A stretch of DNA of 64,000 nt from Polytrichum commune. Lineage: Eukaryota > Streptophyta > Polytrichopsida > Polytrichales > Polytrichaceae. The position numbers were made by a program, and so were the translations under genes. Under the pieces are notes generated by a model. That model was given only the letters and a program-made list of their open reading frames with translations. It did no database searches and was not told where the DNA came from. The stretch is taken from positions 15,148,527 through 15,212,526 of the forward strand of contig OX485808.1 of assembly GCA_950295325.1 (NCBI GenBank), read 5' to 3'. Shown here piece by piece: positions 1-64,000 of the stretch (positions within the stretch are counted from its first letter, which is position 1; each line of letters begins with the position of its first letter).

Positions 1-927
1 CTCCACCCCGATTGCATACATAGCCTCATGCCTATACTGTCGAATCATCATCAGTTTGCACACATGGGGAGACCTGACCAGTCGTTGCAGAATGAACCAG
101 TAGTGGAGATTGAGAAATGAGTGGTTGAGAAGTTCAAGGCTTCCGGAAAAACCACCCAGCGTTCACAGGACGCTGTGGGAATGCACCTCGAATTATCAAA
201 GGAACACTGAAAGATCACAACATGTCACCAGTGGGAGTTGGGAAACACGAGGATCTTGAGCGATTATGCCAAGAATGAAAACATGTAGTGTATACAGAAG
301 TTTTCAGAATGGTTTTGCCCATAACGCCACATGCCATGAACGAGTCACAAGCTGCCCAACACTGCGCTAAATATTGTCTTTGGTGTCCACAATTCGATTT
401 GCCTTGGCTCAGTGTTACTTGCAAACTGCCTGTGTAAGTATCACAAACACTAAGTGTAAACCTGACATTAGTTGTCACTCCTTGTAAACAAATTCGGGCC
501 ATTAGAATTACTGTCACGTACCTAAGTGACTTTTCATACGAATTTCAGTCATCCATGACAATCTTTTATTACGGAAACGCTGCTGGGATGCAAAATATAC
601 CGATCGATGTCTGAATTATTGGCATGGATTTCAATCATGGGAATGTATACTTGTTCACTTATTCATAACAAGTGTCATGTTACCACGGCGACATAAAGTA
701 CCGTATGACAGTAAATACCGTATCAGTGTAGGAGGAGTATGTATATGTAATTCAACGGCTAGATACATTATCCGCACCTGCATGTGTACGAAGTGTCCTA
801 GGAAGGACTGTGGTGTGTACCTTGTTACATGACTTTTGTGGCATCGACTTTGAACAGGTCTACCTCTATATTATATTGAGCACACATAGTACTAAAACCT
901 CCACATCGTATTATATTAGAGGGGGTA
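1..927. other. no recognisable gene
   Basis: I see no coding signal here. The short open frames have no recognisable family motif. The sequence is AT-rich and ordinary intergenic in appearance. Confidence 0.4.
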
Positions 928-1466
928 CAGTCTACCCTCTATAAATGTTAACCCTCGGGAGTGGGTCAAAGTTAACATTTATAGAGATGTTAACAATTAA
1001 AAATTAAAAAATTACTTTTTTGAGCAATATACAAATCTTAACATTTATAAATGTAAGCAATTGTGAAGAGTCCTTGTGAGAGAATACCATTCATAAAATT
1101 GCAAACCCAATCAAAACTTTGTTCAATATCAAGTTTACAAATCACGGGTGAAGTATGAATCAATGGTTCTTTGGTGAGATTCATCTGCATGCACAACTTG
1201 CAAATATTTCTCAATCTGCACCAACAAACCCACATACTTGGACACATCACATGAACGTGATTCCATGTGTAGTTTTTATCATCCATATTATGGTTGTATT
1301 TCATTTGTTAACATTTATAGAGTCAAATTTACAAAGAAGGGAGTACGATTTTGTTAACAGTTAACACGTTTAACATTTATAGTGTGCAATATGTGGGGAG
1401 TAGAAGAAAGTTAACATTTAGAGAGGGTTAACACTTATAGGTGTAACATTTATAGAGGGTGGACTG
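928..1466. mobile_element. pogo-like MITE (539 bp)
   Basis: Terminal inverted repeats begin CAGTCTACCCTCTATAAATG on the left and CAGTCCACCCTCTATAAATG on the reverse strand of the right end. Both ends are flanked by TA (926-927 and 1467-1468). CAGTC termini with a TA duplication are typical of pogo/Tc1-mariner elements. The interior is AT-rich with more copies of TTAACATTTATAGAG and no transposase frame, so it is non-autonomous. A relative lies at 35889-36345. Confidence 0.8.
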
Positions 1467-1832
1467 TAGTAGGTTATGGAACAAAGCATTATTTGAATGT
1501 GTGGGACCGACCCATGTTACTTTTCTCATCTTGGAATGAAGCTGAGATGGCCTCTAGAGACTTGTGTAGGAGGGTGGGCAAAGGAGGGGTTAAGGTCCAA
1601 GGCACCATGTGGTGAATGTCACTTGTTGGATATGGATATATATATATATATAACACTTGGTTTAATGGAGGGTGATTGACAAGACATGTAATGTGGGTAA
1701 AGATGAATATTCTGGGCAATGCTTCACCGCAGATTTGCTAATGCAACACAAGTTTCATTCTGCAAATCTAATCAATAGAAGTTGGAGAACAATGAGAAGA
1801 TGAACCAAATAACTTGTACCTTAAGATGCTCA

Positions 1833-1956
1833 TAGGGTTAATTTTCATGTAGGCCGCTCGTCCACCATACTCTAGTGGAAATGTAGATCCACCAAGTGGA
1901 ACCTACATTTCCACAAGAATATGGTGGGTGAGTGGCCTACGTGAAAACTAACCCTA
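1833..1956. repeat. long hairpin / fold-back element
   Basis: An imperfect inverted repeat of about 124 bp. The left arm starts tagggttaattttcatgtag and the right arm ends with its near complement (ctacgtgaaaactaacccta). The arms are about 55 bp and meet at a very short loop. It could be a fold-back MITE or a young hairpin-RNA locus; there is no coding capacity. Confidence 0.6.
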
Positions 1957-2309
1957 CACACTTACAAATATTGCCATACTTTCTTGGTCCACACAGGCCA
2001 TCAAATTCATGTTTGCCAACTCAGAGATATGCAAAAGTCAACTCTGTCCATTCGCTTCCAGAAATTTGACGAAAAAGTCAACTCTGCTTGTGTGGAAAAA
2101 TGTCTTAGGACATGCAAGTGGAACTCATCAACATGAGGCTGGCCTCATGCCCTTCAAGGCGGTGATTGAAATTCAACCCTATTTTGGGCAGAATATAATA
2201 TACCACAATCGAAAGTCAACTATATAGACATGTGGGGCTTCCAAATTAAACAAAACGGTGATGGCAGAGAACCTCCATTAGAAATCAAGTAAGTTACCCA
2301 ATTCGCTCT

Positions 2310-2665
2310 GGTATTATTGATCCCATCAACACGTAAGGTTGAGGCATCTATAACCACTAAAATAAGAAAGCTTGCATCTATTAAGGAGTAACAGCGGGGA
2401 ATTGTTTTTCTTGCGAAGAGAGACATATTCTAAGGAGATTGCAGTTGTTTAAAAAAGATTCATGAATATGAAAATTGCTACAAATTTCGAAGTGATAAAG
2501 TTAGTGTAACACATAATCAATCCATAGGTTAATCCATAGCCGCTCATCTTAATGCTAATGCTTGGCTATGACAGTTGTCGAAACTCTTATGAAGGTAATC
2601 AATCACAAACCACATAAACCTTAACTTCGTTCACCTAAAAATTATAGATCTCATCCATGTCAGCA
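2310..2665 (+). repeat. dispersed repeat, copy 1
   Basis: The stretch around 2545-2665 matches, in inverted orientation, 26327-26445. Shared landmarks include ctaatgcttgg, aaactcttatga, gttcacctaaaaa and atagatctc. A shorter shared piece (gaggcatc...ataaccact) lies near 2340 and 26270. The repeat type is unknown. Confidence 0.55.
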
Positions 2666-3202
2666 TTACATGACCTTAGTGAGCGGTTAAATGGACCTAG
2701 TCGTCTATGGATGCCTGGACCTTATAGATAAGCATGTGCATTCATAAATTCAAGGGTGATCTGGTTTGGGACTCTCATACTCTGATACTGGTTGACTTTT
2801 GCATGGGGAAACTTTGCAAGCACAAAGTCTCCTTGGGTCTGGTGTTGTGACTAAACTTGGAAAATTTGATGGCAAGGTCATTTATTTACACTCATGTAAA
2901 AAATTGGTCAACATGGATAACATGTACAATTACACCTAGATTGCCATCTCATGTGAGCTGGTGCAAAACCAGTCAGCCAAACAAGAACTTCAGTAGCTCC
3001 AACACCAAGTTGCCAAGTTTGGTACAAGGAGCTTTGCAAATACCTTTTAAGTGGTCTTGTCAACCTGGATCTCTCTAAAGGGAACCTATACATTGTGCAG
3101 ATTAAATACATATACATCAAATGGTCTGTAAAACTCCATTGAGAAGGAGTGGGTTGGGTAAGCAAGGAGATATGCCAGGCCCTGGAACTGTTACTTGTCA
3201 GC

Positions 3203-6200
3203 TTAATTGAAATCCAAACACCAGCAGTAGAATGCAGATTTCGTGTAAGAGTACGCTGATGAACACGACATTTCTGTAGCATCCAAGTCCTGGAGTGTCA
3301 ACCCAAACAGATCAGGGCTCTGTGACACAGCTCCAGAATGTTTGAAAGACCGCATCCTTCTGTACAAACGCATAGCAGCTACCGCATCTTCACGAGGATC
3401 ATGAATCGTTCCATCCTGTATTTTGTAGCTGCCAATAAGGACATGTATTTTCATGAGTTATCTGTCTGGATTGAGTTTTACTGTTCTGAAAGTAGGCAAC
3501 GGCCTGTGAAGGAACATGAGCATATAAGTCACCCACATGTGCAGGACACCAATAATTTCACCACGCCATGCTTTTGAACATGTGCCGAGATTTAACAACT
3601 GTGGTGCAAAATTTAACAAGTCATAATTTGTCCAACATGCAAAAATATGAGAAGTGAAAGCTTACCCTAAGTAGGTTTCTGTCAGAAACCGAAGCTTGTG
3701 GCTCACACCACTTGTCTTCACCAACAGTTGGTAAGTAGCTGTGTCCCTGTAAAGAAAAAAACTTATTTGTTGAGCTCATTCATATTATCCCTGGTACTCA
3801 TTAAGAATATAGTCTATATAGTAGTGAATCAATCAAGTAGGCAAATTCCTCGGAAGCTGCACAATTACTCAATATGCACTGGATTCAAAGACCAGCGCAA
3901 AACTGTGTAGTTCATGGTTTTTCCAGCAACCACCAGTTCTGGCTTTTTGTTTCCTGACAGCATTAGAACCACTCTGGTTGCCAAGTACACAGAAACCTGA
4001 CCTACTCTGCTTGCCAAGCACACATCACCCTCCAACAATTGTGACTACCAGTGACTGTTGAGAAAACAATGGAAGCTACTTTGCTATTGAGAAGACAAAT
4101 TTCCAATTCAATATCAACAAATTTATCCCTGGGTCATTCATTTGTGATTCTTGACATTGCAACTCTCCAACCGGATGTGAATAGAGGTTGCACTTTATAC
4201 CACTCCCAACACTTGGCCTAGGGTCACATGGTGCATACAGTGAATGTTTAACCATCTTAATTTCTAAAGGAGGACATCTATACTCAACCGCATTTGGCAA
4301 TGTTTGTGTCCAAAATAACCTTTTACAGTTCAAGGTTTCCTGGATAAAGCTCAACACCCTACAGCAATAAACATAATCAGAATCAGCAGAGTGAACTTGC
4401 AGCTGAAGGAAGAGACAGAAATGTCACCTCAGAAGCTCGGGGGGGTAATCTACACGCAGGCAGGCCAGGTCATGGCGCAGGTCATGTCCTACCAATAGTT
4501 GTTGCTGATTCCCAAAAATGTTCAGCACAGTTCGACGCACTTGTCGAAAAGAAGGTGCATCTCTCAAATCTGCAGCCTTGATTCCGGTGATCTCATGCCT
4601 TCCAAACACATCATATTGAAATGGTAAATCCCGAAGTCAGCCTAATTAAAAGGCACATAGCACAGAATTGCCTTCATTACATCTTCAGAGGATCCTTGTT
4701 CCAGAAAAAAAATCTATTCTTGTCAAATGCAGTTGCAGGGACTAAGTAGCCCCATATCTGAAAATTTTGTCATTGTAATACCTCCACAAAGCTAGAGAGA
4801 GAGAAAGAAGACAGGATACACTTCAGTACGATTACCTACCTAAAATCAGTGATGGGAAGAATGGGTTGCACATATGTGTGCAAGAGAACATTTTCATGCT
4901 CGTCAACTATGCAAACCCGTGCACATATGTTGGCCGATCCATCCTTGCCACCTCCCACCATCTCACAGTCCAATGCAATAGCCCCTGGCTGTTCAGCATC
5001 ATTTGGTCTTTCACTTGAGATATCCCCGTTTGCTGTCAACATCTGCAAGTTGAACGCTACACCAGTTGGTAACATTGAGACATGCCTTAAGTACTTGAAG
5101 TCGGTGAATGCTCAACAAAGGTCATGCATGGCACAAAAATTAGCACAATAGAGTTATCCTCTGAGTCGACATGACTTTTGGTCGGGAGTTGGTTGTTTTG
5201 CATGCAACACCTTCCATGTTCGGTGTATGCTTGAAGGAAGTGGGGAGGTTTGAACGAAGAACAACCTATATTGGTTCATTGAGGGTCAAACTCATTTTGG
5301 CATGGCAAAGAGGTGCTTAAATGAGTTCGGCCCTCATTAAATCAAAATAGGGTGCTTTTCATTCAAATCAAATTCAAGCACTACCTCCGAGCATTGACCA
5401 CGATTGGAAAGAATCTCCTGATTTTGTATGCAAAAAACAGTCCCTGGGAAATTATAGGAAATGAACTCCTCGCGAGAAGTCCCATTGAGTTGAAGGAGAA
5501 CCCTAATGGTTTAAGGAAGCTTTGTTATCGCTAGATGGTGAGCATAGCTCAGTGAAGGAAGGGACCTTTTCAGATTGCAAGGGAGAAACATACTGACACT
5601 TCACGCGATGTTCGGTGAGCTTGTCCTTGCTCTCCAAGAAAGTTAGACAGAGATTGCAACCTCTGTTTGCAAACTCGAAAGCACACTCCTTCTTGGCCAA
5701 CCGACCTGCAAATCTTTTCCGACAGTGCAGTACATTCAGCTCTCTAATATCATATGATGACATAAGGTGTTGAGGTGGTCATGATATACATTCAATAACC
5801 ACAACCAAGGCTTCAGCTTTTCAAACAGCAACAAAGGGTTTAAAAACAGGACATAAGAATTACCAAGTAGATGCTCCCGGAGAGACTCAAAACAGAAGCA
5901 ATGCTTGTGACATGAGCCACACTGTGGCTCATGTCTCGAGTGGCCCACCTTCTCCAAGTGCTGTATCAAAATCTGCTTGCTCGAGAATTGCTTGAAGCAG
6001 GCTGGACATCTGTACCATCAAATTTATCGCTCACACTCACAACAACGCTTACAATTTTAAAAAAACTGTACCTACCAACAGATGCGATCGATGTAACAGA
6101 TGCATATAAACTTCATCGCAAGAACAACAACGATTTTCAGCTTGGAAAAACGAAATTCTGGATGACAAATCGGCGTTGTTTTCTAAATTGGTGAAGCAAT

Positions 6201-6269
6201 AATAATGATTTGAAACGGTGGAATCAATCACCTGACACGAGGAGCATCGGTGGTGGGGAGCATGGCCAT
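3203..6269 (-). CDS. REXO4/ISG20-like DEDDh 3'-5' exonuclease with N-terminal zinc fingers, 7 exons
   Basis: Exons placed by splice sites and continuous phase: 6269-6232, 6009-5864, 5705-5594, 5085-4840, 4598-4428, 3746-3666, 3428-3203. They total 1020 nt, giving 339 aa. The chosen ATG gives MAMLPTTDAPRVRCPACFK, which runs straight into a C2H2 finger (C14, C17, H30, H36). Cys/His pairs follow at 43-59 and CNLC further on. DEDDh residues are present: D138 and E140 in LDCEMVGGG, D224 in GHDLRHDL, H274 and D279 in HDPRED. The C-terminus FYCWCLDFN matches my memory of the plant family. Family members degrade or trim RNA, and sometimes DNA, from the 3' end; the exact substrate is unknown here. The least certain junction is the exon 5 acceptor (GGAAG/G at 4599). 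No frame break was found, so the gene looks intact. Confidence 0.88.
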
Positions 6270-6472
6270 GGCGATCGATGCACATGTGATGAACTCAACT
6301 GCAATAATGCCAATTCCTCTGTTGCCAAGCTAGGGTTTCAATAAACCCTAATGGCAACACATCAAAATGCAGGGAAACGACGCATCGCCTCTCTTTTCAC
6401 CCATGTACTATATTTTAGGGCTATGAATTATGTATATGCAATTTGAGGATGGACATAAGACACAAGAATAAG

Positions 6473-7098
6473 AGTGGGTTTACATAAAGAATTCCAATCA
6501 AGCGATCTTAGTGGTCAAGAGCAAAATTTGGAACCCAAGGAGTTTGCACTAGATTCCGGGTCCGACATATGAGAATATGAAGTGGCCCTAGTGTGGCATT
6601 ACTTTCTTGCCGAATCTTAATGGTTCCCAACTCAAGAAGATATTGTACTCCATGTTTGGGAAATAGATCTTCAAGCTTGAGTCCACTCTTGAGACCAAAG
6701 GTAAGGTTCATTAGAGGGGTGGTTTGAACCCCAAGTTTTCTTGGACCATGATCCCAATGTTTGAACCCACCTTAAGAAGTCCAAGTTTCTTGGACCCTAA
6801 AGGATGGGTTTACACTAAGGTCCAAGACCAAAGAAACTTCAAAACCAAGCGATCTTATTGGTTAACGGTAAATTTTGAACCCGGTGAATTTAAACTAGGG
6901 CATGAGGCCAAAGTATGAGAAAATGAAGTGGTGCTAATTTGGCACCACTTCCCTGCTAAATCATTGGTCCACACTCAAGAATACCCTCCAACCAATTTGA
7001 GAAACTAGGATTCAAGCTTGGGTCCAATCTTGAGTCGGAAAACAAGGTCCATTAAAAGGGTGATTTGGACCCTAGTTTCTTGGACATGGACCTTAATG
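6473..7098 (+). repeat. two diverged direct copies of a PIF-type MITE-like sequence
   Basis: Copies at about 6473-6760 and 6802-7098 share start (gtgggtttaca / atgggtttacac), middle (accaatcaagcgatctta..., atgagaaaatgaagtgg) and end (ggtggtttgaacccc / gtgatttggaccctag, then tcttggacc). The same family, with clearer TIRs and TAA flanks, lies at 61579-62017. No coding capacity. Confidence 0.6.
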
Positions 7099-8401
7099 TA
7101 TATTATCCACCCACAACATGGATGTTATTATATGGAGTTTGCAGCCCATTCGTTCAAATGGAGCAAGTAGAATATGGACAAAAAGAAAAGGCCATCGGTG
7201 AGACGACGTGACTTTATCACGTCAAACAAACAATTTTGGACTTACTAGAAGCCCAAAAACTGTCTATGGCAACAATCTCTATTATATAAATTTCTATGTG
7301 CATCAGTGGGGCATCACTATTTTTGTTGACAGGAAATGTGCCTAGTAGTAGGCAACCAAGTTTGTACATATGAATTTGTCTATAAGGTAGATGAGCCTAC
7401 AATGGATATTTCTAGGAGGCTGGGCCTCATAATCTCATGTGCAATAAATTGTGGAAAAATAATTCAACTGATTAGCAAATTTTGTACGAATCCATAAAGA
7501 ATGAGATCAAGATGATAAAAATGTTAATTGGTGACAAACTTTCAAATAACAAATATGCGATCTTCTTAAGCGGTCATATAGGTGTGCACAAAGAAGCTAG
7601 TGTTGCTCCTCATATCAGTAATCACCTGCCATGTGAAGAAGAGAACTGATCCGAGTGTCAACTGGGCATTCTTCGCTCAATTGGTAAGTGAATATAGACA
7701 AACTGAATCATGGTGCTTGGCCATGATTGCTTGAATTGTGCCGAAGTTGCTCACAATGTACGTGGCTACCTGCTTGAGCCGTCATATAATCGATGAAGAC
7801 GAACCCGCATGCGCTATGAGAACCTGATTAGAACCACCTGTCCACTGTTATGAATGATGTCGGTGAGATAATTTGATTCCTCGTGCAACCCGCAACTGTG
7901 CACCTCTGAAGTGGTTGTGAGCTCGTAGCCGTTTTCAAGTATTTGGAGTTAGGGTTGGTGACCCTTTGTATGCCAGGTCTCACTGCCGATTGTTAAGCCG
8001 TCTCTGTCCTCCTGGTACTCCGGGGTTCCCAAAACCCGATCTATTGACTCTTCTGGTAGGAACCTTTTCGGATATACTGGTTATGGGTGTTGATGTGGTC
8101 CTCTCAACTACTGTTTCCCTGACTATTTTACTCGTAATCAATACTTAGAACCGGTAAGCCGGAGAGGGGTGACCAGTGATCAATGACCAGCTAGTTAACT
8201 TCCGTAACCAGTGACCGATAGTTATGGCCGTCTGGTTGTTATCGACGGATGACTTGTAATCGATCCATGGTCAGTACCTACCTTCTAGATATAATTCCCT
8301 AGTTCTCTCGGGGGCTTCTCTAATTGGTGCTTGGTGTAGAACCAGGACCTCTTTCAGCCCTAGGGCGGGTTTACCAAGCACCCATATGCAAACATCATGA
8401 T
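7099..8401. other. no recognisable gene
   Basis: Intergenic sequence between the repeat block and the 3' end of the polyphenol oxidase gene. No coding frame with a family signature and no RNA gene seen. Confidence 0.35.
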
Positions 8402-8756
8402 TGCAATCCAAATGTGACCACAATAAGCCTAGATTAATTGGTGACCAGAACATGCGCCTGAGGTAATAGATCGATAGGGTTTTTCCTACCCCTGACACGG
8501 CGATGAAAAAATTGTTGGGTCGGAAACATAGAGATGCAAGGTAGATGTGAATCAATGTGACCTAAGGTTTGGCGTGAATGAGAGATGCTTCACCCCTTGG
8601 GCATAGACTTATGTTGATATGTAAGACCCGCCTCGACTGCAATCCGACTGCGACCACAGCGAGCCTGGATTAATTGGTGACTAGAACATTGGCTGATATT
8701 GAATCGATAGGGTTCCCTTCTATCCTTATTCTTGACATAGTGATGATGAAATTGCG
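8402..8756 (+). repeat. direct duplication of a ~115-bp unit
   Basis: Units at 8402-8516 and 8638-8756 share tgcaatcc, gattaattggtgac, agaacat and atcgatagggtt, and both end in a gatga-like stretch. They lie immediately downstream of the polyphenol oxidase stop codon and may fall in its 3' UTR. Confidence 0.65.
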
Positions 8757-8760
8757 AATT

Positions 8761-11700
8761 TTACGAGCTCAAATACGTGACTCGGGCGTTAGTCACAGCC
8801 AATGTCTGCTGGGCCGCGTGAGGTCCCACTAGAGTCACCACAATGTGGGAAAGAGACTCCCTTCCCAAATCTTTCAGTTTCTGCCGCAACCCGGCTCGAA
8901 ACACAAGCCGGCGCGGGATGTTTGGTGATTGGCCGACGTGGGGGTCGGTTTCGAAGTAGCCTGCGAATTCGGGGCAGCCAATGGAGGTGACGTCCCAGCG
9001 AGCTTGGGGTAAGTACAAGAACACATTGAAGATGGCCTGCTTCATCCAGTCAATGGAATATTCGATCTCCAGAACTTCTTCCCCTACAATTGCATTACGG
9101 CGAGATATTGAAGGCCTCTGCAATCGGAAGGTGAGAGCAGACGAGTAGTTCATGGGACCCTGGAATGGTACTGTCTCACTGATCATGGACAGCATGTCCG
9201 CTATAGAAGAAGCTTTGTTGCAGTAGTGCCAAGTCGACGTGTTGGCCGATTTGCTCCCAGATTCAACTCCTACGGCACCTGGAGTCATCCATGGGATGGG
9301 AACCTTCTGGTAATCGTACCTGGAGAATAATAACAATTTGAATTTACTAAGTAGTTTTCACAATCATGCGGACCAAAATTTAATCATCAGTCTGCAGTAA
9401 ATAATTTCCTGTGCACACAAGTTTAGTAAGGTACAGTCACACATATCATTTTAGAATTAGAAGTTTCAGAATCGGAGTACACATGCCGTAGTTAGAAGAG
9501 TTCAATCTTGAAGATTATCTTTCCTTTTAAGTGATTGCAAAGACTCTTTCAATTGTGATGTTCCCAATGGCCTCTTGGCTTCCCGGACTCTATTTCAATT
9601 TCATCTCCTAGAATCAATTTCATTTCACTCTTGAGCTTCAAATGGTGTCTATTCTTAACTGCAAGCCTTGTCATATACCACTCAAAATTCAATTGTCCGA
9701 CTAACAAGAGTCACGACCATATGAGGTCCATTCCTCTCAATTCATACCCATATTTGGGTGGTAGATGGTCAAAGCTTGTGAGTTAAGAGCAGACACATAA
9801 ACGACACACGTTATATTGAGATTAGACTAAGTGCTCAAATATATACTAACACAATTAACTCAACATACTAATCACATTGACCCTCACCCAGACTTCTTAT
9901 AGCATTTGCATCTCTTAATCTCTGACACTTGAACTGATAATCTGCATGAATTGCAATTGCTAATCGTGAGACCAAATTCCCAATTTGATTTAATGGCCCA
10001 AATTCCCTTTGGAGTTGGCAGTGCCCACGGTAAGGCCACATGTCGTCAAGTGATGTAACATATAGTCCATCGAGAACATATCATACTGTCGACAGACTTA
10101 GTCCACCGTGCAGAATAATAAAGAGTCACAACGGTATATCGCAAAGAGGAATTCCGTTACCGTCAGAAAAGGAGGAACTCCTTGTTTTAGCTCTGAAGTA
10201 CGAGGCTCCGAGGACAGACTGCTGCAAGGACAGAGCTTTAACTTACATGAGGGTATCATTGGCCTTTCAAGCACTGTTGGTGTTCTGGAGATTGACCCCA
10301 GGGCCCAGGCTCATGATGCTCATGATAGTCAAGTGTAGGCTCAAGCAGGCAACTTCCCTTGTATGTATATCATGGTGTGGATGGTAACTATGATTGTGAA
10401 ATCGAATACTCTGTAAGGTAGATGGGTCTTAAGTGGTTCGTTGTCCTCATCGGACCCCTAGATTTGATTGGTATGTGGTTCGGTGAGGAGTAAAGAGCAA
10501 ACGTCATGAAGACACATGGTTAAGAGAGATTGGACTACGTCTTCAAAGATTAATAACTATTCTACACTCAATAGTGGACATGATTGGGAGGACCTATGTA
10601 TCCAATTAAGAAATCAACAAACGTGCACTTTTGATAACCATAACTCAATAAGGAGAGGTCCGATTTTCAATCCGGTTTTTGCAAATATTTCATCATAGAT
10701 TTGCTAATGCAACGAGAGTTTTGTTGGTGTAAATCTAATTGGCAAAAATTGGAGAACATGACAAAAGAACCATGTAACACCCACATACCTTAATCTAAAG
10801 CGGGCTTACTAAAGCTGACCTTGTACTTACTAGCATCATATAACTAGTGTAACAATGCCCAGTTTGAATCATTGTTAAAATCATTATTTGTAATGAGTTT
10901 AATGATTCCCAAAAAATGAGAAAATCAAATAAAATCACATACACATAAAAACCATTACCAAACAAAAGTCACAGGAAAAAACTTAATCAACAATCAGGCA
11001 AGAAGAACCAGCTTGTGCTAATCAAGCTCGCCAAGCATGGAGAAAGCCCCAAAGAACTGTTTGGTAAAGCATGTTGCGGACTGGAAACAAAGTTCCTTAG
11101 GGTGGCAACTCCCATATTATATGGTCACACTTATGAAAATCTATATAACATATATTGAGCAATAGCTTATGTATATCTCAATTTTTGTTTAGAATTTCAG
11201 AAAGTAATTGATCAAAAATCCTAAAAATCAAAAATATTATGTATCAAGATCTTATAGCATAATAGCCCACCCACACTTACTGGTGCGGGGCCACCAGTGA
11301 ATGGTTCCTACTAGCAAGGGCCATTTTTAGAACCGGTTTAGCTAGTGAGAGCCACTGGTTGCAACCAATGTTAGGACTCACCGTTCATTGGTGGCCCGCA
11401 CTAGTAAACGTGGGTGGACTATAAGTCTACATACTACTTGATACGAGTATAAGACAAGAACTTATTACCTAGGTAGAAGAGAGGCAAGCCAAAAATAAAT
11501 AAAACCATTATTTTATGATTATGATACAATATGATATGCCAAGATACTTATCAATAATAATATTTTGAAACAACCATTTAATATATTTCATAGGATATGG
11601 CTATATAGAACCTTTTAAGAAATTTAATTAAGAATCATTAATACACACCAAGGACAAGGGCAAGGACAAGTCAGTCATGCTGGACCTAATAATTCATCAT

Positions 11701-14330
11701 TAAGGAATGTTCAACTGACAAAGACTATTACTACACGTAGTGGAGTGCAAGCCACACAGTTTGTGATGTCATAGCCCTCAAGTTGAGTGTCATCATCACT
11801 CTGTCGCCAACTTCAAAACCAGTGAGCTTAAATTTTCTTTGTTATATATCTCCAAACACTGTTCATTTGTTTTGAGCTTATCGTAGAATATGACATTAAT
11901 ATTTGAAAAATCATTTTGACTTCTGATACAATTACTATATGCTTTTGATATTCCTATTACATGATGTCATAAGCCTAAAAGCGTAGTATATTTTGACATA
12001 TCCTCTCGGTCCCCTTTGAGATAATATGAGAGTCGTCACACTAGGCGGAATTTTTTCCATCTATCTCCAAGCACTTGATAGAAGAAAACTAGCCTCAGGT
12101 CATCGCACCTTCAATTATTACTAACCACACAGCAAAACCTCTAACAACTTGTGCCAAAGTAGAAGATCTTAGTCAAGGAGTTCCACCTAAAAACCAAGGA
12201 GCTCCCCTAAGCAGGATGACATCAGAACCTTTTTCAAAATCCTCATAGCCGCTCTGATCAAGGCTCAAGGTTGGGCATAATGCCATGGTTGTTGTTTTAT
12301 TGGCTCAACCCCGAGGGGAGAGACCGAGGAGTGGTATATGACATTGTCCAAAGCTTGCCAAGCAACCAGAACCGGTCACATATGTGTTCCGATACTATCA
12401 TGGTGTTAATAACTCATTCTTCAAGTGGAGTCCACTTATAAATGAACGTTGATCTAAAGTGGTTTCCAAAACAAGCCAAAATTTGACCTCGGTCGGACCA
12501 TAATTAACTATGTGTGCAGTATGATAATAGAGCAGAGCACTCTTGTGATGGGGAGAGAGCGAGGAGTGGTATATGACATTGTCCAAAGCTTGCTAAGCAA
12601 CCAGAACCAGTCACATACGTGTTCTAATTCTATGGTGTTAATAACTAGCTCATCAAGTGGGGTCCACTTATAAATGAATGTTGATCTAAAGTGGTTTCCA
12701 AAACGAGCCAAAATTTGACCTCGGTCGGACCATAATTACCTATGTGTGTAGTATGATAATAGAGCAGAGCACTCTTGCTGACTAGCCGCTTGTTACTTTG
12801 ACTTTAGCTATAAAAAATCCGTTGTTCAGTCAGGAATTAAAAATCTTAAAAATCCTCATACCCTATCTTCAGCGTCAGAAGACTTCAAAACAACATGAGC
12901 TGCAGAGAGACACATGTGACCCTGTGAATAATGTGGAGAACATTACCCTAAGCTAAACTAGAAATGGCAGTTTTCTCAACACTGCATATGCATGAAGAAA
13001 TGGCAGTTTTCTTAACACTTGCTTATCCATGACATTGTTGAGCCTGTCCAGTTAGGTGTGGGGTGCCCTTCTTGGGGGTGGTGTGGTTCCATCGTGTGCA
13101 CCCTAGAGAGCCCCTCCCCTTTCTGGTCCGGGTTGTGGTGGTCTTGTATGTTTTTGGCAATGAAATGAAGCTTGTTTCATTTGTCTCGAAAACTTTGAAA
13201 GTTGAAAAACAAAATAGGCATTGGGATGAGAAAGACATGTTAACTTACCTCAAGAGATCAGGGTGGAGAGCTTGAGCCACAGACACAGAGACAAGCTTGC
13301 CATCCTCGTCGTAGAAAGTGAACTGGGTGTTGAGCCAATCTGGATCGGTGAGGTCTGCTCGGATGCCACCCTCCAGGTCACGTTTCCAGATCGTCCACAG
13401 CCGGTCGACATTTGCATGGTGGGCGAAGAAGATGGGATCCGTCGCAGAGTTTTTGAACAGCAGCATGTCTTCCACGTTCACCCAGATGTGAACGGCGCCG
13501 TGTGGCTTGGATTCCAATGTCCCACCACCGACGCCTCCGTAATCGCCATACCGGTATGGCTGCCCGATGAAGAGCGACGGCGTCACAGCGGCCGTCACGA
13601 GCTGCGTGTAAATGACGTGTGTGTTCTCCCAGTGCTGAAACTCGTCCGTGGCATTAGAGCACGTGACCAGGGAGGGGTTCGAGAAATCGACCACCCTCGG
13701 CCGTTCCGCACATTTATTGCGGTCGGGGTCGTAAAGAGAGGAGTTCGTCTTATTATTTAAGCTCTTTTCCGCGTATACATTGGGCATGACCATGCCTTCG
13801 GGCAAGCCGTCCCAGTTCCAGAATGGCAGTGCGAACGTGTCGTCCCCAATCAGCTTTGCAAGGATGCGCTCGTGGAAGTAGAGGAAGAGGCGGTGCCACG
13901 GCAGGAACAGCCAGTTGTTATGAATCTCGAGCGGGTACTTGGATCCCGGAAAGTAGAACTGGTTGTCGCAGTAGCCGCAGTGAACGTATGCTTGGTTTAC
14001 GTGCGAGCGGCCGTCCGAGTCGGGAAGCGCGCGCATGAGCTCGTACGCCTTTTGATACTTTGCAATGTACGCGTCGTCGAGGAGGTGAGCGGCCGGACGG
14101 GTTCGCATCGGCAGCTCGGTTGGGAACTTGAAGCTCGTGGGGTTGCCGGTCGTGACCGCAGGGGGACAACATCCTTCGGAGCTGAAACAGTTCTGGAAAT
14201 TGGGAGCTGGGAAGGGTTTTCCTTCCACTTTTATCAACAGTAGCACCATAACAACTACTAGTAGTATCTGCAGCATTTCACGTCGCCTAAGCTGTGACGT
14301 CTTTGCCTGCGTCATATGTACTGATTGCAC
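8761..14330 (-). CDS. PPO: polyphenol oxidase / tyrosinase-type di-copper enzyme, 2 exons
   Basis: Exon 1 is 14330-13249 (donor AG/GTAAGT) and exon 2 is 9319-8761 (acceptor CTCCAG), giving 1641 nt and 546 aa. The join reads HPDLLR-YDYQKVPIPWM in frame, the classic tyrosinase-to-DWL junction. Copper A: H117 and C118 in HCGYC (His-Cys thioether type), H137, and H146 in LPWHR. Copper B: H277 and H281 in PHGAVHIW, plus HHANVDRLW at 304-312. A KFDV-type C-terminal domain follows in exon 2 (EEVLEIEYSIDWM). Residues 19-37 form a hydrophobic signal peptide, suggesting secretory targeting rather than a plastid transit peptide. The enzyme should oxidise mono- or o-diphenols to quinones. Met1, Met6 or Met19 could be the start. 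The 3.9-kb intron holds several repeats. Confidence 0.95.
10409..10720 (+). repeat. dispersed repeat in the PPO intron, copy 1
   Basis: About 310 bp closely matching 57207-57518 in the same orientation (for example taaggtagatgggtctt, gagcaaacgtcat, gattgggaggacctatgta, gatttgctaat). A shorter related piece lies near 1735-1800. The element type is unrecognised. Confidence 0.75.
11273..11422. mobile_element. MITE in PPO intron
   Basis: About 150 bp with ~38-bp terminal inverted repeats, left tagcccacccacacttactg and its near complement on the right. Related copies lie at 22926-23066 and 23103-23233. No coding capacity. Confidence 0.7.
12315..12777 (+). repeat. tandem duplication, 2 x ~230 bp, in PPO intron
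   Basis: Copies at 12315-12545 and 12550-12777 are about 90% alike by eye and share gaggagtggtatatgacatt, gtccaaagcttg and gacctcggtcggaccataat. The 235-bp period suggests a local duplication. Confidence 0.85.
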
Positions 14331-15537
14331 GAAGATGTGTGTGTGTGGGTCAGTTTTTAATAATTGATTAAAATATTGTTGTTGTGATCAATTATGATTC
14401 CTCAACTCATCATAGTGCAGTGCGGTTCGCATATGACATTTGAGTCAAGCTCCGAAGAAGGACAAAGTGCACGACATCATGGTATTTTGCTGCAGCCTGT
14501 AACAAATCACTAGCTGCTATCAAGATGCAGCAGCTTGTCAACAATCATTGAAGTAGTCCTCCGCGTCCTTTCGATGGTTCCTGCTGCAGCATCGGGTCCT
14601 CCGCCTCATCAGAATCCCCCACAAAATCGTTGGTTAGAGCTGTGACACCTCATTCTGCAACAGAAAATGAAACCAGATCTCAGTTGCTGCAAGGTGAATT
14701 TTGATCCTGGATGTGAGACATACTAACCCTGGTTGCAATTAACATCTTGCAGTGATTACCCACTCAACATCGAATTGAAACTAACATGTGCACAAGGCCA
14801 ACATAAGTAACAGCCTACTAAATTTTGATGAGTTTGTGCTTCATTGACTCATTGCAAGTGACTTATTATAACTTTTAATAATGCAATACAGTCAATAGAG
14901 AACTTAACGGCGGTGCTGAAACTTGCAAGCAGCAAATCTGACTACAAGGGATTATGTTGATACTCACCGTACAATAGAAGGACTAGGCCTCGCCCAAGGC
15001 TTCAGTACTCAGTAGCATCCCATGTGTAGCAGGCTTAGAGCTAAGAGCATGACCCTGCTGCTTCCCCGGCACAACATGAAGGGTAGAGAGGACAACCCTG
15101 CTGCAGCGATGTCGATGATCTCCTCTAAGGAAAACTCAGCCCTTTTTATAGTATATGATTGCAGGCTCAAGGTTCAGTTAGCTTCCGCATCTGGCGGTTG
15201 GGAGTTGTAAGAACGAATCAATCCATCAACCCCGTTGATTGTGAGAGTTAGCATTGTCCCGTTGTTCTTTGTTGTTGCTTACGCACTTAATTGCGATAGC
15301 GAGCGAGAGAGAGGAAGGAATGTGGTCAACAACTACGGGCTCATGTGGTACACTTTTACGATAAGTAGCTGGCCGTAAATGCATCGCCTTGTCACATTCA
15401 TTCGCTCTCTCTAGTTCTAACTCGGTTATCAATCGTGTATCGTACTCTCCTGCAGGGATTTTCTGCGAGACAGACATTTCGGGGGTAGATTCCTATTTCG
15501 TGGCCAGGATCCTCCCACGGATGGTTGCATGGAGGTG
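14331..15537. other. upstream region of PPO, no gene seen
   Basis: This is 5' flanking sequence of the polyphenol oxidase gene and presumably holds its promoter. I cannot point to a convincing TATA box or operator. Short open frames carry no family signature. Confidence 0.35.
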
Positions 15538-15893
15538 TCATTCCTAACCGGTTTCCCGTTCTGGATACTGACAGTCAACGGAATCTTCGGCCAGGCTCCC
15601 TCTTATGTTTGCGTTGGAGAGTAAAATGTAACACCGACGTGTTGTTTTCGAGCACCGACTTAGCTCGTTAATCCAAGTGCTTCGGAAGTAATATCTTTCC
15701 TGAACCAGACAAGTTTGCGTCATTCCTGACCGCTTTCCTTCACCGTATTGACAGTCAACGGAATCTGCTGGTACCTCCTCCAGGTACTCTTATTACGTAA
15801 ATTGTAGCACTAATGTTTTGTTTCTGAGCACCAGGTAAGCTTGTCTTCCAAGGGCTCCGGAGGTGTTTCTTTCCTGCATCAGACAAGTTTGTG
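15538..15893 (+). repeat. tandem duplication, 2 x ~175 bp
   Basis: Units at about 15538-15716 and 15722-15893 share cattcct, gacagtcaacggaatct, gagcacc and agacaagtttg in the same order. Part of the second copy lies in an open frame of 97 codons with no recognisable product. Confidence 0.7.
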
Positions 15894-17815
15894 GTGCAGT
15901 ACTTTGGACAAGAAGCTGGAAACATGCAGGGCTCGCTTTAGAAAGTTAGATCTCCTGGCTCATTTATATGCTCTTTTTAATAGGTGGTCCTTTAGGAGCA
16001 AACAAAGAAGATTTTCATGTTCTGGATTTTGCTTGTCACGACATTCTGATCTGCCCACATTACCGTGGAGGGCTCTCTATTCCGGAAAAAATGATTATTT
16101 CCCTTCATTCTGCCATGTGTCAATCCTTCATTAATTGAAACTTCTTGAATCCCGCGCGGAAACTACATTCCGGCATTGGTAATGATGAAATAGAGCGCCC
16201 TCATCGGTACAACGCAGACAGGTCCTAAACCAATTCAGTACTCAATGTTGATGAAAACCCTTTCCATTAACGGGATCAGTTCTCAGTGTTGATGATAATT
16301 CTCTCAATTACTGTTCCTGAATCTACCCCTGCCGCAGGGATCTGGATTGTCAGTAACAGCAGAACTGCATGAATCAAATTCATGCAGTCCATGCATGTTG
16401 AACCCAGTGCTCACCAGTTTGCCTCATAACTAAATTTTGATCACCAATTTGTTCCTCTCAACTTGACGGAGAGCATGAATGTTGTCAGGTCTTATCTCAG
16501 CAAACTTTGGTCAAATCACCAATACACACGAGTCAAGAGATATGTAGACATGAACGTTTTTCTCCCGCTGATTTTTGTGCATATACTTTTCTTCATTTTG
16601 ATTTCACTCCTTTGATGGATCTGATTAGCCTCACCTCATAAGTAGCCACCATCAGTGCTTCAATACATGCCCGACCAGTGAGGCGATATTCATTGTATTC
16701 AGTGCATGATTGGGCCCGGGCTGATTGGATTTTGTAAATATTGGATTAATTGAACTTCTATTTTGCCACCAACTCTCTCTTGAAATTTCTATCTAATAGC
16801 TTGCCACACTAGGCAGACCAACGGCCCAACCAACCAGCCAAGTTCAGAGCCCCCCTCAATAGTGGGCATACCAGCTAGGGAGCATGGGACAAAGTTTCAA
16901 AGTGCTCCACCAAAGTGCTCCGCGGTTGGCTGGCTGCAAGGGATGAAGACAACCAATTGTCCACGACTGGGATTTTGATATGTTTCTCCATTTGATGAAT
17001 GCAGATATAGTGTCCTCACAATTAGCTTGTAACCATTTGGCGCATGAGGTAGCATTCCGGATTGGGGAAGAAAACGCCTTCCAAAAGCATAACTCCCCGG
17101 GGTGACAACTCTTCTTTCAAGAACAACTCCTTATTATTCCCTTTTAATGCATCTAAGATTTTATAATACGTTATTATGTAAAGACTAACGACATGTGTAA
17201 AAAGAGGACATTGAGAGAAATCCAATGACACCATAAGTGTTCAAATCATAAAAGCTTTGAGCTTCCATAATTTATTTTAGAAATTATAATAAATAGTTTA
17301 TCTTGTGCAGGGTCACCGTCCACACCCCTAGCCTTTTCTTTTTTTCCTTAAAATTTATAATAACTTAAGAAACTTTTTTCTTTTTTCTTTTTTCTTTTTT
17401 TTAAAGGATGCCAGCATACAGGGGGACTTAGGGCAGGGCAAACTTAGGTTTGAGGGGCTGCCAATGGGCCCTTCAATGCACAGAACGAGAGGTGGAATGG
17501 GCAAGCAACCATGATAGGCTTGATGGCTTTGCTCATCACAGAGAACATCTACTTGAAGGGGCCGGCCGCTGCTCTTGGGCTTCATCCACAGCTCCCTCAA
17601 TTAGTAAAGCAACTTCAGTATGCAACATTACATTTGTCGATGTCAAATAGACTTGTATTGTGTAAATTGCCAGTGATCATGAGTGTACATTACACAGAGG
17701 GCACAACCTCTTTGCATTTTTTTGCTCAAAGTGAGGGGTTTAGAGTTGGGCTATCTCCAGAGTATCTGCGGAGGAAGTGTTGTTGTGTAAATAATTTTCC
17801 GCATCTGGGGATAAA
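15894..17815. other. no recognisable gene
   Basis: Intergenic. A T/C-rich low-complexity run lies near 17336-17403. Short frames near 17450-17650 have no family signature. Confidence 0.3.
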
Positions 17816-17819
17816 TTGC

Positions 17820-18003
17820 AGATGTCGAAAGATGTCTGGGTGGAGTTGGAAAGAATGCCCCAGGGTTTGTACGATGACTTCATTAGAGTCTCTTGCGACT
17901 CTGCCTTCAATTGCATTGGACACGGAGACTTGATCCTGATCACCATCAAAGAGAGTGCTGATGAGAAATTGGAGTTTAATTCGCTGACCAGAATTTGGCA
18001 ATA
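17820..18003 (+). pseudogene. possible C-terminal exon of an F-box/kelch-like gene
   Basis: After a good acceptor (ttgcag before 17820), an open frame to TAA at 18001-18003 reads MSKDVWVELERMPQ then FNCIGHGDLILITI. VWVEVERMP and FNCxGHGDLILI are, from memory, features of the C-terminal part of plant F-box proteins. No upstream exon with an F-box is visible within several kb. It is probably an isolated remnant, or the last exon of a broken gene. The family call is tentative. Confidence 0.35.
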
Positions 18004-18385
18004 ATTGCTGCGATGCCCTTACATAGGGAATTTTGAGCAAAGATAAAAGATAACGCCCGTACATATGTACCGGCATGAATGTGAGCCTTATTAATCACGA
18101 TTGCCGTGATGTAGTATTAGGTGTTATGCCTCTTTTGGGAGGTGGGCTCAATGGGAGGTGCCTAAGTAGTCCCCTTTTATGGCAGGGGCAGCACGGGGGT
18201 TTGTTTGTTTTCAAGTTTCCTTTTATTTAAGACAAGGTATGTGAGGTATTTGATGGCATTTGGTGTATGTTTTTCATGAGGGTTTTAATGGTGGGTTCCG
18301 GGATTTTCAATGTAGCAAGTTTCTTAATGGAGTGTTCGTGGATAGCCCCTCTCACTCCTGCCGTGATGGTGATAAGTGGGTTTGT

Positions 18386-18910
18386 CTACCATCCTTGATT
18401 GTGTATAGTGTTAATCAGTGGGTCATATTTGTCGTGTTTATGTGTGAGGGCTTGGTCGGGGAATCTATCATGGCAATATGTGAATTCGATGAATTGAACT
18501 GTTAATTTGGGGGAGGGTGTAATAGGTGTTTGTGTTTGGTTTGAGGCTCCTATAATGCATAGGATATCCGGTCTTAGTTTGGCTTGGCATTGGCATATTG
18601 TTTGCGTACATGTGCATGGCAGGAGCCAGTCTGGGATTGTTTGTTCGGGTGAGTTATTATTTATGTGGCCCGCATTGGTTAGTGTGAAGAAGCGGGTGTT
18701 TTTATGGGCTTGTAATGTATGGGTGATAAGATGTACTGCTTTGTTGTGTCTTGCGATTCTGAGGCCTTTTAGGTATGGGTGTTCACATGTTGATAGAATG
18801 TGGGGCCATGTACCCATGTCATTACGTGGGCATAATGTGCAGTTGGGGTTTTGGTGTGTGAGGGCCAGAAGATATTCTTTCTGTGGTTACCGATGTATTG
18901 TACGTATCTA
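18386..18910 (-). pseudogene. non-LTR retrotransposon (LINE) C-terminal fragment
   Basis: The minus strand reads NCTLCPRNDMGTWPHILSTC then RHNKAVHLI. This Cys/His knuckle plus the HIL..C...RHN pattern follows the reverse transcriptase in many LINE ORF2 proteins. No reverse-transcriptase catalytic motif is visible, so it is a 3' fragment. The frame ends at 18386. Confidence 0.6.
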
Positions 18911-19402
18911 AATTTTATCACAAAGGACTGACAGGCTTTCCTTTGAAGGCGTGATTGGAAAGGTAGCTTTCTTGGAATTTTGAAATCTCCGAAGAACTAG
19001 AGTTATAACATCTAACTTCTTCACATAGTAGCTACTTGTTCTCACATAACTTTTTCTGGTATGCATGCATTGAGCTCAATTTGTTCGAGCCTTGATCAAA
19101 TTTCATCTTATTCTACACTTGTTAGAAGGCAATCTGTTGTCATCACATCACGGATCCAACCTACAAAGTACAAGACGGTTGTGTAAATCATGTGTCGGAT
19201 CCATATATTACATCTTACCATCTATGGCACAAATTCACCAGGACAATCTATAATCACCGTACAAAGATGGTCACTCTTATTTCATACTGTCACAAATGTA
19301 TCCACCAGGTATCTTTTATAGGATGAGTCGTCACTGTTCCAATTCATCATATGTTTAGGGCCACTTCACACACAAGACTGAAGGCCCGTGACCATTGCAA
19401 TC
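18911..19402. other. no recognisable gene
   Basis: Intergenic spacer before the PIF element. Nothing recognised. Confidence 0.3.
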
Positions 19403-19925
19403 TAAGGGCCGGTTTACACTACGGTGGAGAAGGCCTCCAGTCGGTCAAGAATGTTTGGCCAAGACATGGTTATATGAGGCAAATGGTGGATGTGCCGGAG
19501 AAGAATTAAAGGCAATAAAATATTTCTTAAGGAGTCTTGACCGGTTGAAGTCTAAACACCTAGAGGAGAAGTCCACCGGAGAGTCCACCGGAGAAGAGAA
19601 GTTCACCTAATGGTGAAGATTTTTTGTGATAAAAAATCATAATTCTCTACATTCACATTGTATCAAAAGATTTCAACAAGAATTGTGTTCATAAGAATGG
19701 TGTAATATAATGTTCAATTTTATTCAAAAGATAATGAAAATTGCCAAATTGCCAATTGTCAAGTTTGGCCCATGTAGGAAATAAATGTCTCCTTGGGTGT
19801 TTAAGAATGAAGAGGGGAAAACCCATACACATTGGACAAAGCACTACTCTTTGGTATTATTTAAGACATGCTCTCCTCTTAATCATCCTCATCAATTTCT
19901 CTCTTCTTATCTTTGATCTTCAATC

Positions 19926-20371
19926 ATGGATAATCGAAGAAGAGAGATTTTGTGCTCTCTTATGATCTTTAATATGGTTTTGAAGTATTTTATCATTTCA
20001 ACTATGGCAATACAAAAAACCATCATGTATCACCATAATGCTTCAATTATGATGATGGCATATTTTTTGTTTGGGAACAAGGAGAGGGTGGTGTGGAAAT
20101 TTGACCGGCCAAGTGGATATGTGTCACAATTTCTTCTTGGATCATATATAATGCAAAAATGTTCAAAGATCGTGTACGGGTGAGTAAGCCTACTTTTTTT
20201 TATTTATGTCATTTGCTTGGACCCATGTTGAGCAAGAAAGATACAAAATTAAGATTTTGTATTCCAATAGAGTGTAAAATTTCTTTGACATTGCATCGAT
20301 TGACAACCGGTGATACTTTGCATACACTTGCCGATTTGTATGGTATTTCAAAGTCAAGTGTTTTTGAAAAT
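19926..20371 (+). pseudogene. PIF/Harbinger (HARBI1/ALP1-like) transposase N-terminal fragment, frameshifted
   Basis: The first frame runs MDNRRREILC to SQFLLGSYIMQ. Reading then shifts frame around 20155, in an A-run, into FKDRVRVSKPTFFYLCHLL and LTTGDTLHTLADLYGISKSS. The F..RFR.s..tF..l..ll and L.TG.....A..YGIS.SS patterns are characteristic of the helix-turn-helix N-terminal part of Harbinger transposases. The downstream DDE catalytic half is missing. It is not a functional gene. Confidence 0.8.
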
Positions 20372-20383
20372 TAATTTTTTATT

Positions 20384-20467
20384 GAGTTGGGCTTCTCCGG
20401 AGAAGGAGTTTCTTGTCCGGCCTCTTGAGGCCGGACAAGAAACTCCTCCTCTGGAGAAGCCCAACTC
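20384..20467. repeat. 84-bp near-perfect hairpin inside the PIF element
   Basis: Arms of about 40 bp (gagttgggcttctcc ... ttgtccggcctc) meet at a ttga loop, with about one mismatch. It sits where the transposase catalytic part should begin, so it may mark the deletion or rearrangement junction. Confidence 0.75.
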
Positions 20468-20773
20468 CAAAAAGTGTCGCCATGTAGGCGGCCATGTCAT
20501 TTTATCATTCATGAGAAAAGTTCACCACCATTGTTTTCTTCACCTAGTGTAAACACCCACCGGTCAAGAGTTGCATTTTCAACCAATCACAATTGAGAAA
20601 CGCCCTTTTTTTCATGATCGGTGGACTTCTCCACCGTAGCGTAAACCGGCCCTAAGAACTCTCATTGGTCGAAAGGGCGGAGACTTTCCAAGTTCACTTC
20701 ACACACGAAGGTGAAGACCTAAAGGATGAAAAGTCTACATGGAGTCCTACATGATGGATAATGGATAAGGTTT

Positions 20774-20844
20774 CATGGTCTCTTGGAATTTGCGCCAGAC
20801 CCACCTCCAAGAGGTGGGCCTGACGCAAATTCCAAGAGACCATG
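20774..20844. repeat. 71-bp hairpin with ~34-bp arms
   Basis: Left arm catggtctcttggaatttgc, right arm its complement ending gagaccatg. The loop is 3 nt and there are only two or so mismatches. It could be a small hairpin-RNA source or a fold-back repeat. Confidence 0.7.
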
Positions 20845-21387
20845 GCCTTTTTAAATATTTTTTCTAGCAGGACTGATTTCAAGACAGATTGCAAGGCAAA
20901 TTCCATAATAGATTCCAAGACATACAAACACCACCAACTTGGTCAACTTACATAAAACGCCTTTCCCAACACCCATGGTACAGCCTTTGGATGAGAGTCA
21001 AGGGTCCTCACCATTACAAGGTCACGGCTCTTGGCTCATGTGTGAGGTGGCCCTTATGTCTACTTCTCTATCAATGAAAATTAGCACACGCACGTTGCCA
21101 CCCCTGGTTACGAGTTGAATGAGTTTCAATTAGAAATATGATCCACTAATAGGTACTTCTTGAATCCCGATCATTGTTTTGGTGTTTTAAACATTGCATC
21201 ACTTCCAGCCTAACATTACTCGCTCTCTGCTATAATAATCATGTGTTGATTGTGGTTCATTAGCATTGCAATACTCTCGTGGTTAGCAATCTCTCAATCA
21301 TAACTTATTAGAATTAGCATGTGCAACCTTTTTCTTCAAACCTCTTATTGTGATTTATAATAAGTTCAATTTCATCTTAAGCCAGTG

Positions 21388-21480
21388 ATCCCTACTTCTT
21401 ATACAAGTGTTGCCACCCTAGAATAACCCTCTTTTTCTTATACAAGTGTTGCCATCCTGGAATAACCCTCTCTTTCTTAT
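21388..21480 (+). repeat. short tandem duplication (~47 bp x 2)
   Basis: cttatacaagtgttgccacc...gaataaccctct occurs twice in a row with small differences. Confidence 0.65.
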
Positions 21481-21779
21481 ATATGATATACTTGGATTAA
21501 AATAATTAATGTTGGATTATGCAAGAATGAAAGACTAATCATATTTTGTTGTACTTAGCATGTGAGCAAATGGTGTTTGGAGCCAGATAACTCCAACAAA
21601 AGAATTGGGTTAGATTAGAAGAATGGATGAATGCATCAAGTTGGAATTAGACAATTCCAACTAGAGGATTGTGATTGAGCCAAAAAAATAGAAAAAGGGC
21701 CATACGGTGAAATGATCTATGTATATAGATAAGGAAGTTTTAATAAGACTTGAGATATCTAAAAGTATCTCTTAAATAC

Positions 21780-22130
21780 TATGAATAAAGATGGATAAGA
21801 TCAGGAGTGCCTTTAACTCATTTAGCTTTTATGACTATTAAAAACTTAGATGCTTATAAGTTACATATGGGGGATGAAAAAGTCTTCAACACGTTTATTA
21901 ATAAATACTAGGGTTTTGCATTGTACATAGGATAGGGGTTGCATGTTATTCAGAAGTATATTTGTATAAGTCTTATGTTAATGATCATAAATAATTGTAA
22001 ATTTTAAATAGATACATATTATCACTTATACTTTAATCATCAAAATTGTATGTGTGTTGCTTAATACAACAACAAAATCCTGTATATAGGATTTTTTATA
22101 ATATGTTGCAAATGCACATGATTTTTGGTG
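21780..22130 (+). repeat. decayed transposon 3' end, related to 53390-53690
   Basis: Shares with 53390-53690 a decayed coding end (gatgcttat...ggggatgaaaaagtctt...ctagggtttt) and the following ~230 bp. At 53266-53481 the frame still reads DAYEIHPGDEKVFNDVIDEC and then stops, so this is probably the 3' end of an element ORF plus its terminal region. The superfamily is not recognised. Confidence 0.55.
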
Positions 22131-22925
22131 TTGATAAAAGGTGCACCCCCAAGGATCCAATGCACACATGTTAAATAAGATCTAAGAGTTGCTATCATGA
22201 GAGTTTGGGACTTTGCTATTGGGAGTCTATAAATTGAAAGCCATATGAAATCAACCTTGGAGACCTCTAGATTGGTAATTACCATGGCCTCTTTGTAACA
22301 CAAATCTCTTTCTACCTCAAGAAGGTCAAATTTGAAAATTTACCCCTTTCCGTGGTGCTACTCTTTGGTCAATTCTAATCCTAAGTTAATGACCCAAGTT
22401 AAATGACCAAGTCATTCAACAAGTGCAAGTGGACAAGAAGAGGATGCACCAAAACATTTTGCCAAAGTGTTGTAGTATATTGAGGTACATGAAACTTTAT
22501 TTATGTGCATACATAGATGTGCTATACATCCCATGAACTTCCATTCGTCGCATTCATCTAAAAAAATGGTTAAGGTAGATATATCCATCCACGAGAATGT
22601 CTTCCAAAAGCTAATTTCCCATCTACTTAACTTTATCACAAGTCCATTACAAATAGATCACTAGACTAGCCAAGCTCCCTAAGTTCCTTATGGCTCATTC
22701 CTATTGATCATGTTGTCATGGTTGTTCCCACAACCCCACACCTTGCTCCCAAGGGCTTTACTCGTGTTCCCAAGCCTCCTTCGTTCCACATGAGGACAAT
22801 TGCATATCAAATCGACCAAAGAACTCCATATCAAGGTTTTAAATACTAACCGTTGCCTCAAATGACCTTGTCTTGAACTAAAATTCTTCACCAACCGGTG
22901 CACTTCTTTGCCATACAACATACAT
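22131..22925. other. no recognisable gene
   Basis: AT-rich intergenic sequence. No family signature in any frame. Confidence 0.3.
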
Positions 22926-23233
22926 GCCCACACTCACTAGCGTGGGTGACCAACGAACGGCTCCTACTAGCAGGGGCCATTTTTAGCTCCAGTTCGAGCC
23001 ATTAGATTCAACCCGTGCTAACAGACCCCGTTCACCGGTGGCCCGCACCAGTAGGTGTGGGTGGGTTGATAGTCTAAACCGACCCTTATAATCGTGTAAT
23101 GTATAGCATGCCCCCCACGAACGGCTCCTACCAACAGGGACCACTTTTTAGCTCCAATTTGACTAATGAAAGCCAGTGGATATAACCTAGTGTTGAACAA
23201 AGGCATTGAGAGTAAGCGTGGGTGGGCTGTTAG
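22926..23233. mobile_element. two adjacent MITE copies (family of 11273-11422)
   Basis: 22926-23066 has both inverted ends (gcccacactcactagcgtgg left, ccaccggtgaac and acccacacctactgg in the reverse of the right). 23103-23233 repeats the internal part (cgaacggctcctaccaacag) and a right end (gcgtgggtgggct). Confidence 0.6.
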
Positions 23234-24200
23234 TTACCACCTGTCGGGAGCAAGGGAGGAGTGATGAGGCTCGTGGTGAGGTGAGGCCGGCCTGCGCTCG
23301 CTGACAGAGTCGGCCGTTCAACAAGCTCTTTTGTTATGGTCCATTGGTCAATGGGCCCTTTTTCCCTCATCACATGCCCCTTGCCTCTCCTGCCTCCATC
23401 AGACAATCAGCCAACTGCCCCCTTTGTATCATTGCCCTGGGTTTTGGGTATTTACGGCCATGATCAGGGAGAGCCGGCAGTTAAGGTAGAAATACCATAA
23501 CCCGTGAAAATAAGGTGATTCGCATTGAAGATATGGTCTTACAATCATGAGATAATTTTCCAAGATAGACGAGAAGGATTCATGAAGAATGCAAGTTGTT
23601 TCATATTTTTTTGCCCTGTACAAAAAATTCTACAATTTTTCAAAGTGGAAAGTTGTCAAACCCCCTACTCGTTCACTAGATTCTCCCTACATCGAACACG
23701 GTAATCCACATTTCCTTACAGAAAATCGCCTAAATCGGTTACCTCATGAGTACATTAACACTTGACTCCCATTGGCTACACTAAGTGTACACGCATTGAA
23801 GTTGCCGCCTCGCCATGATCGGTTTTAGAAATGGCACTTCACTATTATGACAGCGGTCTAGTGCACGGGTAGAGGGTGGTTAACCAGTTTGGGTATTTCT
23901 ACCTTACTTACAGATGAACCGGTTGAAGTCCAAGCTTGCAGGAAATTTACCGATCATTTTAGAGGAATTTATAGAATATACCCCAATTTAATAAAGGAAA
24001 ACCGCATATGTGAACATGTACCCAGTTGGACTTGCAAACCTTAGGATTTCAGCCGGTCATGCCTGAAAATTTCCCCGACCACTGTTTTGGGGTACTTACG
24101 GCTCGCTGGGCTCTCCAACTCACGCATGGAGTCATTTCCTTCATAAATTCTTGGAGTTCATATGAATATTTCATTCATTGTCACAATGCATAACATTATT

Positions 24201-24330
24201 CAGATCCATAACAGTGTTCTGTGGGACTGACAGTATTCCATGGAGTATTCCCGATATGTGGGATGTGGGAATATCCGGGAATATTTTATGTGGGATATTG
24301 TCAGTCTCACAGAACATTGTTATGGATATG
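24201..24330. repeat. 130-bp imperfect hairpin
   Basis: The left arm contains ccataacagtgttctgtggg and the right arm its near complement. Arms are about 60 bp with scattered mismatches. The arm structure and size resemble either a fold-back MITE or a MIR-type precursor. Confidence 0.65.
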
Positions 24331-24635
24331 TGAGGGTTTTCTTTCTTATCAAATCATCTTATCACTATCAACACATGAGTCTTGGGCAATTGACATGCGT
24401 TAGGGAAAAATGAAATTAAAACAAACAAGTAAATGAAGTTGTCATTGTGATGTATTGACATATTATTTAGTGATTCAGGAAGGTTTTCAAGTGACAAAGG
24501 TCAATTGCCCAAGATGCATATGCTTGTAATGTATAAGTCCCTCAAATTATGTTTAACTGGTGAGTATGGAATGGTCTTCGGAAGGTTAACAAATTTATGA
24601 GCATGTAGCTCAGCCTATTTTAAATACATACATTT

Positions 24636-24661
24636 TGTATGTGTGTGTGTGTGTGTGTGTC
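24636..24661 (+). repeat. (GT)n microsatellite
   Basis: A run of about 12 gt units (tatgtgtgtgtgtgtgtgtg). Confidence 0.8.
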
Positions 24662-26249
24662 TATTCTCATATTTGCACCTAATCGCATACCACTTAAATA
24701 TATGTGTATGTTTAAGATGAGTAACTAAATTATGTCGGCTTACACTAGCTAAACAGACATTTTAAGTTGTAACTTACACTCACTTCTACTTGGAATTAGA
24801 TATGCAATTATTATGATATAATTAGCAAATCCAATCACGATTGTAGCCATTTTCCTCATGCTTTTGGGAGCTCGCATGATCACCCTATTCATTATCACAC
24901 TAAATAATCTAATTGCTTCTTAGATGATCATGCGAGTCTCTCCAATTATGTTTACTTATGAACCTATAATAACTAACAAACTTTGAGCATGTAGTGCAAT
25001 CTCTTCAAGCCATCTAAGCACGCCAAACCCAATAGAAAGTTCGAGCTAACCATCTTCACTTTCATCTCAGTCTCTCAAGTTGAAAGCTTAAGTGTGAAGT
25101 TCAAGCTCTCAATACTTTGTGTGAAAGCAAATGCACCCACCAATTGCATAAGTTTTTGAGATGGTCTATTTGGGATGAACATGGGAGTGGTAGGGAGTGT
25201 ACTTTAAGGAACAAAAGCACTTTCCATGAGAGGAGAAGGGGGGGGGGGTGGTTTTACATGACTAATTTATGGGGATAATCTATTTTTTTTTAGACATTCA
25301 TGATAAATTTCAACAAACCCCGAATTGGTATTGGACTTTTGCTAACTCCTCCACCCACATTTGCAAGCGTCTTTAAAATATGAGTGTTGAAGATCTCCAC
25401 AACATGGCTTCAATGTCATAAATTTAATGTCCACTTAGGGTGGGTTTATACAAAAGCCAAGGTCCACGGTAAGCTTTTTATAGACCTTAGTTCCAAACTG
25501 TAGATTAAACCCAAACATGAAGGACATTTAATCAAACTAGGAGGAGTGTTTAATGGGGGCCGTTGAGATTTGGTGGGAAAGCAGTGTCACATGAGTGCCA
25601 CTTTATTTTTCTCATACATTGGGCCTAGATCCTAGTGTGTCTTGTTTGTGTCCAAAAATTTGTTTATGACCAATAGGATTGCTAGATTGCCTTGATAACC
25701 TGAATTGCTTCAAACTTGTTTTGTCCTAGTCCATCACACCAACTTCCTTAGCTCATTGTACATGTGCAGATTTGGTGGGACAGCGGTACATTACATGAAT
25801 GCCATTTTTTATTTTTTATTTTTTTCATACATCGAGCCTAGTTCCTAGTGCACATGTCCAAATTTAAACTTCTGAGCAATAGGATTGCTAGATTGGCCTA
25901 AAGAGTTGAATTGTCCAATTGGGTTCATTGCCAACCTATAAGCTTTGGACTCATGTCTAGTCCAATGCACCGATATCCTTGGCTCGTAGCACATATGCAT
26001 ATGAATGAATATCTATCACATCACTTTCATGTGGTTCCCACACCTATCTAGAACGACGGGGTGACGGCCTCATCACCAACACCACCACGTTCTCCACCAC
26101 GTAAACTTAGACTCTTACGGCACCAACTAAGTGTAATGTACGTTGAGTAAAGTAGAATGGACTTTAGCTTACAATATCGCAAGTGCAACAATCTGTTTGC
26201 TAAAGTTATAATGTGAGCGTGACAACAATCATTCGAGTCGTCGCTTTTG
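24662..26249. other. no recognisable gene; MITE-like fragments
   Basis: Contains a single copy of a gggtgggtttata end near 25438, like the left end of the 61579 MITE family, and a poly-G run near 25230. Short frames carry no recognisable motif. Confidence 0.3.
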
Positions 26250-26450
26250 GAGAGAAGACAAATTAAGGTTGAGGCATCCAGAGTTGACCGGCTCCATATA
26301 ACCACTCACCAAGGTCATGTAATGGCGTAATGCACGAGATCTATATTTTTTAGGTGAACAGAGTTAAAGGCTATGTGGTGGCAGCTTGCGATGGATTACC
26401 CTCATAAGAGTTTTGACAATTGTCGTAACCAAGCATTAGCATTTAGACAA
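26250..26450 (-). repeat. dispersed repeat, copy 2 (inverted relative to 2310-2665)
   Basis: Inverted match to 2545-2665 as described there. It is followed at 26556-26864 by an open frame of 102 codons of unknown nature, perhaps element-derived. Confidence 0.5.
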
Positions 26451-27569
26451 AGATTTATGAATCCACCTGTAAATCAACTACAGTATGTGTTACCCTAAGT
26501 CAACCGCTTCAAGATTTATAACAATTCCCATGTTCATGATACTTTTATAAAAGAGTTGCATTGTCCTTACGACATGTTTCTATTTGCTAGGAAAAAACAT
26601 GATGCTATTACTCCTCCTACACAGATGCAAACTCTCTTCTTCTATCGCTTATATATAGGTGCCTCAACCGTAAAGTTGGGGTGTGTGCTAGATAGGCCCA
26701 ATATGAGAGCCAAAATGGCTGGCTGGGGTTTGCCTTTTAAGCAACACTTTCTGGTAAGGACTTTACTCTCCAAACTGTCTGTGCCCAAACTTTCCTTTCC
26801 TTTGGAGCCTTTGAAGTTCATTGACTCCCTTGTAAAGAGGGGTGTAGCTTTACCGAGATTCTAAAGCTCTTCGACACAAAAACTTGCACCAAAGTCATCA
26901 CCCAAACACTCGTGGGAGGCCGACTGCCTTGCCCTTCTTTCCAGATGCCGTAGTTAGGTTTGAGGGACCTACCCAAAGCATTTGTTGCACCCTGCGACAC
27001 AATTCTTGTTTTGAAAATAAAGAGTTCATGTCGCAGACATATACATAGAATCACGAAAAGTGTTGGGGTTCCAAATCTCTTTGTCGTATTCCCTCTACCC
27101 GTCCATGTATTGCTGCATTTTTTTAATGTCGCAATTCATCGGGTACTTGAATCAGTGCTTTTACCCGCTGAGTACATGAAAAATGATGCTAAGATAGATG
27201 TCTGATGCACCTAAGGAGGGTGAGGGTTATTCAGTTTGTTTTGATGTTCTCCAACTACTAAACACTATATTCGGTAATTGGAGACTTTTTGTTGATTTTG
27301 AGACTATTTAAGGACGTGGCTTTCACATTTGTAGGAAGGAAAACACTAAAAATATGCTATGTTCCCAATTTTGGAAACAAATAAGAGACTCAAATGCATG
27401 GAACCACACATAAAAATAAGAAAATGGGATATATGAAAACATTTGCATATGGAAAATCAATATCATATTTATTGAATAGGGGTTGAAGTACAAAATACAA
27501 GTGGAATATCCAATATTAGGCGAAAGTCCTAGAAACATAATTCCACAACTACATGTATGTTAATATAGC

Positions 27570-28418
27570 CTATACGTTCGGATCATGATTACGACTCACT
27601 ACTTTTGCTTTTGCAATACTATTATTAGCATTTATGGCCGTTTCACGTTCTTTTGCTTTCATGGCCTCCATGGCTCTAAAGATCTCGGGTCCGCGGCTAA
27701 AACCTTGTGTATTTGTCGACCCCGAATATGTGCCATTTGCCCATATTTGCCGACCCCCTACCGAATAAGTGGAATACGAATGCGATTGGGAAAACGAACG
27801 TCTTTCACTCTTCCGTAGGGCCAAACAACGATCAGACTCGCAAGAAGCAGTCTTCAGTGTTCGCCTATCCAATGACGAAGTCGAGGATGAACGGCCCACA
27901 TTCATGTGTATTGGGGTCTGAAACAATGACCATAAATACATATAATGATGTGGGTTAGTATAAGTTACGGATGGAAGTCCGAAAAACCCAATAATATAAA
28001 ATGCACTAATCCACGGAAATCATGAAGAAAAAACTTGAGAATGCCAATAATTGGGCACCTTGGCCTGCGGGGCGGTGGTTTGAGCTTCTGCGACATCGAG
28101 GGGGGCCACAAGCACAACAGGGACGCTCGTAAACGCCGGGACACCAATTTGGGGTTCATCCATACAAAGGCGTCTGGTCGACCGCGGGTTTCGAACGTGC
28201 TTCTCATTGCGGAGGGGAGATGGAGATGGAGATGGAGCGTAATTGAGTTTTGCAACCTTTGGAGGAGGGCTATCGACAACTCCGTCTTCAAACCCCGAGT
28301 CTTTGGAGTAATCAACAGCAGAGGCGGCATCGACGGCAGAAAATTGAAATAGTGAAGGCATTGAAATGTCGGTCACACGGATGGAAGGGGAGCTGGGGCC
28401 CGGTTTAGATGCACACAT
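27570..28418 (-). CDS. Pro/Ser-rich protein of unknown function, 2 exons, within the giant element
   Basis: I do not recognise a family. My model uses ATG at 28418, exon 1 28418-28059 (donor AAG/GTGCCC), and exon 2 27917-27570 (acceptor TTTCAG). This gives 708 nt and 235 aa in continuous phase. The first exon has SPSPSPLRN and VDSPPPKVAKL. The second is Ser/Arg-rich, then EIFRAMEAMKAKERETA, a possible short helix. The frame is also open up to an acceptor at 28455, so a further 5' exon is possible. The donor is not ideal; AAG/GTTTTT at 28041 is stronger by sequence but breaks phase. It lies just downstream of, and co-oriented with, the phosphatase gene. Confidence 0.45.
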
Positions 28419-28542
28419 GCCATGGACGAGACTTTGGGATCCTTGGTGAGGCAACTAAGACACAAAAATACATTTACAAAATACGGGGAGAAATGTTAGA
28501 TATAAACATGGAGAGTCCAAGTACAAACCCAAAAAGCAGTTA

Positions 28543-29262
28543 TCATATTAATTTATTGAGTTTGGCATAGCCGTACAACCTCCTAAATTCCTCATCTCTT
28601 GGGCCTAGAGGCCTATTGCCAATGGGGTTGGAGAGGACAAAATCCGGGACACTTCCGGGGTGATAGGCAAGCCTCCTAATGTAGGGTCCTAGTTCATTCT
28701 CTAGAAAGTTGTCATTTCTATCACTCTCCCAAGGATCCGGGAATATGCAACTGCCCAGGGGATTGAGAATACTCTTTGCCGGGCTGTCGTCAATGAGGAG
28801 CGTGTTCTCCGGGGTGGGCCAACAACCGTGGGGCACCCCCTCCAACATAGGGACGCCCACCCAAAGGTTCTTCCTCAGTACCTTTAGGAATTGAGGCCCT
28901 CGGCCTCCTCCGACCTTGGGTACAATGTTGCCATTACGGTCATAAAGGTCATCGCAGTGTTCTTGACCGAGAAGCAAGCATGGCATTGCGAGTTCTCGGA
29001 AAAGGAAACCGACGATGGCCTTCGTGTTGTCCATAAGCATAGAGCTCCAGATGATGACATGGGCCAAGCCAAGGACATCACGAAGGAAGCACCTCAACCC
29101 CGGCCGGGCCCGTACAACCTTCTTGTTAATGAGAGTATCGAACTGTCCGCCGTAATCCATGTCTTGTGGACTACGGAAGGGACCCTTCAACGCACTATTG
29201 GAGATATGCATGGAATGACAAAGCACCCCATTGAGGTCAAATATTATGAACGGTTTCCTCAT
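28543..29262 (-). CDS. FCP1/SCP-like HAD-family phosphatase, within the giant element
   Basis: A single open frame of 239 aa. HAD motif I is FDLNG at 8-12: the nucleophile Asp is kept, but the second Asp of the usual DxDG is Asn. Motif II is IIWSS at 70-74 and the late motif is LLIDDSPAKS at 155-164, as in FCP1-homology (CTD small phosphatase, NIF-like) proteins, which act on phospho-Ser/Thr. From memory, a DLNG version exists among plant HAD proteins, so it is not proof of inactivity. The frame stays open upstream to 29310 after an acceptor (ATCACAG), so the true start may be in an earlier exon that I cannot place. Presence inside a transposon suggests captured host cargo or an element regulatory gene. 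Confidence 0.75.
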   Translation of the reverse strand: MRKPFIIFDLNGVLCHSMHISNSALKGPFRSPQDMDYGGQFDTLINKKVVRARPGLRCFLRDVLGLAHVIIWSSMLMDNTKAIVGFLFRELAMPCLLLGQEHCDDLYDRNGNIVPKVGGGRGPQFLKVLRKNLWVGVPMLEGVPHGCWPTPENTLLIDDSPAKSILNPLGSCIFPDPWESDRNDNFLENELGPYIRRLAYHPGSVPDFVLSNPIGNRPLGPRDEEFRRLYGYAKLNKLI

Positions 29263-29478
29263 GGGCCGGCTTGGTCTTTCAGCGGGGTTGCGACATATCT
29301 CCGACGGACCCTGTGATGGAAAATACTATCTAGGTGAATGGTACTACCCATGAAAACCAATTGACAAGCATGCACAAACTCAACAAACAAATATAAGGCA
29401 AAAAGAATACTAATACGCAGTTCAAAAAATTTGTATTAATGTGATTGGTTTAATACATTTCGCGAATAATTTACATTG

Positions 29479-32400
29479 TCACAAAAGGTCTCCCCTAAAA
29501 CTAATTGAATCTATGCTGGCAAAATTGCATCCACCCGCCGGGCGAAGCCGAGCATCGAACTCGACAATATGCACACGCCACGAAGTTGGCAGACAAGGAA
29601 GTTTCGGACGCGCGTCCGTAACGTGGGAGGCAAGCTCAAAGGTGGATTACCTCTTCAGCGGAGAGGCCCTCGCCAGCAGTGCCTCCCTCACCAGGCCCCA
29701 TCGTGGGCACAGGTTCCGGACGCGTGTCCGCAAAATTGTGCATGCTATCCTCCACCACCAAGGCGCCTCCAGCCGCTTGCGACCCCTGGGTATCGACATG
29801 AGGTTGATCTTCATCTGTGGTGTCTTGGCTGCCCCGCATATGTTCATCTTCTTGGCTGCCCCGCATATGTTCATCCTCTTGGCTGCCAATGGTTGTGATG
29901 TCTTCAATGGCGCCTTTCTCGTGAGCACCTGCCGTATAACGTGCAGGTCTCTCCTCCTCTTGTACGCTATGAGAGGAGGGCTTTGGGGTGTCGGCAACCT
30001 GGGGAGAGGGCGGGACATACAAGGCGGGGGGTGGATAGGTATGCTCTGGTATGTACACCGTATGGCTACTAGACGGAGGCCGCATGAGAGTGGGAGGCAT
30101 TGACATGCCGGCTTCGGGAGCTGCATACATTACTGGGGGTCTTGCTTGCAAGCTCTGCATGAGGCTCATAAATTGTTGGCTCTGGGCCAAGAATTGTTGA
30201 TTTTGAGCCATGAGATCGGCGTGCCTTCTAGCAGACTCCAACCTAGCCTCCTCCATCTCAGCTTGGATGGCGGCCATCTTTCTGGCGTGCTCCTCGTTAG
30301 CTTCTCGAAGCCGTTGGTCAAGCTCTTCCTTCATTCTCTTCTCCAGTTTCTCGTCCAATTCGGCCACAGACATCGGCTCTTTCTTCACCTTGCCAGGTTC
30401 AGAAGGCAACGCAGAGAGGGCATTGTACATCCTAACCTCATCCTCGTCTTCATCGGAGAGTTCCAAGACGGCGCCTTCAGGGTACTCGTTGTAAGGAGTC
30501 TTCTTCCTCTGTCGACGACTCTCACGGTATGAGGCGATATCCGGCCTCAAAATCAACTCCAGCACATCTCTACCCTCCATAGGTGGTAGCTCTGCCTGTT
30601 CAGATCCCCCTCCAGATGAGGCTGTGCATCCGGCTTCTGTCGCAACGTCCACATCCTTCTCTGCCATAAGCCCAGCAGCACGCGATGGAACCGCAGTGGA
30701 AGGAAACCCAACTCGAGAAGTGGGAGTCCCAAAGGGAGAGGAAATAGGGGTAGGATGGACCCTTATTGGAGTGAAGTCTTCCTGCGCCCCCTCTGTATCC
30801 ATGTGGTCTTCGCCCAAGACAAATTGATGAGGATGAACAGGATCACGAACAAGGCCGGGCACGTGATCTTGTCTGGCTGGCTGCTCTCTTGGGGAGACGG
30901 GCTCTTGGTCTCCGTCACTGTCCCACTCCGTCGCAGGAGTTCCCTCTTCTCTTGAGGCAAGAGGCACCACAGGATGGGGGGTAAGGACATCGATGATGTC
31001 TTCGATATCCATTTTCGAGGCAAGAACCCTATGAGTATTCGCCTCATCCATGTCGCAAGCCTCCACAAACGAATTTACCTGCAACCCAAGCATCTGCACC
31101 AAAACAAGGAAATTATAGTCATTCCATTGTTGCAAGCAAGTATGAGGACAAATATAATCATGAAGCACTGCAATTTACGGACGCGCGGCCGTAAATTTAC
31201 ACTGCATATTTGTGTGGCCAATGTTACGGACGCGCGGCCGTAAATTTCAATTCAGATGAACCATGGAAAGAGGTGCATACAAGTACTTACCAATGCCGCA
31301 TAAACAAATTTGGTGCCTCCGAAGACGTTGTAAACTGTTTCACTCATCACAGTCACAGCCTTCAAGACTCCAATATAAAAATCCATTCGGAGCTCGTACG
31401 CCGGGTAGATTGCATACATAGTCTCCGCGATAAGCTCCTTGGGGTGTGGTGGTGGCAACGAGTATACTTTCTTGAACACGTTCTGCGCTTTGATAGGCAT
31501 CCGCCCACTTGGTGAAGACTTGTGTGTCAAGAAATAAAGTGCCAAAGCCCCGACCTGCTTCGCCCCTCTTGCCTCTTCAATAACACTGATCCCTTCCGTC
31601 TTCGCGGGGATGTATGTGCTGTGGTAAAGATCGTATTGGAGGTTCATCGTCGATGTGTAAAGCTGGACGACCGATGCGGACCTCTCTTGATCTACGATCC
31701 AGAGCCACACATTTGGCTCGAAGAGGGCAGGCGACCGATAGCTCTTGAAGGCCTTGAAGAAGTTGTCATAGAAAGCGGTCCCGCTAGCGTTTTGTCTCCA
31801 AGATCCGGGAAATGCACGGAAATCAAATAGTGCGAACGGACAACCCCGGGGGTCATCTCTCACAGAGGCTCTTGAAGCATGTGTGTCCCATGTGCCAAAC
31901 TTCAAGGCCGTTGTAACAGTGCAGAATCTTGCGACCCCTTCGAATTTTGCTTTCTTTTTTCTGTCAAGGAAATGGACGTACAACGCCGTCTCTCTTTCGT
32001 CGATAGACCCTTTCTTCTCGTTCCTCCTAGATCTTTGGGCTAGGAAGGGAGATGCGCCTCTTATCAATGATCGCATGGAGACCCCATTGATGTGATATTC
32101 CTCCTTGAGCGTCCTCCAGTTTTCCCACATTATTTCACCATCTGTATCAGTGAGGTTATGGGAGGGCAACAGCTTGCTAATTTCCCTTATAGCCATGGTC
32201 TTCTTCTTCCTGTATTCGCACCATTCCTTAATGTGGTACGTGGAAGGCTTCATGTGCTTCGGCCGCTTCAGGAAGATTTTGGGGTAGGGCAGTGTCCTCC
32301 TCGGAGTCTCCAATAGGATGTGTTGTGCCGCTCTGTACAGTTCGGAGTCGAGCAATCCTTGGAGGGGACGAAAGAACTCTCTCAGGATAGGTGGCACCTT

Positions 32401-34014
32401 AACCTTCGAGTCGCTCTTGTACGTGTTTTCTGCATCCGGATTGATAAGGTCTCCGTTGTTGTGGGCATCGAATAGGCGCAACCAAATTGCCCAGGTCTCT
32501 TCTGTGGCGGTGATGAGCTTAAGTTCCCCCTTCAGCTCCTGCACCGTCTTCATGCCGCTTGTCTTCAAGTCAATGCTGGAGAACTTTGTCAAGATGGCAT
32601 TGCTGAATGTCTGCAATGCCATGTATTACAAGAAATCAGCAGAGCTTAAATCAAAGGAATTAAAGAATTGGAAGGAGATGGGAAGAAATTTACGGACGCG
32701 CGTCCGTAAAATTATACTGAGACATACCTGCCATTTGGGATTCTTGATGACTGCATTCTCCCTCTCTTTTGGGGGACAATCGTGCTCTACCCACAAGGTC
32801 CTTCCAGCCACGATGTTGGCAGCCCATGAAGCCTCGAACTGCCTCACTTTATTCCCTTGGTTCATGAAGGCAGATATTGCGATGAGCTGGTTCGAGTCTT
32901 TGGAATGGACAACGAATGCCTTCCAGTATCGGATTGTCTCTTTCAAAGGGCTCTTCCACTCATCGTCCTCTAGGAGAGCTTTTGCAGCCATCACACTATG
33001 TTGGCCGTCGACTATGTAGAACTCTCCATCTTTGAGAATTGGCCAGTTTTGCGCTGTGACTTCAACCACAGGATCCTTTGGTGTCACACATATGGTTTGC
33101 CTATCAAATTTGGGGTTGTTCATAATGTTATTCATTTGCCACCACACCCCGGTCTCTTCTTTGGCACGAGTATTCATACTCTCCGTGCCCTTGTGGCATT
33201 TGTAGACATCCACATCAAACGTGAAATATCTTCCAAGTGGCCAGCAGCCCTTTGTCTTCTCGTCGAACTCTTGGAAAATCTTTGTGGAAAGTTCGGCGTC
33301 AGGGCGTTGTCCTTTCTTCAGGAGTGGTGCGACAGTAAGAGTAGAGCTCACATCTGGACCCTCTGTTAGCCCTGACGACTCCATCTGTGAGTGGGAGCGT
33401 TTACTAGTCTGCTTGCTCCCTCTTGATGCCCCACTCTGTGAGGGTCTCGAGGCTTCTGGCACGTGTTTAGGAACACGTTTAGGTCGTTCAGGAACTGGTT
33501 TTTTTGCCTTTCATTTCTTGGCTTCCAGTAATGCCCCATTTACTCTTGTCACATTGTTCAAGAGACGTCCAAGCCGTTTACCCGTCCAGGGTGCATTGCA
33601 TGCATAGTCTTGGAATTCATTCTGTAAATTGAAGCAAGACGCATCTGGGCTGGCATTTTCACATTCATTTTTGTTGAACGGATGGTACAACTCGTGCAAA
33701 ATGAATGTGATCCTATCATTTTTCTTTTCAAGGTCAATGACAACATAATCACCTTGGGCTACCGCACACTCTACTGTCCAGTTTTTTACCTTCATCCACT
33801 TCTCGGATTCATGTATATCTACTTTTATTTGATAGGCAAATCTAAGGACAAATATATCATTTTCGTCTTTTTCTACAATAACTGTCCAGTTATCTACAAT
33901 GTCTTCGCGTGGCTTGTAATGGTCGTTGTGGCTTATGTCTTTGATGGCTTTTGGAAGCGGAGGATGGACAAGCTCTGCGAATAAATCAATAGCGGGTCTT
34001 TTTGTAGATTCCAT
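29479..34014 (-). CDS. large ParB-like (DGQHS) / coiled-coil protein of the giant element, 4 exons, one in-frame TGA
   Basis: Exons 34014-32728, 32610-31291, 31093-29651 and 29559-29479 join in phase 0 throughout, giving 1377 codons including one internal TGA and the terminal TGA. The first 167 codons are of unknown fold. After an in-frame TGA at 33513-33511 the frame continues KAKKPVPERPKRVPKH. Codons about 333-340 read YIVDGQHS, like the ParB/DGQHR nucleotide-binding or nuclease motif. Exon 2 (ALFDFRAFPGSW, NVWLWIVDQ) is unrecognised. Exon 3 has acidic patches, a long coiled coil (KLEKRMKEELDQRLREANEE...) and a GSQEDEHMR tandem repeat. Every intron (117, 197 and 91 bp) contains the CGGACGCGCGTCCG-type palindrome. 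The TGA could be a nonsense mutation, a spliced-out site (GTAAAT upstream, CCAG downstream) or readthrough. The last exon is the least sure. Confidence 0.6.
29605..29618. repeat. palindrome core, intron 3 of the ParB-like gene
   Basis: CGGACGCGCGTCCG, flanked by ttt and ta. A second, weaker copy (CGGACGCGTGTCCG, 29717-29730) lies inside exon 3 and is translated as part of FADTRPEP. Confidence 0.85.
31172..31248. repeat. two palindromes in intron 2 of the ParB-like gene
   Basis: Cores cggacgcgcggccg at 31178-31191 and 31227-31240, both with ttac/gtaa arms. They carry the same single change (GTCC to GGCC), so one may be a duplicate of the other. Confidence 0.85.
32687..32714. repeat. palindrome in intron 1 of the ParB-like gene
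   Basis: A perfect core at 32693-32706 with aatttac/gtaaaatt arms, inside a 117-bp intron (32611-32727). Confidence 0.85.
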
Positions 34015-34068
34015 CTGCAAATGTAAAATATACAAGTCAGTATTAAGGTCTGGGGATGCAGAGCCTAT

Positions 34069-34670
34069 CTTACGAACGCGCGGTCGTAAACCTTTGCGTA
34101 CCCTTTCCTATATAGTACATGTCAAATTTACGGACGCATGTCCGTAAACTTGAGACATCTTATAAAAAGAAATCACATACATGATATATGTGCAGAGTTT
34201 ACGGACGCGCGTCCGTAAACTCTGCACATATATCATCCAAAAGTTTCTATTTCTATATTCCATGAATATAATATGTTTTTTATTATTATGTAGCCCTAAT
34301 TTACGGACGTGCGTCCGTAAATTCTTGGAAAATAAGTTCATTTTTGTTGTGTAGAACTTGTATATTTTGTAGAACTTATTTTGAAAACCCATGACATGTA
34401 TTATACTCTGAGATTTTCATAGCTTTTGCTGCCTAGTTTACGGACGCGCGTCCGTAAACTCTGCACATGTATCATGTACCACATTTAGTGTACTTAGATA
34501 TTTCAAGTTTACGGACGCACGTCCGTAAACTTATCATTCATGTTTTTAAATAGTTCTTTTTAAATATATCTACAATTTACGGACGTACGTCCGTAAACTG
34601 TTCACACATAGTGCGATGCATATTCCCAGGGTTCCCTGAAGTTTACGGACGCGCGTCCGTAAACTTCAGG
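34069..34670. repeat. array of eight palindromes upstream of the ParB-like gene
   Basis: Cores at 34073, 34131, 34202, 34304, 34441, 34512, 34580 and 34646, about 60-135 bp apart. The copy at 34181-34236 is a perfect 56-bp palindrome and that at 34635-34670 a perfect 36-bp one. Variants are mostly CG to TG or CA at the central CpGs. The location directly upstream of the start at 34014 suggests a promoter or binding-site array. Confidence 0.9.
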
Positions 34671-35470
34671 CCATTTTTTAATTACTTTGCACAATTACTG
34701 TGTTTCTGGATATTGCTCCGAAATTTTCGGAACAGGTTTTTTGTTGCATTCCATTCATGTGCAATGTTCATCTTTACTTGGAATGCAACATGGATTTGCA
34801 CTCCAAATTAGAATATATCAGGTGTTGCATTGCAATAGCAGATTCTACACTCCAAACTAAGAAGAATGTTCCATTTCAATTTGCAATGTACTAGAAACAC
34901 TTACCTTTGTACAATGTTTGCTGCTCAACCACAGCTACAGCTAGGACAGACTGCAAATTAACAATAAAATTGAAGTTAGAAACCTCTGGTAATGCAATGT
35001 GCACATTCAAGATTCAACTAAACTGTGTGTTGCTCCTAAAATGCATCAAACCCACCAAAAAAACCCTACTACAAAGATTGCACTGGATTGAACATTGACA
35101 TCAGATAGAAGTGAACAAAGCAAAACATATGATTTCTTAGAACTTGGAAAAAGTGAATTCAAATGAAGTGAAGACAATTACAAACTGAAAGGAGGAGCAC
35201 TCTGAAACAACTGAAATACTCCAACCCTAAAACCCTTGCAACAACTGAAACTACTCCATTAATGTCCTAATGAGACTGCAAGCAAAAAACTACTCAATTT
35301 CTGATGTTACTTGCAATTGTGAGTGCAACAAAACATTGCATGCTCACACAATACTCACAATCCTCCTCTTGTGCATCAATACATAAACTCAAATCACCTA
35401 ATTAGCACCTGGAACAGCACATCTAGCAAAGAGGGAAAGAAAAAAACACCTGCCTGGAGCTCCTGGCGCT
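34671..35470. other. no gene; element-internal spacer
   Basis: AT-rich sequence between the palindrome array and the purine tract. Short frames have no signature. Confidence 0.35.
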
Positions 35471-35479
35471 CTTATGGAA

Positions 35480-35760
35480 CTAAGAGCAAGGAGGAGGAGA
35501 AACAACAAAGGAAGAGCAAGGAGGAGGAGGAGGAGAAGGAGGACCAGCAAGGGAGAAGGAGGACCAATAATAGTAGCAAGGGAGAAGGAGGAGAAGGAGC
35601 AGCAGCAGCAAGGGAGAAGGAGGAGAAGGAGGAGCAGCAAGGGCGAGGAGCAAGGGCGAGGAGGAAAGGAACGATGGTGGGCGAGGAGGAAAGGAGCGAA
35701 AGGGAGTAAGCGAAAGGAGCAAAATGAGCAAAAAGGAGCGAAAGGAGCAAAGAGCAAGGG
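35480..35760 (+). repeat. 280-bp polypurine (GAG/GAA-rich) tract
   Basis: Almost uninterrupted A/G on the + strand, built from gaggag, gagaagg and agcaagg units. It produces artificial open frames on both strands; I do not call them genes. Such tracts can form triplex DNA. Confidence 0.85.
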
Positions 35761-35765
35761 AGTGT

Positions 35766-35787
35766 ATCGAAACCCTAAACCCTAAAC
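35766..35787. repeat. telomere-like repeat (CCCTAAA x2)
   Basis: aaaccctaaaccctaaac, the complement of plant TTTAGGG telomere units, at the edge of the polypurine tract. Confidence 0.75.
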
Positions 35788-35888
35788 GTCACATCCACTC
35801 CCTACCTAGACGTCCCATCAACCCGCGCCCAAAGGCCACATGTAACCCTTACGTGGCATATGTCTATTGGTCTATTTTGTGATTGCTA

Positions 35889-36345
35889 GAGTCCACCCTC
35901 GATAAATGTTACACTTCCACATGTTAACTCATAATTGTATTTGTTAACAAATTCGTACTCCTCTCATATTGCTAACTAGAATGTAAACTTTGTTACATGT
36001 TAAGAATAATTTATTCCCCTCTTTGTTAATTTGCCACTTATAAATGTTAACCTACGAACTACATCCAATATTGTGAGATGACATCCATTACATTGAGTCA
36101 CAACCTTTCAAAGTGGCAAAAGCCACCAAATTTGACTTTTGTGATCAAATTATTAATATGGGTTATATTGTGATTGATACACATATTTTATAATTTATAA
36201 TTTTGCAAAACTCTCCCTCCATAATTGTAATGAATCAAATTTGTTAAGCATTCAAAAAGCTCCCTTTATAGTTGTTACAATGTTAACTCACAATAAATGT
36301 AAGGAAAATTATATTCTAGAGCATAACATTTATAGAGGATGGATT
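35889..36345. mobile_element. pogo-like MITE nested in the giant element
   Basis: Ends GAGTCCACCCTCGATAAATG and, on the reverse, CAATCCATCCTCTATAAATG, with TA on both sides (35887-35888, 36346-36347). Same family as 928-1466. Confidence 0.7.
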
Positions 36346-39040
36346 GTATGTGGTGAGTCCAAAAACGAATACCAAAAACAATTGCTGACAAAAAATAAAG
36401 GAATCTCAATGCTCAAATTATAATAACCATCTAGGCCCAATAGTAAACATAATTTTGAAGTATGGGTTGAGGTTGAGTAACTCAAGTGTAAGATTTTCTT
36501 TGTGGACTTGTTGTAATATGAAGGTAAGCGGGCTTTAAATTACTAGTACACTAAATATTATAAGTAGTATTGCTTAATATTTAGAATTATGGAATGCTAT
36601 ATTAACTATTCATTGTATATTATGTCATTGGCATCAATTAAATAACATCAATAATAAAAAAGATAAAGCATTTTGTAATTTTTTACCACAAAGGTGGGAT
36701 TCAAATGCAATTGGGACAATAATATACCCATTGGCCAAAAATTCAATTAACCCTAAACCCCTACACCCTTATGAATCCCTCAATTATCGCAATAATTTGT
36801 GAAAGGGGATTTTCAACCTAAATTATACTATCAATAGCAACTTGGGGACTTTATTGAAGTTGGACACTTGGGATGCTTTGATGTGAATATCATTATTAAT
36901 GATATTTAAATTAAGCATGTTTGAAACACAATTAACAAAACCAAACATCGAGATAATATGGGTTAAGATCAAATGCTTATAATATCTTAAACAACGTTAG
37001 GGGTTAATTCAATCCCTCTGCACATAGGTCTAAGCTTGTATTAGAACAAAAGGAATGGGTAGGTGTTGAATTTACATCCCTCTTGTCCATTAAACAACCT
37101 TCAGGATTCATGCAATCCTTCCAAACCTAGGCATGAGCTTGTATTATCGCCTATAAGTAGTAGCAAATTGTTGTTTATATTGGAGTTTTGTTTCCACGAC
37201 ATGTATGGTTGTGTTAAGTATTCGATTATAGAATACCAATATATGATGTTCAAAACCTATCTTCAAAAGTAAAGGTTTAAAGCAAATGGATAAATATGAC
37301 TTAGAACATAACTTTGATGATCTTAAATGTTTTGAAGGCTTAATTGTTTTCATATTGTATCCCATCAAAGAATAACAAGTCTCGGCTAAATCTTGTACTT
37401 GCCTCTAAGGGGTGGATTTTACCCAGGCAAACAAAGATTAAAAAAATGAAAGGTAAGGTTACGCAACCCATGTACCTTTTTCCTTAGCCAAATTAAGACC
37501 ACATATCGGATTGCCATTCACAATTTGATAAATCTTTGTTCTATGTCACCTACTTTTTCACCACTTACCATGTCTTCAAGAATAATTTGTAAACATAAAT
37601 TTGCTTGACTTTTGAAATCTTGATGGTTTTGTTTTAGAGAATTTTAAGCCTTGACATGAGTCGGGAGTCGTTTATACGGTTTAGGGTTTAGGGTTTAGGG
37701 TTAAGAGTATCCCCCTTGTGTCACCGACTTAATATTGGTTGCCTTATTACTATTTAGATACCCTACCCTCCCTTTCTGTCCATTATATTTTATGGGTTAA
37801 TAGTATTACATAGAACAACAATTGGTATAATTGTTTGCTTGCTTGTTTTGAATTACTTTCCACTTAAGCCTTGACATGTATCAGGAGTTGTTCAGTTAAC
37901 CATGCTTGCATCTCTATGTCCATATGTTTGTTTAGGTTTGGGTGGTTATAGGGTTTAGGGTTGAGGGTAAGAATGTTACTTGGAGCAACAATTGGTATTG
38001 TTTGAGCATTAATTAATGTAGGTAATGTACATGAGGTACTAAAATATGTTTTTCCTCACGTATAGTACATGAAGAAGGCTAGTATAATTAGTTTTTTTGA
38101 AGTAAATGTTGATGTACGGAAGGGGCCCCTAAGGTTTAGAGAGAAAATTGATAATATTGAATTTAATGCAACCCATGTTACCTAGGACAATAGATGTGCT
38201 ACTATCATGGCCTTACGGTAATCAAAGTTTCTGTATCAGATTTGAATACAATTATGTATAGGTGTGTATAGGTGGGTAAATTAAAAATGTTGGATGGTTA
38301 GGTGGTGGCCAATGTAATTATAATATTAAATGCAAGATGAGAGGAGATAGCATGATATTATGGTCAATACCATTACATTGTATGCAAAACAATAAAGTAG
38401 TTGCTAATTTAATTTTGATTACATGTATTTTTATACTCCATGTACTATTGTTGTTGCTAATTTAATTTTGTTGTCTACGTTTTTTTAAATGTACTCTTCA
38501 TATTAGGTACTCCAATATTATAAACCACCCCTCAACAATGTTTATTGCTCATATAATATTAGCCAATTTACTTTGTTGTATACCACAAATACATAGATGC
38601 CTTTTTCTTTGTCATTATGTGGACTCATGGTCTATGCATGTAGTCCACATGAATACACATTCCATTGTAAGGCTGGCACACGGAATGTAGTAATGCTAGG
38701 TTTGTATTTATAGGACATAGTTGGTGGCTGGTATCCTATGTTGGAAAACGGATCCAAGGTAAAGCGATCAGTACTTAAGGGGACACCCCCCACCGTCGGG
38801 ACTCTTTTTGCATCTCAGCTGTGGGTTGCGCTCTTGTAGTGTGCTCCTGCTACAGATTTTGTGCAGGTAAAGATCCTATTGCAATGGACCTATTATACCC
38901 TAAACCCAAAGTCCTGAGCCCATTAGGGTACACAATTTGTATTTGGGTTGCACTCTCCTTGTAGTGTGCTGATTTTTTTAAAATTTCGGACAGTTATCCT
39001 TTCTGGTGCAATGATCCTATTTTCACGCCGCAAATCACGG
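36346..39040. other. no gene; central spacer of the giant element
   Basis: AT-rich spacer between the two divergent genes. It includes a solo left end of the ACTACACTAAATAT MITE family near 36545 (tacactaaatattataagta) and a telomere-like tract at 37676-37703. No coding frame is supported. Confidence 0.4.
37676..37703 (+). repeat. telomere-like repeat (TTTAGGG x3)
   Basis: ggtttagggtttagggttta and onward, ending ttaag. A degenerate piece (tagggtttagggttgaggg) lies near 37950. Confidence 0.8.
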
Positions 39041-39042
39041 AG

Positions 39043-39880
39043 ATTTCCGAACGCGCGTCCGTAAACCTTAAACATATTGGTTCATTGAACCTTTATTTGT
39101 TTTAGCCAATACTCATGTACGTTGAGGTTTACGGACGCGCGTCCGTAAGCCTGCATACCTTTGGTGCTATAGTTCTGTAGGTCACCTACACCACCTGTCG
39201 TGTAGAGCACCACAACGACAATATATTACCATGGAAGTTTACGGACGCGCGTCCGTAAACCCCTTGGCGCGTTGGACATTGTATTTAGGCTAGTAATGAT
39301 GTCCACAGAGGTGTATTCCATCGATCACTGTCTTTATGCTAGGAATGAGGTCCACAGAGGTTTACGGACGCGCGTCCGTAAACCTGGAAATCTTTGTTAC
39401 CATAATGTGCCATGTAGACTGAGACTGCAGTGAGACTGTACGGTCATGAAGGGTTGGGAGCTCGCATCCCTTAGCCTACATCACCCTATGTGTCATACTA
39501 TAATAATTTGACAGTGATTAAACATTTTAGGAAGCGCGTATGGGCGTGTTCAAACCTCTTCAAATTTCATGAGTCGTCAGGCCTGTGTATACATGGCCGT
39601 GTTTGGAGGACCTCTTGCTTCCTTGAACCTCTGTCTAGGACTACATTGATGTTTGTTATACGGATGTTTACGAACGTGCGTCCGTATACCTTTGTTTTGG
39701 TTGAGGGTTTAACTGAACTTTGTGTACGAGCCGATTTACGGATGCACGTCCATAAACCAGTGATGTTTTTTTTGCCTCCTCCTTTCCGCTCCTATGAACA
39801 CATCAATGTATCCGTATGCGCGTGTGCTTGCGCTGCTGATGTTATTACATGGAGGTATACGGACGCACGTTCGTATACCA
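39043..39880. repeat. array of seven palindromes upstream of the transposase gene
   Basis: Cores at 39048, 39132, 39242, 39365, 39671, 39739 and 39860. The first four are near perfect; the last three carry CG-to-TG/CA or single changes. The array ends about 150 bp before the transposase ATG, mirroring the array before the ParB-like gene. Confidence 0.9.
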
Positions 39881-40022
39881 ATGTTAGCTTTGTTTTCAAG
39901 CCATGAAATCCACTAGTGTTCACATTGTGTTTCATTGACAATAATAAGCGTTAGAGCTATCCATGACATTTATTGAATGGGATATTTTGACATACTCTTC
40001 ATTTGGCTCTCTTGTAGTGGCC

Positions 40023-43000
40023 ATGGATTCCAACGTCAGTGATAGTGGGGTTGATTTTTCGTCGGAAGCGTCAAGCTATGCTAGCGAGTTTGAAGTTGTC
40101 GTGGAACAAGAAACTACAATTGGTGTCGCCAATGTAGAGGATGAATTCCTCCCACCATGTGAGGGTTATTCCCGGGAGCAGTGGATTGATCTTGATGTCT
40201 TCCTCCTCAATGGATGTGGCGTCCCCGTGGCCGATGGTGTTTGTCGGAACTCGAATCCTACGGATTGTATTGATGCAAATCCCCTTGGGGAAGAAGATGT
40301 GGGGGTGTGCATTTTGAATTCCTTACATCTGTTGGAAGTGCCTTTTGGTTGGAGATTCTCTCTTCGTCGATGGCCGTTGCGCAGTGTTCTTCATGATGGT
40401 GTCAGCTTGTGGAATCATTCCCGCCGTTTTGATCAAATGCAATCGGCATTGTTCTCCACAATGCGCCCTAGAATGGGTCGGCATAAATATGATTCCGTTC
40501 GTTTGCCTCGTGAACCCACGCAACGTCGTCGAGATCAAACATTGGGAGATGCATCTATTAGGTCCGTAGCAACAAAGGATTGTTGTGCAAAGAGATGTTG
40601 CCAACTATTTCCCCGTGACAAGATCAAATCTTTGAGACAAGAGATGTGGCTCGCGGACTTTCGTATGCGATCTGCAAAGAAACTTGAAGTCCATCGCAAC
40701 ATGCATCTTGATGTCGAAGGTCGTAAGGTTGTGACCTTGGAAAATGTCGAGATATGTTACAAGGCATGGTACATTATACATGCAGTTTCAAAGGCAGATT
40801 TTTATAGGTTCCGGAACTACTCGATGCAAGGACGCCGTTCTCGGTTCCATGGCAACTCTGGCACAAAGAAGCCTAGGGAGGCAACACTCCAAGCGGCTGC
40901 AACACTATCAACCATCATTATGCCATTGGCAGATGCGATGCCACACAAGACGCGAACTCTGCCGTCGGGGGAAAAGGTTGTTCAGATGGTTTTGCCTACA
41001 GGGACAAAATGGAAGAACATACTTATGGATGTTAATGAAGTTGGCGAAAAGGCTGGATGTGGGCCGATTTCGTTGTCAAAATTGAGTGTGATCAAGAATC
41101 AACGATTCGCAGAATACATTACGAAGAGACCTGGGGATAAGTTTGCCAGGTGTTCTGCTTGTGAGAAATATAAAGGCCTTCGAGATGCACATCCCATTGG
41201 GACTAAGTCCCACAACCGACATCAACTGAAATACATTGAGCATGTCAACAACCAGGAGGCACACCGTCAAGACTACTACAAGAATCGCGCATTATCGATA
41301 ATGAGGCCGAATGAAGTTTTGACAATCATTCATGACAAAATGGACCATGCAAAGACGGCGTGCCCTTGTTATGCGCGGAAAATAAAGGCTACAGATGGAT
41401 ATTTCAAGCTTCCAATATCTGTCACAGGTTTGTTGGTTTCCACATTTATTTTTTGCGCGCCCACATACTCATTGTTAAGATTTACGGATGTACGTCCGTA
41501 AGTGTACATTTTTTTGCTTGCTTGGGGAAATTTTTGAATTTCATTCATATATACGATTTGTGTGGCTAAATGCAGGTATGATCGCACATGGTCATGTGGA
41601 CGTGAAATATGCACATTATGGCTTGGATTTCTATCCTGGCGACGCCAATCATACCGTAGGGTCTTTTGCAAAACTTCTACGAGATCTTGAGAGTCCGCCC
41701 ACATCATCCTCTCGTGCTCTTTTTGTTGGATGTGGAACAACACCGATTTATGAGGCTGTGCTAGAGGGGAAGGAGGTTTGCCTATCTTCACTGCAAGAAC
41801 CGCCTGAACAACCCGTTCTTGCTAAACCTTTGCCTCCAACTCTACACGTGCAACTTGACAATTGTGCCAAGGACAACAAATGTCGATACGTATTTTGTTT
41901 TTGGTCATTGCTCGTAGCCAAGGGCATTTTCAAAGAAGTGTTTGTGTCTTTTTTTATGGTTGGCCACACGCACGATGACATTGACGCTTCATTCGGACGT
42001 TGGAGTATGAAGTTGCACGAGGAGGATTTTCCCACAATTCCTCTTCTCATGAAATCGTACATGGATTTGGATAATGTGCCAGTCATCCCGCATTTGATTG
42101 AAGAAATGCCCGATTTCAAATCGTTTATCAAACCATTCATTCTTAAGGGAGGTGACCGCTTAGTGGGCCATACCAAGGCTCAACAATTCCGATTCTATAT
42201 GTGTGATGATGGTCTGCCGGCCATGCAATTCAAAGTTTTGTGTACCTCCCCGAATTGGGGCCCAGAGGAAGGGATACTCGTATGGCGCCAAAACGAAGAT
42301 GGCAAATGTATGCTACCTGATGGGGAGCCGAAGCCCTGCAAACCCAACCCCATGAGGAATGGACCAGAAATCATCAAAGGTATATCTGGATTCATCGAGT
42401 ACTGGAAAGATTTGTGCGAGGAAGACATCACAAGACGTGTTCGGGATACCCACGAACCATTGATTGCGTATTGGAATCGCATCCGCTCAGCGTTGCTAGC
42501 ACCCGAAGACGATAGACCATCATGTTTGACACAAGGTTTTTGGCCACTAAGCCGAGTGACAATCGTGGAATCTGAGGCCATGTTCTTCAACAATGGGGAC
42601 GTTCGTGAAGAGTTCGCGGCGGACGACCATTATGTTGGCCCTGCTCGTAATCGCCCGGCTCCATCATTTCGTGTGGCTATTGATTGCTACGAAGGTTATA
42701 TGGTCCTCGTACGTCCTGGAGATGAGGAACATCCTAAACCGATTTGGTTGGTGAAAGCATTGTCATCACCAAATTTTGTTCCAACTAGCCCAAATTTTCG
42801 TCAAATTGAGGTGGAATATTGCCGTCCAAGCACCAAAGATCAAAATGTGCTCCGCACATATTTAGGGTGGGATACGAAAAAAGGTTTCAAATGGACAATG
42901 GACTCAGCATACGAACCAATATGGATAAACACGGATACCATACTTTGTGCTTGGAAACCACGCAAAGGTTCCAAAACTGAAACAATGACCATCCCCCAAA

Positions 43001-43098
43001 AACATATAGATTTTGCCAAAGACAACTTGGCACGTATTGCTGCTGCAGAAAACAATGTCGAGAATGGAAATGAAGCAGAAGATGAAGATGGTGAATGA
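40023..43098 (+). CDS. putative DDE/RNase-H-type transposase (DUF7869-like), 2 exons, in the giant element
   Basis: Exon 1 is 40023-41427 (donor ACAG/GT) and exon 2 is 41576-43098 (acceptor TGCAG). The total is 2928 nt and 975 aa, with the join reading SVTG-MIAHGHVDVKYAHYG. ATG 40023 has a strong context (gccATGG). A Cys-rich patch (CSACEKYKG, CPCYARK) precedes the core. VQLDNCAKDNK (D563) and VGHTHDDIDASF (598-608) give two acidic positions, as in proteins annotated from memory as DUF7869-like. A catalytic third acid cannot be fixed by eye. The tail is acidic (EAEDEDGE). The frame is intact, so the element may be young. The 148-bp intron contains one palindrome (41485-41498). Other reading: a domesticated or cargo protein. 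Confidence 0.75.
41485..41498. repeat. palindrome core in the transposase intron
   Basis: cggatgtacgtccg with ttta/taag arms, inside intron 41428-41575. Confidence 0.8.
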
Positions 43099-43208
43099 TA
43101 TTGACGTAGGTTTGGACCAAAGATATTTGAATGTGTATTGGTTTTTCATAAAATATATGACATTGGGGTCGAATACTATATTAGACACATTTTATAGCAA
43201 TTTTATAG

Positions 43209-43410
43209 ATTACAATTATATTGCATGGATGCATTGATTTACGGATGTGGAATCCAAATTTTTTTATGTTTGTGTTATTACGGATGTGGACCCTAAACTA
43301 TATAATTATATTGCATGGATGCATTGATTTACGGATGTGGAATCCAAATGTTTTTTATGTCTGTGTTTTTACGGATGTGGACCCTAAACTATATAATTAT
43401 ATTGCAGATG
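43209..43410 (+). repeat. tandem duplication of half-palindrome units near the right end of the giant element
   Basis: Two ~100-bp units, each with gatttacggatgtggaatcc and ttacggatgtggaccc. The left half of the palindrome (ttacggatg) is kept and the right half is lost. It lies between the transposase stop and the right terminal repeat. Confidence 0.7.
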
Positions 43411-43649
43411 CTAATTTGCAATTTCGTGTCATTGGAATATTGTGTTGGCATAGTTTTGATTATCAACTGAATAATTACTATATTTAGAAACATATATATT
43501 CATCACATATGGATCTTTAAAACATTATGTTGCCATTGTTCCCCATGTTCCCCATGTTCGCTACGTTCACAATATTCGCATCCGAAACTACGGGTCCAAT
43601 TTATTTTGAGACTTTCCAAAGTCTCCAATTAACGAATATAGTGTTACTA

Positions 43650-46600
43650 TTGAGTAGGTTCATAGAACATCTTCGAAATCTGTTCTTTGGTTGCATTCGC
43701 AAATGCATCATCAACAAGTCAATATGGGATTGACAACCAAGTCTCGCCATATTTAGTTATAGTTCTTAGAAGTGCATGCTTTGTTGATTCCTCAAGTGAC
43801 TACAGAAGTCCTCCCAATTGTGTTCGCTGTTGAGTGTGGAGTACTTATTTAGACTTGATTTTTCTTTTTTCTTTTTCCAATCTCTTTTACAGACACGTCT
43901 TCTGGTGTTGAAAGAATTATTGAACAATATTTATATTTGAGCGGTGTATGGTTGGGTGTGAATCTAAGAATGGTCACCAACAAACCATGTGTTGCAAGAA
44001 ATTGTCAACATCTTCAAGCTTTGTTAACTTTTTTAGACTGAAGGGGGGGGGGGGGACTTAGAAAAAGTAGTTGGAATGGTGCGACCAAAGATACGGTGTA
44101 GTTTATTTATTGTACCTCAAATTTTGAAGTTTTTTAGAGGTAATATATGATGGATAAAATATTCCATATTGGATCATAACTAACATAAGGTCCCTAAATA
44201 ACATATCCAAATGTCTTCATCCATTTGTCAATTTTAGAAATAGTATATCATGTGGGATAAATTATCTCCATGTTGATGATGGAGAACTTGTGTGTAGTTT
44301 GGGCCTGTGTATTGGCAACGTTTGAGAGTTATTGAAGATTAGAATTTATGGTCGTCAATACAAAAGTATTGGAAGCCAATAGGACTAGAGATGGCATTGC
44401 ACAAGTGTGAGCCAAATTTTTGCCCAAATGGTTAAACTATAGACAAATAGATAGTAATTGGATGAAATAGCATCCACTAGATGAAAATAATTAAACCATA
44501 GGCTAGAAAGGTGGGTATAACTATTAGCGTGGGCTTAGGTGCCCATGGTTGGTTACAACAATTATCGTCTTCCCCGCCTAGCTAAGAGGGTTGGCGAGGG
44601 AGAGGCGACCAAACATTACTCTGATAGTTTTTGAGCGCATTGTTTAACTCATAGTCTTGTCTCCCTCGACACAGGTTGTGCGAGGATAATAGTTAAACTA
44701 TTTTATGAGAAACTGAGTCATCGCTGTAGTGATTGCAGGATTGCCAGACTCCGTTTAAGTTTATTGTGTTTTCGATTGTTGTTGGCATTGAATGGCCGGA
44801 GCAGTGTTGAACTATTTGTTTGTTGAGATAACATGAATGCAATGTGGGATAACTATATTCTATTGTGATAATTACAATTGATTGAGACTAGGATTGCCAG
44901 AGTGAGTGCGTGTGAACCGATGAGGATGAAGCAATGTGAACGGATTATTAAACAGTCTGGGAGTGAATTGTGAATGGTGAAATTGAGAGTGAAATTGAGC
45001 GTATTTGGATTATAGTGAGCAATGCGAGAATGAAAGAGAAATTGAGTGAGTTCAAATTGTGAGAAACATTGAGAGATTAAGTAAAAATGCATCAATCTCA
45101 TAGTGAGAGAAGATACGAATAAGGGAGAGAGAACTGAGAGGAGAAAACACGAGTGGAAACTATTGACGGACTAAACTGAACATTGTGTAACTATTGTTTG
45201 AGTGTGAACCCGTGCACATAGTTCAGCCTGCTGGATTAGTGAATCAGGAGGGTGCAAAGATTGTGATACAAGCGAATTATTGTCTAAGTGAGAAGCATAA
45301 CCAGTCTGAGAGACAAACATTGAGTGGTCAGAACCTCGAAGGTGAGGGATTAAGTGGAACTATGGGCAGGGGATCCATTTGAATTTGGCGCATATGCAAA
45401 ATCCTTGGCCGAAGAAGGCGGTAGTTAAAGAAAGGAAGTGAGGAAAAAACTATTGTTTCCTTGTGAGAGGGTGAGCCGAAAGCAACCAGAGAGAGAGAGA
45501 GTAAGCCATAAGGCCAAATGTCAGGCTGAGAGTTAAACTATTGGCTATAGTAGAGGCTTGAGATGGGCAAGACGAGGAATGTGTAAGGCCAAAGGCCAGA
45601 CCACAAAGTGGAATGATTGATTATAGTTGAGCTTGTGAGAGGCGGTCGAAGAGTAAAGAGCAAATAGTCAGCCGAATGTGAATATAGTTAAAATGATAAC
45701 TTTAGGTTGATAGGGTTATAATTTAAAAAGTGAAGTTAATGAGAGGATCCCAATCAACTGAAGTGATGAGAAATCACTTCTTATCAGTTGATTAGTGGGG
45801 ATTTGAGAAGTTAGGGTTATTGAGAGTAAGTCTAAGATGGGATGAACTTTGGAATATCAATGAGATTTAGGCATAAGTTATCCTAGTCTTAAGTTGAGTT
45901 GTGAATTGATACTTAGTCAAGAAATTTGATCTTTGAGTATGAAATGCGAATTAACATGATCAACTATTGTCTTGTGTGTTACCCTGGTTGTTGTTGTTGC
46001 AGGTTGTGTAGGGCAACCAAGATTATAGCTTGACCTTGATGTTCGTTGTTAGTTGCATAAGTTGTGAGTAATGATTAAATATGGAAATTAAGAAGTAAAC
46101 AATTTGTCTTGTATTGGAATTAACATAGACCAAGTAATGAAGGAGTTGTTGTGATTTGAAGATGCATTGGCCAATAGTTACCGTACCAAAGACAATTGTG
46201 ATACTCAAAGACTATTGGTCTCTCTTGACTATTGTTATACCAAATCTCATGGCGAGATGGAAACTACAACTTGCTGACACACATATCCCACGGACTGAGA
46301 AATATTGAGAGGAAAATCAAGAGAGAAAAGGAGAGAAAAAAAACATACTAGTCATGTTTTAGAGTGAATATAGCAACTCTTTGGTCTAATTAATGAACTA
46401 TGAAGTGACAAATGCCTGTAATAGACACTAGTAAAGCCTTCCTTGGGAGTCTGTACCCTGGGTTTTGGGTTATTTAAATGAGAGCAAAAACTAACTACAA
46501 CAAGTACATACACATATACAAAAGCATATGAACAATGCTTGGAGTAAGATGGTTCCATGTTCTCCTTACTTTGCTTTTTTTTTTTTTGGTCATACAAACA

Positions 46601-46720
46601 ATATGGGATAACTATTATCCCTCTTTGGACTAGCATTATGACCTTGTTCTTACCTTATTGTTTCGCATGCCTCTTTCATTACATTTATATTAACTACGGA
46701 TAATCTAATGCTCTACTTTC
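43650..46720. other. no recognisable gene; ACTATTG-rich region
   Basis: Around 44.7-46.6 kb the motif aactattg (or its close variant) recurs at least eight times amid GA-rich sequence with gagagaga patches. No frame is convincing. It may be an untranslated part of an LTR element related to the copia fragment downstream. Confidence 0.3.
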
Positions 46721-46727
46721 TACACTC

Positions 46728-47073
46728 TCACTTTTCATGTCTATAATAAAAAAAACTTCTAAACCCATTGCCTTTGTTAATGCTTGAATGCCTATCCTTT
46801 GCAAGTGGTTTGGTTAGCACGTCCACTATCATATCCTCCGTAGGATAATTTTTTAAACATATCTCTTGATTTTCTAGTTTCTCTTTAAAAAAGTGATGTT
46901 GTACATCGATATGTTTTGTGCGAGAATGGTGTGTGGGATTTTTTGCATGTACTATGCATCCTTGATAGTTGCACATGATGAATGTCGGTCCTTCTTGAAA
47001 GTATCCCACATCCGTCAAAAGTTGCCTACACCAAACCGCTTTCTTCGTGCAATAGTTAGTGGCTATGTATTAT
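46728..47073 (-). pseudogene. Ty1/copia polyprotein C-terminal RNase H fragment, part 2
   Basis: The minus strand reads AVWCRQLLTDVGYF, CIVHAKNPTHHSRTKHIDVQ and EDMIVDVLTKPLAKDRH, which is the standard copia RNase H end. The frame is broken upstream at the 47074 insertion. The rest of the element is at 48075-48482. Confidence 0.9.
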
Positions 47074-48074
47074 GTCTATGTTGTCGTGCACTTATCCATG
47101 AGGAGTGCCCGAAATACCATGGGCACAAGGGGGACCCTGGAGTGACACCCAGGACTTGTGGTGGCGTTGGTGAGAGGGTCCCGGGCGTTGGGAACGCCTG
47201 CCACCCACGGAGATTAGGAGTCACGAGGGTAAGGCCATGAGCTATGCGTAGCTTATGGTGTCGCAATTCTAGAATGCTCAAGAACACCTCAATCGGAGAT
47301 GTGAGCTAGGAGGTATAGCAATTTGAGTGGGGCATTGTCTCGGAACAGCGCTCTTGTACAGCAGTAGCTTGGGAGTGGCTCCCAGAACAGCGCCCTTGTA
47401 CAGAAGTGGCCTGGGAGTGGCTCCCGAGACTGCCAAGGTTTGAACAAGCATAACTTCCTCATTACTTACCCAAATGGGACAAATGAGGAGTTTATCGCCA
47501 TCTTCGTGAAGCGTAGATGACTTTGAAGTGGTTGCTTGTTACCATCAAACATCATACAAGGAAGTTATGGTGTTCTGAAGCTGCTGGGGGCTTCTAGGCC
47601 CAACGGCTAAAGGAAAATGTTTACTTGGCCCCAACTCTTGGTAGAGAGACAAAAGGTTTCTTGACGATGGTGTAGGGGCCCTGCCAAAAGTCCTAGAGGC
47701 TTATATGGCGTGGCCGAACCCACCCGAGGCCGAACGACACGGCCGTCATGGGCATTGGCCCAATGTGAGGGCATAGTTGCTTAGAATGATTCGGGTTGTT
47801 GTAGTATTACTCCAACAATGTGATGATCAACATAAGATTGGACTTCCATGGATGGAAGTCCACATCTAAGAATTGGTTACCGATTAAGGGGTGAGTCCCG
47901 AAAGCAAAGTAGGAGGGTTGGTTCCCCTCCTATGAATTATAAGGTCCGGGGTATGAGGAGCTAACCATTAGCATGGCGGAATGCGAAGGGTTAGCACTCG
48001 TGACCCTTGCTAGAAATGAAAATGGTTAAGATGGTTAAGGGGAGCTAGCAAGGATTGTGAAATCTGTCATAGAC
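47074..48074. mobile_element. ~1-kb insertion interrupting the copia fragment
   Basis: Splits the copia ALS-TEAEY-IAT motif: the left part (KKQPTIALSMTD) is at about 48075-48110 and the right part (IATNYC) at about 47060. The ends gtctatg/catagac are inverted with loose similarity beyond. No ORF is supported. It could be a solo LTR or a small DNA element. Confidence 0.5.
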
Positions 48075-48482
48075 AATGCTATGGTTGGTTGTTTCTTGCA
48101 TTTCCATAAAATAACTCCAATGCCAACAAGAAATACGCACCCTGTGGTGGATCGCTAGTCATTTGCATCTCCCATCCAAGCCGCATCGCAAAATCTTCTC
48201 AAGGCAATATCTTTGCCTCTGAAGCATAATTTGAATGCCCAAAATGCCCAAATACCTCATAATGCGTTTCACATCCATCCAATGCAATGGACAATAAAAG
48301 TGAGACCCAACGTGAATGCAATGGTTAAATTTTTGTGTGCTTTCTACTTTACCCGGGACCCCTTGATACCGATGAAAGGAGTGATGAATGACGTCTAGTG
48401 TGGTGGTCCAAGAATGAATGATGGATGAATTTACCAGGCACCATGAAGTGTTAGCCTCCTCCATGAAGCCAAAGAACAACAC
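48075..48482 (-). pseudogene. Ty1/copia RNase H fragment, part 1, frameshifted
   Basis: Pieces readable in different frames: HWMDVKRIMRYL, then FCDAAWMGDAND, RSTTGCVFLVG and VILWKCKKQPTIALS. These match the order of a copia RNase H domain (KRILRYL, CDADWAGD, STSGYVF, W.SKKQ..V.LS). Several frameshifts make it dead. Confidence 0.8.
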
Positions 48483-48660
48483 GTTTGATTTGTAAAATTG
48501 GCATTATTTTTCTTTTTTTTTCTTTCTTCCAAAGTATTTTACATTGTAGTAAACACCCAAGTGATGAACCTCGCTGCAACATGGTGCTTTTGTTGTGAAT
48601 TGAATTCTAATTGCTTTTGTTGTGCTCCCCATAGTCTTGAACATAACATTCTTCAGAGTT

Positions 48661-48910
48661 ATCACTATATCCGTTAATCAAAGACTTTGGAAAGTCTCAA
48701 AATAAACTTTACTCATGGTTTGAGATGCAATATTGTGAATGTGGGGAACATTGGTCATGAACTTTCTACATATTCATGCATGAGGAATATATATATATAT
48801 AATAAATATCTATATCATAATCAAAACCTGCACTAAACACGATATCGGACTTGAAGTCCTTGATTAGTCTCCAAATCATGAAAAAATCTCCAATTAACGA
48901 ATATAGTGAT
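48661..48910. mobile_element. 250-bp MITE sharing the giant element's termini
   Basis: The left end is ATCACTATATCCGTTAATC, then aaagactttggaaagtctca. The reverse of the right end is ATCACTATATTCGTTAATTG, then gagat. The flanks are agtt at 48657-48660 and 48911-48914. The sub-terminal agactttggaaagtct is also at the right end of the 16.4-kb element. This is probably a non-autonomous partner mobilised by the same transposase. Confidence 0.85.
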
Positions 48911-49207
48911 AGTTGCATTAGTGTTCACAATCTTAATACAATCAAAGTGTTTGTGACATTGTTCACGTGAAAAGGGGGAGTGGGATGATGCCGGTCAACA
49001 TTGTTGGACAATGCCGAGCTAAGCATGATAGTGACGGTGAAATGCCCGATTAATTTTGGCTATAGAAAGTGCAATAAGTTCATCACGAAAACTTGTAGAT
49101 ATGCGCCCATCTTGCTTTGATTCGAAGATTTGTAGACTTGTCAGTGGACCCCAGTGAACACAAGCAACAAGCTGGAAAATATTTTGAACATCCTTGAAAT
49201 CACACTA

Positions 49208-49690
49208 CAGTCTAGTAACCTCGTTTATACGACACCCTCGATATTATGACACATTTTTGCGTGACCAAACTTTTTAGTTCAAAACCCCCTCTTTTATATG
49301 ACTACGACACTCAATAATGCAACATTTAGAACCTCCGTTTTGTCATATTAAAGAGGTAGTTAATGCTAAAATTATTTTCATCTATGTTATGTACATCTAA
49401 AATACATCCATTTTCACTTGGGAATTACTTGGGAATTGCACTTACCATTGGGAACTTAATGAGAATTAGGGTTACTAGTGCAAAATGGACATGGTTAGGG
49501 TTAGAGTGGCCTCCTGCGTAGTATGTTGCTAAACGTCATGCATCTTTGTTGTCTAGTGTCTTATTAGAGAACTCTTCATATGTTGGTGTTAATGAAATTA
49601 TTAGTTTTCAAAAGTTAGTAGGGAATTTTGATAAGATGATAGTTGCGAACTTGGGTAGGCAACACCTGAGATCTTTGGACTCCTAATATT
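49208..49690 (+). mobile_element. pogo/Tigger-like element remnant, internally deleted
   Basis: Starts CAGTCTAGTAACCTCGTTTA after TA, then ~240 bp nearly identical to the inverse of 56020-56260. It continues with a C-terminal transposase scrap (GVNEIISFQKLVGNFDKM, ANLGRQH). Most of the gene is deleted and the far end is not clear; an (AAAAAAT)n-like run follows at 49728-49762. Confidence 0.7.
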
Positions 49691-49762
49691 ACTTTTTGTG
49701 TGTCATACTAAAAAGGGAGAAAAAAAATAAAAAATAAAAAATAAAAAATAAAAAATAAAAAA

Positions 49763-52360
49763 GTAGTTTCAATCTACTTGGCTTGTTTTTCTGCATTTTC
49801 ATGTCGCTTGGCATCCTTGACTCAATTTGCTAACATCATGCCCACGTTAGGTCAGTTGCTACTCTTGGGCAGTAGAAGGAGTCCATGCTGTTACGGAAAG
49901 TGCATCTCTTTCCGAAATTACTGCTACGAGTAAAGGTATATCGTCCTCATGTATTCATAATTTCCCCGCTATCACATGACGTATTGCAATTTCGCAAGTG
50001 CATACAAGACAAAGACCCCAACCAAAATGGAAACCCTCTCCCACAAGTGTGAACTAGTGACTGGTCCTAGTGTGGGCATGGCAGAAGGGCATTGAAGGCC
50101 TTGTGGTCGGGCAAGCCTTCATTTGACTAACATTTTTTCTCCCGGATCTTTTATTCTATTTTATTGTATTAAATGCCAGCCTGCTTTCCCAACCGTCCTT
50201 CGAGCCCAGGCCCCACAGTCCACCATTAATGCATCCCTCCGGTCTGGCAGATGGGATCGAATCATTCTCGAATGCACATTGCAAGTGGGCGATGCTACAT
50301 TTATAACCCTAGTCACGGCCTTCCTCATTGACGACAAAACCATTGTTGGGGAAAAGGCCTGTGTCACTACACTAACTATACCAATTAGCTAGTGAGGGTG
50401 GGAAATTAGCGAAGGTGATACTAAATTTATCTTATACCCTATGAATTAATGCCACCAAAAGATCCTAGGTCCAAGACTAGGAAGCATTGTTCGTCTCTGG
50501 CACTTGGTGCTAATTCACTTAAAGCACCAGCACTTGGCATGCAAGCATCGGCACTTGACATGAAAATGTTGGCACCTGGCTTGAAAGTACCGGCACTTGA
50601 CATTATTCACTAAAGTATTGGTACTTGGCACTATTCACTAAAGTATTCGCACTTGGCACTAAGCTTTACTTGGATTGAATGTAGGAGCCACACTTCGTTA
50701 AAAAGTGTGTAGGAATGAAAATGACATGATGGGGAGTAGAAACTACATGCCCTACACCATAAGGACTAGCAATTACATCTAGTAGCCATCAACATACTTC
50801 CCACCATGCATGCATGCAAATTCTACCCTAAATGCTACTTAAAGAAAAGAAAAGCAGGCTCAGGGTGCTCAAGAGATAACAAAGTTCCCAATGGAGTTTC
50901 CGGAGGGAACTTCGTTGGGAAATTTGTCCCCACTTGAGCACCCCCAAAGCCCACTCTACGATTCACTCTGCATATATCCATCGAAAGGAGGCAACCAACC
51001 AAAAATTGAAACCTTCATGGCCCCCTTTTAGTAGGAAAAGTGGACTTGGGTCTACACTTCATAAGTGTTACTTCTCGGGAGTATATAGGTTGTAATCCTT
51101 ATGGAATTCTAACACGGTAATAGTCAGAGAGGGTGGACACTTCAAAAAATAACACTTATAAGTGTAATTTTTATGTGGTAAATATAGAGTTGATAACAAA
51201 TTGTCACATATATTAACAATAAACAAATAAACTTACACTTACTTAGTGATAAAAAGAAAAGAAAAGTCTACTATTGTTTGATAAGACTCTTGAATACAGG
51301 AAATAATGATGGATTCCTCTAAAGACAAAACTTTGTCCAAAGTTAACTAACATTGCTCTATTGTTGTTTTAGAAAGGTAGATAGGGTAGCTATTGCTTCT
51401 TGTGGTTGAAAAAATGAAACATTAGGAAGTACCACTTTACTAGTTTCTGGATCATCCTCAATGATTTCACATACCTATGATGTAGCAAGTATATTCAAGA
51501 TATCTTCCTTAGTTGGAAAATAAGGATGATTCAAATGATTCTCAACTTCAAAAATGTATATATTCTTGTGCACTCATTGTCACTACAAACTTGCTATTCC
51601 TCACTCTAATTGAAAATTGAGAGAGACTATTGAGCAACGTTGAGACATCTGCAAGCTCAACATTATGAAAAGACAACACCAATGATGAATCAATGGTACT
51701 TGATGTCAATGTACCACTAGAGAATCACACCGATGTGCTCCTAAGAAATTTGAATCCATGTTGTAGTAACATTGACATACCAAACTTTCTCTAGCATCTT
51801 CAGTGCTTGAAGATGTCAATGCTCGAGTCAATTTTTTCTACAAACATGAAACAATTGATCATGTGTTGAATGCATGACTTACAATATTGGGCCTAAAAAG
51901 ACTTATAGTGCCTGCTTCCATTGGTTGGAAGACTGAAGCAGTGCTAAAAAGCAATAGCTATGTTAATTGTTGAGTCTAGAATGGTTAACATGTAATCCAA
52001 GCTTTTTTATACACATGTCCTTTTGGTAGCCATTCTTGGAGCCACATCAAAAAACATACATTGAATTACATGTGTCCGATTAAGACAAGTCACCGAATTA
52101 GGCACATCTACCTCACCCTTTAAGGCACTGATGATATACATTCTATGACCTACACAATACTAACCAATGTGAGTCCCCAACAAGTATTGAATCAATGTAT
52201 ACTTGGTCTACATGGTTGAAAGTGTATAGAACACAACTTACTTCAAAGGGGAAGTGAAAATATGGTCATGTGTCATAATGATGTTAACATGTAAGTTACA
52301 TGTAATGTATTTGAATTGTGGTCATTAATTTGATCCAAACCTCTCAATAGTTCCTTTTAC
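49763..52360. other. no recognisable gene
   Basis: AT-rich, with local direct repeats of a tattggcacttggca-type motif (about 50495-50665). A frame at 50123-50392 has no family signature. Confidence 0.3.
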
Positions 52361-53062
52361 ATATATGTTTGATCTAAATGGATCTAGTTCAGTTGATAAA
52401 TGGGTTGATTCTAGGAAGAATTATTTGACATTTCTTGTTAAAATAATAGTTTGTAACCTTAACCTTTTTTTGTCCCCAAGAGTTCCACAAACTCTCTCTC
52501 AAAAAGAGAAGCCACCGTGGAGCCATGTCATGTCTTCATCCCCTCCCCCCTCGAGCCATGGAGATTCTTTAGTGTTCTAAGTATAGACATGTGCAAGTTC
52601 CATTCGATTCCAATTTGATATGCAGTCAATTTTGGTTGTGGTTCTTTTTGGCATAGTTTTCTACTAGTGGAAAGCCGGGGGGGGGGGGGGTGCACTACAA
52701 CAAATAGTGAGTGTACAAAAGGGGTACAACTTTGAACTTTGCCGTAGTATGTATACATATGCTACACATATTATAACTTGTAGTTATGCACATGCATGAA
52801 GGACCTTTAGAAAATACACAACACTTGAACTTGTGTGGTAGTGTCACTAGACTTTATAGGATAAGGATTTGATATCGGATGAAACAAAGGATGGTTTATT
52901 TTCTTATTTCCTTATCTCATCCATAGTAGCTTATGTAGAGGTAGAGAAGTCTAAAAATTCCAAAAACACACTTGTATAGTCAATTGAATGGCAATCCGAC
53001 TTTATCTAAATATCCATTAACTCGGATTAAGGCTAGCATATTATATATGTAGTGTAAACTCC

Positions 53063-54540
53063 TTGCCTCTCCAAATCATAATACAATGTTACATCTTGGT
53101 TGTGATTGCGGTGTGTGTATTTTTAAACACACCTGAAGCTAGAATTGTAAAGAAACGTGGTAGACCAAAAAAATTAACTCTAATTAAGGTTTGGTTTGTT
53201 GGGAGGGTTTATAAGATGCATAGAAAATTTGATAATCGTTTGGTGGAGTTTAGGATCCAATTGACTTGATGGACTGTCCATCAAACATGGAGATTGGCTT
53301 ATGTTGGTATCAAAATGGAACCAACAACAAGTGGACTTACGATCGCATTGATCATTTAATGACAAATTTAGGAAAAAATAAAAATTCATTAGCTTCTATG
53401 ACATATAGTGTAGACTTAGATGCTTATGAAATACATCCAGGGGATGAAAAAGTCTTTAATGACGTTATTGATGAATGCTAGGGTTTTACATTATACAAAC
53501 AAGAGGGTTTGATTGTTATTCAAATGTATATTTGTGTACTTATATTAATGACTATATATGAATGAAATTCTTTTTTATGTATACATATCGTCACTTGTAT
53601 TTTTACCATTGAAATTGTACGTGTATTGCTTGATTTTACAAAAATAAACTTGTACATATGGGACTTTTGGTTTTTAGTGAAAGGTGCAGCCCCTAGGTAT
53701 GAAAGTTCCAAGTTCGTTGGAATGCACTAAGGGGCAATAAGTGTTAAACACCTCCATACGATATCTTGAGGCCCATAGTGGGTCTTTTGGACTCTTAACC
53801 ACTAAGTTGCCAACTTTATGGAAGGGTTGGTTTTAGTGCATTTCACTTATGTTGGTTGTGAAACTTTTATGGACAATTTTTGAGGTCAAAATGGGATGTA
53901 TTTGTAGGATCTTAGAACATGAAGATGGTCTATTTTCAAAAAAATTAAATGCATTAGACAATCTCAAGGATTTTGGATTGAAACATTTGAAGAAAGGGGT
54001 GCGCATGAAAATGCCATGTTTTACCTTCCAAAAAAGATCTTTGACCAATTGAATTCACTTGGAAAATGAAGTGAAATACTTGTGTGATTCACTAGATGGG
54101 AAGAACTTACTAGATGAACACATCCACAAATTCTTAAGCCAAATTGGGCAAACTTAGAATGGGCTAGTCACCTTGCAATTGAAGTATGTGAAATGTCCCA
54201 TATTTTTAACTACATGTGTAAAGAATACCTTCATGGAGCAAGCATGGTCAAGTATACAAAAAAAATGCTCCAGTATACTAAAACCAAATTTTTGGTTCAA
54301 ATGCTTAAAAGTAGTAGCAAGGTGTTGTTTAAATTGGAGTTATTTTTTTCCATGGCGCCCTCTATTGTTGTGTTAGGTACTCAAATATGGAATATTAAGA
54401 TGAGATCCTCAAAACTTATCATTAAAAGTATTGCTCAAAAGGTAATGGCTAAATTTGGTTTTGGACGTACATTTCATGACCTTAAATACTTTGAAGCTGA
54501 AATCTTTTCATATTCCTTGAATTTATTGAAAACTTGAGGG
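53063..54540 (+). pseudogene. decayed element ORFs, family not recognised
   Basis: A series of short frames in a coding-like stretch: KKRGRPKKLTL (AT-hook-like), SLASMTYSVDLDAYEIHPGD to a stop at 53481, then FSKKLNALDNLKDFGLKHLK and KYTKKMLQYTKTKFLVQMLK. The 53390-53690 part recurs at 21780-22130. Stops and frame changes are frequent. Probably a dead transposon. Confidence 0.4.
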
Positions 54541-55279
54541 CTCCATTACAAATTTTTGGTAGAAAACATCAATTTAATGTAATTTTATCATATTTTAAAC
54601 AAATTGTAGACAATCACATGTTCAATATACCTATTTGCACACTACTTGCACCGTCTTCTAGAATTTGTAGACTTTTCTTGAATTTTTTTTATCAACATAA
54701 ATTGCTTGGCTTTGTAACTCAACATGTTTTTCATAAGTTTATGATTTTTTACTTTATAAAATTCAAAGTTAGTGTATAGTTTTAAATTGCTTTCACTTAA
54801 ATCTATGTAGGATAATGCAGTTGTGTACTTGACCGTGCTTGTGCCTTTCAAAATCAAAAGTGTCTAGAATTTAAATTAGACTGCATATGTGAGCATGAAT
54901 ACCATGTTTACAAGGGCATCAAAAAAATTATTTCACTTTTACCAAAAGAAACACCTTCGATGTTCATGAAAGAATTGCATTGGAGTGGCAACCATTGATT
55001 AGAGTCAACACCTTCACTTGAGCTACCAACATAACAAATACTTGACCACTTCCCATTTTAACAAAAAATGTAACACATTCTAATCATCTTCAAATTGCGT
55101 AGGTCACACGTTTGTAGGAGATAACCTTGTTGACTTGATGTTTATAGTATTTTTGATTGCAGATAAAGAGTAAGGTGGGTTGACTTCATGTAGGGCATAA
55201 ATCATCCATCAACCAGAAAATGGTTGCTTGGGAAGTTAGGGGGTTCAAGGTTAAGGAGAACCTTGAATGTGCATTATGG

Positions 55280-56260
55280 ATCTCATATCTAAATTTCCAT
55301 TTTGCATCTCCCTCTTTATATGACACATTTGAGAAACACAAAAAAGTCTTATTGTTGAGGTGTCATCTTCTCATTAATATGACAAATGGCGTAAAGTTTT
55401 CGTGTTATTGAGGAAATATGAAAACATTAGTAATATGAGTCAAAAGATATATACACCAAGTTTAAGCAATATAGATGGTATGAAATAATAACTTATAGCT
55501 TCAAACAAACACAAATATTCTCAAGAACTCTTGAAATAGGAGTGTTGCCTACCCAAGTTAGCAATTGTCAGCTTATCCAAATTCCCTACTAACTTTTGAA
55601 AACTAATAATTTCATTAACACCAAAATATAAAGATTTCTCCAATAAGAAAATAGACAACAATGATGCATGACGTTTAGCATCATTAAGCTTTCTTGTAGT
55701 TGGAGCAGCATCATCCACATCTACTCAATTTAGATCAAAGTTTTGTGCAAAATTGGTTCCCAAAGCATCATCCACCAATTCATTAGTGTTCAATTCCAGC
55801 TCAGTAATCTCTTCCCCTTCCATCTCAATGTAAGTCTCAATTGACATCTCATCATCACCCAATTGCAACTTTGAAATAAGAGCACCAAGTTCATCTGATT
55901 CTTTTTGCATTTTATTCTTCTCAACTAGGGCAAAATCAACATTCCATGTTGCACGTAATATATGCGCCATCCTCCAACAATTCTTGACGATCTGTGCATC
56001 TAACTCACTCCAAACTGAAGTTCCCAAGTAGTTCCCAAGTGAAAATGGATGTATTTTAGATGTACATAGCATAGATGAAAGGTATTTTAGCATTAGCTAC
56101 CTCTTTAATATGAAAAAACGGAGATTCTAAATGTCACATTATGGAATGTCGTAGTCGTTTAAAGGAGGGATTTTTTAACTAAAAAGCTTGAGGTCGCAAA
56201 AATGTGTCATAATGTCGGGGGTGTCATATAAACGAGTGTCGAATTAACAAGGTTAGACTG
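55280..56260 (-). mobile_element. pogo/Tigger-like element remnant with transposase C-terminus
   Basis: The right end is CTG/TA at 56260-56262; read on the minus strand it starts CAGTCTAACCTTGTTAATTC. It is inverted relative to 49208-49690. Inside, the minus-strand frames 56093-55725 and 55718-55521 carry the transposase C-terminus. Confidence 0.75.
55521..56093 (-). pseudogene. DDE_1 (pogo/Tigger) transposase C-terminal fragment
   Basis: SELDAQIVKNCWRMAHILR matches the W..V...TI.NCW..tGIL signature near the end of DDE_1 transposases. An acidic stretch (EMEGEEITELELN) follows, then a stop, then GVNEIISFQKLVGNLDKL to the end. The catalytic acids and the N-terminal DNA-binding part are gone. 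Confidence 0.75.
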
Positions 56261-56262
56261 TA

Positions 56263-57206
56263 GTCAAAATATATTATAAAGATATAAATGTTCATCGCAT
56301 GGAAAGATCCATACCATTACTCAATGACGTGGGCCCTCGTAATATAATATTGGGATGCTTGGAGTGCAGTTTGAATCTGAGTCTTCATGTTTTAAACATC
56401 TCACTCTTATATTTTGAGGGCCCATGGAACAAAAGTTGCACGCTGAGAAATCTTATGTCTTATTGATCATATATAGAACATTAAAGAAAGAGAGGAAAAA
56501 AAAGTAGTTGTTTGGAAAATAAGATTTGACATAATTTCAACAAAGTCGTGAATTCTTTGTTACACTCATATTGTTTACAAGAAAACCATGACAACCTAAA
56601 AAAACCCTTGTCTTAGAATTCTACACTCCAAGAATGGATACAAAAAAGACACGTGCTTAAGAAAGATTGAAAATTGACATTTAAGCATATTTGGACAAAC
56701 CAATTATCCATAAAATAATAAGGGATGTGCACTTGTGGGGACGGAAGCATCAAATGCCAATAGCAAAAGCAACAACACAACAACCAAAACTTTGAATGTT
56801 TGGATTCCATGTTCGCAAACCACCATATTTGTATAGTTTTGAGATCTAGCGTACATCATATTTGTATAGTTTTGGGATCTAGTGTACATCATATTGGTGG
56901 TTCGAATTGTCTACAATTCATGCATAAATCTACATATACTTAAATCTTAGTTTGAACTACGTGCTAAAATATGGTAATTAACCAATTTATACTCAATAGT
57001 CAACATAATTGGGGAGGCCTCTATGACCACTTGATGAGCATGAGAATGTTCACTTTTCATAATGAACAAGATATCCATCTGAACTCCAAAAATTAGGAGG
57101 AAAGTGGCTATGGCCTCAATTTGGATTTGCCAACCATCTCGTACTCATTGCCTGTTTTGCATTCTAGGAGAAGTGGGCTAGCTGGAGAAAATATTCATAT
57201 AAGACC
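56263..57206. other. no recognisable gene
   Basis: AT-rich. Contains a short local duplication (catatttgtatagttttg.gatcta, 56823-56890) and a partial relative of the next repeat near 56990-57050. Confidence 0.3.
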
Positions 57207-57518
57207 CACCTAAGGTAGATGGGTCTTCTTAAAGTGGCTCATTTTCTTCATGGGACCCCTATATTTGATTGGTGTGTGCTTCGGTGAGGATCAAAGAGCA
57301 AACGTCATAAAGACACGTGTTTTAAAGACATTGGACTACGTCTACAAAAATCCATAACTACTCTACACGCAACAGTGAACACAATTGGGAGGACCTATGT
57401 ATCCAGTTCAGAAATCAACAAACATGCACTTTTGATAACCAGAACTCAACAAGGAGAGGCCCGATCTTCAATCCGGTTTTTGCAGATGTTTCATCATGGA
57501 TTTGCTAATATGCAACAC
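57207..57518 (+). repeat. dispersed repeat, copy 2 of the PPO-intron repeat
   Basis: Same orientation and order of landmarks as 10409-10720. Confidence 0.75.
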
Positions 57519-58682
57519 GAGTTTTGACATGCAAGTCGAGTAGGTAGAAGTTGGAGACTCGGGGGGGTTAGTCATTGGTTGGAGTAGCAATATACGTGCG
57601 AACAAATGATAGGGTATTTTAAAAACATGGGGGCAAAAAATTATAAATGGACTTAAAAGTAATATAGGGTATCAAAAATGACACATGACATCTTTAAAGT
57701 ACTATAGGGTATGGAATAATAGGTAATTTGGAATTATAAGTAATGCAAGCCATTTTTCTATTAACCCAAAGTAGAAATTTACATAATGATAGCATGTGAA
57801 AAAAAGAAGAGAATTGAAAGTAATACCCCCCTATAAAATAGTGGTTGTTCACACCTATATCCTTAACTTTTTAACACATTGCCCCCCCCCCCCCCCGAGG
57901 TCGGAGAACACGAAACGCGAACCAAACCACACCCATGTACCTTACCTTAACCTACTTGTGACATGGTCACCTAAACAGCCAGATACCAAAAAGAAGATGG
58001 ACAAGAGAAGAAAATGAACATGAGCCTTCTCGTCGGATCGTGTGAGCCGAACGACATAGTGTTGGTTTTGGACGCATGTTGGGAAGAAGACATGGTTCAT
58101 GTACCTAAGATCCACTTTCGTCGCAATTTTTGTATGCGTTTTTGGTTCGATCCTCAGGCACCTGGAGACTTGCATTGGCGAATGTTTTGTCCCTTGCGGC
58201 CACCATGAACACAGCTCGATCATCAGCTGAGTGATGATATGACTTTGGTTTACGTGACTAGACTAGACTACGACAAAGAACTCCTCCATGATGCAAATTC
58301 AGCAAAAGTGTCTGTCCGGACCCGTGTCACTTTCTATAACTCTCAACTTCCACCAATCTCACGTGTCACCGCAACCGATCGATAAGCATGTTGGTACCAA
58401 AAGGTGTCGAACTTTGCTTGTCATCCGCACTTGCTTTGGGCGTTTGATTGGACATTATGCGTACACAAGTCGCTCATTTTTTGATCATGTATTTTAGAAG
58501 TGATCAAATCATTATGGGCCTAGCTAGTTGCACAACTCCTAGAGTGAAACGTCGATCTCTTTCATGGAAATCAATGCATGCACTCGAAAGGCACTTGAGG
58601 GAGTGCAACCACTTCCATATATATATATATCAATGGTGCCTTAAATAAGACATAAATAGGGATGAAGTGTGTGTTAATGGTA
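57519..58682. other. no recognisable gene
   Basis: A poly-C run lies near 57882-57897. Frames at 57942-58223 (-) and 58014-58208 (+) overlap on opposite strands and have no family signature. Confidence 0.3.
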
Positions 58683-58918
58683 AGACCTAGACTACTAATT
58701 GGATTTAGCATCACTTACTATTTGGAATTATGTGATGCTATAAGTATTTACTTTATGCTTGTATTTTTGTCAACAAAAGGTCAAATTGGTTGTTTGGATA
58801 TTGTAGAACATTAACATCTTTACTTGGTAGAAAAATTACATCATTAGTAAAAGATATAGCAACGTATAACTCCAAATAATAAGTGATACTAAATACAATA
58901 TTTAGTGTAGTCTTATCA
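58683..58918. mobile_element. MITE, ACTACACTAAATAT family
   Basis: About 236 bp with ~60-bp imperfect terminal inverted repeats (tttagcatcacttactattt left; tttagtatcacttattattt on the reverse of the right). Confidence 0.7.
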
Positions 58919-60371
58919 CAATAGAATCAAGTAAGTAGGATTTAACCTAAGTGTCTCGAGGGTAAGATAGAAGGTTTGTCGAGATAGATCACATAATTCA
59001 GTGAGTGGTTAAGGAGATGATAAGGTTACAAAGGGTTTGATCCTTCTTAGGAACGTATTCAAACAAGGAACAAGGAAATTTCAATGTGACTATTTTGATT
59101 AAGTAATTTGTGAGAGGTACCTCCTTGTGGAATGTGTGAAGCAGGGACTTGTCTTGCCAATATGTGAATGCATGAACAATGAATTGTATGGAGCAAAGAG
59201 TTATCTATACTAGGGTCATATGTGCGGGTGGAGATTGATGGTTTAGTACTATGTATACCAGGTAGAGAGATCGAAGCCCTAGAGTTTGAATAGTTGGTCA
59301 TGGAATAAAGGAGTGTAGTGGAAGGCGTCCTTCCAACAAGATGGTATTCTTGTATAATAGGTTAGTGTTGTTCACTGAATTAGGTAGTACAAGTATATGA
59401 TAAGGGAAATAACACACTACTTGAGTAAGTAGGGCAAATGATGTGAGGGCCATATGAAAATAATATTGACATTAGATAGGAGTGCCGTGAAGTAAGGTCT
59501 ACTATAACCATAAAGTTTCTCCAGTAGAAGAATGGGAACACCAGTCGAGATAATAGTTCAAGGTAAGGAAAGAATTATCTTAAGGCATACTAGTGATATG
59601 AGGCGTAAGGTAGCTCAAATAGAATTTTTTTGGGGTTGCCCCTCAAAAAAAATAAAAAATCTTGAGCAAACTTGAAAGTTTTCTCAAGTAATAACATCAA
59701 AAAGTTTGGGCTGCCCAAAAATTTGGAGGTAGGCCTATATAGAGACCTACAACTCCACAAAAAAGGCTCAGAGGGTCTGCTCACATTCTAATCACGCTCC
59801 CTACAAGTGAATTGGTTGTTGGCCAATTGATACTCAAGCCATTATATTAATAGCCCATGGAGATTTCTCAAAACACTCGAACCCTCATGACACCCACCAT
59901 TTGTTGTGGAGCTCTATTACACATCACACAACCTCTAGCAAATCTTCAAGGTAACTAATAGCATGCCCACATTAAGACCGGCAATCGACCCACAACAATG
60001 GGAGAGTTTCCATCTTGATAGGAGTTTCTCTCTTGTATGCAAAAGAAACTACAATATACTACATCCAATGAGGATATTGTAAGTAAGACCAAAAAAATAA
60101 AAATAAAATAAAATCCTTACTAATAGCAATAAATTGCAAAAAGAGATGAGCCTTCTCTATCAAGAGGAATTCCTCATGCTACCAAGGAGCACAACTAGCC
60201 CTAGTGTGGGCATTTATAATTGACACTAATTATTGGAGTCACATAATTTGTCCAATTTCTATTATGAGATACAAACGCTAGACATAAGCCTAATTTAAAT
60301 TGAAATATTGAGATTACATGCATCCCAACAATGGGACTCTACCACCAAAAGGGCCTGTTGATTTTGATACT
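58919..60371. other. no recognisable gene
   Basis: Intergenic, AT-rich. No supported feature. Confidence 0.3.
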
Positions 60372-60728
60372 CTAAGTTTTAACCTCAAATTTTACATTTA
60401 TAAAATTCCAAAGCCTATAGGAGAGTTGGAGTGCTGTAGCCTCTGTGAGATAGAGGCTACTATCAACTTCGTGGTCCAATTGGACAAAAGACCCCAGACC
60501 CCCTAGTACTACATTCTCAAATAATGAAGGGAACTTATCTCCAATGGACGTGTACAAGAGACACTCCAACACAAAGTGTGCCTCATTTTCAATTACATTG
60601 TAAGAGCAAACGTGACATAATAAATTATCCCTAGAGACTGGGATAGTCCACCCATGGCTAATTTCAATGGCAAGTCTATGATACCAACAAATGATCTTGC
60701 CTTGGGGTGGTGTCAATGGTTGCTTCAA
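60372..60728 (-). pseudogene. LINE-type C-terminal fragment (zf-RVT-like)
   Basis: RLAIEISHGWTIPVSRDN, then CHVCSYNVIENEAHFVLEC and LY. The C..C....E.E.HF...C.LY pattern follows the reverse transcriptase in many LINE elements. No catalytic part is visible. Confidence 0.6.
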
Positions 60729-60884
60729 GTATGATTCACATTCATAGTTGTGAAAGTCGATCTTTTTGCATTAAATATAGTGTACAAATGCACCAACAAC
60801 AATTGTCACTGTATGTAGATAAAAAAAACTCCCACTTTGTTCCCAAAGTTTATTCCCAAAGGATAGCATTTAACTCTACATGAT

Positions 60885-61120
60885 CTAAACTACACTAAAT
60901 ATGATATTTAGTGCCAATTACTATTTGAAATTATGCAATGCTATATCTATTTACTATCTATCTCATATTTTACCAACAAATGTGAAATTGGTAGTTTAGA
61001 AATTATAGAACATTCACAACTTTACTTATAAAAAATCACACCAACAGTGAGAAAGATATAGCACTGTGTAAATCCAAGTAGTTTGTGACACTAGATATCA
61101 TATGTAGTGTAGTTCTGTGA
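60885..61120. mobile_element. MITE, ACTACACTAAATAT family
   Basis: About 236 bp. Left aactacactaaatatgatat, reverse of right aactacactacatatgatat. The inverted repeats continue for roughly 65 bp. Confidence 0.75.
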
Positions 61121-61405
61121 TAATAAAGCTCCTCATCTGCACACTATCTCTAGCCCTAAAACTATTAACTTCACATAGAGAGCAAAGCTTGGAAACCATT
61201 TCCATCTTTTTAGCAAAGTGAAATTATGGTCATAGTCTACACATAAAAGTTTTTATTTTTATAAAATAAAAAGTAAATAAAAAACGGGGAGACAGCCGAA
61301 TTCAGATCAATGTTGATCAAATTCAACCTATTCCCCATTTCATATCACACTGAAGGGCATACTAATTTTACAATGCCAACTTAAAATTCGAAGCAGAATT
61401 GGTGA

Positions 61406-63834
61406 TCAAGCCAGTGCCATCTCAATCATCAGAAAATGGGCACCCGCAGTCTTGTCGGCTTTGAGTGTCAGTGTAAGATCTTCATCCTTCTTGGCTTTGA
61501 TCTGCAATATGAAGTTACTGAAGTTAATAGAGTTCATTATTGTGGGCCCAATAAAGAGTACTGAAATGTAGATTCTTAAGGTGGGTTTACACGAGGGTGC
61601 AAGGCCAAAGAATCTCTAAATTTGAGCAACCCTATGGATCCAGAGCAAAAATTTGGGCGACTCCTGGTTTGAGAAACCGATCTTCAAGCTTGGGTCCAAT
61701 CCCTAGAAGAAAACTTGTCCACCACAACCATCCATTGCAACTCATGGCGAGAAAATGCATGAATGAATCATTTTGATTGTCGACCAGAGGTTTATGGTTG
61801 CCAATTAATGTCCAAATCCGCAACAAAAAACCTCCGATTAACAACCAAATTTACTTATTTATGCATTTTCTTGCCTGAGTTGGGATGGACCAGTAACAAC
61901 CTGTGGTTGTAATGGAAAAGCTTTTTCTATTGAATCTTGATTCCGAACGTAAGGGTCACAAAAGGGTGTTTTAGACCCGAAGTTTTCTTGAACCTGGACC
62001 CTACTGTAAACCCACCCTAAGCATCAATTTAACCCCAAAATTAGATAGCAAATGTGCATACTACAAAACAACAATTTCAAAGTTTCAGGATGCTCTTACC
62101 TCCACAGCATCGCGAGCCTCCAGTTGGACCAAATCACTTGCGTTGAGCTGGCCTTCAATGCAGACCATGTAGAGTTGGCGATTTGCAGAAAGCACATACT
62201 CTTGTTCCACACCCGGGTCAGCCTCGGAAACGAAGATGTTGCAGTCTTGGTTAATGGGGATGACGCCTTCACCAAGGTCTTTGTCACTCGAATACTTATC
62301 AAAACTCGTCACTACATGTTGAATCTTGTTGTGCCGATCTTCCTGCCTGAATAACAATCAGATGGGGAATTCAAATCAAAAACATATACTTATGATTTAG
62401 GTTTGTCCCCCTGAAAGACCCAGTAAACTGTACAAGCCATACAAGTACACAGGTAAACCTAGTAGGTCAGGATTTGGGACTTCAGTATCCTCGACTTCAG
62501 TATTCTCATTTCCTAGAGGTTCATTAGGCCAGTTTCAGTTAAAGGGCTAGTTGCTTCTTATGAACTTGTATGATCAATGCGTGAAAAGCATACATTAAAA
62601 AATTAAAGTAATCTTATTATCTTCAATTGTTGTGGAATCTTACTACCCACAAGACCTGCATGAAAATGCAAACCTAATTTGACATCCACATGCACTAGAT
62701 TAGTGCATGAATTACAGAAAAAGGTTTTTCTTTCACTCCAACACATGCAATGGCAGGGGTGATGGGTGTTGATGACACAGTGATTGTTCCAAAGTTCCAA
62801 ACCGGCCAGCCATTGACGGTGGCATGTTGAGTGGATGGTGGAGGGATGCCCTGTGACGTTAATTCATATGCACAGGTGCAACAGGCTGGGTCAGCAGATG
62901 CCCAAACTACACAGATTCTCTTAATTAGTGCGTGTTGCTATTCAGAGTTACACAGTGCAATAACGTCTTACTCAGGAGTTCAATTTTTACTAGCGAATAA
63001 GTTGTGCAGACATTATGGAACATAAATGACTTTGCTTGGTAGAATATTACATTCTCATTACAAAGTTATAGCACTGCATTATTTTGAATAGTAACACGCA
63101 CTAATTGGGATAATCAGTGCAGTATAATTATAACATATGAATAAGTTTTACGTTGGGTGACCTTCCTAGCACTAGAATTTCCGGTGCACCCTACCACCAG
63201 TAACCACCCAATCATACCGGGAGTAGCTGTGTGAGCTCGATATTTTCAACCAACGGGTTTGCCCTTGGGGTCCGTTCTCAAGGTTTCACCTTTGAATGAA
63301 GTCCACAATATTCTTCAATGTCCCTCTAAATTCTCGTGGTGCCCGTTTCGGGAATACATACGAAACTAAACCTAACTCAAAAATAGGGTGGCAACATCAG
63401 AGTCAACTGAATACCACAATTAACACAAGATTCATTGGTGGTGTGACAGAGAGCAACACTTACTTCCACACGCGTGAGCCGTAATTTGGTTTGAGCCCAC
63501 TTCTGTTTGGCTTAATCCAGATTTGCAAGAACCGCAACCTGAGAGGAACAAAATAAATAAATCAGCCTACACTAGAACCTTATCAATCTTGATCAAATTC
63601 ATTGAAACACATAAGCTTAGGCATGAAAATGTCTAGTTCACCAGATCTCTGCCTGCCACAACTTTCTGAAATCCATTCTTGCTAAATTCCAATTTCGATA
63701 AAATCTTTGAGAAGGAAAAAATAGTACTGCATGCATACATCTCTTGGCCATTGTTCATCTCGGAATGTCGAATGCCTGTGCCAGCACTCATGTACTGAAC
63801 TGCACCACGCCCCAAGCTCTCTGACGTCCCTATG
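61406..63834 (-). CDS. pirin-like (YhhW-type bicupin) protein, 3' four exons; 5' part outside the window
   Basis: Exons 63834-63739, 63538-63464, 62346-62100 and 61501-61406 join in phase. They read IGTSESLGRGAVQYMSAGTG, IRHSEMNNGQEM, then LRFLQIWIKPNRSGLKPNYG, SRVWKQEDRHNKIQ, IPINQDCNIFVSEADPG, LEARDAVE and IKAKKDEDLTL...MALA with a stop. The GTGIRHSE block holds a His and Glu that coordinate metal in pirins. The first two His ligands (HTHPH region) would be upstream, past position 64000. Family members are metal-dependent cupins; some YhhW-type proteins have quercetin dioxygenase activity. The last intron (61502-62099) contains a PIF-type MITE. No break was seen in the visible part. Confidence 0.88.
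61579..62017. mobile_element. PIF/Tourist-type MITE in the last pirin intron
   Basis: Left end ggtgggtttacac after ttaa; right end gtaaacccaccc before taag. A TAA-type flank and these ends indicate a PIF/Harbinger MITE. Related sequences lie at 6473-7098. Confidence 0.7.
62916..63123. mobile_element. MITE in the second pirin intron
   Basis: Left aattagtgcgtgttgctatt and reverse of right aattagtgcgtgttactatt form inverted repeats of about 60 bp. Loosely related to the 58683 and 60885 copies. Confidence 0.65.
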
Positions 63835-64000
63835 CTGCACACCGAAAAGCAATATCAATGAGACAAAGTGCAGGTTTCATGTTCACAATTAAAAAGATAT
63901 GCCTAATTCGGTGTCTGATCTTAAATGACCACCTATATTTGAGTGGTGTGTGGTTGGGTGTGAATCTAAGAATGGACGATAAGAAGACCTGTTGAAAAGA

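Follow-up and report, generated by a model that had tools for sequence, protein, structure and literature searches.

The 64,000-nucleotide stretch of Polytrichum commune DNA analyzed here (the window) contains, at 27261–43645, a 16.4-kb block of spliced genes enclosed by inverted ends, which raises the question of whether this block is a mobile element, of which kind, and how its additional genes and repeats relate to it. Our answer, which we regard as fairly probable, is that it is a recently active cut-and-paste transposon with a DUF7869 transposase, standing companion genes, and palindromes that would serve in self-recognition. Its features are listed below; TIR and TSD stand for terminal inverted repeat and target-site duplication.

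27257–27260: left TSD copy, ACTA, 4 bp
27261–27288, plus strand: left TIR, G-type end, adjoining the FCP1-like gene
27570–28454, minus strand: short open reading frames, which are probably either 3′ exons belonging to the FCP1-like gene or a separate small gene
28543–29325, minus strand: FCP1/NIF-like (HAD phosphatase-like) gene, Pfam NIF
29601–29622: palindrome downstream of the ParB-like gene
29636–34014, minus strand: weakly ParB-like gene with one in-frame stop at 33511–33513 in the window copy; approximate exons 34014–32728, 32610–31291 and 31093–29636, splice sites read by eye
31174–31244: two intronic palindromes, ParB-like gene
32689–32710: one perfect palindrome, also intronic, ParB-like gene
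34070–34663: array of eight palindromes upstream of the ParB-like gene, three with no mismatch to TTACGGACGCGCGTCCGTAA
39045–39876: array of seven palindromes, some degenerate, upstream of the transposase gene
40023–41427, plus strand: exon 1 of the predicted transposase, with the first acidic motif, IxDxMD (D438/D441 of the protein)
41428–41575, plus strand: transposase intron, 148 bp, GT-AG, with one palindrome at 41482–41501
41576–43098, plus strand: exon 2 of the predicted transposase, DUF7869, with the second (D563) and third (D602/D603/D605) acidic motifs
43618–43645, minus strand: right TIR, T-type end, adjoining the 3′ end of the transposase gene
43646–43649: right TSD copy, ACTA, 4 bp

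The central intergenic region also holds TTTAGGG telomere-type repeats at 37680–37703 (plus strand), with more near 35773 and 37947. These repeats, the GT-AG introns and the genome's seven large contigs (406 of 408 Mb) are in keeping with a land plant, perhaps a moss. An Rfam scan and a tRNA scan of the window each returned 0 matches.

The first-pass annotation had reported matching inverted ends at 27261 and 43645 and a flanking ACTA repeat, and both observations hold: the left end, AACACTATATTCGGTAATTGGAGACTTT, recurs as its complement with one mismatch at the right end (27 of 28 bp), and ACTA lies directly outside both. Chance TIR matches had a mean of 0 in 100 shuffles of the window. Across the same genome, the end was found 1032 times in forward and 1033 times in reverse orientation (up to two mismatches), and a reversed-pattern control gave 0 matches. 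As the annotation had anticipated, the ends pair elsewhere: 17 of the 20 neighboring end pairs that we fetched are flanked by an exact 4-bp duplication, and adding the window copy (ACTA) and a sibling copy (CAAT) brings the figure to 19 of 22, the other three pairs having no exact TSD. An exact TIR lies 451–880 bp downstream of 24 of the 33 transposase matches in the listed TIR range, and all 24 are T-type; at the other side, 17 FCP1-like matches have an exact TIR no more than 4.5 kb away, of G-type in 12 and of T-type in 5. Given these five, the end types mark orientation only with exceptions.

Empty sites had been set beforehand as a check of the boundary. The joined flanks of 18 elements with exact TSDs (the 17 and the window copy) were searched against the genome. 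Gapless paralogous empty sites spanning the whole junction were recovered for 5 of the 18 elements, with best identities of 97–100%; two of the five (L009/10 and L015/16) are insertions into tandem repeats, in which empty units adjoin the element. For the window's own insertion site, none was found among the 40 of 3526 candidates in this genome search. Paired TIRs with a target duplication of fixed length, together with empty sites carrying a single TSD copy, characterize the block as a cut-and-paste element, and its insertion would proceed via a 4-bp staggered cut.

The annotation's view that one gene is intact and another interrupted by a single stop was confirmed: the spliced transposase gene encodes 975 amino acids without a stop, and the ParB-like gene carries the stop listed above. 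Among transposase exon-2 matches, 67 of 85 are free of stops (counted by eye), and the three conserved Asp motifs persist, a few losses aside, at identities as low as about 24%. On the strength of these motifs, the DUF7869 protein is probably the element's DDD-type transposase and would cut at the 28-bp ends. A Pfam scan of both exons returned DUF7869 only, a PDB profile search gave 0 relatives, two AlphaFold models had pLDDT values of 31 and 34, too low to show whether the protein has the RNase H fold predicted in the annotation, and no paper naming DUF7869 was found in the literature searched. EnSpm/CACTA elements are likewise large multigene plant elements and have a 3-bp TSD. The present TIR does contain CACTA but starts AACACTA, and the annotation's separation of the element from CACTA/EnSpm was borne out, as the TSD is 4 bp rather than 3 bp and neither exon has a TNP2-type match in Pfam. 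VANDAL/MULE membership was rejected on similar grounds, there being no MULE match in Pfam and the TSD being 4 bp, whereas that of Mutator is 7–12 bp according to the available excerpt of the source (PMC10741241).

Two further genes accompany the transposase. The FCP1-like cargo named in the annotation is supported by Pfam NIF (E = 2e-11; 44.2 bits against a cut-off of 21.8); the NCBIfam search gave nothing but a sub-cut-off FCP1 relative, and the adjoining short open reading frames have no Pfam match. FCP1/SCP (NIF) phosphatases share the catalytic motif DxDx(T/V), in place of which all three aligned copies have DLNGVL as motif I. The ParB-like designation fared less well: the best PHROGs match is indeed "ParB-like partition protein", albeit a weak one (E = 0.017–0.021 in three of four members), and no significant Pfam or PDB match was obtained, the PDB search giving one unrelated match (E = 0.29) and a further PDB profile search 0 matches at E = 0.1. 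Where the window copy has its stop, other copies have longer open frames; stops are also present in several other copies.

That this cargo travels with the element, as the annotation had proposed, is evident from its linkage. On the opposite strand within 60 kb upstream of the transposase, an FCP1-like match was found for 79 of 85 transposase matches and a ParB-like match likewise for 79 of 85, and in 56 of 85 both genes lie at the standard distances of 16 kb and 12 kb, in the standard order and orientation. This count used 120 of 147 FCP1-like and 122 of 150 ParB-like matches, those under about 65% identity being left out. Between the window and sibling copies, dN/dS in six exon stretches is well below 1 (0.05–0.36). 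These data support the two genes as standing parts of the element rather than accidental passengers. The family is high-copy and, with 23 copies sharing one identical FCP1-like score, apparently recent.

The annotation had not mentioned palindromes. A palindrome of about 20 bp occurs in 21 copies (up to four mismatches over 20 bp), 20 of which are non-coding, in promoters and introns, a distribution with a chance probability of 3e-5 if the sites are independent. Under a stricter setting (up to three mismatches over 22 bp), 17 lie in the element and none elsewhere in the window, where 0 are expected. Exonic palindromes amount to one in the window copy and one in the sibling. Spacing in the window copy is irregular, and the clear palindromes nearest the ends (up to four mismatches) are some 2.3 kb inside the left end and 2.1 kb inside the right end. 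Looser relatives of the palindrome were seen at 27965–27985, and half-sites at 43240–43400. Genome-wide, the palindrome of the window family has 1641 sites, against 0 for the control. Among the matches listed, all on C1, 52 of 53 distinct sites have a listed family gene match no more than 20 kb away, against 2.2% of random C1 positions.

Four other DUF7869 lineages have different palindromes in similar places. One such palindrome, TTTGGGTCGATCGACCCAAA, has 9456 genome sites (control, 0); CCACGGGTGATCACCCGTGG and GGTGAGGCATATGCCCCACC belong to further lineages, and TTTAGCTCGACTCGAGCTAAA to L052. The scan of relatives left out L043, L045 and L046. No such palindrome was found in the examined parts of L044 and L049; L049 was left out of the family tally because its two palindromes lie beyond its TIR. 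L052 was the sole relative among 92 pattern matches in GTDB contigs. Its contig measures 4.3 kb and belongs to a metagenome-assembled cyanobacterium, so that a bacterial origin is unlikely and eukaryotic contamination probable; 76 pattern matches in viral contigs included 0 relatives. The window family and the 502-type family share the transposase-side end and have completely different palindromes. A ParB-like homologue is present in the 502-type family, and both FCP1-like and ParB-like homologues are present in L063. The 692-type family also has palindromes, and the 8.4 kb upstream of its transposase gene hold neither FCP1-like or ParB-like matches nor a complete open reading frame of at least 150 amino acids; a ParB-like gene is therefore not always near. 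The left ends of the 692-type and 502-type families were not found in the stretches read. In the palindrome-bearing families, short family-specific motifs are concentrated in non-coding DNA and form tandem-repeat arrays, and they turn over from one family to the next.

VANDALs are Mutator-like elements, and in VANC-type anti-silencing a protein of the element binds the motif and removes methylation. VANDAL/VANC systems have short family-specific motifs, often in tandem, in intronic, intergenic and terminal non-coding DNA, and these motifs turn over rapidly between families, as described in the available excerpts (PMC5735166, PMC10398659). The element resembles them in being multigene with family-specific motifs in non-coding DNA and differs in its transposase and in its motif, a palindrome of about 20 bp. 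In view of this resemblance, we read the palindromes as putative sites, specific to each family, for the binding of a regulator that the element encodes. Such a protein would recognize its own family by binding palindromes in promoters and introns, and might thereby keep the family unsilenced or regulate it, as VANC does on VANDAL elements. The ParB-like protein and the transposase are the candidate binders. A weakly ParB-like protein (with a DGQHS motif) and many palindromes on the same element recall ParB-parS, but the ParB homology is not significant and the 692-type palindromes occur without a ParB-like match in the 8.4 kb upstream.

Several other explanations have to be weighed against this. 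The size, gene number and introns of the repeat would suit host genes duplicated segmentally or in tandem, a reading to which we give practically no weight: the TIRs and 4-bp TSDs speak against it, and the empty sites with one TSD copy refute it. A more serious competitor, to which we assign a little less than an even chance, is an ordinary member of the Sola DDD superfamily, enlarged by captured genes and carrying palindromes as usual cis-regulatory sites. Sola elements have a DDD transposase, a 4-bp TSD and variable TIRs, exceed 15 kb in some members and are reported in Physcomitrella (PMC10741241, available excerpt); the TSD, the three conserved Asp motifs and the large size of our element fit this account. 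Against it, the excerpt makes no mention for Sola of multigene cargo, a linked gene set or family-specific palindrome arrays, a comparison made at the level of description. Placement of the element in an undescribed lineage is accordingly not established, Sola having been compared by description only. Among DNA transposons of Physcomitrium, the available excerpt of another source names Mariner alone (PMC7466625).

The companion genes and palindromes invite doubts of their own. Neutral capture of the FCP1-like and ParB-like genes, with no role for the element, would accord with the stops in the window ParB-like gene and in several other copies; we consider it improbable given the standard position and orientation in 56 of 85 copies, the low dN/dS, and the homologues that related families have, the 502-type a ParB-like one and L063 both. 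As to the palindromes, CACTA elements have subterminal repeats that bind the transposase and are needed for excision, and ours could be comparable transposase-binding sites or structural (hairpin) sites. The 692-type family, in which the transposase is the sole gene found in the stretch read, is in keeping with this; yet the clear palindromes are not subterminal, being placed in promoters and introns, and the window and 502-type families combine a common transposase-side end with completely different palindromes. We judge this explanation rather unlikely, and prefer that of a transposon with self-recognition palindromes. A bolder version, that DUF7869 defines a separate DDD superfamily whose families each encode a DNA-binding protein, possibly ParB-like, that loads onto family-specific palindromes throughout the element and holds its own family open for transcription, as an independently evolved form of sequence-specific anti-silencing outside Mutator-like elements, we likewise judge rather unlikely.

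The element offers a functional label for DUF7869, and its high-copy, apparently recent family provides a system for studying transposition and silencing. Should the palindromes turn out to be the sites by which each family recognizes itself, then two or more unrelated groups of transposons would have evolved sequence-specific anti-silencing, and large plant transposons could be using it as a widespread strategy.

The element at 27261-43645 is a mobile transposon that has recently multiplied, produces 4-bp duplications, carries co-inherited genes and contains palindromes specific to its family. Its features are as follows.

27261-27288: left terminal inverted repeat (TIR), AACACTATATTCGGTAATTGGAGACTTT, with ACTA immediately outside
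28543-29325: FCP1/NIF-like gene (E 2e-11)
~34014-29636, minus strand: ParB-like gene, with one in-frame stop in the window copy
40023-41427 and 41576-43098: transposase, 975 aa, stop-free
43618-43645: right TIR, complement of AACACTATATTCGGTAATTGGAGACTTT with 1 difference, with ACTA immediately outside

Both the matching inverted ends and the ACTA repeat reported in the first-pass annotation are present, and no TIR match is expected by chance in the window. At ≤2 mismatches, the TIR pattern matched the 407.8-Mb genome at 1032 forward and 1033 reverse sites, against 0 for the reversed control. G-type and T-type ends differ by one base, which usually, with exceptions, marks the orientation of the copy. 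An extra end-like sequence, ATCACTATATTCGTTAATTGGAGATTTT (48883-48910, minus strand, 2 mismatches), has no partner inside the window.

Target site duplications (TSDs) were examined in the window family, the copies sharing these ends, using 20 neighbouring plus/minus end pairs, 7.5 to 56 kb apart, from the first 100 TIR matches listed. An exact 4-bp duplication was found in 17 of the 20, and the match extended to 5 bp in only one of these; another pair agreed at three of four bases, and two pairs showed no match. Inclusion of the window copy (ACTA) and a second copy, the sibling (CAAT), gave exact TSDs in 19/22, with a weak sequence preference (last position A or T in 18/19). For 18 elements (the 17 and the window copy), the two flanks were then fused around a single copy of the duplication, and the genome was searched for the resulting sequences. 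Scoring 40 of the 3526 candidates recovered gapless paralogous empty sites running through the junction for at least 5 of the 18, with best identities of 97-100%. In two of these cases, L009/10 and L015/16, the element sits in a tandem repeat whose empty units adjoin it. For the window's own insertion site, no empty site was found among the same 40 of 3526 candidates. The annotation had looked to copies with 4-bp duplications or empty sites for confirmation, and both exist.

A 4-bp TSD and a transposase with no TNP2-type match exclude CACTA/EnSpm, as had been proposed. Superfamilies with DDD/E transposases in Repbase number 20 or 21 in the parts of the two sources used (PMC9587614 and PMC10045372, respectively). 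Sola, described in an excerpted source as having a DDD transposase, a 4-bp TSD and some members >15 kb, and as occurring in Physcomitrella (PMC10741241), is, by description, the best fit among the superfamilies compared. No paper naming the DUF7869 domain was found in the literature searched.

The second transposase exon has a Pfam match to DUF7869 (E 9e-39). Across 11 further DUF7869 loci of the same genome (~24 to 66% identity to the window protein by tblastn), the motifs IxDxMD, QxDNCxxxNK and VGHTH(D/E)D(I/V)D are kept where covered, except that the second Asp is missing from L041, L043 reads GHIH and L046 falls short of the first motif. In the window protein, the acids are D438/D441, D563 and D602/D603/D605, and the three Asp motifs appear to match the expectation for a DDD transposase. 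Two AlphaFold models had pLDDT values of 31 and 34, and in the second a strand-helix-strand-helix was predicted at low confidence around motifs 2 and 3; a PDB-sequence profile search with the transposase gave no match.

The annotated gene states, one intact and one with a single stop, hold for the transposase and the ParB-like gene, respectively, and the proposed FCP1-like cargo was recovered as the NIF match at 28543-29325. FCP1 phosphatases carry the motif DxDx(T/V); all three aligned copies of the FCP1-like protein read DLNGVL at this place, and the protein is possibly not an ordinary phosphatase. The "ParB-like" label stands in part: the DGQHS motif is present, but similarity to a ParB-like partition protein is sub-significant (E 0.017-0.021, in 3/4 members), and signs of kinship are limited to these two.

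Genome matches scored numbered at least 85 for transposase exon 2 (67 of the 85 free of stops by a visual count), 147 for the FCP1-like gene and 150 for the ParB-like exon. Linkage was assessed with 120 FCP1-like and 122 ParB-like matches, those under ~65% identity having been dropped. Upstream, on the opposite strand and within 60 kb, 79/85 transposases had an FCP1-like match and 79/85 a ParB-like match, with both at standard spacing in 56; for comparison, an FCP1-like match lay within 60 kb downstream, on either strand, in 6/85. Among the TIR matches listed, an exact TIR lay 451-880 bp downstream of the transposase in 24 of 33 cases, all T-type, and within 4.5 kb of an FCP1-like match in 17 of 48 (12 G-type, 5 T-type). 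Between the window and sibling copies, dN/dS was 0.05 to 0.36 over six exon stretches. Synonymous divergence was 0.16-0.23 in the transposase and FCP1-like exons and far higher, 0.39-0.76, in the ParB-like exons, so the ParB-like gene seems to have a history different from that of its flanking genes; the comparison (29636-34014 against L061) suggests exchange between lineages.

The ~20-bp palindrome TTACGGACGCGCGTCCGTAA, absent from the first-pass annotation, occurs 17 times in the element (≤3 mismatches over 22 bp) and not in the rest of the window. A search at ≤4 mismatches over 20 bp gives 21 palindromes. Twenty of these are non-exonic, lying upstream of both divergent genes, in the introns of both and 3' of the ParB-like gene, a bias with a binomial chance of 3e-5 if sites are independent and 52.7% of the element is non-coding (approximate exon bounds). 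In the sibling, 17/18 are non-coding, with runs spaced 135 bp and 95 bp. The genome holds 1641 TTACGGACGCGCGTCCGTAA sites at ≤1 mismatch (control 0); among the matches listed, all on contig C1, 52 of 53 distinct sites had a listed family gene no more than 20 kb away, against 2.2% of random C1 positions. Near the right end, a 91-bp tandem repeat (43214-43406) contains TTTACGGATGTGG stretches resembling one palindrome arm.

Other DUF7869 families have palindromes of their own. The AACACTATATTCGTTAA end beside the transposase is common to the window family, L049 (~62%) and the 502-type family (~65%), and the last has a ParB-like gene (~39%) at the same place. Its palindrome, TTTGGGTCGATCGACCCAAA, is unlike that of the window family; the two copies read hold 32 and 29, lying upstream of the transposase and, at the ParB-like gene, both upstream and in an intron, and the genome holds 9456 sites (control 0). 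The 692-type family (44%) has a different end and the palindrome CCACGGGTGATCACCCGTGG upstream and in the intron; the 8.4 kb upstream of its transposase contain neither a cargo match nor a complete ORF of ≥150 aa. L041/L042 (~25%) have GGTGAGGCATATGCCCCACC upstream. In L052 (51% identity in exon 2; second motif QMDNA), TTTAGCTCGACTCGAGCTAAA-like 21-bp palindromes flank the gene on both sides; this sole relative found beyond the genome lies on a contig filed in GTDB as an uncultured cyanobacterium, probably eukaryotic contamination. The scan, run without L043, L045 and L046, found no palindrome in L044, within the TIR of L049 or in L048 (a short 502-type stretch), and five single unrelated ones in the rest of the window. 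The palindrome thus changes between families, even with a common end, while the kind of placement persists.

Of 10 sequences scanned, each an element or a locus, 7 carry short TTTAGGG telomere-type repeats (≤1 mismatch in 14): the window copy (35773, 37680, 37947), the sibling (L061 and L062), both 502-type and both 692-type copies (L053-L060), and L042, downstream of the gene (L042:56). The remaining 47.6 kb of the window and the partial loci L043, L047 and L052 had none.

We propose that DUF7869, the putative transposase, would cut and join DNA, and that an element-encoded protein would bind the palindromes, which we consider somewhat probable to be its binding sites. The ParB-like protein is an attractive candidate binder, but would not be the only one, since the 692-type has palindromes and no cargo match in those 8.4 kb. 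The nearest parallel is VANDAL: according to the portions of PMC5735166 and PMC10398659 drawn on here, VANC proteins bind short family-specific motifs and remove silencing; the motifs are tandem repeats that change rapidly and lie in the non-coding DNA of introns, intergenic stretches and termini. Both systems have family-specific motifs in non-coding DNA. By analogy, the palindromes may serve anti-silencing in particular, a tentative reading.

What the first reader, a model, noticed from the sequence alone, without database searches (positions are those of the whole stretch)
29601..41502. About 21 copies of a CGGACGCGCGTCCG palindrome confined to the element
Seen: 22-28-bp palindromes with ttta/taaa arms, in two arrays (34.07-34.67 and 39.04-39.88 kb) directly upstream of the two divergent large genes, plus introns and one coding copy. 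I found none outside 29.6-43.4 kb. Such a density of one palindrome looks like a binding-site array for an element-encoded protein or a methylation/silencing switch.
Basis: partly seen in the sequence, partly recalled or inferred. Interest (0 to 1): 0.9.

Follow-up and report, generated by a model that had tools for sequence, protein, structure and literature searches.

The report
Transposon with one palindrome throughout introns
A large family of DNA transposons in a moss-like plant genome carries copies of its own 22-letter palindrome in its introns and hardly anywhere else, which looks like a set of docking sites for a protein that the transposon itself makes.

The parts
27261..27288 (+). 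left terminal inverted repeat AACACTATATTCGGTAATTGGAGACTTT; preceded by ACTA (27257-27260), a possible 4-bp target duplication
   Evidence: the repeat finder I11, 96% complementary; flanks read
43618..43645 (-). right terminal inverted repeat; followed by ACTA (43646-43649)
   Evidence: 14 of 14 forward-strand loci (window's own included) match 28 of 28 and then differ (the 16 reverse-strand loci were scanned in the wrong orientation and say nothing)
40023..41427 (+). right gene, exon 1 (putative transposase, 975 aa with exon 2)
   Evidence: homologues
41576..43098 (+). right gene, exon 2, DUF7869 domain (PF25273)
   Evidence: Pfam E 8.8e-39; 85 scored genomic copies at 92-100%, window included
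41428..41575 (+). right gene intron 2, holds one palindrome
   Evidence: GT-AG, frame kept; homologues without the intron join at the same place
38867..40017 (+). predicted 5'UTR intron of the right gene, holds 7 palindromes
   Evidence: GCAG|GTAAAG ... TTGTAG; chosen by eye, no transcript evidence
33511..34014 (-). left gene, exon 1 first part; in-frame stop at 33511-33513 in this copy
   Evidence: the relative P0074 is open there
32728..33510 (-). left gene, exon 1 second part; DGQHS ParB-like motif
   Evidence: PHROG ParB-like E 0.023, Pfam DUF6551 E 0.24 here and 0.03 in P0074: weak
31291..32610 (-). left gene, exon 2; residues 223-440 modelled as an amino-methyltransferase-like fold
29651..31093 (-). 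left gene, exon 3; holds the only coding palindrome
   Evidence: ORF; splice choice inferred
28543..29310 (-). NIF/FCP1-like phosphatase domain, possibly the last exon of the left gene (in-frame splice)
   Evidence: PF03031 E 2.1e-11, above cut-off; donor/acceptor; fusion inferred
27570..28454 (-). small gene of two ORFs (28059-28454 and 27570-27917) around an intron
   Evidence: predicted only
34015..34904 (-). predicted 5'UTR intron of the left gene, holds 8 palindromes
   Evidence: AAAG|GTAAGTG ... TTTGCAG; chosen by eye, no transcript evidence
32611..32727 (-). left intron A, 1 palindrome
   Evidence: site present in 29 of 30 loci
31094..31290 (-). left intron B, 2 palindromes
   Evidence: site(s) present in 30 of 30 loci
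29311..29650 (-). predicted left intron C, 1 palindrome
   Evidence: inferred
27918..28058 (-). predicted intron of the small gene, 1 degenerate palindrome
   Evidence: inferred
27964..27985 (.). palindrome, degenerate (16/22)
29601..29622 (.). palindrome (19/22)
29713..29734 (.). palindrome (18/22), the only coding copy
31174..31195 (.). palindrome (21/22)
31223..31244 (.). palindrome (20/22)
32689..32710 (.). palindrome (22/22)
34069..34663 (.). array of 8 palindromes at 34069, 34127, 34198, 34300, 34437, 34508, 34576, 34642 (18-22 of 22)
39044..39877 (.). array of 7 palindromes at 39044, 39128, 39238, 39361, 39667, 39735, 39856 (18-22 of 22)
41481..41502 (.). palindrome (18/22) in right intron 2
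43238..43381 (+). four subterminal repeats [TA]TTACGGATGTGGA at 43238, 43277, 43328, 43368 (a duplicated pair), each like one half-site of the palindrome
27307..27319 (+). left subterminal half-site TTTAAGGACGTGG

Best explanation
The palindromes are double-stranded DNA binding sites of two 10-bp half-sites (TTTACGGACG) around a free 2-bp spacer, read by a dimeric protein that the transposon itself encodes. The likeliest reader is the left-gene product (ParB-like motif, amino-methyltransferase-like fold, NIF/FCP1-like domain perhaps spliced on). Bound along the introns of the element's genes, in trans on every copy, this protein most likely keeps the element transcribable or unmethylated (anti-silencing or transcriptional activation, as VANC does in VANDAL). 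Single half-sites near the ends may let the same protein join the transposition complex, as TNPA does in Spm/En. SHOWN: restriction to the family as far as listed, non-coding placement, conservation, symmetric difference of both arms between protein clades, and arrays in tandem units. INFERRED: that a protein binds, which one, and what binding does.
Against: No binding, expression or methylation data. The fold match is moderate: Foldseek has no hit at E<=0.001 (best 0.01), its list also holds C5-methylases and, lower, acetyltransferases, and the usual catalytic [DNS]PP[YFW] (recalled) reads DFRxxP in the family. The ParB-like hits are all sub-threshold. Arm type is not strictly clade-bound: L065-L067, close to the GGAC clade (85% to the window), carry one exact GAAC-type site in the 5' region; P0092 is mixed; 11 of the 28 rows with a readable motif are frame-ambiguous. 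Right gene: 1 of 4 intron tails (P0021, p 0.003, GAAC-type) and 0 of 5 N-terminal stretches show a footprint. 16 of 48 left tails show none at p<=0.01. There are no sites in the 4 kb between the divergent genes, where an activator might be expected. The right 5' intron keeps CpGs outside the sites better (o/e 0.58) than the left (0.21). The four right-end half-sites are one duplicated pair, and at 2 mismatches half-sites are common outside the element (21).
Confidence: 0.5

Rival explanations
1. The palindromes work as RNA hairpins in pre-mRNA: each intron carries one or more stems that regulate splicing or export of the element's transcripts.
For: 21 of 22 window sites are in introns as I predict them and none in about 4.9 kb of other non-coding DNA; both arms differ together between clades; some arms pair far beyond the consensus (34198, 34642).
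Against: Mismatches show no transcript-strand bias (G.U 9, A.C 9). A 2-nt free spacer flanked by a mostly kept G and C does not make a usual hairpin loop. Arrays of 7-8 in one intron are more than a splice regulator would need. Half-sites without a partner lie near the ends.
Confidence: 0.2
2. The sites are target sites of the element's own methyltransferase-like protein: it modifies the palindrome (4mC or 6mA) and the mark itself protects or silences the element.
For: Methyltransferase-like fold; enzymes of this class often act on palindromes (recalled); CpG retention at the sites.
Against: The expected catalytic motif reads DFRxxP (placement inferred); the 22-bp site is far longer than usual methylase targets (recalled); no modification data.
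Confidence: 0.12
3. Host silencing or transcription factors read the palindrome; the element only carries it.
For: Nothing here shows an element protein binding.
Against: The motif is nearly private to the family as far as sites were placed, and arm type follows the clades of an element gene.
Confidence: 0.08
4. No function: the palindromes are by-products of strand-switching and tandem duplication in introns, which merely tolerate them.
For: Tandem units of about 48, 95 and 135 bp carry them; two sites have long perfect arms beyond the consensus.
Against: 91% versus 58% identity between subfamilies; the same introns hold the motif in relatives at 48-89% protein identity; CpGs kept against decay.
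Confidence: 0.05

Closest known systems
VANC-binding motifs of VANDAL elements, Arabidopsis (Hosaka et al. 2017, PMC5735166; abstract, Results part 1 and one further Results section read; follow-up PMC10398659, abstract and outline only)
   Same: Short motif repeated in introns and other non-coding parts of one TE family, growing by tandem repeats, differing between related families with different proteins; element-encoded reader.
   Different: VANDAL is a Mutator-type element (recalled) and its motif is the 9-bp YAGTATTAY, found also in intergenic and terminal regions. Here the site is a 22-bp palindrome, intronic as predicted, and the candidate reader is an unrelated methyltransferase-like protein. 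Anti-silencing is proven there and only inferred here.
TNPA/TNP1 sites of Spm/En, Tam1 and Tgmt* CACTA elements (PMC2613891; 12 passages read, abstract partly among them)
   Same: Large element with CACTA-like ends, a transposase and a DNA-binding function, repeated GC-rich/AT-rich motifs that may be methylation-sensitive; in Tgmt* the subterminal repeats can pair as stem-loops.
   Different: Those motifs are subterminal; here the full palindromes are internal and only single half-sites are subterminal. The right gene has DUF7869 and no Tnp2 match.
Cytosine methyltransferases captured by eukaryotic retrotransposons (PMC5890265; search listing only)
   Same: A transposable element carrying a methyltransferase-type gene.
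   Different: There C5-methyltransferases in retrotransposons; here an N6A/N4C-like fold, possibly inactive, in a DNA transposon.

Membership tests
CACTA (En/Spm) superfamily | termini beginning CACTA | tested here: not met
   14 of 14 forward-strand loci share the sequence out to ATAGTGTT, so ends read AACACTA; CACTA is two bases inside
CACTA (En/Spm) superfamily | 3-bp target-site duplication (as reported for Tgmt*) | tested here: inconclusive
   window flanks give a 4-bp ACTA match and no 3-bp match at CACTA ends; one insertion only
CACTA (En/Spm) superfamily | Tnp2-type transposase | tested here: not met
   only DUF7869 found in the right gene at E<=1; a relative, P0069, has a sub-threshold Transposase_23 (TNP1/EN/SPM) match, 19.9 of 21 bits
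CACTA (En/Spm) superfamily | subterminal repeats at both ends | tested here: inconclusive
   four repeats (a duplicated pair) at the right end, one related copy at the left
VANDAL / VANC | Mutator-like transposase (recalled) and VANC domains DUF1985, DUF287 | tested here: not met
   no such Pfam match in the nine element ORFs scanned at E<=1
VANDAL / VANC | element-specific motif clustered in non-coding parts and amplified in tandem | tested here: met
VANDAL / VANC | reader protein binds the motif and removes methylation | not testable with these tools
   no binding or methylome data
beta-class / MT-A70-like amino-methyltransferase | overall fold | tested here: met
beta-class / MT-A70-like amino-methyltransferase | catalytic [DNS]PP[YFW] motif (recalled) | tested here: inconclusive
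   family consensus at the expected place reads DFRxIPGAW, but the place was inferred from the order of strands, not from a residue alignment
ParB-like domain | significant profile match | tested here: not met
   best PHROG ParB-like E 0.023; Pfam DUF6551 E 0.03, below cut-off; the motif DGQHS is a recalled resemblance

The most novel reading that the evidence does not exclude
A DNA transposon has domesticated a ParB/methyltransferase-derived DNA-binding protein (fused to an FCP1-like domain) as its own anti-silencing factor, and wrote its palindromic address into its introns. Families in one genome have diverged into separate address types (GGAC and GAAC) that differ on both arms at once.
Probability: 0.3. 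Interest if true: 0.9.

Novelty: new variant of a known kind. Interest (0 to 1): 0.74.

Why it matters
In the papers I opened, VANC in VANDAL is the TE-encoded, sequence-specific anti-silencing system described. A second, unrelated system in a moss-like plant, with a defined 22-bp site, over a thousand exact copies, another family with a different site and a single candidate reader, would make TE-host arms races testable in another lineage. It would also offer a sequence-addressed handle on chromatin.

Tried and rejected
Rejected: chance; a general repeat of the genome, as far as sites were placed; RNA hairpin as first choice. Set aside, not excluded: promoter arrays (splice sites chosen by eye with the arrays in view).

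Led nowhere: AF2 of the long left protein from a shallow alignment (pLDDT 31.9); PDB sequence searches (nothing credible); exact palindrome and P0001 relatives in viral contigs (none); NCBIfam (none). The BFVD fold search gave no hit at E<=0.001, the best being phage methyltransferases. Paper searches for DUF7869 (0 papers), for CACTA in mosses, for palindromes in introns with a transposon-encoded protein, for ParB-like in eukaryotic TEs and for palindrome + moss + anti-silencing: nothing on this element in titles or abstracts listed. Linking the GAAC-type arrays to clade-B left genes in the own genome did not complete. The pattern of subterminal half-sites and the NIF copies did not complete. 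Six TIR pairs about 220 bp apart look like MITEs. Their DNA could not be fetched; one lies in the stretch of C1 covered by the palindrome list (35.05 Mb), where no exact site is listed.
Full report
WHAT IS THERE. The window holds a DNA transposon from 27261 to 43645, bounded by 28-bp inverted repeats that are 96% complementary and flanked by ACTA on both sides. In 14 of 14 forward-strand loci, the window's own included, the right end matches 28 of 28 and the flanks then differ (the 16 reverse-strand loci were scanned in the wrong orientation). The right gene (40023-41427 + 41576-43098, 975 aa) carries DUF7869 (E 8.8e-39). Its relatives include named proteins of the mosses Ceratodon and Physcomitrium and the liverwort Riccia, so the host is probably a moss; this is inference. 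The divergent left gene runs from 34014 to about 29651 on the minus strand in three exon blocks, with one in-frame stop in this copy; a relative (P0074) is open there. It may be spliced in frame to a NIF/FCP1-like phosphatase exon (28543-29310; PF03031 E 2.1e-11). A small third gene lies at 27570-28454.

THE PALINDROME. 22 sites match >=16/22 to TTTACGGACGCGCGTCCGTAAA, with a shuffle mean of 0.0. One of 22 is in coding sequence (binomial p 2e-6). With the splice sites that I predict, 21 of 22 lie in introns, all seven predicted introns hold at least one, and none of the other 4.9 kb of non-coding element DNA holds any. Part of this is circular: the two 5'UTR introns (15 sites), intron C and the small-gene intron (one site each) rest on splice consensus chosen by eye with the sites in view. 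Only left introns A and B and right intron 2 (4 sites) are backed by reading frame and homologues. Outside the palindromes, half-sites with <=1 mismatch occur at 27307, 43238, 43328 and 43368, all within 410 bp of the ends, and nowhere in the other 47.6 kb of the window. A fifth, at 43277, has 2 mismatches, a level also reached 21 times outside the element.

GENOME TEST. The genome has 407.8 Mb in 64 contigs. CGGACGCGCGTCCG occurs 1262 times, the reversed control 0 times. The 22-mer with free spacer occurs 1147 times (2.6e-4 expected at the window's base composition). Of the first 50 sites listed, all on contig C1, 49 lie within 15 kb of a scored left-gene copy, an area covering 1.3% of that 11.6 Mb. 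The 50th (L070) lies in a diverged element copy, 77-80% alike to the window's right-array region. The other sites were not placed. The family is large. 85 transposase copies were scored of 1869 candidates, at 92-100% identity, 67 of them without a stop in that exon; 96 left-gene copies were scored of 1172 candidates, at 77-100%. Both include the window. 64 of the 96 have a transposase in the divergent arrangement within 40 kb, 54 of them at 10.2-14.1 kb; 3 have another arrangement and 29 none among the 85 scored.

INTRONS AGAINST EXONS. In the 30 best left-gene loci (window included), intron A has the motif in 29 and intron B in 30. Totals are 104 sites in 10,222 intron bp and 0 in 112,705 exon bp; 30 more sites lie outside the measured exons and these two introns (threshold 18/22). 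Intron B holds two to six copies in units of about 48 bp. In a copy of another subfamily (L071), parts of the two arrays are built of 95-bp and 135-bp units, with no site in the 4.8 kb between them. Between subfamilies, the intron A palindrome is 91% identical, the rest of the intron 58% and the exon ends 90% (30 pairs from 11 of the 30 loci).

RELATIVES ELSEWHERE. DNA of other species was not available. However, metagenomic ORFs run past the exon into the intron, so their tails spell the intron in amino acids: LRTRVRK, FTDARP* and YGRASV are the palindrome in three frames. Of 53 homologues of exon 2, 41 reach the exon end. 38 C-tails and 10 N-tails were long enough to test. 32 of these 48 carry the palindrome at p<=0.01 against 300 shuffles each. 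At <=1 mismatch 19 fit the GGAC form, 26 the GAAC form and 30 either; among 284 random palindromes of the same arm composition the best fits 2. Relatives at 51-55% identity read FTNARS* and YERSFV, that is TTTACGAACG-NN-CGTTCGTAAA: both arms differ together. On a tree of 50 rows (49 of the 53 homologues were long enough, plus the window), 11 of 11 GAAC-type rows fall in one group (support 97/95) and 6 of 6 GGAC-type rows, window included, in the other (94/94). 11 rows are frame-ambiguous and 22 have no call. P0121, too short for the tree, reads GGAC-type. Against strict co-evolution, L065-L067, at 85% to the window, carry one exact GAAC-type site in the 5' region, and P0092 is mixed. The right gene is weak: 1 of 4 intron tails and 0 of 5 N-terminal stretches show a footprint. 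The own genome holds 2909 exact GAAC-type sites. The 86 listed fall in six clusters in the first 2.6 Mb of C1, where the GGAC-type list has no site before 25.4 Mb, so they belong to other elements. Whether those carry clade-B left genes did not complete.

DNA OR RNA. Arm mismatches are G.U 9, A.C 9 and other 13 of 242 pairs, with no transcript-strand preference. The two central bases vary while the flanking G and C mostly stay, which fits two protein half-sites better than a hairpin loop. CpG o/e of the left 5' intron is 1.31 with the sites and 0.21 without; of the right one 1.02 and 0.58. Of changes from the consensus in 21 sites, 15 fall on 210 CpG bases and all 15 are CpG-to-TpG/CpA; 22 fall on 252 other bases. 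So the sites seem to sit in methylated, decaying DNA and to be kept.

MECHANISM. Best reading: an element-encoded dimer binds the intronic palindromes of every copy and keeps the element transcribable, as VANC does by binding non-coding VANDAL DNA and causing methylation loss (PMC5735166, sections read). The half-sites near the ends may serve transposition, as TNPA sites do (PMC2613891, passages). Known pieces are thus combined in a new way. It is not filed as a member of VANDAL or of canonical CACTA, because defining features were tested and not met.

Noticed in passing
28543-29310 (minus strand): NIF/FCP1-like phosphatase domain inside the transposon, reading FDLNGV where FCP1-type enzymes have DxDx(T/V) (recalled), so perhaps inactive; possibly the last exon of the left gene.
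   Followed up: partly
own genome C1:640864-646078 and five more clusters to 2.54 Mb: 2909 exact GAAC-type palindromes in the same genome; those listed lie in clusters apart from the GGAC-type ones, suggesting a sister family with its own palindrome.
   Followed up: partly
own genome, e.g. C1:35049227-35049478, C1:55075624-55075875, C2:4390841-4391082: TIR pairs about 220 bp apart, likely MITEs of this element; 1303 and 1315 TIR matches on the two strands at up to 2 mismatches.
   Followed up: no
33511-33513: Single in-frame stop in the left gene of this copy; a metagenomic relative is open there.
   Followed up: partly
34181-34236: A 56-bp perfect palindrome extends far beyond the consensus arms, suggesting inverted duplication as a way the sites grow.
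   Followed up: no
13245-14387 (minus strand): Open tyrosinase/polyphenol oxidase reading frame with a PPO1_DWL domain, outside the transposon.
   Followed up: no
35520-35760: GAGGAG-rich low-complexity stretch between the divergent genes, perhaps 5' leader of the left gene.
   Followed up: no
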